From Roridomyces roridus (lineage: Eukaryota > Basidiomycota > Agaricomycetes > Agaricales > Mycenaceae): a stretch of DNA of 64,000 nucleotides. Of this stretch, positions 1 to 64,000 are shown in pieces; the first letter of the stretch is position 1; each line of letters starts with the position of its first letter. The notes under the pieces are model-generated. The model was given only the letters and a program-made list of their open reading frames with translations, ran no database searches and was not told where the DNA came from. The stretch spans positions 62,001 through 126,000 of the forward strand of contig JARKIF010000019.1 in assembly GCA_029378245.1 (NCBI GenBank), written 5' to 3'. The translations under genes and the position numbers were made by a program.

Positions 1-1290
1 GACAGGCGACTCCCCGGGTGTGGAACCTCTTGGCGGTGGGCGTGGTTGCCCGGGAACACCACTTGAAGTAGAAGTTACCGGCTCAGCACTTGGTAACCTC
101 AGGACGTTGGCATCCGAGTCAACTTGTAGAGGTTCCGTGGACGACCCGTTGCGCAAGTAAAAATTGCGAACGGGCATTGCAGACTACACAATTGAGTACA
201 TATTTCGCATAATAATGACCACTTACGAGTTCTACGAAACGTAGACCCATCTGGCGGACCGCCTGTTGATCCATATTAGAGTTGGTCATGTCTATCACAT
301 GGCGTCCCTGTGCAAGAGTCAAAGCTAGCTCTAGGAAGTGGCGAGAAACGGACGTACGCTGGGATCTGCTGGGAACAACACGCCTGCGTCTGTCATCAAG
401 TCCCGCTGGGACATGGCCCCAAAGAAATCGGGTACAGGACGCGAACTTGAAGCATCTCCTGGTGGATTGGACTCGGGCTGACTTGTCTGGCCAGCAGTTC
501 CCCGGGCACGTGAATTCGGCTCGGCACTTGGCCGACGTGAATGGTTTCTTGACGTATCTCTTGGAGAATTGGCTTCGGGCTGACTGGACCGGCCAGCAGT
601 TCCCTGAGCTGGATTCACAGTCATCTCGCCGGTGGGTGCAGGACCTCCTGGCGGCGGGCGTGGCTGCGGAGGAACACTATGTGAGGTAAAAGTTGCGCGT
701 TCAGCACTGGCCGACGTCGGTCTGGAGGAGTCTGCATGAACTTGTATAGGTATCATGGACGTCCCGTTTTGCAAGTAGATATTAGGCCTCCGTGATCCCA
801 ACTACACAGATTAGCACCGCCAATTTTGCATGTCAACAACAACCACGTACGATTTCTGCGAAACGTAGACCCATCTGATATACAGTTTCCTCGGTCCAAG
901 TTGAACCAGTCATGTCTATGATATAGTCCTGTGGTCCGCCGGCCTATGGCAGGAGTCAAATAGGTCTGGGACACAGCGAGACAAGGACGCACGTTGGGCA
1001 CTGGTCGTAAAGAGACACCCGCCTGTTGCCACATTTGCTCTAAATGCTCACGAGGTATCGCCCTCAAAATTTCAGCAGAAACGTCGGCCCCAAGACGATT
1101 TCCCGGTGCATCGAGGCCGGCTTGACTTGGCCCACCAGCAATTCCCTCGGGGGCTGGATTCGGCTGGGGACTTGGCCGACGCGAATGGGTTCTTGACGCA
1201 TCTCTCGGAGCATTGGACTCGGGTTGACTTGGTCGAGTATTCGGCTGAGGACTTGGCCAACGCGAAGAGCTACCAGCTTCTGGCTCGAGC
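1..1290. repeat. Imperfect tandem repeat, unit about 625 bp, two copies
   Basis: Bases 1-630 and about 630-1290 match each other in order: the Gly/Pro-rich stretch near 20-60 matches 630-680, the stretch at 100-160 matches 720-785, and the block around 235-250 (cgaaacgtagacccatctg) matches 860-880. Shorter Ser/Pro/Arg-rich units recur inside each copy at about 460-620 and 1100-1250. It looks like a tandem duplication of one small minus-strand gene. No mobile-element ends are visible. Confidence 0.6.
331..756 (-). CDS. Hypothetical Pro/Ser/Arg-rich protein, repeat copy 1
   Basis: I do not recognise this gene. From the ATG at 756 the frame is open for about 140 residues and is rich in Pro, Ser, Arg and Gly. 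It contains the recurring units SQPEANSPRDTSR and SQPESNPPGDASS, then a more ordered end that includes VPDFFGAMSQRDLM. The next copy upstream on the same strand (753-1319) has the same layout, so this is one of two tandem paralogs. An upstream exon is possible because the open frame extends to about 801 without an ATG. The low-complexity composition predicts disorder. The downstream sequence 1-330 resembles the intron/exon part of the other copy, so the 3' end may be incomplete. Coding status is uncertain. Confidence 0.35.
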   Translation of the reverse strand: MIPIQVHADSSRPTSASAERATFTSHSVPPQPRPPPGGPAPTGEMTVNPAQGTAGRSSQPEANSPRDTSRNHSRRPSAEPNSRARGTAGQTSQPESNPPGDASSSRPVPDFFGAMSQRDLMTDAGVLFPADPSVRPFLATS

Positions 1291-1319
1291 CGGGTCAGAT
1301 GGGACAGTGGACGGGACAT
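753..1319 (-). CDS. Hypothetical Pro/Ser/Arg-rich protein, repeat copy 2
   Basis: I do not recognise this gene. Starting at the ATG at 1319 the frame runs MSRPLSHLTRLEPEAG and then alternates SQPESNAPRDASR- and SRRPSPQPNPAPEG-like units. A helical-looking stretch follows (EILRAIPREHLEQMWQQ), which is the most ordered part and has a weak counterpart in the neighbouring copy. The last third of the open frame (after about 1000) is unlike normal coding sequence and probably holds an intron. It lies about 300 bp from the start of RPN10 on the opposite strand, so the two may share a promoter region. Confidence 0.35.
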   Translation of the reverse strand: MSRPLSHLTRLEPEAGSSSRWPSPQPNTRPSQPESNAPRDASRTHSRRPSPQPNPAPEGIAGGPSQAGLDAPGNRLGADVSAEILRAIPREHLEQMWQQAGVSLRPVPNVRPCLAVSQTYLTPAIGRRTTGLYHRHDWFNLDRGNCISDGSTFRRNRTWLLLTCKIGGANLCSWDHGGLISTCKTGRP

Positions 1320-1614
1320 CGAGGTTCGGAAATCGAACAAGCACAGGTATAGTATCTTAAGTACTTGGCCTATTGTTCAGAGCCGTTGCTAGCTGTGGCC
1401 ACACCAACCAGCGGAACAAGGGCCATCAGAGTTATTCCAGAATAGCCTCGTTTTGTTTTCATCGAGAGCCAAGGCAAATGCCGAAGAGACAATTGGAAGA
1501 ACAAGGAGGGTTGACGTCGAAATTGAAGAGTTTCCTTATTCGGACTCGGGTCACACTGCTTCCGTTACCGCGACGCGTCAGCCTTGTCCTTGTCCCTCTC
1601 TCCGTTTGCCCAAA

Positions 1615-2785
1615 ATGCCGCTCGAAGCCACCATGATGATAATAGACAACTCTGAATACATGCGGAATGGCGACTACATGCCCACCCGCTTCGACGCGCA
1701 GTCCGACGCCGTCACCACCGTCGTGCAGACAAAAATCGACAAAAATCCAGAGAACACGGTCGGGATAATGACAATGGCGGGCAAGGGGTACGTGTTGTTC
1801 GAGTGCTGTTAAATGCGCCATGCTCATTGGGCACGCAGTCCAGAAGTACTCGTAACACATTCGAAAGACCTCGGGCAGATTCTGCAAGCAATACACACCA
1901 CCTCGTCCAAAATCGGTGGGGACATTGACATACCGACTGCCATTGCCATCGCGCAGCTCGCTCTCAAGCACCGGTCGAACAAGAATCTGCGCCAACGCAT
2001 CATCGTGTTCGTTGCGTCCCCGCTAGATGGTCAGGCAGCGGACGAGAAGGGCATGGTCAAGCTCGCAAAGAAGCTGAAGAAGAACAACGTCGCGATCGAT
2101 GTCGTCTGCTACGGTGACGGTATCGAGGAGGCTGCAGAAGACGGCAAGACGGTGCTCAAATCATTCGTCGAGAGCGCGAGCAGTGGTGACAACTCGTACG
2201 TCCTCCGTATTCCGCAAAGAATAAAACTAACTCACAGCCAGACACCTCGTAACGGTGCCCCCAGGCAACCTCCTCATCTCCGACGTCCTCATCTCGTCCC
2301 CCATCCTCGCTGGTGACCGCCAATCAAGCATCCCGGACGAACTTGTCCCCGGCGGCGCAGGCGGCTCGGGCTCAGGTGCCAACGCAGGTTCAGGCAGCGG
2401 TGGCGCTGCCAACGAATTCGAATTCGGTGTCGACCCAAGCCTCGACCCCGAACTCGCAATGGCGCTTCGCATGTCCATGCAAGAAGCCGCCGCACGGGAA
2501 GCAGCTACCTCTGCATCTGCGCCTGCTGCTGCTGCAGGGACTACGTCAACGACGACAGTCCCCGCTGACCCAACGGATAGCGAGGAGGAGGCGATGCTCA
2601 AGCAAGCTATTGCGTTGTCGCAGCAGGATCAGGATGTCGATATGGACGCTTCTGCCCCAAGTACGACAGCACCAGCGGCAGCGGCTCCAGATGCGATGGA
2701 TGAGGATGACGAGGACGAGGAGGCGGCTATTGCTCGCGCTATTGCCATGAGCATGCAGCAGGACGACCCGGGTAGCAAGAAGTAG
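1615..2785 (+). CDS. 26S proteasome regulatory subunit RPN10 (ubiquitin receptor)
   Basis: RPN10/S5a binds polyubiquitinated substrates and sits between the base and lid of the 19S particle in cytosol and nucleus. Exons: 1615-1787, 1839-2195, 2242-2785 (introns of 51 and 46 nt, frames close exactly), giving 357 residues. The N-terminal VWA domain starts with the family signature [10 protein letters not shown] and continues through [10 protein letters not shown] and [10 protein letters not shown] to ISSPILAG at about residue 200. Three ubiquitin-interacting motifs follow a Gly/Ser linker: [15 protein letters not shown] (245-259), [14 protein letters not shown] (292-305) and [15 protein letters not shown] (336-350). 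Human S5a has two UIMs and budding yeast one, so three is at the high end. The ATG at 1615 is chosen because it matches the usual start just before the VWA domain. A conserved housekeeping gene with no damage seen. Confidence 0.95.
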
Positions 2786-2923
2786 TTAAATTTCGTTTCG
2801 GAATAACAGTTTCTTTCATCGTGAAGTTTGAAAAGCATCCGTTTTTTCTCGTTTTCTACCACTCTACAGGTACATGTACTCCAAGGCCTACAAAAATTAT
2901 CCACGTTCACTGCATTAGGATAC

Positions 2924-4367
<1,444 letters not shown>

Positions 4368-4516
4368 TGTAGTGGTTAAGAGTGAGTTGTATGTGTGTCA
4401 GATGATGCACCGCAAATTGATATAAAAGAGATGAAAAACCCGACGAAAACTCAGTGCAGGCTGGAGAGGGGAGATAGCGGCTGCGATGAGAATAAAGGGC
4501 CAGGGGAAGCTGGCGG

Positions 4517-4525
4517 CTTTTATAA
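4517..4525 (-). promoter_or_regulatory. Probable TATA box of the actin gene
   Basis: Read on the minus strand this is TTATAAAAG, about 150 nt upstream of the actin ATG at 4367. A CT-rich tract lies between it and the gene, as is common at highly expressed fungal promoters. Assigned from sequence and position only. The region 4368-4750 otherwise holds no gene I can support. Confidence 0.45.
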
Positions 4526-4752
4526 CAAGAGGAAAAGATCGATTCCGATGACGCCGATCGTCCCAATCGCAAAGGGTCCGTGCGCACGGCGGCGCTGCAG
4601 TGTACAGGAATGCCCGTCCGCAGTAGCCCGCTGGAGATACGTGGTAGAGTAAAGCTGTTATGAATCGTACAAAAGTTGGACACTACATAGAGATTGCTAT
4701 AAAATATCTACCACGACGGAGTGTCGGAGACGGAAGTAGAAAAAACATACCT

Positions 4753-6050
4753 CTACCCAGCAGCCTGTGTCCTCTCAAGCATCTTGTTTACAGCAGCCGG
4801 CCTGCCCCCCGAAGGATGAGCAATGTCCTGCAACCGCGCCTCACGCATCTTCAGGAGCACACTTGTCAGCTGTGCAACTGTGACGATACTTCCCGCCTCA
4901 TCGTCGCCGCCTCGCGAATCGGGCGTGCTCCCCGAGTCAGCACTTCCATCCTCTTTGTATCGTTCCCATAGCGTATACATCGCAATGATCTCCTGTGCGA
5001 TGGTGGCGATGAGTGGGAGCGAGACGTTCAGCTCTGCGAGGAACGCAAGTGGGTCCTGGGCGGGCTTCTTGCGTTCTGCAGCCTGCCGTGAGGACCGCCG
5101 TGGCTGTTGCACCGGAGGCTCGCGGTCGCGTTCTTCGCTACCAGATGCCGCCAGGAGTGCAGAGACGGTTTCCTGCGTTGCCGGATGGAAGATGCAGGTG
5201 AGGTAGATGGCAGCGATGGCGATGAGATGCGGTGGGTAGAGGAGGCAGAGCTCGGAGCGGTATGTGTCGTTGACAATGAACCAAGCTGTCTGCAGCCCAT
5301 TGGGTGGAAGCTCGAGCTGGCCTTCGCCAGTTCCCCAATACCGCGGACCGTCGTCTGCAGTAATGCCGACCCCGAGTTCACCAGCCTCTTCCTCATTGGG
5401 GGTGGATGAATCATCGGAAGCATCGGACTTGCAGAGAGCGAGGAGAGTGCGGTAAGGATGAAACACAGTCAGATCGCATTCGAGGTCGTCCACCAGGTAG
5501 AATTCCATCTCGGCCAACTTGGAATTATCAGACGGAAAGTTTTTGACACCATACTGCTCTGCCAAAAGTTATGAGCGGACGCATTTCCGTATTCAGAGAA
5601 AACTCACGGCTAAAGATGTGACGGGCATCGGAGACAAGGTGCTTGATGTGTACCGGAAACTCCTCCGCCTTCGCGGCGACGTAGATACACGCAGCAATGA
5701 CCATGAACGGATCCGTCTCGCAGTAAGAGTTCTTGAGATAAAACCGGCGAAAGAACACAGTCGCGGTGGCAATTACTCGCTGAGGTATTTGCATCTTCTT
5801 TCCCAGTTTCCCTATGACTGCAAAAGGTTGGCAACTTTCCTTGCCTGAGCACCACGTACTTACTCTCTGCAAAGTATATGGCCAAGAAATCCAGGTGCTC
5901 CGCGTCGTCGATGTATAGCAGATCATCCGCCCGTGCTTGCCGCAGTGTCGCCCGGTCCACAATCCAACGCTTGCTAGGCGCCTCAGAGTTTACGGAGGTC
6001 TCCAGAGAGTAGACATACTAGTGCGAGCTAGACCAGAAATCTGTAGCCAT
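4753..6050 (-). CDS. Cyclin C (Mediator CDK8-module cyclin, SSN8/SRB11 type)
   Basis: Partner of CDK8 in the Mediator kinase module, regulating RNA polymerase II transcription in the nucleus. Four exons: 6050-6019, 5973-5864, 5817-5608, 5558-4753; the total of 1,158 nt gives 385 residues. The start MATDFWSSSHYKRWIVD is the cyclin C N-terminus, split by an intron inside the Tyr codon. The cyclin box follows (QRVIATATVFFRRFYLKNSY, AACIYVAAKAEEFPVHI). The second half contains EMEFYLVDDLECDLTVFHPYRTL and WFIVNDTYRSELCLLYPP, both typical. Acidic and Lys/Arg-rich insertions make it longer than metazoan cyclin C (about 280 residues), as usual in basidiomycetes. Its first exon and upstream region were partly duplicated at 9424-9730. 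Confidence 0.93.
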
Positions 6051-6345
6051 GGAGGTCGTGAACAAGATCGTGGCACGTGCCAGGACGATCTTCCTCTTGA
6101 CTTGAATGCCATCAATTTCGACTCATTCTTGCGGATGGATATTGAGACGGACGAATCCCTTCTATTCTTCGGTTCTCGTCAACCCTCTGGGTCCAGTTTT
6201 CGTGAGATTGTGCTACTCTCCGGCATCACGGCGCTCTCTCCACCTCTGTGTCCATCGACCAGCTCATCGACCTAGTACATACAACACCGCAGCGGCTTCA
6301 ACGACTCTATTGGAGGAACTGGGAATAATAATGGTAGCCAACTGC
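6035..6345. repeat. Cyclin C 5' end and upstream region, direct repeat copy 1
   Basis: Matches 9424-9730 base for base over long stretches, for example gtcgtgaacaagatc at 6053 against 9446 and acaacaccgcagcggctt near 6280 against 9668. It covers the first codons of cyclin C, its promoter, and the 3' flank of the kinase gene ending at 6345. It marks the unit of a tandem duplication of about 3.3 kb. Confidence 0.7.
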
Positions 6346-9300
6346 TAGTGATTACGGTCCAATGTAAAGAACGCAGACTCCAACGCCTCCTTCGCCTTAA
6401 TACGGTCCCCCGCCTCCCATCGCAGCATCTGTTTAATGAGTGACAGCAACCTCTGCACGTCCTCCGTATCCCGTTTAACCCGATGAAGCTCGTCTTCGGC
6501 ACTCAGTGGTGTTCGTGGAGCACGCGCGGCGACAATGGCTGTTTCAAGGGTCCGCCAGTTGGCCGAGATTTCACTCTCGTCCTCCGAGGCGTCTGAGGCT
6601 GGAGGCGAGTGAGTGCCATGGGGCGTCACATCATCATCCAGAAGGCAGCGATAGACTTCCGGCAAGGGGCCCAGGAGTTTGGCCATCTCAGCGCCGAGGG
6701 AGGTATCGCTGAAGAGACTGTGACCTAGGCGAGAATAATCTCGACCAAGGTGCAGCCCAGGGTCCATATGTCGCTCTCGAAAGTCCAGACTTTTTCTGGA
6801 AGAGCGATTTCGGAAACAAGGCACTCTGGAGCCGTAAGCGCTCGACGTGGGCTTCCCTCTGGAACCGCGTCAATGCCAGGACGGAAGGCACAGCCGAAGT
6901 CGACGAGTTTCACGACTAACGAGCCAGGCGCATCCTTGAAGTACTTTCGGTGAGAGGACAGGGCAGGAGTACTGTGGACGACGTATTTCGGCAAAGATCG
7001 GGGATGCTCGGCCGCCTCGCTCGGAATACAGGGGAAGATGATCGGAGAGGGGGATTTAGCCAGTTGCCTGATACCTGCAGTGCGAAAGAGAGGGATCTCG
7101 ATTCCAATGTTTCCACAGTGCAAATCTGAGGGGCAATGAGTGAGAAGTAAAAAGTCGTTGTGGTGCGCCTACCTCTGTGAACAACACCGTGTGCGTGCAG
7201 AAAGGAAACTCCCTGGATCGTCTGTCGGACGATTTCAATTTCGTCCAAGTCTTCTATAGTCTTCCGTTTGCAGAGGGCCGGAATGAATGCCACGGCATCT
7301 GAAACGATAACATTGTGCACGCCGTTGGGTCCTTCGACTTGGAATGTGTTGAGTAACGGGATGATATGCTTGGAACCAGGTTCGTCCGCCAAGGACGTGA
7401 GGTATTTGTGGATTTCAATCTCAAGCGTTCTCTCGTTGGCCTTGGCCTCGATAAACTTCAACGCCAGCGGACGAGAAAGCGGTCTGGATGGATGAGGGTA
7501 AGAAATTGACTGGGAGGAGCAAGAAATAGGTTCACTTCGTTGTAGTATCCTCCGCCAACCAAACATGAGACGAACTACCGAAGCCCAGCTTATTGAGGAT
7601 GCGATATTGACCATCATTGTATCGTTCGGTGTAGTGAACTGGATGTAAACCTCCAGCGTGGTAGCGACTCAAGGATTCGAGCTCGCCTGTACCGCTTGGC
7701 ACCTCCCACAGGTGCCCCGAGTGCTGGTCTTCCAGACTTGACAGGGACTCGGTCTCGCGAGGTTCTGGACGGAAATCGAAACTTGCAGATTCTCGTTCGG
7801 CTTCGGTGGGTCTGAAGTTTGACATGATGCTGGTCGTAAGAAGTGCAGCATCGCTCGCCGTGATACGATCCCCGGGGCACCATCGCAACATTCGACGAAT
7901 CATCGTGAGGTAAACTCGCACCCGGTTCCTGTCCTCGTTGTCAAAAGACGGGTTCTCGTCATCAGAGGGCACGGTTGTAGATCTCGTTCTCCAATAACGG
8001 CGAGACTTCAGGACCTCCTCTTCGAGCCCAACCCAATTGTTCTCGATGACAGTGGGATCCGCCAGCGAAGGGTCAATATCCAAAGCCTCTGCGCAGTTTT
8101 TGGACTCCCACGGCCGGTCCACGCCGGCGTTCGCGGCCTCCTCCAGAAGGTGCCTGTACCGATCGGGGAGCGGCCCCACATATTCGGCAACAATGCGAAA
8201 AAATGCCGCTCCTCCGCCATAACCTCTCTGGAAGACGTGGAAATGATCCCGGACCATGATCAAAAAGAAGGTGCACCCAAGGACCCACATGTCGCCTTGA
8301 GTGGACCAAGCTAGATCAGAGAGGTCTCTGGACTGCAGGGCGGCTTCGCGCTTTTGTCTGGCGGACAACAAGGCGTCGGCATTGTTGGCTCCCGAGGGAC
8401 TGGTATCGCCCGTAGAATACGTGTTCTCCCAGGTTATCATGTCGAGGAGATTACACTCAGGGGGCTTGAGCAGAGGCCGTCCCCGATCAGGGTCCGGCAA
8501 TTCGTGTACCCCCAGTCGAAAGGAACACCCAAAATCGATGATTTTCACGGTGAAATCCGTCTCCATCAACACCGTTAGATGGCGACAAAACATGGCCCTC
8601 TGCACGATGTATTTCGGAAGGGAAGGAAGGGAATCGCATGGCGTTGAAGATACGAAAGGCTGGCATACTGGACGTCCAGAGCCTTTCATGAGCGCGGGCA
8701 CCCCGGCGGTTCGAAGGAAGGGGAATTCTATGGCTATATTCCAGAGGTGCAGGTCTACAAAAAATGAGTATTTTTGAAATTGTAAAGAATTTCAAGATCC
8801 TACCCCGGTGCACAACACCATGCGTGTGGATGAACCCTACGCCAGAAAGAGCCTGCTGAAAAATGAGGCTTTCATCCAGATGTTCAATCACATTGTTGCG
8901 AAATAGATCCGGGAGGAGTAGGGCGGGCTCGGAGACGATAACATCGTGAACGCCGTTGGGCCCGCTCACTTGGAATGCATCCAAGCACAAGGCCAAGTTT
9001 TGGAATCCGGCATCTTCGCTGGAGCGCGACGCCAGAAACTTGTTTATCTCGACCTCATGGTTCTTGCCAGTCGCAATAGCAGCTATGAATTTCACCGCAA
9101 CCCCTCGGTACCCGGGGCTGAAATGAAGCTGTAAGACACCAACAAAACTGCGATAAAATTGTACGAACTGAGTTTTATCGAGATTTTGTCCAAACCAAAC
9201 GGTGGAGAAACCTCCGGATCCTAGCTTATGGAGTATGCGATAGCGACTGTTGTCTGAAGTGGATACGATGTCGTTGAGGTGCACGGGATGTAGTCCATCG

Positions 9301-9413
9301 GCGTAGTAGTTTTCTATCGGTTCCGCGATGTTGGGATCAAGAAAGGTGTAGTACAGAAAGGGATTCCGGCCCTCGGACAGGGAGCCCGAGCTCGTGTTGG
9401 CGGGGGCAGTCAT
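6345..9413 (-). CDS. Fused double SRPK-like kinase A2-B2, frameshifted in the B domain
   Basis: Two SRPK-like kinase domains lie in one reading frame. Exons: 9413-9169, 9117-8804, 8754-7536, 7483-7173, 7125-6345. Domain A2 has the SRPK lead-in GLHPVHLNDIV, the glycine loop LGSGGFSTVW, Lys in VAVKF, a catalytic loop HRDLHLWN formed across the exon junction at 8804/8754, and KIIDFGCSF. After RMLRWCPGDRITASDAA the frame passes without a stop into the usual start of a B kinase (MSNFRPTEAE, codon near 7826) and on to GGLHPVHYTERYN, LALKF, HRDLHCGN and KLVDFGCAF. Exon phases agree until about 6740, where one base is missing (g-a-g-a-t-t-a-t-t against g-a-g-a-t-t-t-a-t-t). The total is 2,870 nt, one short of a multiple of three. 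The frame then resumes to KQMLRWEAGDRIKAKEALES. The tandem copy is at 9731-12748. Confidence 0.75.
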
Positions 9414-9423
9414 GAATAGGGGA

Positions 9424-9730
9424 GACAAAATTTGTAGCCATGAATGTCGTGAACAAGATCTTGGCACGTGCCGGGAAGAGGTTTTCTTCTTCACTTCAAT
9501 GTCACCACTATTTCGACTCATTCGTGTGGGTACTGAGACGGACGAGTCCCTGCAGGTTCCTTTCTTCTCTCTTCGACCCTCTAGACCCAGTTTCATGAGA
9601 TTCTACTACTCTCCGGCACCATGGCGCACTCTCCACTCCGTGTCCATCGACTCAAGTCATCGACCTACATACAACACCGCAGCGGCTTTAACGACTCTAT
9701 TACGGAATCAACAACACTGGCAATACTTAG
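9424..9730 (-). promoter_or_regulatory. Duplicated cyclin C promoter with exon 1 relic, upstream of kinase A2-B2
   Basis: Copy of 6035-6345. On the minus strand it keeps the cyclin C start ATGGCTACA at 9441-9433 followed by a diverged remnant of exon 1, only 28 nt before the ATG of A2-B2 at 9413. The rest matches the region upstream of the real cyclin C gene. It therefore sits exactly where the promoter of A2-B2 should be. No open gene of its own. Confidence 0.65.
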
Positions 9731-12700
9731 TCAACTGCTGGTCACTGCGGCGCGCGATGTGAAGAACACGGACTCCAAGGCCTCCTTCGCCTTGATACGG
9801 TCCCTCGGTTCCCAGCGCAGCATTTGTTTGATGAGCGATAGGAACCTCCGCACGTCTTCAATATCCCGTCCAACGCGCTGCAGCTCGTCTTCGGCACTCA
9901 GTGGTGTTCGGGGAGCACGGGCAGCGACAAGGGATGGTTCGAGGGTTCGCCAGTTGAGGGAGATTACATTCTCGTACTCCGAGGTGTCTGAAGCAGAGTT
10001 GACTGGGCTCGCGTTGTCGTCTATGATGCAACGATACGCGTCGGGTATGGGGCCCAGGAGTTTGACCATCTCAGCGCCGAGGGAGCCATCGCTGAAGAGA
10101 CTCTGACCTAGGCGAGAATAAATCTCACCAGGGTGCAGCCGAGGGTCCATATGTCGCTCTGGAAGGTCCAGACTTTTTCTGGAAGAGGGGTTTCGGAAAC
10201 AAGGCACTCTGGAGCCGTAAGCGCTCGACGTGGGCCTCCCTCTGGAACCGTGTCGATCCCGGGACGGAAGGCACAACCAAAGTCGACCAGTTTCACGACC
10301 AAGAGGGGCGCCTTCTTGAAGTACAGGGTGGGGACACTCTGGACGAGATATTTCGGTAAAGATCGAGGATGCTCGACCGCCTCGCTCAGAATGCAGGGGT
10401 AAACGAGCGGAGAGCTTCTAGGGAATTCTCCGATCCCCGCAGTACGAAAGGGAGGGATTTCGATTCCAATGTTTCCGCAGTGCAAATCTGAGGGTGCCGA
10501 TCAATGACAAGCAGAGTGTCGATGTGTGCACCTACCTCTGTGGACGACGCCGTTTTCATGCAAAAAGGAGACGCCCTGGAAGATTTGTCGAACGATCTCA
10601 GTCTCGTTCAAGTCTTCCAGAGTCTTCGACTTGCACAGGTCAGGAATGAGCACCACGGCATCCGAAACGATAACATTGTGCATGCCGTTGGGTCCTTGGA
10701 TTCGGAATGTGTCCAGTAAGGGGAGGATATGTTTGGAATCAGCTTCAGTCGTTAAATCCGTGAGGTACTTGTGGATTTCAATTTCAAGCGTTCTATCATG
10801 ACTAGCCTTGGCCTCGATGAATTTCAAGGCCAACGGTCGAGACTTTGACAACGGTCTGGATGGACGAAAGTAAGCATGTAAATCGGCCGAACAACTTGAA
10901 AGTAGACTGACTGTTCCGTTGTAGTGTCTTGCGCCAGCCAAACATGAGACGAACTGCCGAAACCCAGCTTGTTGAGGATGTAATATTGACCATTGTTGTA
11001 TCGTTCGGTCAAGTGAACTGGATGCAATCCCCCAGCGCGGTAGCGAGACAGGGGTTCGAGCTCTTCGGAGTCTTCCGGAGGACTTGGCGGCTCCCAAAGG
11101 TACTCCGAGTTCTGGTTTTCCAGACTTGACAGGGACGTGGTCTCGCGATTTGGAGATTCGGGAAGATCATTTAATATCGGAGACTCGGAGGGTTTGGGGT
11201 CCGAGATCATGTTGGTACCAGCAAGAAGTGCAGCAGCATCGCTCGCCGTAATGCGATCCTCGGGGCACCATCCCACCATTCGACGAATGACCATCAGACA
11301 AACTCGCACCCGTTTCCTTTCCTGCTCTTCGTCAACGTGATCACCGGCAGGCACCATTTTAGGCCTGGTTCTCCGAGCATCCAGAACTCGCTCTTCAAGG
11401 CTAACCCAGTTCTTCTGGATCGCAGAGGGCTCCGACAAGGCAGGGTCCATATCCAAAGCTTTGGCGCAGTTTTTGGAGTCCCAAGACTCGGAGATGGCCG
11501 AGTTGTTGGAATTCGCGGTCTCTTCCAGCAGGAGCCTGTACCGATCTGGAACCGGCCCCATGTATTCGGCAATATAGTGAAAGAGTGCCGCTGTTCCTCC
11601 AAACCCGCCCCCGAAGATGTAGAAACAACCCCGGACCATGATCGAGAAGAGGGTGCACCCAAGAACCCAGATGTCGCTTTGGGTGGACCAAGCTAGATCA
11701 GAGAGGTCTCTGGGCGGGGTGTTGGCTTCGCGCTTTGGTCTGGGAACGTCGTCACTGACTATCATGGTCGAACGGTTACACTCGGGGGGCTTCAGGAAGG
11801 GCGGGCCTTCTTTAGGGTCCGGCAGCTCGTGCATCCCAGGCCGGAAAGAGCACCCAAAGTCAATGATTTTCACGGTGAAAGATGCGGACGTCCTCATCAA
11901 CGCCGATAAACCTTCGCTGCCACAAAACTTGGCCTTCTCCACGATATATGTCGGAAAGGAAGGAGGATGACGCGCAGGGGTTGGCTTAGACGGTACAAAA
12001 GCGTGGCATCTGGGGCGTCCGGAGCCACTCATAAGCTCAGTGACTCTAGCGGTTCGTAGAAAAGGAAATTCAATGGCCATGTTCCGGAGGTGCAGGTCTA
12101 CAGAAATTAGTATGCTTAAATTTCCAAGGATTTGGAAACTTACCGCGATGCACGACACCATTTCTGTGAAGAAACCCCACACCGGCAAGAGCCTGCTGAA
12201 AAATGAGACGGTCATCCAGATGCCCAATCGCCTCGTTGTCAAATAGGTCCGCGAGAAGTATGGCGGGCTCAGAGACGATTACATCGTGAACGCCGTTCGG
12301 CCCATTGACCTGGAATGTATCCAGGCACAGCGCAAAATTTTGGAATCCCGATTCTTCGCTGGAGCGCGACGCTAGATACTTGCTTATCTCGACCTCGTGG
12401 GTCTTGCCAGTCTGGTCAGAGGCTATGAATTTTATCGCAACCCCGCGGTGCCCAAGGCTGAAATCATGATGAACTGTAAGACACCAATAAGACTGCGAGA
12501 AAATTGTATACGTACTTGGTTTTCTCGAGATTCTGTCCAAACCAAACGGTGGAGAAGCATCCGGAGCCTAGTTTATGAAGTATCCTGTAGCGGCTGTTGT
12601 CTGGACTTGAAGCGGAGACAATGTCGTTGAGGTGCACGGGATGTAGCCCATCCGCGTAATAGCACTCTATCTCTTCGGCGGTGTCTTCACTGAGTAAGGC

Positions 12701-12748
12701 GTCGTAAAGAAACAAGTCCTCAGAATCAGACTCTTGCTCAGGGCTCAT
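9731..12748 (-). CDS. Fused double SRPK-like kinase A1-B1, frameshifted in the B domain
   Basis: Tandem copy of 6345-9413 with the same architecture. Exons: 12748-12516, 12457-12144, 12097-10912, 10855-10536, 10487-9731. Domain A1: GLHPVHLNDIVSA, LGSGCFSTVW, VAIKF, HRDLHLRN across the junction 12144/12097, KIIDFGCSF and KPPECN. The A domain ends RMVGWCPEDRITASDAA and the frame continues through a Pro/Ser/Glu-rich linker into domain B1: GGLHPVHLTERYNNG, LGFGSSSHVW, LALKF, HRDLHCGN, KLVDFGCAF, APECL. Phases are consistent until about 10127, where one base is missing after GCTLV; the total of 2,810 nt is again one short. The intact relative B4 reads GCTLVELYSRLG at this place. Without the indel the protein would be about 936 residues. 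Confidence 0.75.
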
Positions 12749-12869
12749 CGTGGCGAACTCGAGGGTTTTTTCTCACTGCCACTGATATAGGGGCTCAGTT
12801 GATCGGATACGCAATTCTCTGCTCAAATCTAATCGCTAACCTGGAACCCGTTTTAAAAAGCTTCAGACT

Positions 12870-14380
12870 CTAAGGACTACATACACTCTTCAACAAGTGA
12901 CAATCAGCAGCCTCCCTGGCCGAGATGCGATCCCCAGGACTCCATCTCAACATTTGCCGAAGTACTTGAAGGCAAGCTCGCACCCGTTTCCTGTCCTCGA
13001 GTTCTCCAATCACGGAAGGAGCAGTCGCCGTCCATGCCGTTCTCCAACTCGCTCGACGATCGAGAATATCCTGCTCTAGCTTGGTCCAGTTTCCCTCGAT
13101 CACAAGAGGGTCCGATAGCGAAGAGTCAATCTCCAAAGCTCCCGCGCATATCGCAGACCCGAAATACGACTTGTCGTTGGCAGCTTCCTCCAGCAGTACC
13201 CGATACCGTTACGGGACTGGTCCGAGGTACTTGGCAACGGTCCTGAAGAACGCCTGAGCTCCAACAGCCGCGCCCCGAAAGATATGATTCTGATCCCGAT
13301 CCAATATCGAAAAGAGAGTGCAGGCGACGATCCAGATGTCACCTTGGGCGGACCAGACGAGGTCCGAGAGGTCTCGGGGCGAGTGAAGCCTCCTATTCCG
13401 ACCCGCTATCATCTTCGAAAGATTACACTCCGGTGGATTGTATAGAAATCCGCCAATGGCGTTCGGTGTATCATCCATGGCTGGACGGAAAGAACAGCCG
13501 AAATCGATTATTTTCACGACAAAGAACTGGGCTTCTGATATCATGGACGGCAATAGATCTCGACAGAATTTAGCCTTCTCCACGCCGTATATCGGAAGGG
13601 AAGATGGTTCTGCGCTGGGAGCCGTAGGTAGAATGGCATGGCAAACCGGGAGTCCGGTGCCTTTCAGGATCGCAGCGACGCCTGCAGTTCTCAAGAAAGG
13701 AAATTCTACGGCTATATTGCCAAGATGCAAGTCTATAGAGTTTTCAGCGGGTTTGAAAGAGATTCAAATAACGAAATCCAACCTCGGTGCACGATACCGT
13801 GTTTGTGGAGAAATCCTACGCCAGAAAGGGTTTGTTGAAAGATAATGCGGTCATCCAGATGTTCGATGACATTGTTGTAAAACAAAGAGGATATGGGTAG
13901 AGCGGGTTCCGAAGCAATCACGTCGTGAATCCCATTGGGACCGTTCACCTGGAAAGTCTCCAAGCACAGGGCGACGTTGTGGAAGCCGGGTTCCTCTCTC
14001 GAACGCAAGGCCAGAAAGTTATTGATTTCAGCCTCGAGAGTCTTGCCGGTCTGATCAGAGGCTATAAATTTCAGCGCAGCCCCTCGATGCCCTGGACTAG
14101 AATGAAGATTGAGACTTGGCCGCACGAAACAGCAAAGTAAGTTTACGAACTGCGCGGCCCCCAGGTTCTGGCCGTACCAAACATGAGAGAAACCGCCATG
14201 GCCTAATTTATGGACTATTCAATAGCCGTTACTTCCGGGCGATGAGGTCGAGAAAAAGTCGCTGAGGTGCACTGGATGCAAGCCACCCGCGCAATAGTGT
14301 TCTATATCTTCGCCTTCGCCGTCCCAGTCGCAGTTGGGCTGATACAAAAAGGGGTAATCGGACTCAGAGTCTGAGCTCAT
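12870..14380 (-). pseudogene. SRPK-like kinase A4, two nonsense codons
   Basis: Type-A kinase directly downstream of the L1 gene on the same strand. It starts MSSDSESDYPFLYQ at 14380 and has the lead-in GGLHPVHLSDFFST. At 14217-14219 a TGA replaces the Arg codon of the usual YRILHKLG (it then reads IVHKLGHGGFSHVWYGQN). The middle is otherwise normal: AALKF, HRDLHLGN across the intron near 13760, KIIDFGCSF, NPPECN. A second nonsense codon, TAA at about 13213-13215, falls inside GPVP(stop)RYR, where relatives have Asp or Glu. The C-terminal part RQMLRWSPGDRISAREAAD still reads to its own stop at 12870. Two independent substitutions make loss of function likely. It is closest to A5 and A6. Confidence 0.8.
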
Positions 14381-14692
14381 CGTGGTTGGTGAACAAAAGT
14401 TGTTGATCCAGGTGATCCGAGTCCCGCGTCTGCAGTTTCCGAGTCTGCGCGCAAGTCGCCCGCTCAATAGTGTATACAAGTGGGGATAGTGCTACATAGT
14501 AATGTGTGTGGCTAATGTACAAGATGCTTGGTCTAAGAGTTCGTGTGGTACAAAGAGAGGGGGAATAGATATGGGATAATTTATGTGAAGGGGCACGTGT
14601 CGATGCGAATGTGTGGTGTGATGCTTCTGAGGGAATCCGGGGCAGAGGGAGTGGATGAAGCGAAAAGAAAAATGTGCACGCGAAAGAAACCT

Positions 14693-15967
14693 TCAAGGGG
14701 CCCGACCCTTCCCCTTGTCAACCCTCGAGCCAGACGGCTGAGGTGTATTCTCGTCCGCTTCACGACGGTGCTTCGCCTCCACTCGGCACGGCGTTCTGGT
14801 CACACCCTGGCCACCAATATCACGCAAGGGGACGCGTCGTTGTCCTACGTGTTGCTGACCATCTACTGCCTCGTTTCGTTGCCCATCCGTTGCGTCCTGC
14901 AGCTGCTCTCCCACCGGTAGCGCCGTCGGCCCAGAGGAGACCCCGGCTGCGTGGATAGGGGGCACACCATCCAAAAGATGACGGATCATGGCCACCTGCT
15001 CAAGCAGGGTGAACTCCCAATAGACCCCCATGAGCTGTTCGAAGGCATCCAGGGCACGCTGAGCCGCTGGATCATCAAAGCGAGTTCGGACTACCGCCAC
15101 TGGATAATCCAGACGTCCGTCGGCGCCCATGAACATGACTGTCACGAAGATGCCAGCCTCGCCAATGAGGCGGCGAACGACGGCGGAACGAGCGACAGTA
15201 CCGAGAGCCCGCCAGCCTTGAACAAGGATACAGAAAGCACCGAGACCTTGCGCAAGACGAGTCTCGCGTTCTAGTGCGACAGCGGAGGACTCTGGGCGGG
15301 TATCTCCCCGGTTACGTGGCTGCCCAGCGAAGATCTGAGCGATGACGGACATATGCGAGTCAGCCGGGGATATTGGAACCACGGGAGAGTGGGGACGAGG
15401 CGGAGGAGATGAGGGCGGATTCAGCGTGATGGTAGGAATGACTTGGGGAAGGGGGTTTGCCTGTTGATCGACCAAGATGGGAGGAGCAGCGGGGAGCACA
15501 TGCGGGGCCTGCTGGATGAGGGGTCGAGGAGCGCGGACTCTGCGAGCATGTTGCTCTCGCCGCTGTGGCTTAGGACCGGAATTGTCGCGGCACATGACCG
15601 ATAGCGCACCAATCGTCAAGCCTATGAGAACGGCGAGGCCAAGGGCAAAGTATATTAGCCGCCGGTTGTTATCATCGCGATTGGGAGGCTTTGAGAATGG
15701 GTAGGCAACAGGGGCGAATGGCGCTGCGACCTCTCCTGGAGAGTCAAAGACCAACTCGGCAGGCGGGGAGTGCGACGCTGGATTGATGACCACGGCCCAG
15801 GTCAAAGCCAGTGCGGAAAAAATGTCCTGAGGCAAGGGAAGGGCGGAAAGAAGGTTTTGGGCGGCGGATATCGACCGGGTGAAAAGGTGGGATGGCAGGC
15901 TCTCGTCGAGGATCGTAGTACAAAGGAGAAGACCAAGCAGAAAGCTCAATATTTGAACGGGGTGCAT
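14693..15967 (-). CDS. L1: membrane protein of the divergent R/L pair 1
   Basis: I do not recognise the family. 424 residues from the ATG at 15967, in one exon. A hydrophobic N-terminus (VQILSFLLGLLLCTTIL) acts as signal or membrane anchor. A clear transmembrane segment near residue 115 (IYFALGLAVLIGLTIGALSV) is followed by basic residues and a long Pro-rich linker, then a helical region (ALDAFEQLMGVYWEF...MIRHLLDGVPP). The C-terminus keeps two short blocks shared with L3 and L3': RVPLRDIG and SRVDKGKGRAP. Transcribed away from R1, 153 bp apart, with the shared 17-bp promoter motif between them. Kinase pseudogene A4 follows 312 bp downstream on the same strand. Probably the partner of R1 at a membrane; this is inferred from arrangement only. 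Confidence 0.65.
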   Translation of the reverse strand: MHPVQILSFLLGLLLCTTILDESLPSHLFTRSISAAQNLLSALPLPQDIFSALALTWAVVINPASHSPPAELVFDSPGEVAAPFAPVAYPFSKPPNRDDNNRRLIYFALGLAVLIGLTIGALSVMCRDNSGPKPQRREQHARRVRAPRPLIQQAPHVLPAAPPILVDQQANPLPQVIPTITLNPPSSPPPRPHSPVVPISPADSHMSVIAQIFAGQPRNRGDTRPESSAVALERETRLAQGLGAFCILVQGWRALGTVARSAVVRRLIGEAGIFVTVMFMGADGRLDYPVAVVRTRFDDPAAQRALDAFEQLMGVYWEFTLLEQVAMIRHLLDGVPPIHAAGVSSGPTALPVGEQLQDATDGQRNEAVDGQQHVGQRRVPLRDIGGQGVTRTPCRVEAKHRREADENTPQPSGSRVDKGKGRAP

Positions 15968-16044
15968 CGCTGTGAAATGTGAGCGGACTGTGGACGAGTT
16001 GAGCTGGGCGAGACGAACTGTGAGGATGGAAGTTGAGAGCAAGC

Positions 16045-16061
16045 GCGACGCGTTTGTTGAT
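16045..16061. promoter_or_regulatory. 17-bp bidirectional promoter motif with MCB box, pair 1
   Basis: GCGACGCGTTTGTTGAT, identical at 19754, 27163 and (reverse) 55894. It contains ACGCGT, the MluI cell-cycle box bound by MBF in ascomycete yeasts. It lies between the start codons of L1 (15967) and R1 (16121). The leader just upstream of the R ATG (ending cagtaccaccacc) is also identical among pairs 1, 2 and 3. Confidence 0.6.
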
Positions 16062-16120
16062 CTATCATCTCAGACTCAGAGTGGCTGACACTCATTATAT
16101 CTTGATTCAGTACCACCACC

Positions 16121-17759
16121 ATGCCCTACTCGATTTCTGCCCTCTTCGCTCTCCCCCGCAGCTTCGCAGGCCTGTTCTTCGCTAGCAAGGTTGTCCACAT
16201 CCCAACGCCGTCGCCGCCTGTTGTCAAGTACACGCCGACTCGCACCACCCACATCTTCCTCGAGCCCACGCGATGCCTTCCAAGCCCCATCTCCAACGAC
16301 GCCCAGCTCCCCTACGTCATTATGGTTGGATTGGCCGCTCTCATTCTCGCCAGTGTCGTCTTCACCATTTGGTCGGCGTTCGCCCTTCGCCGTCGACGCC
16401 GCAGCCCAACTCTCCCTGCAGCACCACCAGAGTCCGACACCGAAGCGGAACCAGACGAATTCGACCCATGGCCGCCCTGGCTCATGTTCATATCGCTCAA
16501 TATCGCATTCCACCTCTCCTCCACCGTGACGGTTATCCAAGCGCCTCCCACCAAGAGCTTGTTTCCCGAGTTGATGCTATACCGCCTAGCAATGGTGCTC
16601 GAGGAGAGCGTTCTAAACGTCCTTAGCTTGATTGAACACCTCCCCAACCACGGCCTACAGTGTCTCCAGATTGTACTGCTCGCGATTGCCGGCCATTCCA
16701 TTGGGCTCCTCGTCGCCTTTCTTCATCGACGCGCCCTCTCCTTCATCCACCGCCGTCGGGAATGCCTCATCGACTTCGCTTTTGAATACTGGCCCGACTT
16801 CATTCCCATCATGGTACCCAGTATGCTCTTCGCCTTCCATCCGCACCTCGACTGGGCCATTTGGTCACTAAATTATATATTTTGGGCCGATTGTCATGTG
16901 CCAAGCCTCCGAGAGATTCACCGGGCGGTCGTACTGCTCTTACCCTCCGTTCCAATGGATACACTCGCTGTAAGTTTTTGGCTCGCAATCATCTACTTAT
17001 GCTGAATTGGTCGTTTGCCCAGCTGGTCGCCGGACCCTCGGCTTTCTACTTTATGATGGCCGCCCTTTGGACCACCGCCCTGTGTCTAGCTCGTGTTCCC
17101 ACTATGACTCGAGAAGCGTTTGAAGAGGTTTATTATATGAGGTCCTGCCTTCCTCAGATGTGCTGGAAGATCTGCATCGTCTTCAGCATCCTCTTTTGTC
17201 ATGCTACTCTTCAATTTTCCGTGCTCGAGGGAATCTCCATGGGATCCAGTGTCAAGGCCCGACTTGGAACTTTGGCCACTCAAGTTCTCTTTTCCGCGGG
17301 AGCACGAGCAGAAGTCTGGGAGCTCTACCAGCTGCCGAGGGACCGCCACAACGCATGGAGGATAGACCAGACTAAAGCGTTTGACGACCTCAAAGGGTTA
17401 TTGTGGTCGACGGTTTGTAGCACATGGGAGGCTTTGCCTTGGGCTCAGAAACTGGTAAGTCGCTGTCTGCCATACCGCGCACTTCTCTTACCCATCTTTC
17501 TAGCTCATCATCGCGCCTGTGGTTACAGTCTTCGTGCACTTTTACCTGGTATGTCTAGTCAAGTCATTCACTCATTTTTGACTCATCCTTGCGCAGATGC
17601 CGTGGATGATGCCCCGACTCCGATACTTCTGGATTTGGTTGAGGATGGAGTACGAGCTGTACCAGCGCCGACAGTACGTCTGCTCACCCTTTCCCGTCAA
17701 TTGTCTTCTGATCTTTCTCCAGAGCTGTGTACCGCTCATTACATTCAAACCTCGGTTGA
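16121..17759 (+). CDS. R1: multi-pass membrane protein of the divergent pair 1
   Basis: I do not recognise the family. Exons 16121-16969, 17023-17454, 17504-17548, 17597-17673, 17723-17759 (480 codons, 479 residues, all phases consistent). Hydrophobic segments include LPYVIMVGLAALILASVVF, LMFISLNIAFHLSSTVTVI, LQIVLLAIAGHSIGLLVAF, PSAFYFMMAALWTTALCL, ICIVFSILFCHATLQF and LIIAPVVTVFVHFYL, so roughly seven or eight membrane passes. A Glu/Asp-rich loop (SDTEAEPDEFDPWPPW) follows the first. The block CSTWEALPWAQKL before the third intron is identical in R1, R3 and R3'. The protein ends in Leu-Gly, as do all R copies (..NLG, ..KLG, ..LLG). Divergent from L1. Intact. Confidence 0.7.
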
Positions 17760-18110
17760 GAATCGGCTAGCGACGACTAATGGACGACCAGAAGAAGTGC
17801 CTAACGCAGCGGCAAGGTCGAGCACCGCGAGAGAGGATTCAATTTGGAGGGACAGACGGCAACGCTACGGAATCGGTCGGGGACGCCCAACTCTTTTTCG
17901 ACATCAGCAAGCTTCCTACTTCAAGGTCCTAAAACGGTGTTTCGTATTTGACGTGTGCGTTCTTCTTCCCAATCCAAGTACCCCCACATCTCTGACATGT
18001 TGTTGTCTCCAGTGCGAGCAGTGCTTGGGTCGTCTGATTTTCGTCCGCTTTCCGACCGCCGAGTGATAGGTTATACCCGCAGCCGCATGAGCTCGCACCA
18101 AAGAATATTA
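17760..18110 (+). other. Conserved 3' tail of R1, with a spliced-looking intron
   Basis: After the stop codon, about 350 bp are strongly conserved among all R copies (compare 23318-23650, 28812-29150 and reverse 53930-54259), although no reading frame is conserved. Conserved blocks such as ggaatcggtcggggacgccc and gcgagcagtgcttgggtcg flank a segment that diverges in sequence but keeps GT at its start and AG at its end (about 17953-18012). This fits a 3' UTR with an intron, or a non-coding RNA. No protein is assigned. Confidence 0.45.
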
Positions 18111-18202
18111 GTCTCTATAGCTGTACCCATTTCTTTTATATCTCTATCCATTTCCTTTCTAAAACTGGTCCGATCCCTCTGTGAAAGACGAATTCGAAAA
18201 AA

Positions 18203-18390
18203 TTACTTCTTCTTGCTCCCAATCTCAAACGAAGGCTCATGTCCCAGTGTCGTCCTATGTACTTGATTCTTCTTTGGTTCCTCTGAATCTTCCTCCTCAG
18301 CCCCCAGCTCCTGGGTCCAGAACTTCTTCCCCTGCGATCTCACAGACGCGATGTGGGAAATGCAAGCAAATCCAGGAAATTCAAGCGGTT
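18203..18390 (-). pseudogene. Short conserved C-terminal coding segment (ASVRSQGKKFWTQ)
   Basis: On the minus strand a frame reads HIASVRSQGKKFWTQELG, then an acidic/Lys-rich end, and stops at 18203. A related segment occurs at 60634-60740 (FSSVRSKEKEFWTGQK, then an acidic end). I cannot name the family, and no complete gene is visible around this copy, so it is listed as a fragment. The remaining sequence 18390-18570 shows no supportable gene. Confidence 0.35.
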
Positions 18391-18570
18391 CGGTGCCAGA
18401 AGGACTCTTTATTTCCGTGAAGCGCCAAAGATACAGAATAAAGCTACAAAGGAACGTGAGAGTAGTACAGTGTGTGTATGATACAAGTGATTGTGAGGTA
18501 TAGTAGTGTATGGAAAGTGCCCATCCGAGTCATCTATTCTACAAATAAAAAAGAAAGAAAATTGCAGGTT

Positions 18571-19662
18571 CTAAGCCTTGTCCGTCTCGTGACCGGGAGC
18601 AGCCTCGGGCACTCCATTCTCGCCAGGAGCCACAGTCGCAGGTGGCTGATTCTCCTCGCCGGCAGGAACCACTTTAACGTCGTCGGCCTCTCCCAACTGA
18701 CGCTGTGATCCGTCAGGAGTCCCGCCCCGCTGCTCCAGGCGAGCGAGAGGGAGTTCTGCCAACGCATGTCTGCGCGGGCGGCCGTCGGGGGGTGCCTGAG
18801 TGTCGGGGAGCAACGGAGCGCCGATGCCAGAGCCCAAAGCGACCTCGGCCTCCAGTTCCCGGGCGACAGTCGGGTCGAGGTGCGGCATGCGACCAAGGAT
18901 GCCTAGGAGCTACTGCCTCACTTCATCGGCAACTAAAAGCCGGATACGTTCCTCCATAGCATCTTGGGCGGCAGGTCCAGCTGGAGCTTGGATATGGGTT
19001 GACGAAGAGGCGGAGGCCCACCGTCGAGCTATTCCAAAAAGCACGATCCCGCTGAGGAAACATACGACCCCAATCACGAGGATATGCCCTCTCAAGGGTT
19101 CGAAGAGCGTGTAAAGATGAAGGAGCCCACGAGAACGCGAAGAGGGATTGCCCTCGTCGGAAGGATGGCCACGAGAGCTCGAAGTAGCTGTGACTGCCAG
19201 CGAGCCTACATCTGTAGGAGTGGCAGCGTCGGCTTCCGCAGAAACGCTCAAACGCGGGAGAGGAGCAGGCGTGACGGCTGGCGACCGAGTCGGGATCGCA
19301 CCGGAATTGGCACTTGGACGAGTGACGCCGTCTGGATGGGCGGCGAGGTACTGGGCGAAAATTTTGTCGGTGAGGGGTTGAGAGGGTCGTGCGACAATCA
19401 CGAATGCAGGAGACTCGCCCGAAATCGACACGAGAGGTAACTCGAACGAGTCGATGGTGTCCCAGTGACACCCGCCAAAGTGCTCTGCGAGCATCAGACA
19501 CGCGACGCGGTCTGGCGGCGGCACAATGACGCGAAGGGCCGATACAAGGTCCTCGCCGACTCTTGAGGCAAGAGTGAGGGTCGCAGGATCGCGAGGAAAC
19601 TCGGCAAGAAAGAGATAGGCAGACAGGGCGAGTAGCTTGAGGAACGTGTTTATGAGCAACAT
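18571..19662 (-). pseudogene. L2: membrane protein of pair 2, interrupted by one stop codon
   Basis: Same position and architecture as L1: hydrophobic N-terminus after the ATG at 19662 (LLINTFLKLLALSAYLFLAEF), Pro/Ser/Ala-rich middle, and a membrane segment (GHILVIGVVCFLSGIVLFGIA). The frame is open for 250 codons to a TAG at 18910-18912 (after VADEVRQ), then stays open in the same frame to 18571 (MPHLDPTVARELEAEV... to GHETDKA). This suggests a recent nonsense mutation, or a shorter natural end with a fortuitous open frame. Unlike L1 and L3 it lacks the RIPLRDIG and DKGKxRAP ends. Its promoter motif is at 19754, but R2 has been pushed about 1.9 kb away by an inserted element. Confidence 0.55.
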
Positions 19663-19753
19663 CTGGGAACGGATGAGCAAGACGAGAAAAGAATGCACTG
19701 GGCGAGACTGACGATTCGGTCGTGGGTATCACGAGGATGTGGTTTTGAGAGAC

Positions 19754-19770
19754 GCGACGCGTTTGTTGAT
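19754..19770. promoter_or_regulatory. 17-bp bidirectional promoter motif, pair 2
   Basis: Identical to the motif of pairs 1, 3 and 3' (GCGACGCGTTTGTTGAT). It lies 92 bp upstream of the L2 ATG, but 1,920 bp upstream of R2 because of the insertion at 19772-21654. Confidence 0.6.
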
Positions 19771-19771
19771 G

Positions 19772-21654
19772 CATCAGGAAAAGGCTCCTTTGGAAATAAG
19801 GTCAGATTGGCCCAGCTTACCCAGAAAAAAAGGGCAAACCGAGCATATTTTCAAGACTGGGTCTGTTTCCTATTTTGTAACCTTGAAAATAATTTGCCCC
19901 CAAAACGAGGAAATGTAGGGCTGCTCTGGACCGGATTGCCGCAGTCTGCATGGTAATCTGGTGGATCCAATGTTGCCTCGGAACTGGTATTCCCAACAAA
20001 TGTGGCACAAAGATTGCATTGAGAATATGTACATACACAGAGGACTACACTAACGATGGGTAGGCACAGGTTGGGGGACAGGCAGTGAGAAGAGAAGTGG
20101 TCAAGGGAACACAGCGGTAGACACCATTTGGACTAGAGTTAAACGGGGATGAGGTGGCGATGGATACGACAACGAGAATAGAACGGTGAGGCCAGGGACG
20201 TCAATGCGACGAGGTACAGCGGTGCGGTGAGGGCCTCGAACTCGATGACAAGCGGGATGCCAGCGGCGTGCTTGACGTTGGCGGATGTTGACTTGGAGGC
20301 GGGGTCTGAGGTGATAACACAAGTCAGACATGAAGACTGGACAGGACATACCGAGTGTACTTGGCAGCGGGAGCGCAAGCTGTCAGCGGTCCCGGTCAGC
20401 AGCAGAGCAGTCCACATGACCAGCGAGGATCAACTGCCGGTGCGATGCGGTGTGAGCGTGGACGAGACGACGGCTACTACTCGTATGCTGACGCACACAC
20501 CTGTCCTCGAAATCAGAAGGTAGGAAGGATATGAGGACGTATATGTACTTTTCACCTTGCGTGGATTGCCTTCAAAGCCTCGCTCCGCTTTCGGATCCAC
20601 GGGCGCGAGGCCAAGGAGCCCGTACACTCTTGACACCGTGGGTGATTCGTGCACTCAAGGCAGCAGTTAGCGCAAGATGACCAGATGGAGAAAGCAACGC
20701 ACGCCGGCAAGCACTCCTGCGCCCTTGCTTGGAGATGGGAAGACAGGGCGGACAACCTGGCGGCAGGCCGATTTCGCGTGTGCTGAGCACGGCTGTGTCA
20801 GCCGCCCACAACGAGATGGAGTCACTCGACGTACCGACTTGTGCATCTCCACGGGCAATACACTCATCGTCTTCAGCCTCCGGGCGTCTGAGAAGCATTC
20901 AAAGTTGAGACGGTGATTGAAAAGCAGGTTCTCGGAATGTGGGACATGCGAGGAGATGCGATTCGGGGCGACGGTGGTGGTTGTGGAAAAGAAAAGAGAA
21001 GGGCTGTTGATTTGCGGCCGCACATGTCACATGGTGATCGATGAGCACGCAATCGACTGCCCATCAGGCCCAGACCCTTCGGATGCAATCCCGGAACGTA
21101 GAATTCCGGGAGTGCGCAACCGTGCACCTTGAAGTCTCCCCCTCCGATTCTGACTTCAAAATCTTCTGGAGTTACTCCGGGAGTGGATTTGATTTGGATT
21201 TGGATTAGTTTGGGTTAGGGGCTGGCGGCGTTACGTTGTGCTCTTTGACATCGGTGGAAGACTCGGGGCCCGGAGGTTACTTATTTATCAGTGGGTTGAG
21301 TGGAGGGGCTTAGATGAGTGTAGACCCTTATAATTATCAGGCTGTATACTAGTTCTTAATGGTCTCCAAATAAAAATAAAGTAAAAGACCTGGATAAAAT
21401 ATTTGCCTCCACTAAGAGTTGAACCCAGAGACCCTGATGCCTACCTTGTCCAGAGTCAACAGAAGAGAGAAAACACACTGCTTCATTGCAACATTGGTGC
21501 ACCAACCAGTATTCCCAATTTGGCCAGCTTGTTTCCCGGCTGGGTCAAATTCAACCAGTCTCCCTGACTTACCGGAATCTGGGCAAACTGGCAATTTTGT
21601 ATTTGGGGGATGCCAAATTGCCCCCAGATTTCCAAAGGAGATTTTTTCCTGATG
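19772..21654. mobile_element. Inserted element of about 1.88 kb with terminal inverted repeats, no transposase seen
   Basis: The left end CATCAGGAAAAGGCTCCTTT (19772 on) and the right end, read in reverse from 21654 (CATCAGGAAAAAATCTCCTT), form imperfect inverted repeats that continue into TTTGGAAAT on both sides. Removing the element brings the pair 2 promoter motif next to the R2 leader, at the spacing seen in pairs 1 and 3. A possible 2-bp TG duplication flanks it. The interior has only short open frames with no recognisable protein, a GATTTG-type short repeat near 21190, and a weak tRNA B-box-like stretch at about 21414-21434. Probably a non-autonomous DNA transposon. Confidence 0.55.
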
Positions 21655-21689
21655 TGTCTCATTATACATCTTGATTCAGTACCACCACC

Positions 21690-23317
21690 ATGCCCTACTC
21701 GATTTCTGCCCTCCTCGCTCTCCCTCGCAGCTTCGCCGGCCTGTTCTTCGCTAGCAAGGCTATCCACATCTCCACGCCGTCGCCGCCTGTTGTCAAGTAC
21801 ACGCCGACTCGCACCACCCACATCTTCCTCGAACCCACGCGATGCCTTCCAAGCCCTACATCGAGCGACGTCCAGCTCCCCTACGTCGCTATGGTTGGAT
21901 TGGCCTCCATCATTCTCGCCAGTGTCGTCTTCACCGTCTGGTCGACGTTCACCCTTCGCCGTCGACGCTGCAGCCCAACTCCCTCTGCAGCACCACCAGA
22001 GCCCGACCCCGAGACGAAACCAGACGAATTCGACCCATGGCCGCCCTGGCTCATGTTCATATCGCTCAATATAGCATTCCACCTCTCCTCCACCGTGACG
22101 GTTATCCAAGCGCCTCCCACCAAGAGCTTGTTTCCCGAGTTGATGCTATACCGCCTAGCAATGGTGCTCGAGGAGAGCGTTCTAAACGTCCTCGGCCTGA
22201 TCCAGCACATCCACAGCCAAGGCCGGCAGTATCTTAATATCACGCTGCTCACCCTCGTCGGTCATGCAATCGGCCTCCTCATCTTCTTCATCCATCGTCG
22301 ATGCACCATGCCCTTCCTCCGCCACTATCGCCTCGCCTTCAATCACATTTTCACAACGGCGTGTGCATTGTCTATTCCTATCATCATTCTCCTCTGGCAT
22401 CCGAATCTCAACAAGAGCTTCTCATTTTTCTACTACTCTTCCTCTCGAAGCCAATCTCTACAAGGATGGCTCCCGGATCTTCGATACATATGCCGCGATA
22501 TCCGGACCTTCCTTCAGTCGCTACCAGTCTTGCCTGCATCGGTCAGTCTATTCAGTGTCCATGCATCATTCCCTTACTTATCCACCTGGCAGATGGTCGT
22601 GGGTCCCGTGGCGATTTGCTCTGCTATTACCCTCCTACAAACAGTATTCTTTTTCCTCTGCGACGTCCCCTCCACGATCCGGACAATTCGGGAACGGGCC
22701 ATCCACCCGCGTCGCTTGGCCGTCTTCATCATCATTTGGACCGTTGCGGTCGTCATTTTCATTCAAGAGGCTGCTGTACCTCTCTTCATGATCGTGGAAG
22801 GAGAAACACTGGACGATACCGCCCTCAGACGAGTCTTTGACTTGGAATGCGAAGTGATGTGGACTGGGTGTCCCATAGCGCAAGCGGAGATATGGGAAAT
22901 CTTCCGTCCAGCTCTGGGGCGCTACGCGTACTGGAGATCCGGTCATATGAAAGAGTTTGGTCGCCTCGGACGGTTCCTGTCGGATACAGCGATAGAGCTT
23001 CCCCGGTCCCATCAACTGGTGAGTCTTCTGGCCCATGTGCTCAGCGGCTACTGACTTCTCTTCTCCTCAGCTTATTGTCGTGCCCATCTTTGTCTTTTGG
23101 GTCCTTTGCGGTTTCTTCTACATCGTACGTCTTGATTCGTCATCCACATGCATCAACTCATCTTCAATCAGAAACCTGTCCTGAAAAGAGTCGCAATGAG
23201 GATACGGTATTGGCACTGGCGCAATCAAAGAGAGAGGGAGAGGTGCGTTCTGAAAGTCACACCTTTTTCCTGGTCTGACTCGACCCTAGATATAGAGCCA
23301 TATCAAAGCTCGGTTGA
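21690..23317 (+). CDS. R2: multi-pass membrane protein of pair 2
   Basis: Family unknown; paralog of R1. Exons 21690-22541, 22593-23018, 23071-23124, 23172-23242, 23290-23317 (477 codons, 476 residues, phases consistent). The first 190 residues are close to R1 (start MPYSISALLALPRSFAGLFF, loop DEFDPWPPWLMFISLN); the second half is more diverged. Membrane segments include YVAMVGLASIILASVVF, ILLWHPNLNKSFSFFYY, VGPVAICSAITLLQTVFFFL, LAVFIIIWTVAVVIFI and LIVVPIFVFWVLCGFFYI. The first intron (51 nt) is free of stops, so a retained form would add 17 residues. Ends ..SKLG like its relatives. Separated from its promoter motif by the element at 19772-21654, so expression may be altered. Confidence 0.7.
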
Positions 23318-23650
23318 GAATCGATTAGCGGCGAGTTCCGGACGACCAGTAGAAGTGCCCAACGCAGCGCCGAGTTTCGACCATCACGAGAGAGGATAAC
23401 CTTGGAGGGATTGACGCAACGCTACGGAATCGGTCGGGGACGCCCAACTCTTTTCCGAGATCAGCAAGTGCTTCTTACCTTCAAGTTCCTAAAGTGGTGT
23501 GTCGATTCTTTGACGTGTACGTTTTCATTTGCTCTCAAGGATTCGTGACTGATTGTTCTTTAGTGCGAGCAGTGCTTGGGTCATTCAGTTCCGTCCGCTT
23601 CCCGACCGCCGAGTGATAGATAGGTTATACCCGCAGCCGCACGAGCTTGC
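23318..23650 (+). other. Conserved 3' tail of R2
   Basis: Same non-coding tail as after R1 and R3; the GT-AG segment at about 23518-23564 is diverged while its flanks are conserved. The spacer 23740-24010 resembles 29270-29480 and carries no supportable gene. Confidence 0.4.
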
Positions 23651-24034
23651 ACCCATTCTCTATCTCTTCTTCTATCTCTATATTTCCACTCTGTACTATC
23701 TAGAATGCTTGAATCTATCATCTGAGCCTCTTAGCGCGTGCATAGCTCATTGACTGTCAGAGAATGAGATATCGACGGCAACGGGCCGTCGCGGGTGGCA
23801 CGGCAGGCACCGCCGTCAGTCTTTTTGCACGGCAGAGGGAATCGCTGTACGAATCAGACTCTTTATCGTGCAGGGCAGGAAACCCAACCATCTTCGCATC
23901 AGAGTCGCAATGCTCCTCCAGCTTTGCCATCAGCCCCGTCACCCTGGAAACGCGTAAATGGACGCGCCCGGCGGGATTTGGCCGACGGACATTTGATATT
24001 TACTCAGTTTAATTTTGCAGGAGTCACATCTGTT

Positions 24035-25640
24035 CTAAGTACTACATGTAGTCCTCAATGAAGGTGAATTTGCGGCGTCGCTGGCCGAGATGCGATCCCC
24101 AGGACTCCATCTCAACAGTTGTCGAAGCACCTGCAGGCAACCTCGCACCCGTTTCTCGTCTTCAAGTGCATCAAGAGGAGAAATTTCACTGGCAGCCATT
24201 ATCTTTCTCCGATCCGCTCGAGAATCAAGAGTATCCCGCTGTAGCCTGGTCCAGTTGCCATCGATGACAAGCGGGTCCGAGAGCGAATCATCAATCCTCA
24301 GAGCGCTCGCACATTCTTCCTTCCGATACGATCGCCAGTCGAGATTGGCGGTTTCCTCTAGCAGTAGCCTGTACCGCTCTGGCATTGGGCCGAGGTATTT
24401 GGCGACGTTCGTAAAGAATCCCGATCCCATAGACGCGCCCCGAAGAGGAAGATGCACTGGGTTTCATTCCGTACCAGGATCGAAAGGAGGGTGCAGCCGA
24501 TGACCCAGACGTCGCCTTGCGCAGACCAGTTGAGGTCCGAGACATCTCGAGATTCCAGAGCAAGTCGACCCTCTCTCACTCTCGAGGAGTTCCGACCAAG
24601 GGTGATTATTCGAGCTGTTCTCGGGAACGTCCTCCGGGGTCGAGGGAAGCCTCCTGCCAGGTATCATCTCCAAAAGATTACACTCTGGTGGCTTAGGTGG
24701 TCCGTGATGATATGGGTTCGGTGGCTCGTCTGTGACCGGCCGGAAGGAACAACCGAAATCGATTATTTTCACGACAAAGCACTGGGTGTCTGCGTTCGTC
24801 AATGTGAAATGTTGACAGAATTTGGCGCTCTCTACGACGTATGTTGGAAGAGGAGGTGGGTTGGAGGTGGGAGCCATAGGTAGAAGAGCGTGACAAACAG
24901 GATGCCCGGTGCTTTGCATGATCGCAGCGACGCCGGCGGTTCGTAAGAAAGGAAATTCGATGGCTATATTCCCAACATGCAAGTCTACAGACTTTTTAGC
25001 GGGTTTGGGTCGATTCAAGCAGCAAAAGCCAACCTCGATGTACGAAACCATGTTTATGGATGAATCCTAAACCTGCAAGCGTTTGTCGAAAAACTACGCG
25101 GTCATCCAGGCTATCCATGGCACTGGTATACAACACAGAAGACATGCGGAGGGCGGGCTCTGTAGCAATTACATCATGAATCCCATTGGGACCGTTTACC
25201 TGGAAGGTCTCCAAGCACAACGCGACGTTGTGAAAGCCAGGCTCCTCTTTCGACCGCGACGCCAGAAAGTTGTTGATTTCAACCTCGAGGGTCTTCCCGG
25301 TCTGATCAGAGGCTATGAACTTCAGCGCAGCCCCTCCATGCCCTGGACTGGAATAAGATTTAGACTTGACGAGAAGGGGAAGTAAATCCACGAACTGTGC
25401 TCGACTGAGGTTCTGGCCGTACCAAACGTGAGAGAAGCCGCCATATCCGAGTTTATGGAGTATTCGGTAGCCCTCACTGCCGGGTGACGAGGTCGGGAAA
25501 AAGTCATTGAGGTGCACTGGATGCAAGCCTCCGCTGGAATAGCGTTCTATGTTTTCGCCTTCACCGTCCCAGTCGACCCAGCCAGGCTCATACAGAAAGG
25601 GGTACTCGGAGTCGGAGTCGGAATCGGAGCTAGCGCTCAT
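24035..25640 (-). pseudogene. SRPK-like kinase A5, frameshifted
   Basis: Type-A kinase downstream of L3. Start MSASSDSDSDSEYPFLYE at 25640, GLHPVHLNDFFPT, LGYGGFSHVWYGQN, then a 51-nt stop-free intron, AALKF, HRDLHVGN across the next intron, KIIDFGCSF, KPPECN. One G is missing near 24572 in the run after LLESERG compared with A6 (agaggg against agagggg), so the frame breaks before DVSDLNWSAQGDVW. A second frame change lies near 24445 (around QCIFLFGA) and is shared with A6, so it predates the duplication. The end reads RQLLRWSPGDRISASDAAN. Confidence 0.75.
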
Positions 25641-25865
25641 TCGTGGTTGCTGAAGAAAAGCTGCAGCCCGGATTCGCCCCTATTTGTCAGACAGCTGCTT
25701 GCCGGAAAACTCGATGATCTTGAATAGGATGTGCTAATGGATACAGGTGATGCTGCGGTGTAGTAAATGTACAATGCGATGTCGATGCGATGGGTGGTGT
25801 GGTGCTGCTATGTAAAATCCGGGCAGAAAGTAGTGAAAAGAAAAAACTCCTTGCCAAAGAAACCT

Positions 25866-27074
25866 TCAAGGAGCCCTGCACTTGCCCTTGTCAACCCTCG
25901 AGCAGAACGGCTGGGGAGGCGCGTTTTCGTCATCACCGCCACCGTGCTTCGTCGTCTCGGCCAGCGGCGTCATCTTCATCCCAGGCTGCTTTCCAATATC
26001 ACGCAGGGGAATCCGCTGCCTCTGCTGGTGCTTTGCATCCCTATGCTGCTGTTTCTCAGCCTGCGGCGCAGTTGACTGTGATGTATCCTGCCCGACCGCA
26101 GCGATGCTGGGAGCGCCGTTGAGCAGGTGGCGGAGTATAGCGTCTTGCTCAACATCCGTGAACTCCCAATACGCGGCCATGAGCTGCTCGAATCCCGCCA
26201 GAGCACAATCGGCCACTGCAGCATCCACACGACTGCGGACCACAGCCATCGGGTATGCGAGATGTCCACAGGAGTCGACGAAACCGGTGGCCACACAGAA
26301 TCTGACATTGCTGATGAGGTGCCAGACAATAGCAAAGCGGGCGCAGCGACTTAGGGCGTACCAGCCTCTGTGAACAGCGCGAAGGCCGTCCAGGGCTTGG
26401 GTGAGACGCCTGTGCCGTTCGAGTGCAGCGGCAGAAGACCCGGCACGAGAAGCTTCTGGGTTGCGGAGTCGGCAGGCAAAAAGGTCGGCCATAATGGAGG
26501 GGTACGACTCGGGAGAGGAGGAGCTGTTGGAAGGAGGACAACTGGATGATGGGGATGGATTCGACGCGACGAGGAGGGTGCAAGGCTGAGAGCTGCACGA
26601 CGGGGACGCGACGACAGGAACAGCAGTTTCTGTGACGTAGTCATCAACCAAAACGACTAGCTCTTTGGCAGGCTGTTCGGGCTGGCGAGGGCTCGAGCAG
26701 CGCACTCCGACCAGATACATCCCGCCAACGAAACCAAGCAGAACGGCGACGATTGCGATATAAAGACCCAAATCGCTCGCTGGGTTCACCTCGTCATCGT
26801 AAGGTTGCGGAATGTTTGAAATAGCAGGGACGTCGGAGACGAGGGGGTTGAAGGAGGGTTCGCTCACTACGTCGGCTTGGAGGGATACTACCCAGGCCAG
26901 CGCGAGCGAATAGAGTTCGGCCGGCTGAGGGATGAAATTTATGAAATTTTGCGCGCCGGCGAGCGCAAGTTGAGTGCGAAAAGAGGACGGTTGGTGGCCG
27001 TGCCTCACGACGATATTGACGAAATCGAGAAACAAAACTTGGAGGATGTATTCAATAATTTGGAATGCAGCCAT
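25866..27074 (-). CDS. L3: membrane protein of pair 3
   Basis: Family unknown; 402 residues in one exon. N-terminal hydrophobic stretch (FQIIEYILQVLFLDFVNIVV), then LGLYIAIVAVLLGFVGGMYLVG as the main membrane segment near residue 125, a Ser/Pro-rich linker, and a helical domain (LERHRRLTQALDGLRAVHRG...FEQLMAAYWEF) that corresponds to LERETRLAQGL...FEQLMGVYWEF in L1. C-terminal blocks RIPLRDIGKQ and SRVDKGKCRAP. Divergent from R3 (133 bp between start codons), with A5 226 bp downstream on the same strand. Its near-identical copy is L3' at 56001-57176. Intact. The frame is also open upstream of the chosen ATG through the promoter region, so a longer start cannot be excluded. Confidence 0.65.
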   Translation of the reverse strand: MAAFQIIEYILQVLFLDFVNIVVRHGHQPSSFRTQLALAGAQNFINFIPQPAELYSLALAWVVSLQADVVSEPSFNPLVSDVPAISNIPQPYDDEVNPASDLGLYIAIVAVLLGFVGGMYLVGVRCSSPRQPEQPAKELVVLVDDYVTETAVPVVASPSCSSQPCTLLVASNPSPSSSCPPSNSSSSPESYPSIMADLFACRLRNPEASRAGSSAAALERHRRLTQALDGLRAVHRGWYALSRCARFAIVWHLISNVRFCVATGFVDSCGHLAYPMAVVRSRVDAAVADCALAGFEQLMAAYWEFTDVEQDAILRHLLNGAPSIAAVGQDTSQSTAPQAEKQQHRDAKHQQRQRIPLRDIGKQPGMKMTPLAETTKHGGGDDENAPPQPFCSRVDKGKCRAP

Positions 27075-27162
27075 GTCTGCGAGATGTGAGTGAACTGCGG
27101 AGAGTGGGCTGGGTGGGACGAACCGTGAAAATGAAAGTGAAGGACAAGTCACGGTAAACAAC

Positions 27163-27179
27163 GCGACGCGTTTGTTGAT
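27163..27179. promoter_or_regulatory. 17-bp bidirectional promoter motif, pair 3
   Basis: GCGACGCGTTTGTTGAT, 29 bp upstream of the R3 ATG and 89 bp upstream of the L3 ATG. A forkhead-like GTAAACA lies next to it at about 27154-27160. Confidence 0.6.
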
Positions 27180-27207
27180 CATTACATCTTGATTCAGTAC
27201 CACCACC

Positions 27208-28811
27208 ATGCCTTCGCTTCTTGCCCTCTTCTTCATAACCCGCATGTCCGCCGGCCTGTACTCCGCCGGCCATTACCTCTTCGCGCCGTCGCAGCCTGTT
27301 CCCCCGCCGACTCGCACCACCCCCATCTTCCTCGAGCCCACACCATGCCTTCCAAGCCCGACTTCCAGCGACGCCCAGTTCCCCTACGTCGTTATGTTAG
27401 GATTGGCCACCGTTGTCCTCGCCAGTGTCGCCTTCACCATATGGTCGACCTTCAAAGACGCTCGTCGTCCACCAACGGCAGCCGTACCACCAGAGCCCGA
27501 CACAGAATTCGACACAGAGCCTGATACAGAGCCCGACCCACGGGATTACACGCGCATAATGTCATTCCTGGTCGCGTTCTTCATGACCATTTGCGCCTAC
27601 GTGTCCACCTTGTCGACCACCAAGACGCCCGACAGTTTGTTTTTGGAATCACCATCCACGGCCTCGTACAGACGGTCGAGCACCAAATACAGTATGGCCT
27701 CGGCCTTCTCCAGCATCTCCACGACTACGGCCTGCAGTATCTCAAGATTGCAGTGCTCGCGATCGTCGGCCATTCCGTCGGCCTCCTCGTCGTGTTCACC
27801 TATCGACACGCCCTTTCCTTCACCCACCACCATAGGACCCGCATAATTACCTCCGTCCGTGAATATTGGAGAGACTCAAGCCTGTTTCTCGTCCCCCTTC
27901 TCTTTTGTCTCTGGCATCCGCAGCTGAATTGGTCCTTCTGGATACATTATTATTTTACTTCCCGCGACGCGCATATTCCAAACCTCGAACAAATCCGTCT
28001 CAATCTCGTGGGGTCCCTCCCTTCGATCCCATTGGCCACCATCTCGGTCAGTCTCTTCTAACTCTTCCGATATTCACGAGTTCTGAAACACATACCAGGT
28101 GATCTTGGGTCCTGTTGCATTGTACTCTGCCGGGATCGCCCTTAGCACCGTGCTCCTCATTATCCCTTGTCTACCATCAGCCATATCGGCCGCCATCCAA
28201 GAGGTGTACTATACACAACACTTCACCCTCATTCGGCAATATACCTGCGCCACCACCGTCCATTGCTTCATGGCGACACTCGCCTTTATGGCGCAAGAAT
28301 TGAAACCTATGGGGAGTGACGTGGAACGATGGCTCGTCGATCGGCTCAAGAAAGTATTCTTTTGCTCAAGAGCACGGTCGGAAATTTGGGAGCTTTTCCG
28401 GCCGGCGAGGGAGAGTCACAGGGAGTGGAGGATCGCTCAGAGTAGGGAGGCGTTCAAGATTGTGCGATTGTTATGGACAACCGCTTGCTCAACATGGGAA
28501 GCGTTGCCCTGGGCCCAGAAATTGGTGAGTGTCTCTCTTCGTTAACATTGCTCGCGCTCATTATGTTTTAGCTCGTTGTCGCACCTGCCGCCGCCTTTTA
28601 TAGCTACTTCTATATTGTGAGTCTCTTCTGCCATTTACCGTAATTTCACTCATCTATCCTAGATACCCCTGGTGGATCGCATTGAACTTCTAATCCGGAT
28701 AGAGTATTGGAAGTATCGACGTCGGCGGTATGTCCGCCAGCCATTCACCGTTGTCCCTTCCTCACATTGCTCCAGGGCAGTCCGTCAATTTCACACAAAC
28801 TACTCGGTTGA
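27208..28811 (+). pseudogene. R3: multi-pass membrane protein of pair 3, one-base frameshift
   Basis: Exons 27208-28046, 28099-28524, 28572-28616, 28663-28727, 28781-28811, laid out exactly as in the intact copy R3' (54260-55864). The first exon lost one T near 27645 (gtttgtttttgg against gtttgttttttgg in R3'), so the frame breaks after TPDSLF and resumes as ITIHGLVQTVEHQI in another frame. Downstream it keeps LKIAVLAIVGHSVGLLVVF, GPVALYSAGIALSTVLLII, CSTWEALPWAQKL and the end ..HKLLG. The deletion is in a homopolymer, so a sequencing error is possible. Confidence 0.7.
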
Positions 28812-29150
28812 GAATCGGCTTGCGGCAAACAACTAGACGACCAGAAGAAGTGCCTAACGCAGCGCCGAGTTCAAACACCGCGAGAGAGGATTCAATTTGG
28901 AGGGACAGACGCAACGCTATGGAATCGGTCGGGGACGCCCAACTCTTTTTCGACATCAGCAAGCTTCCTGCCTCCGCCCTTGGTCCTGAAACGGTGTTTC
29001 GTCCTTGACGTGTGCGTTCTTCCTTCCACTTTCTGCCCCACATGTCTGACCTTTGGTTGTCTGCAGTGCGAGCAGCGCTTGGGTCGTCCGATTATACGTC
29101 CGCTTTCCGACCGCCGAGTCAGGTTATACCCGCAGCCGCATGAGCTTGCA
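28812..29150 (+). other. Conserved 3' tail of R3
   Basis: Non-coding tail shared by all R copies, with conserved blocks flanking a GT-AG segment (about 29010-29067). The stretch 29244-29640 that follows resembles the spacer 23740-24010 in places and holds no supportable gene. Confidence 0.4.
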
Positions 29151-29650
29151 CCTATTTCCATTTCTTCTTCTTTCTCTATGTTTCCTCCGTGTACTATCCA
29201 GTAGAATAATAATCTAGAGAGCTTGAATCTATCATCTGAACCGCAATGGTCTTATGCTCAGGTACAAACTCGCTCTGAGAGAATCAGACATCGACGGCAA
29301 CGGACGCCTTCTTGATCGCCGCACGTCGCGGCTGGCACGGCAGGCACCGCCGGCAGTCTTGCGCATCGCTGTACGAATGAGACTCGCGGCGCCATCGTGC
29401 AGGTAAACCGACCGAAGTACCACGCGACGTGCGCGATGCTCCATTGCCCTGAAAACGCGTAAATGGACGGACGCGTCGGGATTTGGGCTGATGCCATCTG
29501 CTCGACTATCTCCAATGCACGCAGTCATCTCCTCGTAGGGCATTCGGTTGACTCTCAAAACCTGCACTCGAATACTGATTCAATTGAACAAAGGGTCACC
29601 GATTCAGTATTTTCATAACGAAAGTCTGGGGCTAAGTACAGTGATTTGAA

Positions 29651-31185
29651 TTATTTTTCTGTGAAAAACGGGGACTCGAGTGCCTCTTTCGCCTGGATAC
29701 GATCCTCCGCATTCCATCTCAGCATCTGCTTGACAAGTGAAAGGAACCTCTGCACATCCTTGGTATCCCTCTCAACTCGATCCAGTTCGTCTTCGGGACT
29801 CAGCAGTCTTCGAGGAGCGCGAGCAGCGACAATGGATGTTTCGAGGGTCTTCCAATTGGTGGAGATTTCAAACCTCTCGTCTTCGGACTCATTGGGTAGG
29901 GACATGTGAGTGTCGGAATGATGGAGCGTCGCGTTATCGTCCAACAGGCAACGATAAATTTCTGGTATGGGGCCGAGAAGTTTGGCCATCTCGGCGCCGA
30001 GGGGCGAAGAGGTAGCACCGTCAAAAAGACTCTGGCTTGTGCGAGAATATATCTCCACCAGAGGTGCAGCCCAGGGTCCATATGTCACTCTGGGAAGTCC
30101 ATACTTTTTCTGGTATCAACTGAGGAAGGTGGATTTCGGAAACAAGACACTCTGGAGCGGTGAGAGTTCGACGCGGTTTGCCCTCTGGGAGCGCATCGCT
30201 AGACCCAGGACGGAAGGCGCAGCCAAAGTCCACGATTTTGACGACCAAAGGAGACGCGTCCTTGTAGTGATGTCGATGAGCGGCCAGAGCTGGACTGCTT
30301 TGGACGATATACTTGGGCAAAGAGCGAGGATGCTCGACCGCATCGCTCAGAATGCAGGGGAAAATGATGGGAGGGTCGTTTTCAGTAAGATCCATAATGC
30401 CTGCCGTACGAAAGAGAGGGATCTCGATTCCAATGTTTCCACAGTGCAAATCTAAGCGTAGCACTGAGTGAAAAATCAGAGAACGGCGGGTTAAGAAAGA
30501 TCTACCTCTGTGGACAACACCGTTTTCGTGCAAAAAGGAGACTCCCTGGAAGATTTGTCGAACGATGTCAGTTTCGTCCAAGTCTTCCAAAATCTTCCAC
30601 GTGCAGAGAGCAGGAATGAATACCAAGGCATCCGAAACAATAACGTTGTGCACGCCATTGGGTCCTTCGACTCGGAATGTGTCGAGACAGGGGAGGATAT
30701 TCCTGGAACCAGCTTCACCCGCCGCCAAGGTCGTGAGGTACTTGTGGATCTCAATTTCGAGAGTTCTCTCACTGGCCTTGGCCTCCATAAATTTCAGGGC
30801 CAGCGGACGAGATAATGGCCTTGACGAATGTGAGTAAAGTTTGAAGAGGCTAAGGAGAATGAATGGGCCTACTCTGCCGCCGTAGTGTCCTCTGCAAGCC
30901 AGACATGAGACGAGCTCCCAAAACCCAACTTGTTGAGGATGCGATATTGTCCATTATTGTATCGTTCGGTGAAGTGGACTGGATGCAATCCTCCAGGGTG
31001 GTAGCGAGACTGTAGACAGGGGCTCGAGGTCTCTTGAAGAACTTGGCAGCCCCAGGTAAGTACTCCAGATTTTGTGTACCGTCCGGAACGGATAACGACG
31101 CGGTCTCGCGGTAAATCTGAGATTGCAGACGACTATCGAATTTTCTGGATTCCTTTTCGGCTTCGGAGACCTCAAGTTTCGACAT
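29651..31185 (-). pseudogene. SRPK-like kinase B3, frameshifted
   Basis: Type-B kinase lying 75 bp downstream of A3 on the same strand. Start MSKLEVSEAEKES at 31185. A 7-nt insertion near 31010-31017 (gcgagactgtagacagg against gcgagacagg in B1) breaks the frame just before GGLHPVH. The middle is normal: LALKFMEAKAS, HENGVVHRD, LHCGNIGIEIP, VVKIVDFGCAF, APECLVSE. A second indel (one extra base) lies at about 30060-30064 inside GCTL, followed by the right frame to KQMLRWNAEDRIQAKEALES and a stop at 29651. Closest to B4. Confidence 0.75.
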
Positions 31186-31260
31186 CGTGATGGTAGAGAG
31201 CAAGATTTGCAATCAATGAGTCACATTCGTCTTGCATTCAACCTGCATTTATACCAGTGT

Positions 31261-32838
31261 CTAAGTACCAAGTTGCGGCCAAGGAAGTGCTGCTACGTCG
31301 CTCGCTTTGATACGATCCTCGGGACTCCATCCCAACATTTGACGAATCACCTCCAGGCAAAGTCGCACCCGTTTCCTGTCTTCCTCCTCGCTAACATCAT
31401 CATAGGACGGGCTCTGTCCATCAACGGCCCAGGGACCTGCCACTCCTCTCGTTCTCCACGAACGCCGGAAATCCAGGACCTCCTTTTCGAGCTGAACCCA
31501 ATTGTTCTCGATCACATGAGGATCTGCCAGAGAAGGGTCAATATCCAAGGCTCTCGCGCAGTTGTCGGAGTCCCATGGCCACTCCAAGTCCGTCCCCACG
31601 AGCTCCTGCAGAAGGAGCTTGTAGCGGTCAGGCATTGGCCCCATGTATTTGGCGATAGCGTGGAAGAGGGCCGCTCCACCTTCATACCCGCTCTGGAAGA
31701 TATGATCCCATTGGCCTCGGTCCCGAAGCAGGATCGTAAAGAAGGTGCATCCAAGGATCCAGATGTCGCCTTGAGTAGACCAAACCAGATCAGAGAGGTC
31801 TCTCGGCTGGATGTCGGCTTCGCTGGCGGAGCTGGTATCGCTCGTGCGTGTCTGCACAGTTGCCACAAAAGACTTGTTCTCCCTGGTTATCATGGCCGGG
31901 AGATTACATTCAGGGGGCTTGAGAATAGGTCGTTCTTCGTCCGAGTTCGGCAATTCGTGGACCCCAACTCGAAACGAACGCCCAAAATCAATGATTTTCA
32001 CGTTGAAAGATGCTTGCGTCTTCATCAAAGGCGTTAAACGCCCACAAAACTTGGCATTCTCCACGAGATATGTCGGAATGGAAGGAGGTTCAGCCGGTAG
32101 CTGCGTCGGTACAAAGGCGTGGCATCTAGGGCGTCCGGAGCCATTCATAAGCTCAGGGACTCCAGCGGTTCGGAGAAAGGGAAATTCGATGGCCATATTC
32201 CCGAGGTGCAGGTCTACAAGAACTTGGTATAAGTATTCGAATTTCGAGGATACTCCGAATTCGTACCGCGGTGCACGACACCATGTGTATGAAGAAACCC
32301 CACGCCTGAAAGAGCTTGCTCAAAAATGAGGCGCTCATCGAGATGTTCCATCACATCGTTGTAAAATAGGTCAAGGAGGAGTATGGCGGGCTCAGAGATG
32401 ATAACATCGTGAATGCCGTTCGGCCCGCTCACTTGGAATGTATCCAAGCACAGAGCAAAGTTTTGGAATCCGGGATCTCCGCGAGAGCGCGACGCTAGAT
32501 ATTCGTTGACTTCGGCCTCATGGGTCTTGCGAGTCTGATCAGCGGCGACGAATTTTACCGCAACACCGCGGTGCCCAGGACTGAAACGGAGCTGTAAGAC
32601 GCCTACAAAACTGCGAGAAAAATTGTCCAAACTGCGCTTGATCGAGATTCTGGCCTAACCAAACGTGAGAGAAGGACCCGAAGCCTAGTTTGTGGAGTAT
32701 GCGATAGCGGCCATTGTGTGAAGCTGAGACGACGTCGTTCAGGTGCACGGGATGTAGCCCACCCACGACATAGCATTCTATCTCTTCAATGTCTGACCGG
32801 AATCGAGCAGAATACAGAAACGGATCCCTTGAGCTCAT
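31261..32838 (-). CDS. SRPK-like kinase A3, intact single kinase
   Basis: Ser/Thr kinase of the SRPK-like expansion; SRPKs phosphorylate Arg-Ser repeats, but substrates of this branch are unknown. Exons 32838-32633, 32580-32267, 32213-31261 (491 codons, 490 residues). Lead-in GGLHPVHLNDVV, glycine loop LGFGSFSHVW (51-60), catalytic Lys78 in VAVKF, HRDLHLGN with Asp174 and Asn179 formed across an intron, DFG at 249-251, and KPPECN in place of APE. The HRDLHxGN loop and the short N-terminus with HPVH mark the family. It ends RQMLGWSPEDRIKASDVAALP, and the stop falls just where the fused genes continue into a B kinase. B3 follows 75 bp downstream. The only undamaged A copy not fused to a B kinase. 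Confidence 0.82.
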
Positions 32839-33142
32839 GGTGGTTCGAGGTTTAGCGACTGATTTAGGGGCTGCTGTTCCACCTCGTCCAGCCCGGTGTT
32901 GTTAACTTGCCCGACCATGATTTTTGTCTCGGAAATTTTCGTGGCTCTCCGTCGCCTCAATTTCAACAAGAAGGAGAGAATTTATGAGAATTGGATGGTG
33001 GGAAGAATAGTTGCTCTGAAAACACGTCGAGGTCCCGTGGTGGTTTGCGGTACGCCGTTGCCGAAGTTCGGGAGGAAGCGGGATCAGGTTTGACGCGATT
33101 TTCTGTTTTGGGACACACCTTTCTCTCTCTCTTCCTCCCACC

Positions 33143-34425
33143 ATGTTCTCTCACTCCGCCATCCGCTCTCTGGCTGCGCCGTCGTCGCGCCTCTTCTCCT
33201 CCTCCTCTGCTCGTCACTTCAAGGTCGCCGTGCTCGGTGCTGGTGGAGGAATTGGCCAGCCTCTGTCTCTGTTGCTGAAGCAAGACCCTCTTGTCACGTC
33301 TCTCAGCCTCTACGACATTCGCGGCGCGCCCGGTGTGGCTGCTGATGTCAGCCACGTCGATACCGCCAGCGAGGTGCGTTTTTGCCGCAAAACTACTCTG
33401 GTGCACGCGTCGAATGACGTGTTATAACAGGTCAACGGCTACACCGCCGACAGCCTGGATGCGGCCCTTGAGGGTGCTGAGGTCGTCGTCATCCCTGCCG
33501 GTGTCCCGAGAAAGGTGCTTAGTTTCCGTCTCGAACGAATAATTATCTGACATTGCTCCCTCTGTCAGCCCGGTGTAAGTTGGCCATGGCCTATACTTCT
33601 CCATCCAAATACTGACCGATATTAGATGACCCGTGATGACCTCTTCAACGTGAGTTCAACGGTGGTAGTGGTGTTAATGCGGTTCTAACGATTATGCACC
33701 CAGACCAACGCCTCGATTGTCCGTGACCTTGCTGCGGCCATTGGCCGTGTCGCTCCCAAGGCCAGCGTCTGCATCATCTCCAACCCCGTCAACTCCACCG
33801 TCCCCATTGTTGCCGCCACCCTCGAAAAAGCCGGCGTCTTTGACCCCAAACGTCTGTTTGGTGTCACCACCCTTGACGTCGTCCGCGCCGCCCGTTTCCT
33901 CGCAGGAATCACGGGCGCCAGCCCCGCAGATTCTGCCGTCACTGTCGTTGGTGGCCACAGTGGCGCGACTATTGTCCCTCTCCTCTCGCAGACCAGCAAG
34001 GGCAAGGGTGTCCAGGGTCAGACATACGAGGCGCTCGTCAACCGCATTCAGTTTGGCGGTGACGAGGTCGTCAAGGCCAAGGACGGTGCCGGAAGCGCTA
34101 CCCTCTCCATGGCGTACGCCGGTGCCAAGTTCACCAACGCTGTCCTCCGTGGTCTCAATGGCGAGAAGGGTGTTGTGACCCCCACTTTCGTCAAGAGCCC
34201 GTTGTTCGCTGACCAGGGTGTCGACTTCTTCTCCTCCAACGTTGAGCTCGGCGTGAGTATTCTCTTCCTCCCTACAAATCCATTCTGAGAATTCTCCCTT
34301 AGGTCAACGGTGTCGAGAAGATCCACCCCATTGGCGAGCTGTCGGCGGAGGAGCAAAAACTCATGGAGGCCTGCCTCCCCGAGCTGAAGAAGAACATCGA
34401 GAAGGGCAAGGCCTTTGTCGCTTAG
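33143..34425 (+). CDS. Mitochondrial malate dehydrogenase
   Basis: NAD-dependent interconversion of malate and oxaloacetate in the TCA cycle, matrix. Exons 33143-33373, 33431-33514, 33569-33574, 33626-33649, 33704-34252, 34303-34425; 1,017 nt, 338 residues. The N-terminus [20 protein letters not shown] is a Ser/Arg-rich mitochondrial presequence. The NAD-binding loop is [10 protein letters not shown] (31-40). The active-site loop [13 protein letters not shown] is assembled from four exons, including a 6-nt micro-exon coding only Pro-Gly. The catalytic His is in [10 protein letters not shown], and [10 protein letters not shown] and [11 protein letters not shown] are also typical. Intact single-copy gene separating the kinase island from the following region. 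Confidence 0.95.
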
Positions 34426-35144
34426 ATGACCTCTTTAGTCAGTCTGTAGATGGAATCAAAACATGCTGGATGGCATTTTCGGTCTCATGAATACGTTGTG
34501 CTCCACAAGGTTTGGCATTGAGCAAAGTAGTAGATACAGCAGGTCGCGAGCGTAGTCGAAGGTTTGGTATGGTAAACCCTTCAAGTTCTCTCGGCCAATC
34601 GCAGCCAGTGGAGCGACAAAGTGCGACCCTACCTCCGTGCACCCGTGAATTCGGGCCCGCCGTGGGTTCCAAGCCTCCAAGACGAGCCAAGACCAATCCA
34701 AGAGGTTTCGGCTGTGCAGCCACTTCCACAAGCAGAGGCGTAGTTTGTGGCGTACAAGAGAGCTGTGGACGCATTATTTTCAGGTACAGATAACGTGGAA
34801 TCCAGGAACGGACGTAGAAACGTGTTGGGCGCGACTACGGTTGTACGGGGTGCGGACCCGGTATTCATGAACGTAGTGATTCCAAGAAATTCCCAAGGCT
34901 TGATAGTGCCAAGTTGGCGACTCTGTGGGATTGAGAAGGTCTAGACCGACGGTATTGGGCAGACGCAGGCGGATATTCATGATTGGCGGAGGGCTGCCAG
35001 TGAGTGGACCACAAAAAGTGGGAGGTAATAATTCGTGTCTTCATCCCTGCTTTTCTTTGCGCACCCCTTCGTTTTCCATCGCTGCGCGACCGAAATTTTA
35101 CTGCCTCTGCCTGCACTCTTCAGTTATTCACCAAGCTACACGAT
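34426..35144. other. Intergenic, no supportable gene
   Basis: Short open frames on both strands show no family features or fungal splice structure. The last 100 bp before 35145 look like a 5' leader for the carbonic anhydrase gene. Confidence 0.5.
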
Positions 35145-36172
35145 ATGAACATAATGCTCACCGAGCTCATCATCGCGATCGTGCTCGCGTCCTCGGCGTC
35201 GGCGAGTTGCCTCCACGGCACGTCCTTCATGCCGCGTGAGGAAGGCCAGGTCCCGATCAGGTTCGTGTCCTACCCGCCCTTGCGCCTCCGCTAACATGTC
35301 TGTCGGCCCACCAGCAAATTCGGGTATACCGGACTGCAGGGTCCGCTCAACTGGGCAGGCCTCGACGCCGCCAACATCGCCTGCCGCACAGGCAAGACCC
35401 AGTCGCCCATCTCCATCGACGACTCGATCGCGTATGCAAAGTCTGCGCCCAAAGTCGAGATCATGAACGTCAAGGAGACCGAATTTGAGAACCTCGGGAC
35501 GACACTGGAGGTCGTCATCGAGGGGAAGACGACTTCGAGGGCAAGGAGTTTATGCTGCGGCAGTTCCACCTGCATACGCCTAGCGAGCATCGTATCAGGG
35601 ACGAGTATTTCCCGCTGGAGATGCACATGGTCCACGAGGCTGAGGGTGCGTTTGCGTTCGTGCCGTTTGTAAGTTTTCAACTAACAAGATGGTCAGACAA
35701 ATCGATCGCGGTCCTTGCTATCCCCTTCCAACTCACCGAAGACGGGTCGACGACCGAGCTTCTGACCAAGGCCACCGAGAACATCGAGGACGTCAGGGAG
35801 CCGGGCACAGCGACCAAAACGGGGGAGCTCGACTTTACCGAGCTCATCATGGCGATTGAGAAGGGCCCGTTGTTCCAGTACACCGGCTCGCTGACGACGC
35901 CGCCTTGCGCTGAGGGCTTGACGTTCCTCGTCCTGGAGAAGCCGCTGGCGCTCAATGTCCAGACGTACAACACCCTCAAGAGTGTCATCCGCTTCAACTC
36001 CCGCTACACGCAGAACCACCTGGGCCAGGATAACCTGTTGGCTAGTAGTGCGAAAGTCGCGGCCAAGGAGGATGGCTGCATGCATTCGACTGCCGGCATG
36101 CAGATGGTGAGCATGGAAAAGGTCGTTAACCATTGCACCCACATGTGCAAGCACAAGCAGTGGTATCACTGA
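35145..36172 (+). CDS. Alpha-type carbonic anhydrase, secreted; one-base frameshift
   Basis: Zinc enzyme hydrating CO2 to bicarbonate. Exons 35145-35260, 35315-35645, 35697-36172. The N-terminus NIMLTELIIAIVLASSASA is a signal peptide. SKFGYTGLQGPLNW and TQSPISID are the alpha-CA start. Zinc-binding His residues are in QFHLHTPSEH and in EMHMVHEAE; FQYTGSLTTPPCAEG is the family's C-terminal signature. One base is missing near 35531 (acgacttcgagg; a codon for Phe is expected before EGKEFMLRQ), so the three exons sum to 923 nt, one short of 308 codons. Cys pairs near the C-terminus (NHCTHMCKHK) suggest a secreted protein. Either a recent pseudogene or a sequencing error. Confidence 0.85.
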
Positions 36173-37026
36173 GCGGAGAAATTTGCTGGCAATTTTCATG
36201 GGACAGTCGGGTTTTCGTGCATGGGCATTGCTGGAAGGACAATAGAGTATATTCTGTAGCCGTCCAGTTGTTGTTAGTCCGCGTTAGTCCGGCCTGGTCA
36301 TTGGTGAGCAAGATTTGTATTGTTTTCCAATTGCGGGAAGATTCAGGACGAGTGCAGAGAACGGGTCGCTGTGCCTGTTGAGACCAATCTGAATGCAGAG
36401 CTGAAGACTCAGGAGCGTGTTAGGATAGGCAAGTCAAACAAAGCACAACTTTGAAGCGCATCTTGACCGCCGTGACCTTTTCGTCCGGCGCCTTGAACTC
36501 CGTTGGCCTCTGAACGTGCCTCCGTACAGCTCCGTACTTGCTGGGCAAACAAGATTTGCAGCACGATCGTCGTCCCATCACAACTCGCATCATTCAACCG
36601 CCCTTACCGACGCATCGCCCTTTCCGGAAGCACTTGCTTAACAGCTCTCGCCAACCCCACGACTCCCGGCCGCCACTTTAGTTGCGACTCCCGACACCAA
36701 GAATAACGCAGTGCAACAGCACAATGGCCAAAAGCAGCAAGAAAAATGTATTGGTCCTACGGGCCATGTGTTTTAGCGTGGAAGGAAGGAAGGAAGGAAT
36801 GAATACACGGCACGGTCCCACGCAGGAACGCCGGGGTCCAGGAATTATCCCGGTGTACACGCACTACCTAATTATTGTACACCATCGTCCCTGGGCCTCC
36901 ACCATACTCCCTAGCCGAGCTCACGACACGCCAATGCAACGCACACTCAACGGCCGCTGTAGAACTAGGAGAATGTGGGAGAAGCAAATAAAATTCATCG
37001 TCGATAGGCATATGCCTGCACATGGT
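36173..37026. other. Intergenic and probable 3' flank of the LINE
   Basis: No supportable gene. A GGAA microsatellite at about 36779-36799 (TTCC repeats on the minus strand) could be the tail of the LINE that lies upstream on the minus strand. Confidence 0.4.
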
Positions 37027-38718
37027 CTATCCTCCCCTGTACACGGGAACTAGATAGAAGATTTTTAGAACCTCGTACGCGAATTTTGCCACCATCGCAA
37101 TCGTCGCCCTCGGATATATCAGTGCGCACAGGAATTGAGTGTCGGTCATCTCCGTGTACATCTGCGCTAGTAGTGAGTTGCGCAGCTGTACGACGAGGAT
37201 GGACGCCGTGCATTCCAGGAGAGCGTGCTCCGGCGTTTCGACTTTGTTGTGGCAGAGACGGCACAACCTCCGTTCTCGTTCGAGACGGGGGTGAGCGTGG
37301 TCTACGTAGCGCAACACCTCCACTCCCAGCTGGTGAGTTGACATGAGGATAGAAGAGACGGCCTCCCTGTGAGATTGTGTCGGCACCATGGATAGGTAAT
37401 GCCGCATCGTTGCAGTCACTTGTGCGGGGGGTTTGTTCTTCCGAGGTTCTAATCTTCCTCTTAGTAGATAGAGCTTGTGCGACGTGTCCACGAGAGCCTG
37501 GAGCCATTGTAGACAGCATTTTTCCAGGAGCTCTGAGTACTTCTCGACTTCCTCGTGTGTTGTATCGTGCGTGAGCGGTAGCGGTGGGCAGGCGAACGGT
37601 AAGCGTGAGATTGCTGTGGCCAAGTCCTTTGCCCACGATCGCTTCCTTGGGAATTTTGCAGCCAGTTCGATTGAGCTGTCCAGCGCCGCGCGAGCATACG
37701 AAGAACGGGGAAGTTTTAATAAGTACGCTAGGTACCCGAGGAGCACCCGAACACGCCGAGGGCGCAGGGGCATGATACCTGTCTCCGTGAATAAGACAGC
37801 CACAGTGGATCTCGAGTGGACATTGAGCATTTGCCTCAGAAAGTTCAGTTGAATCTTGAGGAGCGGCTTCACGTGTACATTCTCGGAGTCGGGCATGACT
37901 TCGCACCCATGAATCAGGTGGCAGTCGACGCGTGCCATGTAGAGGATCTTGAGCTGCTTCGGTGTCAGCCGTCCAGTCGCGTCTTCGGTGCCCATAATTC
38001 CGTGTCCACTATAGCGGGCAGTGCGCGCCTTCTCGAGGTAGTGATCCGCGAGAAAGCGTTTTGGCTCCGATGAGAAGTTAATTCCCACGTATTTCTCTTT
38101 CGTCTTGACCTCTAATGCAACATTGCCTATCGTGAGCTGGAGGGGAGGTGCATTCGCCGAGGCGCCAATAACCATTAAGATGGTCTTTACGAGGTTGATG
38201 AGGACAAAGCTAGTCGCGCACCATCTCTCCAGCGTCTTCAGCTTCCTCTGTAACCCTCTCGATGACAATGACATCAATATGAGATCGTCGGCTTGGGCAA
38301 GCAACGAGATGAGTGCTCCGGGTAGCTGCACGTCGTCGCAGTCAGGGTCCATCCTCAGGTCCGAGAGGAATAGATTCCAGAGTATCGGAGAGGCGGGGTC
38401 ACCGGTAAGCACACCCATCATGGCCTTGAATCTCTCGGACTCCATGTCTCCGTGTCGTACATAGTACGCCATCTCCCGGTACAGCATTCGTAACCAGTCA
38501 AAGAGGGGTCCTCCTACACCCATTCGCGTCAGCTTGAGCCATAGCGTGGGTTGGTCCGTGGACGGGAAGGCGTTGGAGAAGTCGACAAACGAGATATAGA
38601 TTGTCTTGCCATGAGCGCGAGCCCACTCCTTCAGGCACCGAAGAATAAAGGGGTTGTTGTTGGTGCGGTAGCCCTGACGAAACCCGTTTTGCCAAGGTGG
38701 GATTTTGAGAGATGTCAC
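37027..38718 (-). mobile_element. 5'-truncated non-LTR retrotransposon (LINE) reverse transcriptase
   Basis: A single open frame of 563 residues. RT motif A is SFVDFSNAF (43-51), motif B region GDPASPILWN (106-115), motif C AQADDLILMS (141-150) with the catalytic Asp pair. The tail carries a CX2CX7HX4C zinc-knuckle-like motif (CRLCHNKVETPEHALLEC). The start PPWQNGFRQGYRTNNNPF is internal to the usual RT domain, so endonuclease and upstream ORF are missing, typical of 5' truncation during target-primed insertion. Catalytic motifs look intact. The truncated end lies about 100 bp upstream of phosphate transporter 1, so the insertion shortened or replaced its upstream region. Confidence 0.88.
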
Positions 38719-38826
38719 AGCAATTACCCGACTTGGAATACACGAACGTGTGTCCCAAAGTCCGTTAAGTAGTCGCGACGGGATGTGGCCGCCGTCATTT
38801 CCTCTTCTCCCGCCGTTCTCTCAAAA

Positions 38827-40654
38827 ATGAGCGCCGACGTGTTTGACGAAAGCAACCTTACCGAGGCTGAGCGTTCCAACGAGTCCCGATGGATGCTCAC
38901 CTGGCCCGAGTTGAAGCTGTTGTTCATTGCTTCCAGTCAGTCTTTCTCTCCAAACCTCCTTTCTTCGGGACTGACGCAAAATCCGCAGTGGGTTTCTTCA
39001 TCGGTATGCAAACAATTCTGGCTTGGCGCAATTCATCTCAGGCTGGTTCTTAGACGCTTATGATCTATTCAATATCAATCTGGTCGTGGTTATCCTCAAC
39101 GTTCTTGATAATGGCAAACTTTCGGGTACGATCAGCACTATCCCTTTGCAGGGTGGTGTTCTCAAGGCTGCTGCCAACATCGGATGTGTCTTCGGCCAAA
39201 TTGGCTTCGGTTTGGCTGGTGATGTCTTTGGTCGCAAGGCCGTCTATGGGATTGAGATGATGCTCGCGACGCTCGCCACCATCCTCATCATTGCGGGCCC
39301 TCTCTCCCTGGGCAACAACCTCTTCACATACATCACGGTCTGGAGAGCGATTATGGGGTATCGGTATCGGTGGGTAACGTTCAATCCTTTCTTTTACTTC
39401 GCTTACCCTCCAATAGGTGGTGACTACCCCATGTCCGCATCTGTTGTTGCTGACCGTGCCAACTTGCGTCGCCGTGGTACCATGGTCACCTTCATCTTTG
39501 CCATGCAGGGATGGGGTGCTTTCGTTGGGGGTTCGTATTCAACGTTTCTCGTTTTCCACCTTCTCATGACCTTGACAGGTATCGTGTTCATCGTCCTCCT
39601 GGCGATCTACAAGAAGGGCATCCACTACCACGGCCACGTTGGCCAGCTCAACTCGGTCTGGCGTATCTACACCGGTATCATCCTGATTCCCGCCATTATC
39701 GCCATCATCCAGCGCCTGATGATGAAGGAATCTACGCGTATGAAGGGTGTCCAGGCCATGCGTGAGGACCCGTCTCTCATCGCCAAGGGCAAGGTCGCCG
39801 GTATCAAACTGGAGAAGGGCGGCTCGGACTCGGACTTGAGCGTCGACAAGCAGTCCGAGGAGGCCGCCGGCGTCGCTGCGACCTCGGCCGCCCGTGCTGC
39901 CGCATGGCGCGACGCTCGCGAGTACTTCTCCGAGTGGCGTCACATGAAGATCCTCATCGGCACCACCATGTCCTGGTTCCTCCTCGACATCATCTTCTAC
40001 GGTATTTCGCTCAACCAGTCCATCTTCATTTCCGCCCTCGGCCTCGCCAACTCCAAGGAGCCTTGGGAGTACCTGTGGCAGCAGGGTGTCGCCAACATCA
40101 TCATCGCCATTGGTGGCTTCCTTCCCGGTTACTACTTCACCCTTTTCACCATCGAGTACCTCGGCCGCAAGAACATCCAGATCATGGGTCTTACCATGAA
40201 CGCGCTCTTGTTCGCCATCATGGCGGGCAAGTACAACACCCTCAAGCATCACAGCTCGGGCCTCATCGCGTGCTTCATCTTCCTTCAGTTCTTCTTCAAC
40301 TTTGGTGCCAACGCGACGACTTTCGTCATTCCCGCCGGTAATTACACCGTCTTTTCTTTCTTTGCCCGGCACTAATCACCAATTACAGAGGTCTACCCCA
40401 CTCGCGTTCGTGGCTTCGGACACGGTCTCTCCGCCGCCTGCGGAAAGTGCGGTGCCATCATTGCCTCGCTGGCTGTCTCCATCATGAGCACCAACGTCGG
40501 CCCGCAAAACGTGCTGTGGCTCTTCTTTGGCATTGCTGTCATCTGTATCCCCTTCACGTTCCTCATCCCCGAGACCAAGGACCGCGACGCGGACGTCATC
40601 GACCTCGAGGAGCGTCGTGCCGCCGCCCTCGCCAACCACCACGAAAAGGCTTAG
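38827..40654 (+). CDS. PHO84-type inorganic phosphate transporter 1, one extra base
   Basis: Major-facilitator proton/phosphate symporter of the plasma membrane. Exons 38827-38935, 38989-39003, 39042-39369, 39417-39530, 39579-40337, 40389-40654. Family features: [32 protein letters not shown] (the PHO84 signature GGDYP), [31 protein letters not shown] and a final PETKDRD. One G is extra in the run at 39356-39359 (atggggtatcgg; transporter 2 reads ATG GGA ATC GGT ATT G), so the spliced frame is +1. Retaining the next 47-nt intron restores the frame, adding 16 residues before GGDYP. Either a sequencing error, a pseudogene, or a form that depends on intron retention. Tandem paralog of 41638-43493. 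Confidence 0.85.
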
Positions 40655-41637
40655 ACTGCATGGCATGCCACGAACGCTTTCGCAATGACCCTCATGCTTG
40701 TTCAGTGCAATTGATTCTACCTCTCTACATACTTAGTATTTATCTCTTCCTGCTTTACAACCTCTCGCTCGTTTACACATACATATTAGACACTCGTAGT
40801 ACTGCGATATAACCTTTGTATCGGATAGTCGACTCGGCATTACATCTTGTGCTAATTTCTCGAGTGAACATGGACCGTCTCGGCATCTCACGTACGTTTG
40901 GATGCGTTGGCTACTACATTACGGGCAAGCGACATTTCCTGCTTGAACTTCAACTCCCACTTTCACTCGAGAGACGGGCGCCTGCGAGAGATCCTACCGC
41001 GGAACCACCAGCCTGCAACAACTGCGAGTCCGTTTGCGCCGTAGCAGGACCTCAGTTTCTATGGTCGTGTGCCATCCTCTGTCCGAATCACAACGAGCCA
41101 CCCCATCGTCTATACTGGAGATTCGGATGCAGCAAGAAGCCAGAGTATCGCGAGGATTTGCAGGGACATGTGAAAGGCGTTGGAGGTGAAGGGTACGTGG
41201 TTGCTTTGGCCTCCTTCTCCGCGACTTGTTTTCGGAGCGTAGCGCACGGTGTGGAAACAACGGAAGAAATACCAACCGAAACAAATTTCCTTCCGCTCCG
41301 AAACCCAACCGGAGGCAAGATCGCCTGTTGGCTCCAGCGATCACTTGACGACTCAACGTTGAACCACGGCTCTTGAGCTGCATTGAGCTTAGCTTGAGCT
41401 TTCCTACTCTTCTAACGCCACGAATACAAGAAACGCATGCTTCCCTTGGCCTTCTCGCTGCGAAGACGGACCTGAAGAAGATCAGAAAAAAATCCAGGTC
41501 GCAACGGCGAAAAAAAGGCATTGGTCCTGCAGCCATGTGCAGATGTCACTCAGGATTTACCCGGCTTGCTTTAAGTACTGTGCTGCCGAAACTCGTCTCC
41601 GACTTGGTTCCTCCCTTTTACCTCCATCTCCCAAAAA
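40655..41637. other. Intergenic between the two phosphate transporters
   Basis: The longest open frame (40816-41376, +) has no recognisable features, no fungal-type introns and a composition unlike neighbouring genes. Nothing supported here. Confidence 0.5.
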
Positions 41638-43493
41638 ATGACCGCCGACGCGTTTGACGAGGGCAACCTCACCGATGCCGAGCGCTCCAATGAGTCCCGC
41701 TGGAGGCTCAGCTGGCCCGAGTTGAAGCTTCTGGGCATCGCTTCCAGTACGTCTTTGTACTACAACCTCTTCTTGCTCAACGCGACAACAGTGGGCTTTT
41801 TCATCGGTACGAGACCACAAGGATCCTATTCAGCTCTATTCAAATCAGCTCCCAGATGCCTATGACCTCTTCAATATCAATCTCGTCGTGGTCATCCTCA
41901 AGTGCGTTTCCCGTTGTGTTCTGTCGGAAATCACTGAACCCGTCTCGTAGCGTCCTCGTCAACGGCAAGCTTTCGGGTACGATCAGCGACATCCCTCTCC
42001 AAGGCGGTGTCCTGAAGGCTGCGGCGAACATTGGTTGTGTCATTGGGCAGATCGGGTTCGGGTTGGCTGGCGATGTCTTTGGACGAAAGGCCGTCTATGG
42101 ATACGAGATGACGGTCACCTCGATTGCGACTGTCATCATTATCGCCGGCCCTCTCTACCTGGGCACCGGCCTCTTCACCTACATTACCATCTTCCGAGTG
42201 CTCATGGGAATCGGTATTGGTGAGTATCGATTTATGTGGCCTCCACTGTCGCTGATCCAGCTGCAGGTGGGGACTACCCAATGTCGGCCTCCGTCGTCGC
42301 AGACCGTGCCAACATCCGTCGTCGTGGGACCATGGTCACCTTCATCTTCTCTATGCAGGGATGGGGCTCGTTCATTGGCGGTATGTTTTCGGCTGTTTCT
42401 CGTCTTTGTCCACATTCTCATACCTGGCTAGGAATTGTCTTCATCGTCCTTATGGCGATCTACAAGAAGGGCATTCATTTCCACGGCCACATCAGCCAGC
42501 TCAACTCGGTCTGGCGTATCTACACCGGCATCATCCTCATCCCTGCCATTGTCACCATCATTCAGCGCAGGCTGATGACTGAATCCACGCGCATGAAGGG
42601 TGTTCAGGCTATGCGCGGGGACCCAACTCTCGTTGCAAAGGGCAAGGTCGCCGGTATCAAGAGCCTGGAGAGCGAGAGCTCCAGTGTCGACAAAGAGGTC
42701 GAGGATACCGGTGTCTCTGCGACCTCGACCGCCCGGGCTGCCGCATGGCGCGACGCTCGTGTGTACTTCTCCGAGTGGCGTCACTTCAAGATCCTCATCG
42801 GCACTACCATGTCCTGGTTCCTGCTCGACATCATCTTCTACGGCATCTCGCTCAACCAATCCATCTTCATTTCCGCTCTTGGCCTTGCCAACTCCAAAGA
42901 CCCTTGGGAGTACCTCTGGCAGCAGGGTGTCGCCAACATCATTATCGCCATCGGTGGCTTCCTCCCCGGATACTACTTTACCCTTTTCACCATCGAGTAC
43001 CTCAGCCGCAAGAAGATTCAGATCATGGGTCTTACCATGAACGCGATCATTTTCGCCATTATGGCGGGCAAGTACAATACCCTCAAGCATCACAGCTCGG
43101 GTCTTATCGCGTGCTTCATCTTCCTTCAATTCTTCTTCAACTTTGGTGCCAACGCGACGACCTTTGTGATCCCTGCGGGTAATTACCTCTTCTCTTCCCC
43201 TTTCCTAGCGCTAATCCTAAGTTGTAGAGGTCTACCCCACTCGCGTCCGTGGCTTCGGACACGGCCTATCTGCTGCCTGCGGAAAGTGCGGTGCTATCAT
43301 TGCCTCGCTCGCTGTCTCCATCATGAGCACCAACGTCGGCCCACAAAACGTGTTGTGGCTCTTCTTTGGCATCGCTGTCATCTGTATCCCCTTCACGTTC
43401 CTCATCCCCGAGACCAAGGACCGTGACGCGGACGTCATTGACCTCGAGGAGCGTCGTGTGGCCGCTGCCGCCGCTGGCCACGAAAAGGCTTAG
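41638..43493 (+). CDS. PHO84-type inorganic phosphate transporter 2
   Basis: Intact paralog of transporter 1. Exons 41638-41746, 41792-41806, 41856-41901, 41951-42219, 42267-42380, 42432-43178, 43228-43493; 522 codons, 521 residues. Same signatures ([81 protein letters not shown]). It has one intron more than transporter 1, inside the first repeat (after VVVIL). The exon junction in helix 1 gives FFI-DAYDLF, four residues shorter than transporter 1 (FFIGWFLDAYDLF), so either helix 1 is shortened or a cryptic short exon was missed. The 15-nt second exon is conserved in both copies. Tandem duplication, same strand, 983 bp apart. Confidence 0.92.
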
Positions 43494-43742
43494 CTAGACT
43501 GTAGCACTCTCCTTCGTCCAGTGTGGACTTGACCTCGACTAGAAAGGGCACTACATACGGAATCGCTAGATCGCGCCCGATCTTCTAACTAATGCATGTA
43601 GTACGAATCGATGTATCGCCAGAAAGATAGACGCCCGAAGTCACTTCTGTTCCTGCATGGTCGAACCAAACCCGTACTGCAAGGTCTCTAGATCTGACTG
43701 TGGAAGCACCGTGAGTACTGCAACAAGCCTCTCCATCGCAGT

Positions 43743-44920
43743 ATGTATCGAGTCTTTAGGACTTTGCCTGTTTCTTCTGCTCCTACCGTCCCAACACAAA
43801 CTCGGGCCTTCACTCCCAACTCTTGTACGATTTCCTATCCAAAGAGTTCTCAAGCAGCTACTACTACGATTTCTTTCAAACTCTGGGTATCGTGACGGAC
43901 AACCACCTCCGCATCCTCCTCGGGATGAACAAAGACGATCGATCGAGGTTCCTAGGGAGATACGTACCCAGTAGGCTCACGCCGTTTGGGTATGTACAGC
44001 TCCTGTCATGGATTGAGGAGTTTCGGAATGAGCACCCGGGGATTTCGACGATGGTGGTGAGGAGGAAGCATCCAAAGTTGGAGGCGTTTTTGGCGATGCC
44101 TGGTACTCGCCCCGAGTTGGTTGCGAGGAGTATGCGGTTACCTGTGGAGGAATATGAGGGTTTCGTGGTATGGCGTTCGATTTTTCACTTTCAACCATTG
44201 CGATTGATTTTCTTTTAGGATCGAATTGAAGAGGAACTGGATAACCAAAGAGGTTGCAAGTTGGAGGAGATCGTGGAAGCGGTATGTTCTTCAACTCAAC
44301 TCACACTGGGAGCAAAAGCCACCGCAGGTCAAGGAACCTTTGGGTGCAATGAATTGACCTTTCTCAAAGGTAACCCGTCTGTAAAGACAAAGGAGCAACC
44401 CAAGACGGGTTACCTTTGAGAAAGGTCAGTTTACTGCACTCTCTTGACCTGCGGTGGCTTTTGCTCGCAGTGTCAACCACAGTTGAATTTTCAACCGATT
44501 CAACCGCTCAAGATCTGCGACGACATGCCCATTTTCGCTGCATACGAGGAAGCGTGGCCGGTCAAGGTCATTCTCAAGCGTCTACTGGGAGAAGGGAAGA
44601 GAATCCCATGTCGCTTGTCCAACAGCTGCAGCGGGCGGCCAAGTTTTCAACAACGAAAACATCAATGTCCACGACTCGCACAATATTTGCACTACCACGG
44701 GCACAAGGTCGCTCCAGCTGCAAAAAAACTGCTGCGTTTACTCCGCATGGAGGAAGAACTCGCGCCGGCGTTGTGGCTTCTCAATGTCGACACGGATGCT
44801 CGATACGAGAAGATCAAGAGCTATAAGAGAGAAAAGAAATACGAGTTTCTTCGGGAGATGGAGAAGCTCGAGTTGAATCCAATTCAACGATTCGCGTTGG
44901 AAACGATTTTTGAGTTTTGA
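43743..44920 (+). CDS. Hypothetical protein, possibly mitochondrial; uncertain 5' frame
   Basis: I do not recognise the family. The start MYRVFRTLPVSSAPT at 43743 looks like a mitochondrial presequence, but its frame does not join the main frame (LYDFLSKEFSSSYYYDFFQTLGIV), so either one base is missing near 43830 or the real start is different. Exons: 43743-44167, 44219-44281, 44471-44920. The middle contains LTPFGYVQLLSWIEEF and VEEYEGFVDRIEEELDNQ; the last exon has PIFAAYEEAWPVKVILKRLL and ends KREKKYEFLREMEKLELNPIQRF. The second intron (44282-44470) is 189 nt instead of about 50 because it holds the hairpin at 44310-44466. Confidence 0.5.
44310..44466. repeat. Long hairpin (MITE-like inverted repeat) inside an intron
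   Basis: Outer arms 44310-44333 and 44443-44466 are perfect 24-nt inverted repeats (gagcaaaagccaccgcaggt / acctgcggtggcttttgctc). Inner arms 44355-44380 and 44403-44428 are perfect 26-nt inverted repeats. The segments between the arms also pair partly (gtgcaatgaa with ttactgcac). Loop 44381-44402. The intron acceptor gctcgcag overlaps the right end. It fits a small foldback element or MITE, or a structured intronic RNA. Confidence 0.75.
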
Positions 44921-45016
44921 AACTACCCTCCATGTGTTGTATGTAACAAAAGGTCCTTCACTCGCAGTACCTAGAAAAGCCTGAGCAAGTGCCAGGTTGA
45001 GAGACGAAAAAAAGCC

Positions 45017-45968
45017 TCACCTCCGTTCGCCAAAGTCGCCGAGACCTGGAATGATATACGCCTTGTCGTTGAGACCGAGATCTATCCAGCCCGTGATCTA
45101 GGACGCGTCAAACTTGTTGAAATGAGAATGAGGTCGGCACGTACCACCTTGAGTTGTGGGTATTTCGTGCAAAAGGTTCGCAGGCCCTCTGGCGAAGATA
45201 TCTACAAATGATGAGTGAAGAACCACGCAGGGAAATCGTTCGTACGAGGTTAATGAAGATAATGCGGTCCTCCGGAACACCGTGTTCAATGAGGACCTCG
45301 ACTGCCTTCATCGCCGAGCCACCCGTTGCGAGCATGGGATCCAGAAGGAGGACATATCGAGAAGCGATGTCTTGCGGGAACTTGGAGTAAAACAGCTTTG
45401 GCAGAGCCGTCTCTTCATCCTAAATGCCGCCGGGTGTGAACATTAAACAGATATTCCGAGCATGCTGCGACGCACCCGCTGGATGAGAATTTTTCCAATC
45501 CGCACGCTCCGACATACTTCGCGTAACCCGGCTTCCATCGCCTACGAAGAAATCACTGAGGCCTCCTCGTGTGACAGCGTCAGCCAGAGCGTACTTCACC
45601 GGCGCGGAGGATAGACACCCCGCAAATCTTGCCCTCAAAGCCCACACCCTGGTATGTTGCGCCCTGTCAAAATGCATTGCATGCTTGAGACAAGAGTAGT
45701 TATCCGAGAAAGCCCGGATGAATCGCACCGTCGGTGTCTCGACGACTTTTTTGACCACCGGGAGATGATTCAAACCTTCCTCGACGAGCAATCGGATGAT
45801 GCGATCCGAGTAGAAGAGAAAGTCGCCCCGGCTGGTGTCTTTCGATCGAATTATCGTGTAGAGCGCTTCCAGCTGGGCCGTCTGTGGGAGGGTGAAGACG
45901 GAGGGAGGAAGAGGGTTCATCTGCGACTGATTCGTGGCGGGCTGAGGCGGGGCAACGGGGGTGGTCAT
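45017..45968 (-). CDS. Uracil phosphoribosyltransferase (FUR1 type)
   Basis: Pyrimidine salvage: converts uracil and PRPP to UMP in the cytosol. Exons 45968-45729, 45663-45595, 45541-45476, 45419-45246, 45201-45145, 45097-45017; 687 nt, 228 residues, all exons in phase 0. Family features: YSDRIIRLLVEEGLNHLP, GKICGVSILRAGEAMEAGL, the PRPP-binding loop LLDPMLATGGSAMKA (about 150-164), HGVPEDRIIFINLI and the C-terminal uracil-binding segment WIDLGLNDKAYIIPGLGDFG. Intact. Start chosen at the first ATG (MTTPVAPPQPA); only a TTG lies further upstream in frame. Confidence 0.93.
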
Positions 45969-46178
45969 CGTGAGTCGTGTGAGTCGTCGGTCTAGCTCCG
46001 CGCGGTGGCGATGGACGCGGTCAAGAAGCTGCAAAGGTTGCACGCGGGCCAATCTGCGCCAGTGCGTTGATTGACAGTTTACACGGAGTTGCCTCGTTCG
46101 GACAGGCTAGCCAGCTCTAGACTCTTGGCGCACTTTTGGTTCAAATACAAGTACATACAGAATACACTCTTCATATTT

Positions 46179-48537
46179 TCAAGGCGCTTCATCCATCGTA
46201 ACCCACAGCCCTCCCTTCACATACATGGTCAAGTTTAGGCCGAACATAATCTTGTCCGTGCCCTTGGTGCCTTCACAACTTTCTTTCCAGCTCGGAGGAG
46301 GCTTTGACCAGTCCGGTTGAGCCTCGGGCGCCAGGTGGAACGACGAAAAGTTCTGCAGCAACCGAATGAGGAAAAAGGATGCTTCGTTGTAGGCGAACAA
46401 TTGGCCGATACAAATTCTTGGCCCTGCGTTGAAAGGAAGAAAGATGAACGGATTGGCGGTTAAATACTTCCTGACTCGTTCGTCGAGGAAGCGGTCGGGA
46501 TCAAAGTGGTGGGCTATTTGCAAGGTCAATTCGGCTGAAGAACCTTTTCTTTGAAAAATTGAACCTACCGTCCGGTCCCCATAAATCTGTACGCCGATGC
46601 ATCCGGAACACGCTATAGCGGCAGTGCGTTCTCGCTGGGATGTACAGGGGTTGGTCTCCGGGTTTGAGCGGTGGGAAGGTCGTTGCGTTTCTGGAGGTTC
46701 TGATATCGAAAGGCCTAATTGAATTTGAGATGGGAAACCTCCCTACAGAAACGACTTACACCGGTGGATACAACCTCAACGTTTCTGTTACTTTGCGTCA
46801 GACCGAAACCCTTGATGAAAGAAAAACTAACCGTTTATGAACGCCCGCAGGAATCTCATTTTACGGATGTCGTCGTATGTTGGCATTCTGGACTTGCCCA
46901 CAATTTCAAGGATTTCATTCCTGCAGGCGTTGCAATATATCCGGGTGCTCTGAAAGCATGTACACACACAACGTCAGGGTGGCAGCCGTCGTGTCCCTGC
47001 CAGCGATCAAAATATTGAATATCGCATCGCGGATGACTTGTTTGTCTGTGAAAAATGTTCAACAAAGAGCGTTGTGTTCAAGGGAATAATCTTACCATCC
47101 GTCGGACCGTCCAAGGTGGCTTATAAAAGAGCCCTCTTCATCGTCCCTTTCGCCAGGTTGTGCACCTTGCTTCTTGGCTTCCAACGTCCGATTGAGGATA
47201 GGCTCAATGAAATCATTGACGACCTTCCTATGCGGCTTCACTCTGTCCGTCCAAAACTCCCAAAGCGGCCATCGGCTACCATAGGGAGTACGCATGACGC
47301 TGAGTGTTTGACTCGCCATGAAAGAGGTCACAAAGGTGCTTGACGGATGGTTTACGAATGAAGCCGAATCGGCGAGGGGCGAGTTTGGTGGGTAGGGTAG
47401 ACCCGCAGCCATCGAGTCTACGCTTCTCTCGCACAGGAATTCTGTAGCAGAGTCCAGTGTAAAACGGGCGACTAGATCCTGTATGGCTAGATTGAGAGTG
47501 AAATTGAATTACAGGAAAATGAAAGTACCTGAAAGTCCAGGGGATGGCCTTCTGCGAGTCGCTTCTTCATCAGACCGATAGCTTTCTGGGTGTGGCGGTC
47601 AAACATAGCAAAGTCGCTGATTCGCTCTGTTCGATGTTAGCCTGGTCCATTTTACGATAGGGCTCACCTCGGCTGAAAAAAGGTCGGGCAAGTCCTCGAT
47701 GAAATCTACAATTGCTCAGTGTACCGAATCTGATTTGGAATCCACACACTTCCACAAATCATCTGCAAGATCTCTGTTCGAAAAACGCATTCGAACCTTG
47801 ATCAACTGGCTTACCGTCGGTGTTGAATATGCCTTTTGTATCCAGTTAATCCAGGAACTCCCTTACATTGATATTATACATACCGGAACCAAGCAAAGAA
47901 TGAAGAATGCCATCGGAATTGGGGTCTTTACAAAACTTGTCAAACTCTGTGGCGAGGATAACCTTTGCATGATCAGTTAACACCTGACTATGGATGAAGC
48001 GAAGAAGAACCTTGATGTATTCTGGTTCGACTGTAGTGATCTAACGAAGATTCGGTATGGTTCAAAACCAACACAAGCACACATACCTCCCGTTCGAAAA
48101 GGATTTTCGTCATAACCGTGTTGGATTGGCACTGTTCACACCAATCCTGGACAAAATCGCCTAGAAGCACAGTCAAGATCACTTCCAACGAGTAATCAAA
48201 CCTGGGACGTACCGGGATATCCGGCAAGAAAGTTTTCCTTGAGTCTCTCAATCAACGTGAATCCGAACCCGCCCCATTTCTCGTCCGGCACGAGAGGGAT
48301 ACGTGCAGCGCCCCACGCAGCAGCCTCTCTTTCTTCTTGCCGCTCTTGGTAGATATACCCGAGGATGGCTGTCACCGGCAGGGCCAAGACGGCGCCGAGG
48401 AGGCGAGCCCATAGTGGGAGTGGAGCAAAGTTGAGCAGTGGGAGCAAACGGGTCAGAAAGATGAAAGTTGCTGCAGATGGCAGTAGAGTGGTAGGCAGGA
48501 CGCGGGCCAGGTATTCGATCCCTGGGGGAACCTCCAT
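46179..48537 (-). CDS. Cytochrome P450, CYP63-like; one frameshift
   Basis: Membrane-bound haem monooxygenase; CYP63 relatives in white-rot fungi oxidise alkanes, fatty acids and aromatics. About 13 exons. N-terminal membrane anchor ([37 protein letters not shown]), I-helix [12 protein letters not shown] near 46990, K-helix ETLRLYPPV near 46770, and the haem loop [11 protein letters not shown] with the Cys ligand near 46425. [12 protein letters not shown] near 47665 and [13 protein letters not shown] near 47275 are also typical. At about 46921 one base is extra (ctgcaggaatgaaat; the family has RLRNEI), giving an in-frame TGA right after LQRLQE. The frame then continues normally. Start at 48537 because a TATA box lies just upstream. 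Confidence 0.82.
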
Positions 48538-48564
48538 GACTGATGACAGGGAGCTAAGGAACCT

Positions 48565-48572
48565 CTTATATA
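48565..48572 (-). promoter_or_regulatory. TATA box of the P450 gene
   Basis: TATATAAG on the minus strand, 28-35 nt upstream of the chosen ATG at 48537. It argues against the in-frame ATG at 48588, which lies upstream of it. Confidence 0.45.
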
Positions 48573-48753
48573 GCTCGGCACAAGGCATCCCGGTGGGACC
48601 GGTGTGAAAAAACTCATGGGAGCGAAGACTCGATTGAGTTCCTTAACATTGTTGTCTCTGCCAAAATGGGGTCACGGGGCCGCTCGTGGGGTAACTAAAC
48701 TGCTGGGACCGGTCAGTAGAAGAACCTGAACGTCTCAGGACTACTCTTACCAG

Positions 48754-49921
48754 CTACTGGGCTCCAGTAAGACCAGCCATATGCTCAAACCATCGTACGA
48801 CAGCGGCGACCTTGCGAACCGAGGCATCACTAGCGCCGAGGCGCAAGTCAGGACGAAGTCGTTGGTCTTCATGCGTATACGGCATCGTCCTATAGCATAT
48901 CTCGAGCTTGGGCTTCTGCCACGGGGACGCCGTGAGGGCGACGTTAGTAGCAGGCTCAAAAGCCGCCATTACATCTGGTTCAATATTGAGTGCATTCTAC
49001 GATGAAAGGGTGTGTATGTGTACCTGTGAGGAGGAGAATATCCCCACGCTTGACGCCGATTTCCTGCCCCGCGCCACCCCAATCTTGCGCCACCTCCCTC
49101 CATGCGGTTAGTTTGCACACGTTGCCGTCCTCGTCCCCGAGAATCATTTTGAGGACCCAGGACTCCTTCCCGGCGTCCTTGCCCGTCTTCAAGTAGAATG
49201 AATCGGGTCCGTCCACTTCGAGCACTGCGACCAACAGAGAGACCTTCTTGGTTCCCTTGACGCGCGTCTTGGCCAGTGAGGTCAGGGAAGTGAGAGATTG
49301 AGAGAAAAGTGAAAAGTGGGGAACCGCGCTATGGAAGACGCGTCGGAGTAGTTGTATGATTGCGATTCTTGGGTAAACTGGGTTTCTATTAGTGCCACAG
49401 ATTTGGAGATGTTGAGAAGGAAGGAGGAATCGAGTGGTCCTCTTGGCTATCGGGTTCGTCGCCTGGGGCAGCGGTTGGAGGCCAGGTGAAGAAAGTTTCG
49501 TCTGGTACAAATGAGCCAGGGACCTTGGACGTGTAAAACCAGAAGCGGGACCTGGTTCCTCCTCTTCTTCCTTGCCCTCGTTAAATATCACATTATTGTA
49601 CATGAGAGATATTCGTCGAGTGGCGGCGTCGAGTGTTGCAGGAGGGTATACTCTGGTGGCATTGGCTGCTTGAGTGGAAGTTGGGTGCGATTTCCATGCC
49701 ACAGTTCGCCAATGATATTCGTCCGCACTTCTGTGGACCTCAGATGCAGAGGGCGCGCCCAAGAACACGATGGTGGACATGGTTGAAGTTGAGTTGTAAG
49801 ACGAAACTGCTTCCGAGTTTGGCTTGGCGTTGGTTGCTTTCGACCACCATCTCCGCGGCCACTTCGACATAACTTGCATTGTGGCTCCCTTCCGTCCTGC
49901 CTGAATGAATCTCACGAGCAT
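48754..49921 (-). CDS. OB-fold domain protein, hypothetical
   Basis: Main open frame from 49921 down to about 49029, then an intron (about 48981-49028) and a last exon ending at 48754. The C-terminal half reads VSLLVAVLEVDGPDSFYLKTG, then KESWVLKMILGDEDGNVCKLTAWREVA and VKRGDILLLT, a pattern of beta strands like an RPA- or shieldin-type OB fold that binds single-stranded DNA. The last exon continues NVALTASPWQKPKLEICYRT and ends WFEHMAGLTGAQ. The N-terminal half is unstructured and may contain introns or a later start (ATG at 49780). Function is inferred from the OB-like pattern only. Its ATG overlaps the plus-strand ATG of the actin paralog. Confidence 0.5.
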
Positions 49922-51319
49922 GGGAGTCGCTCTTGTATGACCATGGTATTCTTTTGGCGGCAGTCTCTCATCGTGGCTATAGGTGGTCGACAATGGCTCA
50001 GGGACGTGCAAAGCAGGCTGTATGTCTTCTGACCCTTTTCGGTGGCTTAGATTCTATGATTGCACATAGTTGCAGGTGGGTTCAAAGCAGAATGAGGGCC
50101 TCGAAACTCAAGTACTCAAGGTGAGGATGGGCCGCGTGCCGTCGTTCCGTACGTCCCGCGGATTGGGGAGCAATTCGTTGCGATTGACGCTTATTTCAGA
50201 TCTATCGTCGGCCACCAGGATGCCATGGTGTCTTATGTCGGGTGAGTCTCCGCGGGAGCTACCATGTACCCGTCTTTAACGTCCCAGTGACGAGGCTCAG
50301 TCGAAGCGTGATATTCTCACCCTCAAGTATCCTATCGAGCGAGGTATCGTCACCAACTGGGACGACATGGAAAGGGTATGGCACCACGCGTTTCACGACG
50401 AATTGCGTGTCGCTCCCGAGGAGCACCCCGTCCTCCTCACCGAGGCACCGCTCACCCCCAAGGCAACCGCGAGAAGATGACGCAGATCATGTTTGAGGCA
50501 TTCAACGCGCCCGCTTTTTACGTCGCTATCCAGCCTGTTCTCACCCTCTATTCCGGCCGTACGACTGGTGTCGTCCTCGACTCTGGTGATGGTGTCTCCC
50601 ATATCGTGCCCATCTACGAGGGTTTCGCCCTGCCGCACGCTATCCTCCGACTTGATCTTGCCGGGCGTGACCTCACCGAGTCTCTATCCAAGAATGTTGC
50701 TGGGCCACCGGAGCGTGAAATCGTCCGTGCCATCAAGGAGAAGCTGTGCTACGTCGCGCTTGACTTTGACCAAGAGCTTCAGAATGCCGCACAGTCCTCC
50801 GCGCGTTACGAGTTGCCTGACGGACAAGCTATCGACATCGGCCACGAGCGCTTCCGCATTCCGGAAGCCCTATTCCAGCCTTCGTTTCTTGGGCTCGAAG
50901 CCGCTGGTATCCATAAGATGATGTGAGACACTGGACGTTCTCCGTGCATCCCGCTGCTGACATGTTCCGCAGCTACAACTCGATCTTGAAGTGCGATGTC
51001 GACATCCATCGCAACCTGTACAGCAACATCCTCCTTACGGGCGGCACGACCATGTTCCCTGGGATCGCGGACCGTCTGCAAAAGGAAGTTACTGCACTCT
51101 CGCCTGCAGGTATGAAGGTCAAGATCGTGGCGCCGTCTGAGCGCAAGTACTCTGTCTGGATTGGTGGCTCCATCCTTGCGTCCCTTACCACGTTCCAAAA
51201 ACTGTGGTGCTCAAAGCAGGAGTACGACGAGTGTGGTTCGTGCATCGTACATCACAGTAAGCACCGCTCTCTCCCTCTCTCGCTGTCCATTGACAAGGAG
51301 TCTAATAGAATGTTTTTGA
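49920..51319 (+). pseudogene. Divergent actin paralog with a frameshift and internal deletions
   Basis: Exons 49920-49934, 49983-50019, 50121-50148 (acceptor uncertain), 50200-50241, 50288-50922, 50973-51256, 51309-51319. It keeps most intron positions of the actin gene at 2924-4367, including the 37-nt second exon (VVDNGSGTCKAG) and the 11-nt last exon giving KCF. It lacks the actin intron after DIRR, and has an extra intron after AVVP. In-frame deletions remove residues near SIVGR(PR)HQ, MV(GMGQKD)SYVG, LSLYA, the loop after LIKNL and near SALEK. One base is missing near 50465 (aaggcaacc against aaggccaacc), so the frame breaks at LTPK. ATP-site motifs [12 protein letters not shown] and [16 protein letters not shown] remain. 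Either an actin-related protein or a decaying copy. Confidence 0.75.
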
Positions 51320-51594
51320 TCTTGCTTAAATTACCCTTACATACTTCTGTACATATCGTATGAATTATCAACTCTGTTGTCCGATGGACTGTGTGCGTCG
51401 TGCGACATCCGGCAGACGGGCTGATCGAGGCCAGCAGGTGATGTCCAGATTTAGCCGTGCTCCCTTTTCCTTTACTCCTCCTCTCTCCAAAACTCCACCA
51501 CCACTCCGGAACTCATAGAATACCCTCAATCGACATTGCTCTACATCTCAGGCCCTAATTCTTCTACGAGAACGAGACACGAATCACCAGAACG

Positions 51595-52675
51595 ATGAGC
51601 TCCACTGTCGCAGCCAGCGCAAGCGCGCTCCCCGAGGGCATCACGGATGCCAACTACAAGCCCAACCCTGGCCAGCTGGGCAATCTGACGATGATACAAC
51701 AACATGCGCTCGAAAAGTTTAGAAAGGAGTTGGAGGCAGAGGGCTACCTTGCCGAGGGCGAGCCACGCAGGGATGATGCCACGCTTCTGCGGTGAGTTAC
51801 CCCTGCTGCTGGGCCGCTCTCAGGGTATTTATCCATCTGGCTCAGATTTTTGCGTGCCCGCAAGTTCGATGTGCCCAAGGCCAAGGAGATGTTCATCAAC
51901 AACGAGAAGTGGCGGAAAGAATTCGATGTGGAGGACATTGTCAAGTCAGTCGTCGGATTTCCTCCTGTTGAACTCGCAACTGACATCTGTAGGAACTTCC
52001 AATTCCCGGAGCGTGCCACCGTGAACAAGTACTACCCGCAGTACTATCACAAGCACGACAAGGATGGCCGTCCAATCTACATTGAGCGCCTCGGCATGCT
52101 TGACCTCAAGGCGCTCAGAGCTGCTACGACCACGGATCGGCAGATCAAGCACTTTGTGCTCGAGTACGAGCGCTTCCTGGACGAGCGGCTCCCTGCGTGC
52201 TCTGCTGCCGCCGGCCACCCCGTCGAGACGTCCTGCACGATCCTCGACCTCCACAACGCCTCCATCTCCTCCTTCTGGCAGGTCAAGGACTACGTCCAGC
52301 GGTGCACCGACATTACTCAGAACAGGTACCCCGAGGTGAGACAGTCTTGCCTCCTTTTCACAAGGCACACACTGAGCCCCTGCCCCCTCGCAGTGCATGG
52401 GCAAATTCTACATCATCAACTCGCCGTACATGTTCCGCACCGTCTGGAGCGTCGTCAAAGGATGGCTGGACCCCGTCACGGTCGCCAAGATCAACATCCT
52501 CGGTGGACCGAACGAGTACCAGAAGGTCCTCCTCGAGCAGATCAGCCCAGACTGTCTGCCAAAGGAATTTGGCGGCGTGTGCGAGTGCCCGGGCGGGTGC
52601 TCCAACAGTGACGCTGGTCCGTGGAACAAGGGGACGGTGGAGACTGAGAGCGGTGGACAGGTTCTCAGTGCTTGA
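51595..52675 (+). CDS. Sec14-like phosphatidylinositol/phosphatidylcholine transfer protein
   Basis: Exchanges PI and PC between membranes and supports Golgi export. Exons 51595-51791, 51846-51944, 51993-52335, 52394-52675; 307 codons, 306 residues, phases consistent. The CRAL-TRIO-N segment contains LRFLRARKFDVPKAKEMF; the lipid-binding domain contains YYHKHDKDGRPIYIERLG, CTILDLHNASISSFWQVKDY, KFYIINSPYMFRTVWSVVKGWL and INILGGPNEYQKVLLEQI, ending with LPKEFGGVCECPGGC. Length and order match fungal Sec14. Intact. Confidence 0.93.
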
Positions 52676-52774
52676 TTCAGTCAGTACCTAGTGGAGAGAG
52701 TCCGGATGTACGCTATCTTATAATCATACGCGACCCGTAAGAGGTCAATCATTTCTTCGTTCTCTCTCTCCTTC

Positions 52775-53798
52775 ATGCCGCGTGCGCCCAAATCCTGTGC
52801 CAACCCTCTCTTCTTCTCTTGGGTGCAAGGTATGCCCAATTTCGACGCGTCATCGGACCCTACACGTATGAACGGCCGCAAACAGAGTTCCACGACGCGA
52901 AAGACTATCGAAAACGCGGTGGTCCTCCCCGTGCGACAGGATACGAAAACGCCCTCCGCGCCATCGAGGCATGTGCGACGAAATATGCACATCCAAAAGA
53001 ACTACTCGTCCTCGACGGCGTAGGCCCAGGCCCCGGGAAGCTCCACCAAAGGATTGTCCGGAAAAGTGGCTTTTTGAGGGCAAAAAATCGCAATTTCCTT
53101 GTCCGAAAAGTAGCTTTTCGAGGCCCAAAAATCAGAAACCTTGTCCGGAAAGTGGCTTTTTGAGCCAAATCGTAGATACATATTTTGCATGCCCACGCCC
53201 GGGCCGCGCTGCCAGGCGCGGCGCGGGCGAAAATTTTGGACCCACGTGACAAACCTTGTCCGAAAGTGGCTTTTTGAGGCCTGAACTGCCCAAATTGAGT
53301 GGCTTTTTGAGGCCGATTTTCGGAAATTTTCCGGACAATCCTTTGGTGGAGCTTCCCGGGGCCTGTAGGCCCTACGTGTGTCAAAAGGTGCGTGATAGTA
53401 CTTCCAAAAGCCGACGCGTTCATTTACGATTTTTTTCTTTTCTTTTGCAGGCTGACGGAGAAGCTGGAAGAGCATTGTGCGCGTCGTGGGATTGCGATGC
53501 CCGAGTTTAAGAAAAAGGAGAGAGGTACGTCGATGTCGCGTTTTCCCTGCCTTTTCGTCGGTGCATTGACGCGTCTGGTACAGCGAGGAAAGCACCCGCT
53601 GCTCCCAAGAAGACTCCTGCCAGTCGTATCAAGAAACGCGAGGTGGATGAAGAAGCTGACGAGGATGCCGATTTCTCGACGCGTGGCGCGGACGATGATG
53701 ATGAAAATATCATCCCGCCAGCGGTGAAGCGCGCCATGCCGAGACGTGCGGCGGCTAGGAAGACACCCGTCGTCGTCGATATCTCAGACAGCGAATGA
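52775..53798 (+). pseudogene. MUS81 N-terminal fragment interrupted by a transposon
   Basis: MUS81 is the catalytic subunit of a structure-specific DNA endonuclease. Exons 52775-52829, 52886-53387 (carrying the insertion 53028-53364), 53451-53524, 53584-53798. Without the insertion and one 8-bp repeat the reading gives 166 residues: CANPLFFSWVQEFHD, KYAHPKELLVLDGVGPTCVKR (helix-hairpin-helix), LTEKLEEHCARRGI, then a Lys/Asp-rich end ..VVVDISDSE. The nuclease (ERCC4) domain is absent. The reading stops 19 bp before the boundary of the inverted duplication (53817), so the rest was probably lost or displaced. The inserted 345 nt are a multiple of three but contain a stop at about 53161. Confidence 0.8.
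53028..53364. mobile_element. 337-bp non-autonomous hAT-like element (MITE) with perfect 34-bp inverted ends
   Basis: Left end 53028-53061 (AGGCCCCGGGAAGC..) and right end 53331-53364 are perfect inverted repeats of 34 bp. The element is flanked by an 8-bp direct repeat GTAGGCCC (53020-53027 and 53365-53372), the target duplication length of hAT transposons. Excising the element plus one repeat restores the conserved MUS81 reading DGVGPTCVKRL. The inside has no coding capacity but five degenerate copies of a motif like gtccgaaaagtggctttttg (near 53060, 53100, 53142, 53255 and 53295). Confidence 0.88.
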
Positions 53799-53929
53799 GT
53801 CCATAGTTTGTAGCGGTTCAGATGATAGATTCGAGCATTATAGATAGTACACGGAGGAAATATAGAGAAATAAGTAGAGGGATGAAAATGAAGAGAGATG
53901 GAAATGGGTGCAAGCTCATGCGGCTGCGG

Positions 53930-54259
53930 GTATAATGTAACTCGGCGGTCGGAAAACGGACGAAAAATCAGACGATCCAAGCACTGCTCGCACTGCAGAC
54001 AACGAAGGGTCAGACATGTGGGGCAGAAAGTGGAAGGAAGAACGCACACGTCAAGGACCAAACACCGCTTTAGGATCTTGAAGGTAGGACAGGAAGCTTG
54101 CTGGTGGCGAAAAAAGTTGGGCGTCCCCGACAGTCTTCATGGCCGCACCGGTAGCCTCCCTCTTGGCCCTCCGTATGGTATCCTCTCTCGCGGTGTTTGA
54201 ACTCGGCGCTGCGTTAGGCACTTCTTCTGGTCGTCTAGTTGTTCGCCGCAAGCCGATTC
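53930..54259 (-). other. Conserved 3' tail of R3'
   Basis: Same non-coding tail as after R1, R2 and R3, in reverse orientation. Confidence 0.4.
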
Positions 54260-55864
54260 TCAGCCGAGTAGTTTAGGTGAAATTGGCGGACTGCCCTGGA
54301 GAAATGTGAGGAAGGGACAACGGTGAATGACTGGCGGACATACCGCCGACGTCGATACTTCCAATACTCTATCCGGATTAGAAGTTCAATGCGATCCATC
54401 AGGGGTATCTAGGAGAGATGAGTGAAATTACGGTAAATGGCAGAAGAGACTCACGATATAGAAGTAGCTATAAAAGGCGGCGGCAGGTGCGACAACGAGC
54501 TAAAACATAATGAGCGCGAGCAATGTTAACGAAGAGAGACACTCACCAATTTCTGGGCCCAGGGCAACGCTTCCCATGTTGAGCAAGCGGTTGTCCATAA
54601 CAATCGCACAATCTTGAACGCCTCCCTACTCTGAGCGATCCTCCACTCCCTGTGACTCTCCCTCGCCGGCCGGAAAAGCTCCCAAATTTCCGACCGTGCT
54701 CTTGAGCAAAAGAATACTTTCTTGAGCCGATCGACGAGCCATCGTTCCACGTCACTCCCCATAGGTTTCAATTCTTGCGCCATAAAGGCGAGTGTCGCCA
54801 TGAAGCAATGGACGGTGGTGGCGCAGGTATATTGCCGAATGAGGGTGAAGTGTTGTGTATAGTACACCTCTTGGATGGCGGCCGATATGGCTGATGGTAG
54901 ACAAGGGATAATGAGGAGCACGGTGCTAAGGGCGATCCCGGCAGAGTACAATGCAACAGGACCCAAGATCATCTGGTATGTGTTTCAGAACTCGTGAATA
55001 TCGGAACAGTTAGAAGAGACTGACCGAGATGGTGGCCAATGGGATCGAAGGGAGGGACCCCACGAGATTGAGACGGATTTGTTCGAGGTTTGGAATATGC
55101 GCGTCGCAGGAAGCAAAATAATAATGTATCGAGAAGGACCAATTCAGCTGCGGATGCCAGAGACAAAAGAGAAGGGGGACGAGAAACAGGCTTGAGTCCC
55201 TCCAATATTCACGGACGAAGGTAATTATGCGGGTCCTATGGTGGTGGGTGAAGGAAAGGGCGCGTCGATAGGTGAACACGACGAGGAGGCCGACGGGATG
55301 ACCGACGATCGCGAGCACTGCAATCTTGAGATACTGCAGGCCGTAGTCGTGGAGATGCTGCATAAGGCCGAGGGCGTGTTGGAGTTGGTCCTCGACCGTG
55401 TGTACGAGGCCGAGGATGGTGATTCCAAAAAACAAACTGTCGGGCGTCTTGGGAGTCGACAAGGTGGACACGTAGGCGCAAATGGTCATGAAGAACGCGA
55501 AGATGAACGACAGCAGTCGTGTGCGATCCCGTGGTGTTATGTCGGGCTCTGTATCAGGCTCTGTGTCGGGCGCTGGTGGTAAGGCTGCCGTTGGTGGATG
55601 ACGAACACCTTTGAAGGTCGTCCATATGGTGAAGGCGACACTGGCGACGATAACGGTGGCCAATCCAAACATAACGACGTAGGGGAACTGGGCGTCGCTG
55701 GAAGTCGGGCTTGGAAGGCATGGTGTGGGCTCGAGGAAGATGGGGGTGGTGCGAGTCGGCGTGGACTTGACAACAGGCGTCGACGGCGTGAAGAGGTAGT
55801 CGCCAGCGAAGATCAGGCCGGCGGAGATGCGGGTGACGAGGAAGAGGGTAAGAAACGAAGGCAT
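54260..55864 (-). CDS. R3': multi-pass membrane protein, intact copy
   Basis: Family unknown. Exons 55864-55025, 54972-54547, 54499-54455, 54408-54344, 54290-54260; 469 codons, 468 residues. Start MPSFLTLFLVTRISAGLIFAG. Hydrophobic segments: YVVMFGLATVIVASVAF, LLSFIFAFFMTICAYVSTL, LKIAVLAIVGHPVGLLVVF, LFLVPLLFCLWHPQLNWSF, GPVALYSAGIALSTVLLII, LVVAPAAAFYSYFYI. The acidic repeat EPDTEPD follows the first membrane segment. CSTWEALPWAQKL and the end ..KLLG are family features. Divergent from L3' with 136 bp between start codons. Unlike R3 it keeps six T at the site of the R3 frameshift. Confidence 0.72.
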
Positions 55865-55893
55865 GGTGGTGGTACTGAATCAAGATGTAAATG

Positions 55894-55910
55894 ATCAACA
55901 AACGCGTCGC
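55894..55910. promoter_or_regulatory. 17-bp bidirectional promoter motif, pair 3'
   Basis: Reverse complement of GCGACGCGTTTGTTGAT; same place between L and R start codons as in pair 3. Confidence 0.6.
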
Positions 55911-56000
55911 GTTGTTTACCGTGACTTGTCCTTCACTCTTCCATCTTCACGGTTCGTCCCACCCAGCCCACTCTCCGCAGTTCACTCACATCTCGCAGAC

Positions 56001-57176
56001 ATGGCTGCATTCCAAATTATTGAATACATCCTCCAAGTTCTGTTTCTCGATTTCGTCAATATCGTCGTGAGGCACGGCCACCAACCGTCCTCTTTTCGCA
56101 CTCAACTTGCGCTCGCCGGCGCGCAAAATTTCATAAATTTCATCCCTCAGCCGGACGAACTCTATTCGCTCGCGTTGGCCTGGGTAGCATCGCTCCAAGC
56201 TGACGCAGTGAGCGAACCCCTCGTCTCCGACGTCCCTGCTATTTCAAACATTCCGCAACCTTACGATGACGATTTGACCCCAGCGAGCGATTTGGGTCTT
56301 TATACCGCAATCGTCGCCGTTCTGCTTGGTTTCGTTGGCGGGATGTATCTGGTCGGAGCGCGCTGCTCGAGCCCTCGCCAGCCCGAACAGCCTGCCAAAG
56401 AGCTAGTCGTTTTGGTTGATGACCACGTCGCAGAAATTGCTGTTCCTGTCGTCGCGTCCCCGTCGTGCAGCTCTCAGCCTTGCACCCTCCTCGTCGCGTC
56501 CAATTCATCCCCGTCATCCAGCTCCTCTCCCGAGTCGTACCCTTCCATTATCGCCGACCTCTTTGCCTGCCGACTCCGCAACCCAGAAGCTTCTCGTGCC
56601 GAGTCTTCTGCCGCTGCACTCGAACGGCACAGGCGTCTCACCCAAGCCCTGGACGGCCTTCGCGCTGTTCACAGAGGCTGGCACGCCCTAAGTCGCTGCG
56701 CCCGCTTTGCTATTGTCTGGCACCTCATCAGCAATGTCGGATTCTGTGTGGCCACCGGTTTCGTCGACTCCTGTGGGCATCTCGCATACCCGATGGCTGT
56801 GGTCCGCAGCCGTGTGGATGCTGCAGTGGCCGATTGTGCTCTGGCGGGGTTCGAGCAGCTCATGGCCGCGTATTGGGAGTTCACGGATGTTGAGCAAGAC
56901 GCCATACTCCGCCACCTGCTCAACGGCGCTCCCAGCATCGCTGCGGTCGGGCAGGATACATCACAGTCAACTGCGCAGCAGGCTGAGCAACGGCAGCATA
57001 GGGATGCAAAGCACCAGCAGAGGCAGCGAATTCCCCTGCGTGATATTGGAAAGCAGCCTGGGATGAAGATGACGCTGCTGGCCGAGACGACGAAGCACGG
57101 TCGCGGTGATGACGAAAACGCGCCTCCCCAGCCGTTCTGCTCGAGGGTTGACAAGGGCAAGTGCCGGGCTCCTTGA
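56001..57176 (+). CDS. L3': membrane protein, intact copy
   Basis: 391 residues, near-identical to L3 (402) apart from small in-frame deletions (for example VSEPLVSDVP against VSEPSFNPLVSDVP, and loss of a Ser/Pro stretch in the linker). Same membrane segments (IIEYILQVLFLDFVNIVV; LGLYTAIVAVLLGFVGGMYLVG), the helical segment LERHRRLTQALDGLRAV, and C-terminal blocks RIPLRDIGKQ and SRVDKGKCRAP. That all indels are multiples of three suggests selection on the frame after duplication. A6 starts 226 bp downstream on the same strand. Confidence 0.66.
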   Translation: MAAFQIIEYILQVLFLDFVNIVVRHGHQPSSFRTQLALAGAQNFINFIPQPDELYSLALAWVASLQADAVSEPLVSDVPAISNIPQPYDDDLTPASDLGLYTAIVAVLLGFVGGMYLVGARCSSPRQPEQPAKELVVLVDDHVAEIAVPVVASPSCSSQPCTLLVASNSSPSSSSSPESYPSIIADLFACRLRNPEASRAESSAAALERHRRLTQALDGLRAVHRGWHALSRCARFAIVWHLISNVGFCVATGFVDSCGHLAYPMAVVRSRVDAAVADCALAGFEQLMAAYWEFTDVEQDAILRHLLNGAPSIAAVGQDTSQSTAQQAEQRQHRDAKHQQRQRIPLRDIGKQPGMKMTLLAETTKHGRGDDENAPPQPFCSRVDKGKCRAP

Positions 57177-57401
57177 AGGTTTCTTTGGCAAGGAATTTTT
57201 TCTTTTCACTACTTTCTGCCCGGATTTTACATAGCAGCACCACACCACCCATCGCATCGACATCGCATTGTACATTTACTACACCGCAGCATCACCTGTA
57301 TCCATTAGCACATCCTATTCAAGATCATCGAGTTTTCCGGCAAGCAGCTGTCTGACAAATAGGGGCGAATCCGGGCTGCAGCTTTTCTTCAGCAACCACG
57401 A

Positions 57402-59041
57402 ATGAGCGCTAGCCCGATTCCGACTCCGACTCCGAGTACCCCTTTCTGTATGAGCCTGGCTGGGTCGACTGGGACGGTGAAGGCGAAAACATAGAACGCT
57501 ATTCCAGCGGAGGCTTGCATCCAGTGCACCTCAATGACTTTTTCCCGACCTCGTCACCCGGCAGTGAGGGCTACCGAATACTCCATAAACTCGGATATGG
57601 CGGCTTCTCTCACGTTTGGTACGGCCAGAACCTCAGTCGAGCACAGTTCGTGGATTTACTTCCCTTCCTCTCGTCGCTAAATTTCCATAGGCTCTGCTCA
57701 GACCGGAAGACCCTCGAGGTTGAAATCAACAACTTTCTGGCGTCGCGGTCGAAAGAGGAGCCTGGCTTTCACAACGTCGCGTTGTGCTTGGAGACCTTCC
57801 AGGTAAACGGTCCCAATGGGATTCACGATGTAATTGCTACAGAGCCCGCCCTCCGCATGTCTTCTGTGTTGTATACCAGTGCCATGGATAGCCTGGATGA
57901 CCGCGTAGTTTTTCGACAAACGCTTGCAGGTTTAGGATTCATCCATAAACATGGTTTCGTACATCGAGGTTGGCTTTTGCTGCTTGAATCGACCCAAACC
58001 CGCTAAAAAGTCTGTAGACTTGCATGTTGGGAATATAGCCATCGAATTTCCTTTCTTACGAACCGCCGGCGTCGCTGCGATCATGCAAAGCACCGGGCAT
58101 CCTGTTTGTCACGCTCTTCTACCTATGGCTCCCACCTCCAACCCACCTCCTCTTCCAACATACGTCGTAGAGAGCGCCAAATTCTGTCAACATTTCACAT
58201 TGACGAACGCAGACACCCAGTCGTTTGTCGTGAAAATAATCGATTTCGGTTGTTCCTTCCGGTCAGCCACAGACGAGCCACCGAACCCATATCATCACGG
58301 ACCACCTAAGCCACCAGAGTGTAATCTTTTGGAGATGATACCTGGCAGGAGGCTTCCCTCGACCCCGGAGGACGTTCCCGAGAACAGCTCGAATAATCAC
58401 CCTTGGTCGGAACTCCTCGAGAGAGAGAGGGGTCGACTTGCTCTGGAATCTCGAGATGTCTCGGACCTCAACTGGTCTGCGCAAGGCGACGTCTGGGTCA
58501 TCGGCTGCACCCTCCTTTCGATCCTGGTACGGAATGAAACCCAGTGCATCTTCCTCTTCGGGGCGCGTCTATGGGATCGGGATTCTTTACGAACGTCGCC
58601 AAATACCTCGGCCCAATGCCAGAGCGGTACAGGCTACTGCTAGAGGAGACTGTCAATTCCGACTCGTATCGGAAGCAAGAATGTGCGAGAGCTCTGAAGA
58701 TTGATGATTCGCTCTCGGACCCTCTTGTGATCGAGGGTAACTGGACCAAGCTAGAGCGGGATACTGTTGATTCTCGGGCGGACAGTCGGCGGAGATCTAG
58801 AGAGAGAAGCAACAGCTCCAGTCGCGGCAGCTCCAGCCGCGGTAGTACTCGAGGAGGCAGGGGCCACAGCACCAGACCGGCTAGAACTTCTCCTCCAAGT
58901 GTGGAAGAACTTGAGGACGAGAAACAGGTGCGAGGTTGCGTGCAGGTGCTTCGACAACTGTTGAGATGGAGTCCTGGGGATCGCATATCGGCCAGCGACG
59001 CCGCGAATTCACCTTCATTAAGGACTACATGTAGTACTTAG
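57402..59041 (+). pseudogene. SRPK-like kinase A6, frameshifted and lacking the catalytic lysine region
   Basis: Copy of A5. One T is lost near 57412 (agcccg against agctccg), so the start MSAS leaves the frame of DSDSEYPFLYEP. About 40 bp around the first intron acceptor are missing: the protein goes from LSRAQ to LCSDRKTLEVEI, dropping the stretch with AALKF. Downstream HRDLHVGN, KIIDFGCSF and KPPECN are intact, and DVSDLNWSAQGDVW is in frame here. It shares with A5 the frame change at QCIFLFGA (near 58550). The C-terminal lobe contains an extra Arg/Ser/Gly-rich stretch at about 58780-58890 (RSRERSNSSSRGSSSRG), absent from A5. Confidence 0.8.
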
Positions 59042-59107
59042 CACAGATGGTCGAATTATGTGACTCTTGCATGTTGTGATCCGATATTTTCTCTGCTCCT
59101 TCTCGCC

Positions 59108-60600
59108 ATGGTGTCCCCAGATCTCCGCCTGCGATACCAGCTTATGACGGAAACGGACACACTCTCCGACGCCGTGGACCCAGCCCGCGAGTACATTTGG
59201 GAGCTACCAAACCCTCCCAGAGAACTCGAGCCCCTAACTCGGTACCATGCTGGGGGATTACACCCAGTGCACCTGGCCGACATGTACAATGGTGCTCGAT
59301 ATCGCATCGTGAATAAACTGGGATTCGGGAGCTCGTCGCACGTCTGGCTTGGGGAAGACACTACTGCAAAACAGTGAGTGGGTCTCAGAATTTACTTTGA
59401 TTTAACACCCAAGCTAATCCCCGATTTCCAGACGGCCAACTCGTCCGTTGGCCTTGAAATTCATCGAGGCTAAGGCCAGTGAGAGAACGCTCGAGATTGA
59501 AATCCACAAGTACCTCTCAGCTGCGGCGGGTGAAGCTGGTTCCAAGCATATCCTCCCTTTTCTCGACACATTCCGAGTCGAAGGACCCAACGGCGTGCAC
59601 AATGTAATTGTTTCCGACGGCGCTTTGGCATTCATTCCGGCCCTGTGCAAGTACAAGATTCTAGAAGACTTGGACGAGACTGAAATTGTTCGACAAATCT
59701 TTGAGGGTGTCGCCTTTTTGCATGAAAACGGTGTCGTCCACAGAGGTAGGCCTGGCGCACACAACAGCTCTCTAGTAATTTTCACTCATTAGTACCCCAG
59801 ATTTGCACTGTGGAAACATTGGGATCGAGATCCCCTTCTTTCGTACGGCGGGCATTAGGAAGCTCACGTATGGGGACCCTCCAATCATTTTCCCGAGCAC
59901 CCTGTGCGAGGCCGTCGAGCATCCACCCTCTGTCCCAAAATATATCGTCCAGAGTAGCCCCGCTCTCGTTGACCGATACCAATACAAGGATGCGCCCGGC
60001 GGCCCGTTGGTCGTGAAACTCGTCGATTTCGGCTGTGCCTTCCGACCTGGGACTGACTCGGTGTTTCCAACCGGCAGCCCACGTCGAACGCTCGCCGCTC
60101 CAGAGTGTCTTGTTTCCGAAATCCATCTTCCTCCGTCGGTGCCAGAAAAAGTCTGGACTTTCAAGAGCGACATATGGACCTTGGGATGCACGCTAGTCGA
60201 GCTATACTCTCGCTTGGGTCATAGTCTGTTTGACGGTGCTGGCTCTTCGTCCCTCGGCGCCGAGATGGCCAAACTTGTCGGCCCCATACCGGACATGTAT
60301 CATTGCTTGCTGGACGATAATGCAACGCTCCATCATTCCGACACGCACAACGCACAGTCCGACGCCGACACGGAGGAGGATGATATTCCCGCCAATTGGA
60401 AAACCCTCGAAACATCCCTTGTCGCTGCACGCACTCCACGGCATCCGCCGAGTGCCGAAGACGAGCTGAAGCGCGTCGACCGGGATACCAAGGATGTGCA
60501 GAGGTTCCTCCCATTGATCAAGCAGATGTTGAGATGGAACGCGGAGGATCGTATCCAAGCGAGCGAGGCACTCGAGTCTTCGTTTCTCGTGGAAAAATAA
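59108..60600 (+). CDS. SRPK-like kinase B4, intact
   Basis: Exons 59108-59373, 59432-59745, 59801-60600; 460 codons, 459 residues. Lead-in GGLHPVHLADMYNGARYRIV, glycine loop LGFGSSSHVW (71-80), catalytic Lys98 in LALKF, HRDLHCGN with Asp194 and Asn199 formed across an intron, DFG 269-271, APE 293-295. GCTLVELYSRLGHSLF is the place where B1, B2 and B3 are each frameshifted. Ends KQMLRWNAEDRIQASEALESSF. It lies 66 bp downstream of A6 on the same strand, completing an R-L-A-B module. The only undamaged B copy; substrate unknown. Confidence 0.85.
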
Positions 60601-60633
60601 GGCTGTATTAGATGATACTCACAATATAGAGTT

Positions 60634-60865
60634 TTATTCTTCATCCTCGTCGTCCTCCTCCTTCTGTCCTGTCCAAAACTCCTTCTCCTTCGACCGGACG
60701 GAGGAGAACATGGTCATGAGCTCAGAGACATGAAAAGCAGCTGCAGCGCGTCAGCATAGAGGCCACCATAATCACGCGTAGGTGCCTTGGGGTTGGTGGC
60801 AAGACGCGTCTGATTTCTTTTGCCTTATTTGGCGAGTCTCGTAACAAGAAATCCGAGAAACTCAT
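60634..60865 (-). CDS. Short conserved ORF segment of unknown identity
   Basis: On the minus strand a frame ends AAAFHVSELMTMFSSVRSKEKEFW.. followed by an acidic tail and a stop at 60634. Upstream, an ATG at 60865 opens MSFSDFLLRDSPNKAKEIRR in another frame, so an intron probably joins them (acceptor gctgcag near 60745). A related end exists at 18203. I cannot name the family. Confidence 0.35.
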
Positions 60866-60959
60866 CGCATGTATGTATTCAACATCTACAACAGAGATAT
60901 ACGCTACAGGTTAGATACGGTCAGTGAATGCCGCCGTACATGCACATCCACCAGCAAAT

Positions 60960-63444
60960 TTACATCGCCTGCCCCGGAGACCCCGGGTCATCACCCAAAA
61001 CCTGCCTCAAAAGCAACTCAACACGCTGCCGGTCGTCACTTATCCTTCGCATCTCCTCCGTCCACCGCGCCTCCCGCTGCTCGTATATGCCTTTAAGCGC
61101 ACCCAAGCTTCCCAGAGCCGTGTTCAACGCGCGCTTCAAATCCTCCTCGCGGGAAATGTCTGATCCAGTCGCAGATGACAAATTGGAGGAGGAACCCATA
61201 AGAAGTCTATCAGCGAGAGACGCGTGATGCGTCCGCGTCGCCCGACGTTGACCCGCAATATGTCGGAACCCGACGCGGAGGTTGGCCATAGCGGGTGACT
61301 GCAAGATCGCCGGGTGGCGCTTGATCGACCTCGAAGTGAGGGAATGAAGCTTCGTAGTGTGCGAAGGCGCCGCCAAGAGGACCATAGTAGCGTCCGTCTG
61401 CCGATCCAGGGCATTAAACTATGAAAGTAGCCAAGGAGCAGGGTCAGAATTGCCTAAAGGGTAGACGAGACGTAAAAGAACTACTCACAGCCTGGACGAG
61501 CGTATCCCAGCGCGTGTCCCATCGTCTGCGCCGTTTCTCGATGTTGCTCACGAACGTGGGATGATATTCTAGCTCTAACAAATCCTCCTCGTCCCCGTCC
61601 TCCTCCTCGTCCACCCAGTCGTCGTCGCCAGAATCGACTACAGGAGCAGCAACCCAGCTGCCTTCCTCCCGTACCGCAAACCGCGAGACATCCTCCGTCT
61701 CCCCCGCAGTTTCCTCCCCAGATGACTCCTCATCAGGGTCAACCGGCTCCGGAGTCGACCTGGGCTGCGTACTGTCCACCCGCGGAGGCGGCTTCCTCGC
61801 CGACACCTGCCGCACAATTTCCGGCCGTTCCCGATTCTTCCGCACCCCAACCGACGGCGGAATCGGCAGCGCCACAGGCTCATGGCTCGGACTCGACTGC
61901 ATGCTCCTCAAATCCCGTAGCCTCGCAGCACCAGTAGCGCCTCCCTGCGTGCGATTGGCGTGCAGGTACACCCAGGGGTTGTATGCACCATTGCCGTTAC
62001 CATTGCCCTGGAACGGCGTCGCAGCAGGCGAAAACGTCGAATCCGACACGTGGCCACCAGCAAGGCTCTGGTTCTGGGCGTAAACTTGCCATTGCCGCGC
62101 GATCTGCTCTTGAATGGACGATGGATTGATCGCTGCTGGAGGCGGCCCCCCACGAGACGTGTACGGGTAGGAATTATTCCTCCGCACGTGGTTGAAGGGG
62201 TAGGGATAGGGCGAGCCTGCAGGCGCAACAGGACTGAACGGCGGATAGTCCTTGCGAGCATCGTAAGTCAGAGGCGACGGCGACGGAGCGGCGGTCTGGC
62301 TATGAGGAGTCGGCGGAATAGGCGCATCGGGGCGGGGGGAATTGAAATACGACTGCATGGTCGGATGGTCCATGTAGTGTTGCATGTCGTCGGGATGAAT
62401 GTTCCAAGCCTGAGCGTTGGACGGTGGTGCACGAGAATCATACCGCTCGTAGTCTTGTGCCACATCGCGTACGTCGCGATACCGCGGCGGCGGAGCCCTG
62501 TCCAAATTGTCTTGCGTGAAAAGCGAAGGATCGAGGGCTCGCATGCCCAGCTGGTCAGTCGATCCATTGCGTGCTCTCGGCCGAATCGTCGCATTGTTCT
62601 GAGCAGAGTATCGAGGATGGTGATCAGGCTCCATGGGGTGGTCGGGAGGAAGTCCGGATGTGGGCGACCTGGGTGTATACCCACCCTCTTCGTCAGGAAC
62701 TGCCCGAGAACGCATTGTTTCCTCGATGTCTTGATCGATAAGGGTATCATCATCTTCCTCTCGATGGCCAGTGCGGCTGTCCCTCCCGCCATGAACCAGT
62801 AGATTGGCCTCGTACAGGCCGATTCCCTCGGGATTGAGATCCGACGACGGGGTGGGAGAGCTCGAGCGAGGAGGCCCACGGCTGTCCCCAAAGGCCACGC
62901 CCGTGGCAGGAACCTCGTCTTCCTGCTCCTCCTGCACGGGCAAAGAACGATCGGGAGTACGAGAGTGGACCGCCAGGTTCTGGAGCGGAGGCGTCTGACC
63001 CTGCGTGCCCACTGCCAACAAGACAGGTGCCGAGTTTGATGCCCGGCGGGCGAGGGTGACTTGACCAGGGGAGCCGTGGTCCTGGCTCTGGTACGGGTTG
63101 TAGCTGTCGTTTGGCGAATGAAGGGGTGTATGATAAGAGGCCGATACATCGTCTGGGGTGCGGGGCGCCTGAGAAAATGAAGCGGCGGTAGGGGAATTGG
63201 GTTGGCGCTGTCGGCGCTGCCCCTCGGTTTTCGGACTGACGCGTTCCGACGCCCGAATCCTCTCGACAGCAGGGTCGACCTTGGGAGACGAGTCGAGATG
63301 AGAGTGGCTCTGCGCCTGCTGCAGATCAGCCCGTTCAATCTCGGCCATAAGCTCGTCCGTCATCTGCCAATTCTCGTCCAATGTCGTAAGGAACTGGGGC
63401 GGGGGCACACGAGGGATCGGCCGGGGGTGATGGGGAGGGGACAT
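60960..63444 (-). CDS. Large disordered hypothetical protein with C-terminal coiled coil
   Basis: I do not recognise the family by name. Exons 63444-61489 and 61418-60960 (one 70-nt intron); 804 residues from the ATG at 63444. The N-terminus PRVPPPQFLTTLDENWQMTDELMAEIERADLQQAQ is helical and looks conserved. A long Pro/Ser/Gln-rich middle follows, then a strongly acidic block (DDDWVDEEEDGDEEDLLELE) and EYHPTFVSNIEKRRRRWDTRWDTLVQAFNALDRQTDATMVLLA. The C-terminus (SREEDLKRALNTALGSLGALKGIYEQREARWTEEMRR) predicts a coiled coil. Upstream sequence 63445-63680 carries another Pro/Ser-rich open frame (MSPSPTHRPRS near 63643) that may be an extra 5' exon, so the true start could lie further upstream. 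Confidence 0.6.
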
Positions 63445-64000
63445 CTCGCGCTTCTACTACCTCGGGCCCATGAGGCGGCGATGGCAGGTGCCTGGGCGGT
63501 GAGCGCTGCGATGCGTGCAAGTTGTGCGGTGCGGTAGGGCTGCCCTGCTGGGGACCGTTACCAAACACCTGCATGACGCTAGGCACCACAGGCATCGAAA
63601 CCGTCTTCATCGAGCGGGGTCGGTGAGTGGGCGAAGGCGACATTTCCCTCGACTGCAGCGAATGTATGGCACCTGTGCAGTAGTTAGTACAGGTCCGAAT
63701 CGAGAAGCACTGTAGACGATCTCTAGTGCCACAGAAGCCAAGGATGAATGACAGAAGAAGACTCGCCTGGAGTAGAGGGGTGGGCCAGAGGCTTCCGGGA
63801 GCGTTGTGGCGAGTGGCTTGCCATGAGCAATAGCTGACTTGGAGGGTGTGAACAAGCGAGAAGAGATGGGCTTTAAGACTCGAAGCGCACGATTTCAACG
63901 TGCCCGTCAACCACAACGAGGCGGAGAGACCATCTTGGGAACAACTGCCTCGAGGCAGATTACGCACTTAGCGGTCCGATCCATTTGATGATGTACTACT
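63445..64000. other. Possible 5' exon and promoter of the preceding gene
   Basis: Contains a minus-strand Pro/Ser-rich frame (about 63470-63680) that is not in frame with the ATG at 63444, and an intron-like segment near 63680. No independent gene is supported before the window edge. Confidence 0.35.

Follow-up and report, generated by a model that had tools for sequence, protein, structure and literature searches.

Divergent R-L membrane protein gene pairs in Roridomyces roridus and their local linkage to SRPK-like kinases

The divergent R-L pair and its distribution in the genome

In the Roridomyces roridus genome, the genes for two membrane proteins, R and L, recur as a divergently transcribed pair. 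We are fairly confident that this pair is a real multicopy family, that the conserved unit is the divergent R-L arrangement and not the four-gene order R-L-A-B, and that the linkage to the SRPK-like kinases A and B is local. The first-pass annotation of the window (the whole 64,000-nucleotide stretch that was analyzed, on contig C101) had described R-L-A-B as a repeated module and read its co-duplication as a sign of a functional unit. The genes and their orientations were as it claimed, with four R genes, three L genes (L1, L3, and L3'), six A-type kinase copies, and four B-type copies found by similarity. The R and L genes of the window are as follows:

54235..55864, minus strand: R3' (FB45DRAFT_931646), 478-aa membrane protein encoded by 5 exons, several hydrophobic segments
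56001..57176, plus strand: L3', 391 aa, single exon, start 136 bp from the R3' start
27208..28600 (end approximate), plus strand: R3 (FB45DRAFT_931596), frame changes near 27642
25869..27074, minus strand: L3, 402 aa
16121..17520 (end approximate), plus strand: R1, by similarity
14696..15967, minus strand: L1, 424 aa
21690..23100 (end approximate), plus strand: R2, by similarity
18913..19662, minus strand: L2, a different L type, open frame with a stop after 250 aa

The spliced R3' model is identical to the deposited 478-aa protein, and the frame change in R3 is either a frameshift or an intron, as the shorter deposited model implies. The pair described at 18.6-23.3 kb stood in part: R2 was found by similarity, but L2, which gave no similarity match to L3', was found as an open frame only. 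It is similar to the L located at C101:150 kb (61% across 122 aa), and its start is about 2 kb from that of R2.

A similarity search of the assembly placed R at 60 places (67 match rows, merged), many of them grouped in local clusters, a pattern expected of tandem and segmental copying. Two R copies at C101:236 and 243 kb are inverted and have equal scores, and an exact 24-base TTAGGG pattern, searched as a check for subtelomeric location, occurs once in the assembly, on a different contig, and so speaks neither for nor against such a location. Of the 60 R places, just 4 have an A/B kinase close by (within 1.8 kb), all inside one 70-kb stretch of C101; the next-nearest R on that contig is 27 kb from any A/B kinase, and the other 56 places have none within that distance. 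All 12 A/B kinase places found by similarity lie in C101:52.8-122.6 kb, and weaker SRPK-like matches (E<=0.01) fall on contigs without any R match. Outside C101:78-118 kb, no R copy is near an A/B or other SRPK-like kinase found by these searches, and seven flanks of R copies elsewhere in the genome gave no A/B match better than E=0.1.

The pairing of R with L, in contrast, held up and recurs on four contigs. Each of the 14 distinct L genes found by similarity (nine rows of a first L search combined with eight genes of a second L type) is head-to-head with an R, on C101, C493, C223, and C379. A divergent open reading frame of at least 280 aa lies beside R at 16 of the 23 R loci with a recognizable start, a raw count with no control comparison. 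Since the R and L starts are about 140-270 bp apart, the two genes probably share a promoter and their products probably act together as a two-part membrane complex, the shared promoter being judged from this spacing only.

Pfam searches with seven full-length R proteins returned no family (five at E<=1, including R3', and two at E<=0.1). With no match to a receptor family in these searches, identification of R as an STE3-type pheromone receptor is not supported; a weak TctB match to R exon 1, below the cut-off (E=0.0096), was set aside, and full-length R gave none. The AlphaFold model of R is poor (mean pLDDT 42.2). R copies have conserved residues near the N terminus, and R1 and R2 share 89% identity in a 639-bp stretch at the 5' end. 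L sequences are highly divergent and matched no Pfam family above the cut-off, and OHCU_decarbox was set aside as a weak match below it (E=0.059). L is predicted to have a hydrophobic segment at its N terminus, then a stretch leading up to a membrane pass, a region rich in proline and serine, and a helical domain. In L3' the hydrophobic segments are residues 5-23 and 100-118, and the helical domain, at about residues 201-310, was modelled with pLDDT 80-94 (in blocks of ten). When the L model was compared with PDB structures by Foldseek, 28 matches reached E<=10 and none E<=0.001. Protein searches for relatives outside the species gave 9 matches for one R sequence, 11 for one R profile, and 2 for one L sequence, all from this species or the window; because each search required 5-residue words in common and scored some 8,000 candidates, distant R or L relatives may have been missed.

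Kinases A and B and the R-L-A blocks

The kinase copies of the window and the arms of an inverted duplication are as follows:

57403..59041, plus strand: A6, SRPK-like kinase domain, disrupted
59108..60600, plus strand: B4, 459-aa SRPK-like kinase encoded by 3 exons, open along its whole length
24056..25637 (ends approximate), minus strand: A5, SRPK-like, frameshifts near 24577 and 24447
12891..14386 (ends approximate), minus strand: A4, SRPK-like, in-frame TGA near 14220 and TAA near 13210
6363..9413, minus strand: A1-B1, single open frame joining both kinase domains, B1 frameshift near 6739
9751..12754, minus strand: A2-B2, single open frame joining both kinase domains, B2 frameshift near 10128
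29653..32829, minus strand: A3-B3, A3 open, stop codons between the two, B3 frameshifted near 31016 and 30062
53813..58782, no strand: inverted duplication arm, partner 24213-29244, 93.4%
24213..29244, no strand: other arm of the inverted duplication

By sequence, A1 and B4 are closest to SRPK/Sky1 among protein kinases. B4 matches Pkinase (PF00069, 71.1 bits) and has Sky1 as its closest PDB relative, with SRPK/Sky1 making up the best 13 of 60 PDB matches listed; for A1, all 13 matches listed at E<=1e-5 are SRPK or Sky1. The core motifs (ATP lysine, HRD, DFG) are present in A1, A2, A3, and B4. Immediately left of the window, at C101:52.8-55.9 kb, are a seventh A and a fifth B (A0-B0). The three A-B pairs described in the window are all present, but an open frame links A1 to B1 and A2 to B2. 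With A0-B0, three of the five pairs have a junction free of stops, and from their sequence these look as if each were one tandem double-kinase gene. The joined frames still carry frameshifts further on (A0, B0, B1, and B2). From the alignment, an extra intron was considered as a way to hide the B1-B3 frameshifts; there is a good donor in B2, yet such an intron would leave B3 unrestored. The dN/dS values of the B domains (0.12-0.29 before the frameshift site and 0.23-0.52 after it) show purifying selection. All kinase disruptions were read from one assembly without reads, and the lesions in A and B could be partly sequence errors or be spliced around.

The complete order R-L-A-B exists once, at 54.2-60.6 kb, as R3'(-) L3'(+) A6(+) B4(+), but this set is not intact in the assembly, as A6 is disrupted: it lacks one base after the start; compared with A5 it has a gap of about 50 bp, in which both the splice acceptor and the ATP-lysine codon are lost; and it carries a later frameshift. 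R-L-A does occur in three blocks of the window, B adjoining A in one of them only, but two of the three are not independent because R3'-L3'-A6 is an inverted copy of R3-L3-A5 (93.4% over 5,083 columns). Kinase A looks disrupted in all three blocks (A4, A5, and A6), and the open copies A1, A2, and A3 lie outside them. Because A5 and A6 hardly differ where they align, decay in these two is partly shared, and the three blocks do not represent three independent losses. Directly behind R1-L1-A4 come A2-B2 and A1-B1 with open A parts, and open B4 follows A6, so there are possibly working kinases near two R-L pairs.

The kinase half of the original proposal did not hold, because R copies outside C101:78-118 kb have no A/B or other SRPK-like kinase nearby in these searches, which within this genome is the outcome that the first-pass annotation had named as refuting, and the linkage, confined to one stretch, fits a local duplication history. 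As kinases adjoin R-L in that stretch alone and the nearest ones look broken, the four-gene unit is probably a local accident; linkage without shared function of R-L and the kinases is the most likely reading.

Evolutionary history and alternative readings

In the trees, A4 groups with A5/A6 (support 1.0) and L1 with L3/L3' (0.925); L is very divergent, and support in its tree is moderate. R1 falls in a clade that also holds R2 and the C101:150 kb copy (0.984), and R3/R3' in one with five copies that have no nearby kinase (0.997). The R and L trees thus conflict for the kinase-linked pairs, with L1, L3, and L3' in one clade and R1 and R3 in two, both of which include kinase-less members. Taken with the single A4/A5/A6 clade, this suggests that an L-A segment was probably copied locally and met different R genes, after which A decayed.

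We propose the following history. The R-L pair multiplied to dozens of copies in R. roridus. A and B are two SRPK-like kinase domains, and three of five pairs share an open frame across both. One L gene probably landed upstream of a kinase copy inside a local kinase array, and that L-A segment was probably copied locally, giving L1-A4 and L3-A5. L3'-A6 then arose with its R through the 5-kb inverted duplication. Different R genes became partners of L-A, perhaps through recombination where the 5' end of R is conserved, and the A copies attached to R-L decayed. As a counterpoint to decay and accident, at least two rounds of copying left L and A side by side.

R-L pairs may instead be a fast-changing family for self/non-self or surface recognition, with R and L as receptor halves that swap partners and the kinases as bystanders. 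Dozens of copies, the lack of any match outside the species at the sensitivity of our searches, the divergence of L beside conserved N-terminal residues in R, and the conflicting trees would all suit such a family. The Pfam searches, however, found no known recognition domain, and dN/dS between recent copies is below 1 overall (0.57 for L; 0.81 and 0.78 for the first exon of R, the second exon having one change only). The middle third of L alone reaches 1.05, on 16 changes. We regard this reading as unlikely. An extended version is slightly more doubtful: a two-part system for surface recognition, with its origin in or near Roridomyces, with dozens of head-to-head pairs, and with L cassettes set beside varied R genes by recombination at the conserved 5' end of R, adjoining a tandem double-kinase SRPK branch with A-B fusion.

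A true functional module, in which R and L signal through SRPK-like kinases and selection keeps the four genes together, would account for the threefold R-L-A order and its one complete instance, the open B4 and purifying selection on B, the parallel L and A clades, and open A2 and A1 near R1-L1-A4. Against it stand the 56 R places with no A/B kinase within 27 kb, the disruption of every directly linked A, the origin of two of the three blocks in one duplication, and the single block with B beside its A. RS/SR dipeptides, the usual targets of SRPKs, number 1-12 per R or L protein, a raw count with no background, and this too speaks against the module. We therefore consider the module very unlikely. 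Most improbable is a selfish or mobile element (e.g., killer/immunity) with no host function, for which the many dispersed copies and the two inverted ones on C101 could be cited, but local clustering of many copies is what tandem and segmental copying would give.

Comparison with known systems

The analysis tells a real unit, the R-L pair, apart from what is probably a chance linkage. As an orphan, multicopy pair with apparent partner exchange, it offers a tractable case for the origin and diversification of a paired membrane complex in mushrooms, and in the joined A-B kinases the SRPK-like kinase group has a double-domain form that can be put to the test. Among the matches listed from the open-access literature, none describes the R-L family, the A-B fusion, or linkage of R-L with kinases.

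SRPK-like kinases have also expanded in the Fusarium lineage, as SRPKL (PMC6001611), and the same paper describes the function of this kinase group in fungi as little known. A1 and B4 match SRPK2, SRPK1, and Sky1 best among solved structures. Unlike Sky1, which has HTDIKPEN, the kinases here carry HRDLHxxN in the catalytic loop, and A and B, distinguished from each other by PPEC and APEC, respectively, share an open frame in three pairs. Known head-to-head gene pairs with bidirectional promoters (PMC2648788, PMC3303733) resemble R-L in being divergent with starts less than 1 kb apart, but R-L differs as a multicopy family of two orphan membrane proteins that have apparently exchanged partners. 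Plant tandem kinase proteins (PMC10260399, PMC11006675) likewise hold two kinase domains in one frame; they belong to another kingdom, and the likeness of A-B to them is a resemblance only, as nothing here shows an immune role.

The R-L-A-B locus and its copies

The genes and the repeated order described in the first-pass annotation are real. The assembly measures 90.8 Mb and the window corresponds to C101:62001-126000; there, the order of R and L (two membrane protein genes placed head-to-head) and of A and B (two SRPK-like kinase types) at 54.2-60.6 kb is correct.

54.2-60.6 kb: R (minus strand), then L, A and B (plus strand)
53813-58782: inverted copy of 29244-24213, 93.4% identical over 5,083 columns
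2981-4049 and 50284-51261: inverted copies (77-81%) of a gene part, presumably actin-like by its letters, flanking the kinase/R/L region on both sides
37030-38820: frame that we take, by its letters, to be reverse-transcriptase-like
38823-40654 and 41634-43493: tandem copies (80%), presumably of transporter-like genes by their letters

The spliced model of R3', with four introns of 46-52 bp, encodes 478 aa and matches the deposited FB45DRAFT_931646 exactly; database entries for the proteins of this locus are assigned to Roridomyces roridus (Mycenaceae). When the four genes were searched against the window by tblastn, every previously listed copy of R, A and B was recovered, as were three of the four L genes, but L2, a different L type detected as an open frame in the window, was not among the matches. 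With 53813-58782 and 29244-24213 being inverted copies of each other, only two lineages are represented among the three R-L-A blocks. Identity between the two arms ranges from 86% in part of the R first exon up to 100% farther along R, and this unevenness points to recombination or conversion rather than to uniform decay.

Kinase distribution, disruption and the joined A-B frames

R was counted from 64 match rows and three new or longer rows of a second search, whose remaining rows overlap by eye. Merging yields 60 places, 26 on C101 and the others on ten contigs, some of which are probably duplicates within the assembly (e.g., C46 and C111). Only four of the 60 lie within 1.8 kb of a kinase, followed on C101 by one at a distance of 27 kb. 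In genome searches, A/B kinase matches were confined to C101:52.8-122.6 kb. Other SRPK-like matches (E ≤ 0.01) fell on C90, C480, C112, C141, C334, C108, C491, C68, and C2, where no R match was found, and seven flanking stretches of R copies at other places (L039-L045) had nothing A/B-like below E = 0.1. The Pkinase family search scored 123 of 856 candidates, a non-exhaustive sample.

B4 and A1 matched Pkinase above its Pfam cut-off, and their best solved-structure relatives are SRPK1, SRPK2, and Sky1. Disruption was called from an alignment allowing introns, frameshifts and stops, with lesions read from the assembly sequence. A1, A2, A3, and B4 are open throughout. A4 carries two in-frame stops and A5 two frameshifts; A6, besides one frameshift, lacks one base after the start and ~50 bp in the region of the ATP lysine. 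Thus, all three A copies directly beside R-L appear disrupted, while the open A copies lie elsewhere. Frameshifts also occur in A0, B1, and B2 (one each) and in B0 and B3 (two each). B1, B2, and B3 each have a different one-base indel (near 6739, 10128, and 30062) within ~16 bp of the same B-domain site, for which decay, sequence error and splicing are candidate causes; purifying selection is still visible in the B sequence after it. A stretch rich in SR/RS dipeptides (about 58776-58900) is inserted in A6 downstream of its frameshift and is absent from A5.

In A1-B1, A2-B2, and A0-B0 (the pair just left of the window), the A domain lacks its own stop and the frame continues through a linker of ~60-65 codons into the B first exon. 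This junction frame is open in all three pairs despite differing lengths, with dN/dS of 0.52-0.69 across the junction stretch versus 0.37-0.44 in the A third exon. A0 groups with A2 (0.993) and then A1 in the A tree, as do B0 with B2 and then B1 in the B tree (three-member support, 0.997). From these frames, the best interpretation of three of the five "kinase A, then kinase B" pairs is a single tandem double-kinase gene, although all three joined frames are now frameshifted in the B part. A3-B3 and A6-B4 have stops between the two domains.

The proposal that R-L-A-B is a four-gene functional unit did not hold up as well: local copying with decay explains the order best, and we consider this explanation probable. 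Our confidence is slightly reduced because kinases close behind two of the R-L-A blocks are open, with A2 and A1 just behind R1-L1-A4.

The R-L pair and apparent partner exchange

Two L searches (9 and 12 rows) merged into 14 distinct genes, every one head-to-head with R. Among 30 R loci, the R start was recognised by pattern in 23, of which 16 have a divergent ORF of 280 aa or more and seven have none that long; the ORF begins 136-268 bp from the R start in 15 of the 16. L011, one of the seven loci without a recognised start, also has an L, visible in L044. R has several hydrophobic segments, and residues near its N terminus are kept in 10 of 10 aligned copies. An N-terminal and a later hydrophobic segment are each present in 18 of 20 L copies, and the L helical domain has a confident AlphaFold model. 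Neither protein matched a Pfam family above its cut-off. The gene spacing suggests that R and L may form a two-part membrane complex expressed from a shared promoter, with sensing, adhesion and recognition as candidate roles.

Some pairs elsewhere may also be decaying: the L beside R at C223:1093281 (L036) has an internal TAA, and R at C101:415420 (L011) has an isoleucine codon at the position of the others' start Met. Two inverted R copies of equal score, identity and open-frame length (C101:236041-236835 and 243189-243983) point to a very recent inverted duplication.

Phylogenetic trees were built from 29 R sequences (the unreadable L011, L023, and L032 were left out) and 20 L sequences. R3 and R3' group with five copies that have no kinase nearby (0.997), and R1 groups with R2 and a copy at C101:150 kb (0.984). 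L1, L3, and L3', however, form one clade (0.925), as do A4, A5, and A6 (1.0), and the L genes of the R3 relatives at C493:41 and 46 kb are of another type. On the simplest account, an L-A segment would have undergone local copying and come to lie next to different R genes. Over 639 bp at the 5' end, R1 and R2 share 89% identity; the one other match listed for the two is situated further downstream, at 79% over 365 columns. This would make the R 5' end a likely site of exchange. The R-L pair family, in which partners appear to have been exchanged, and the joined A-B kinases are worth following.
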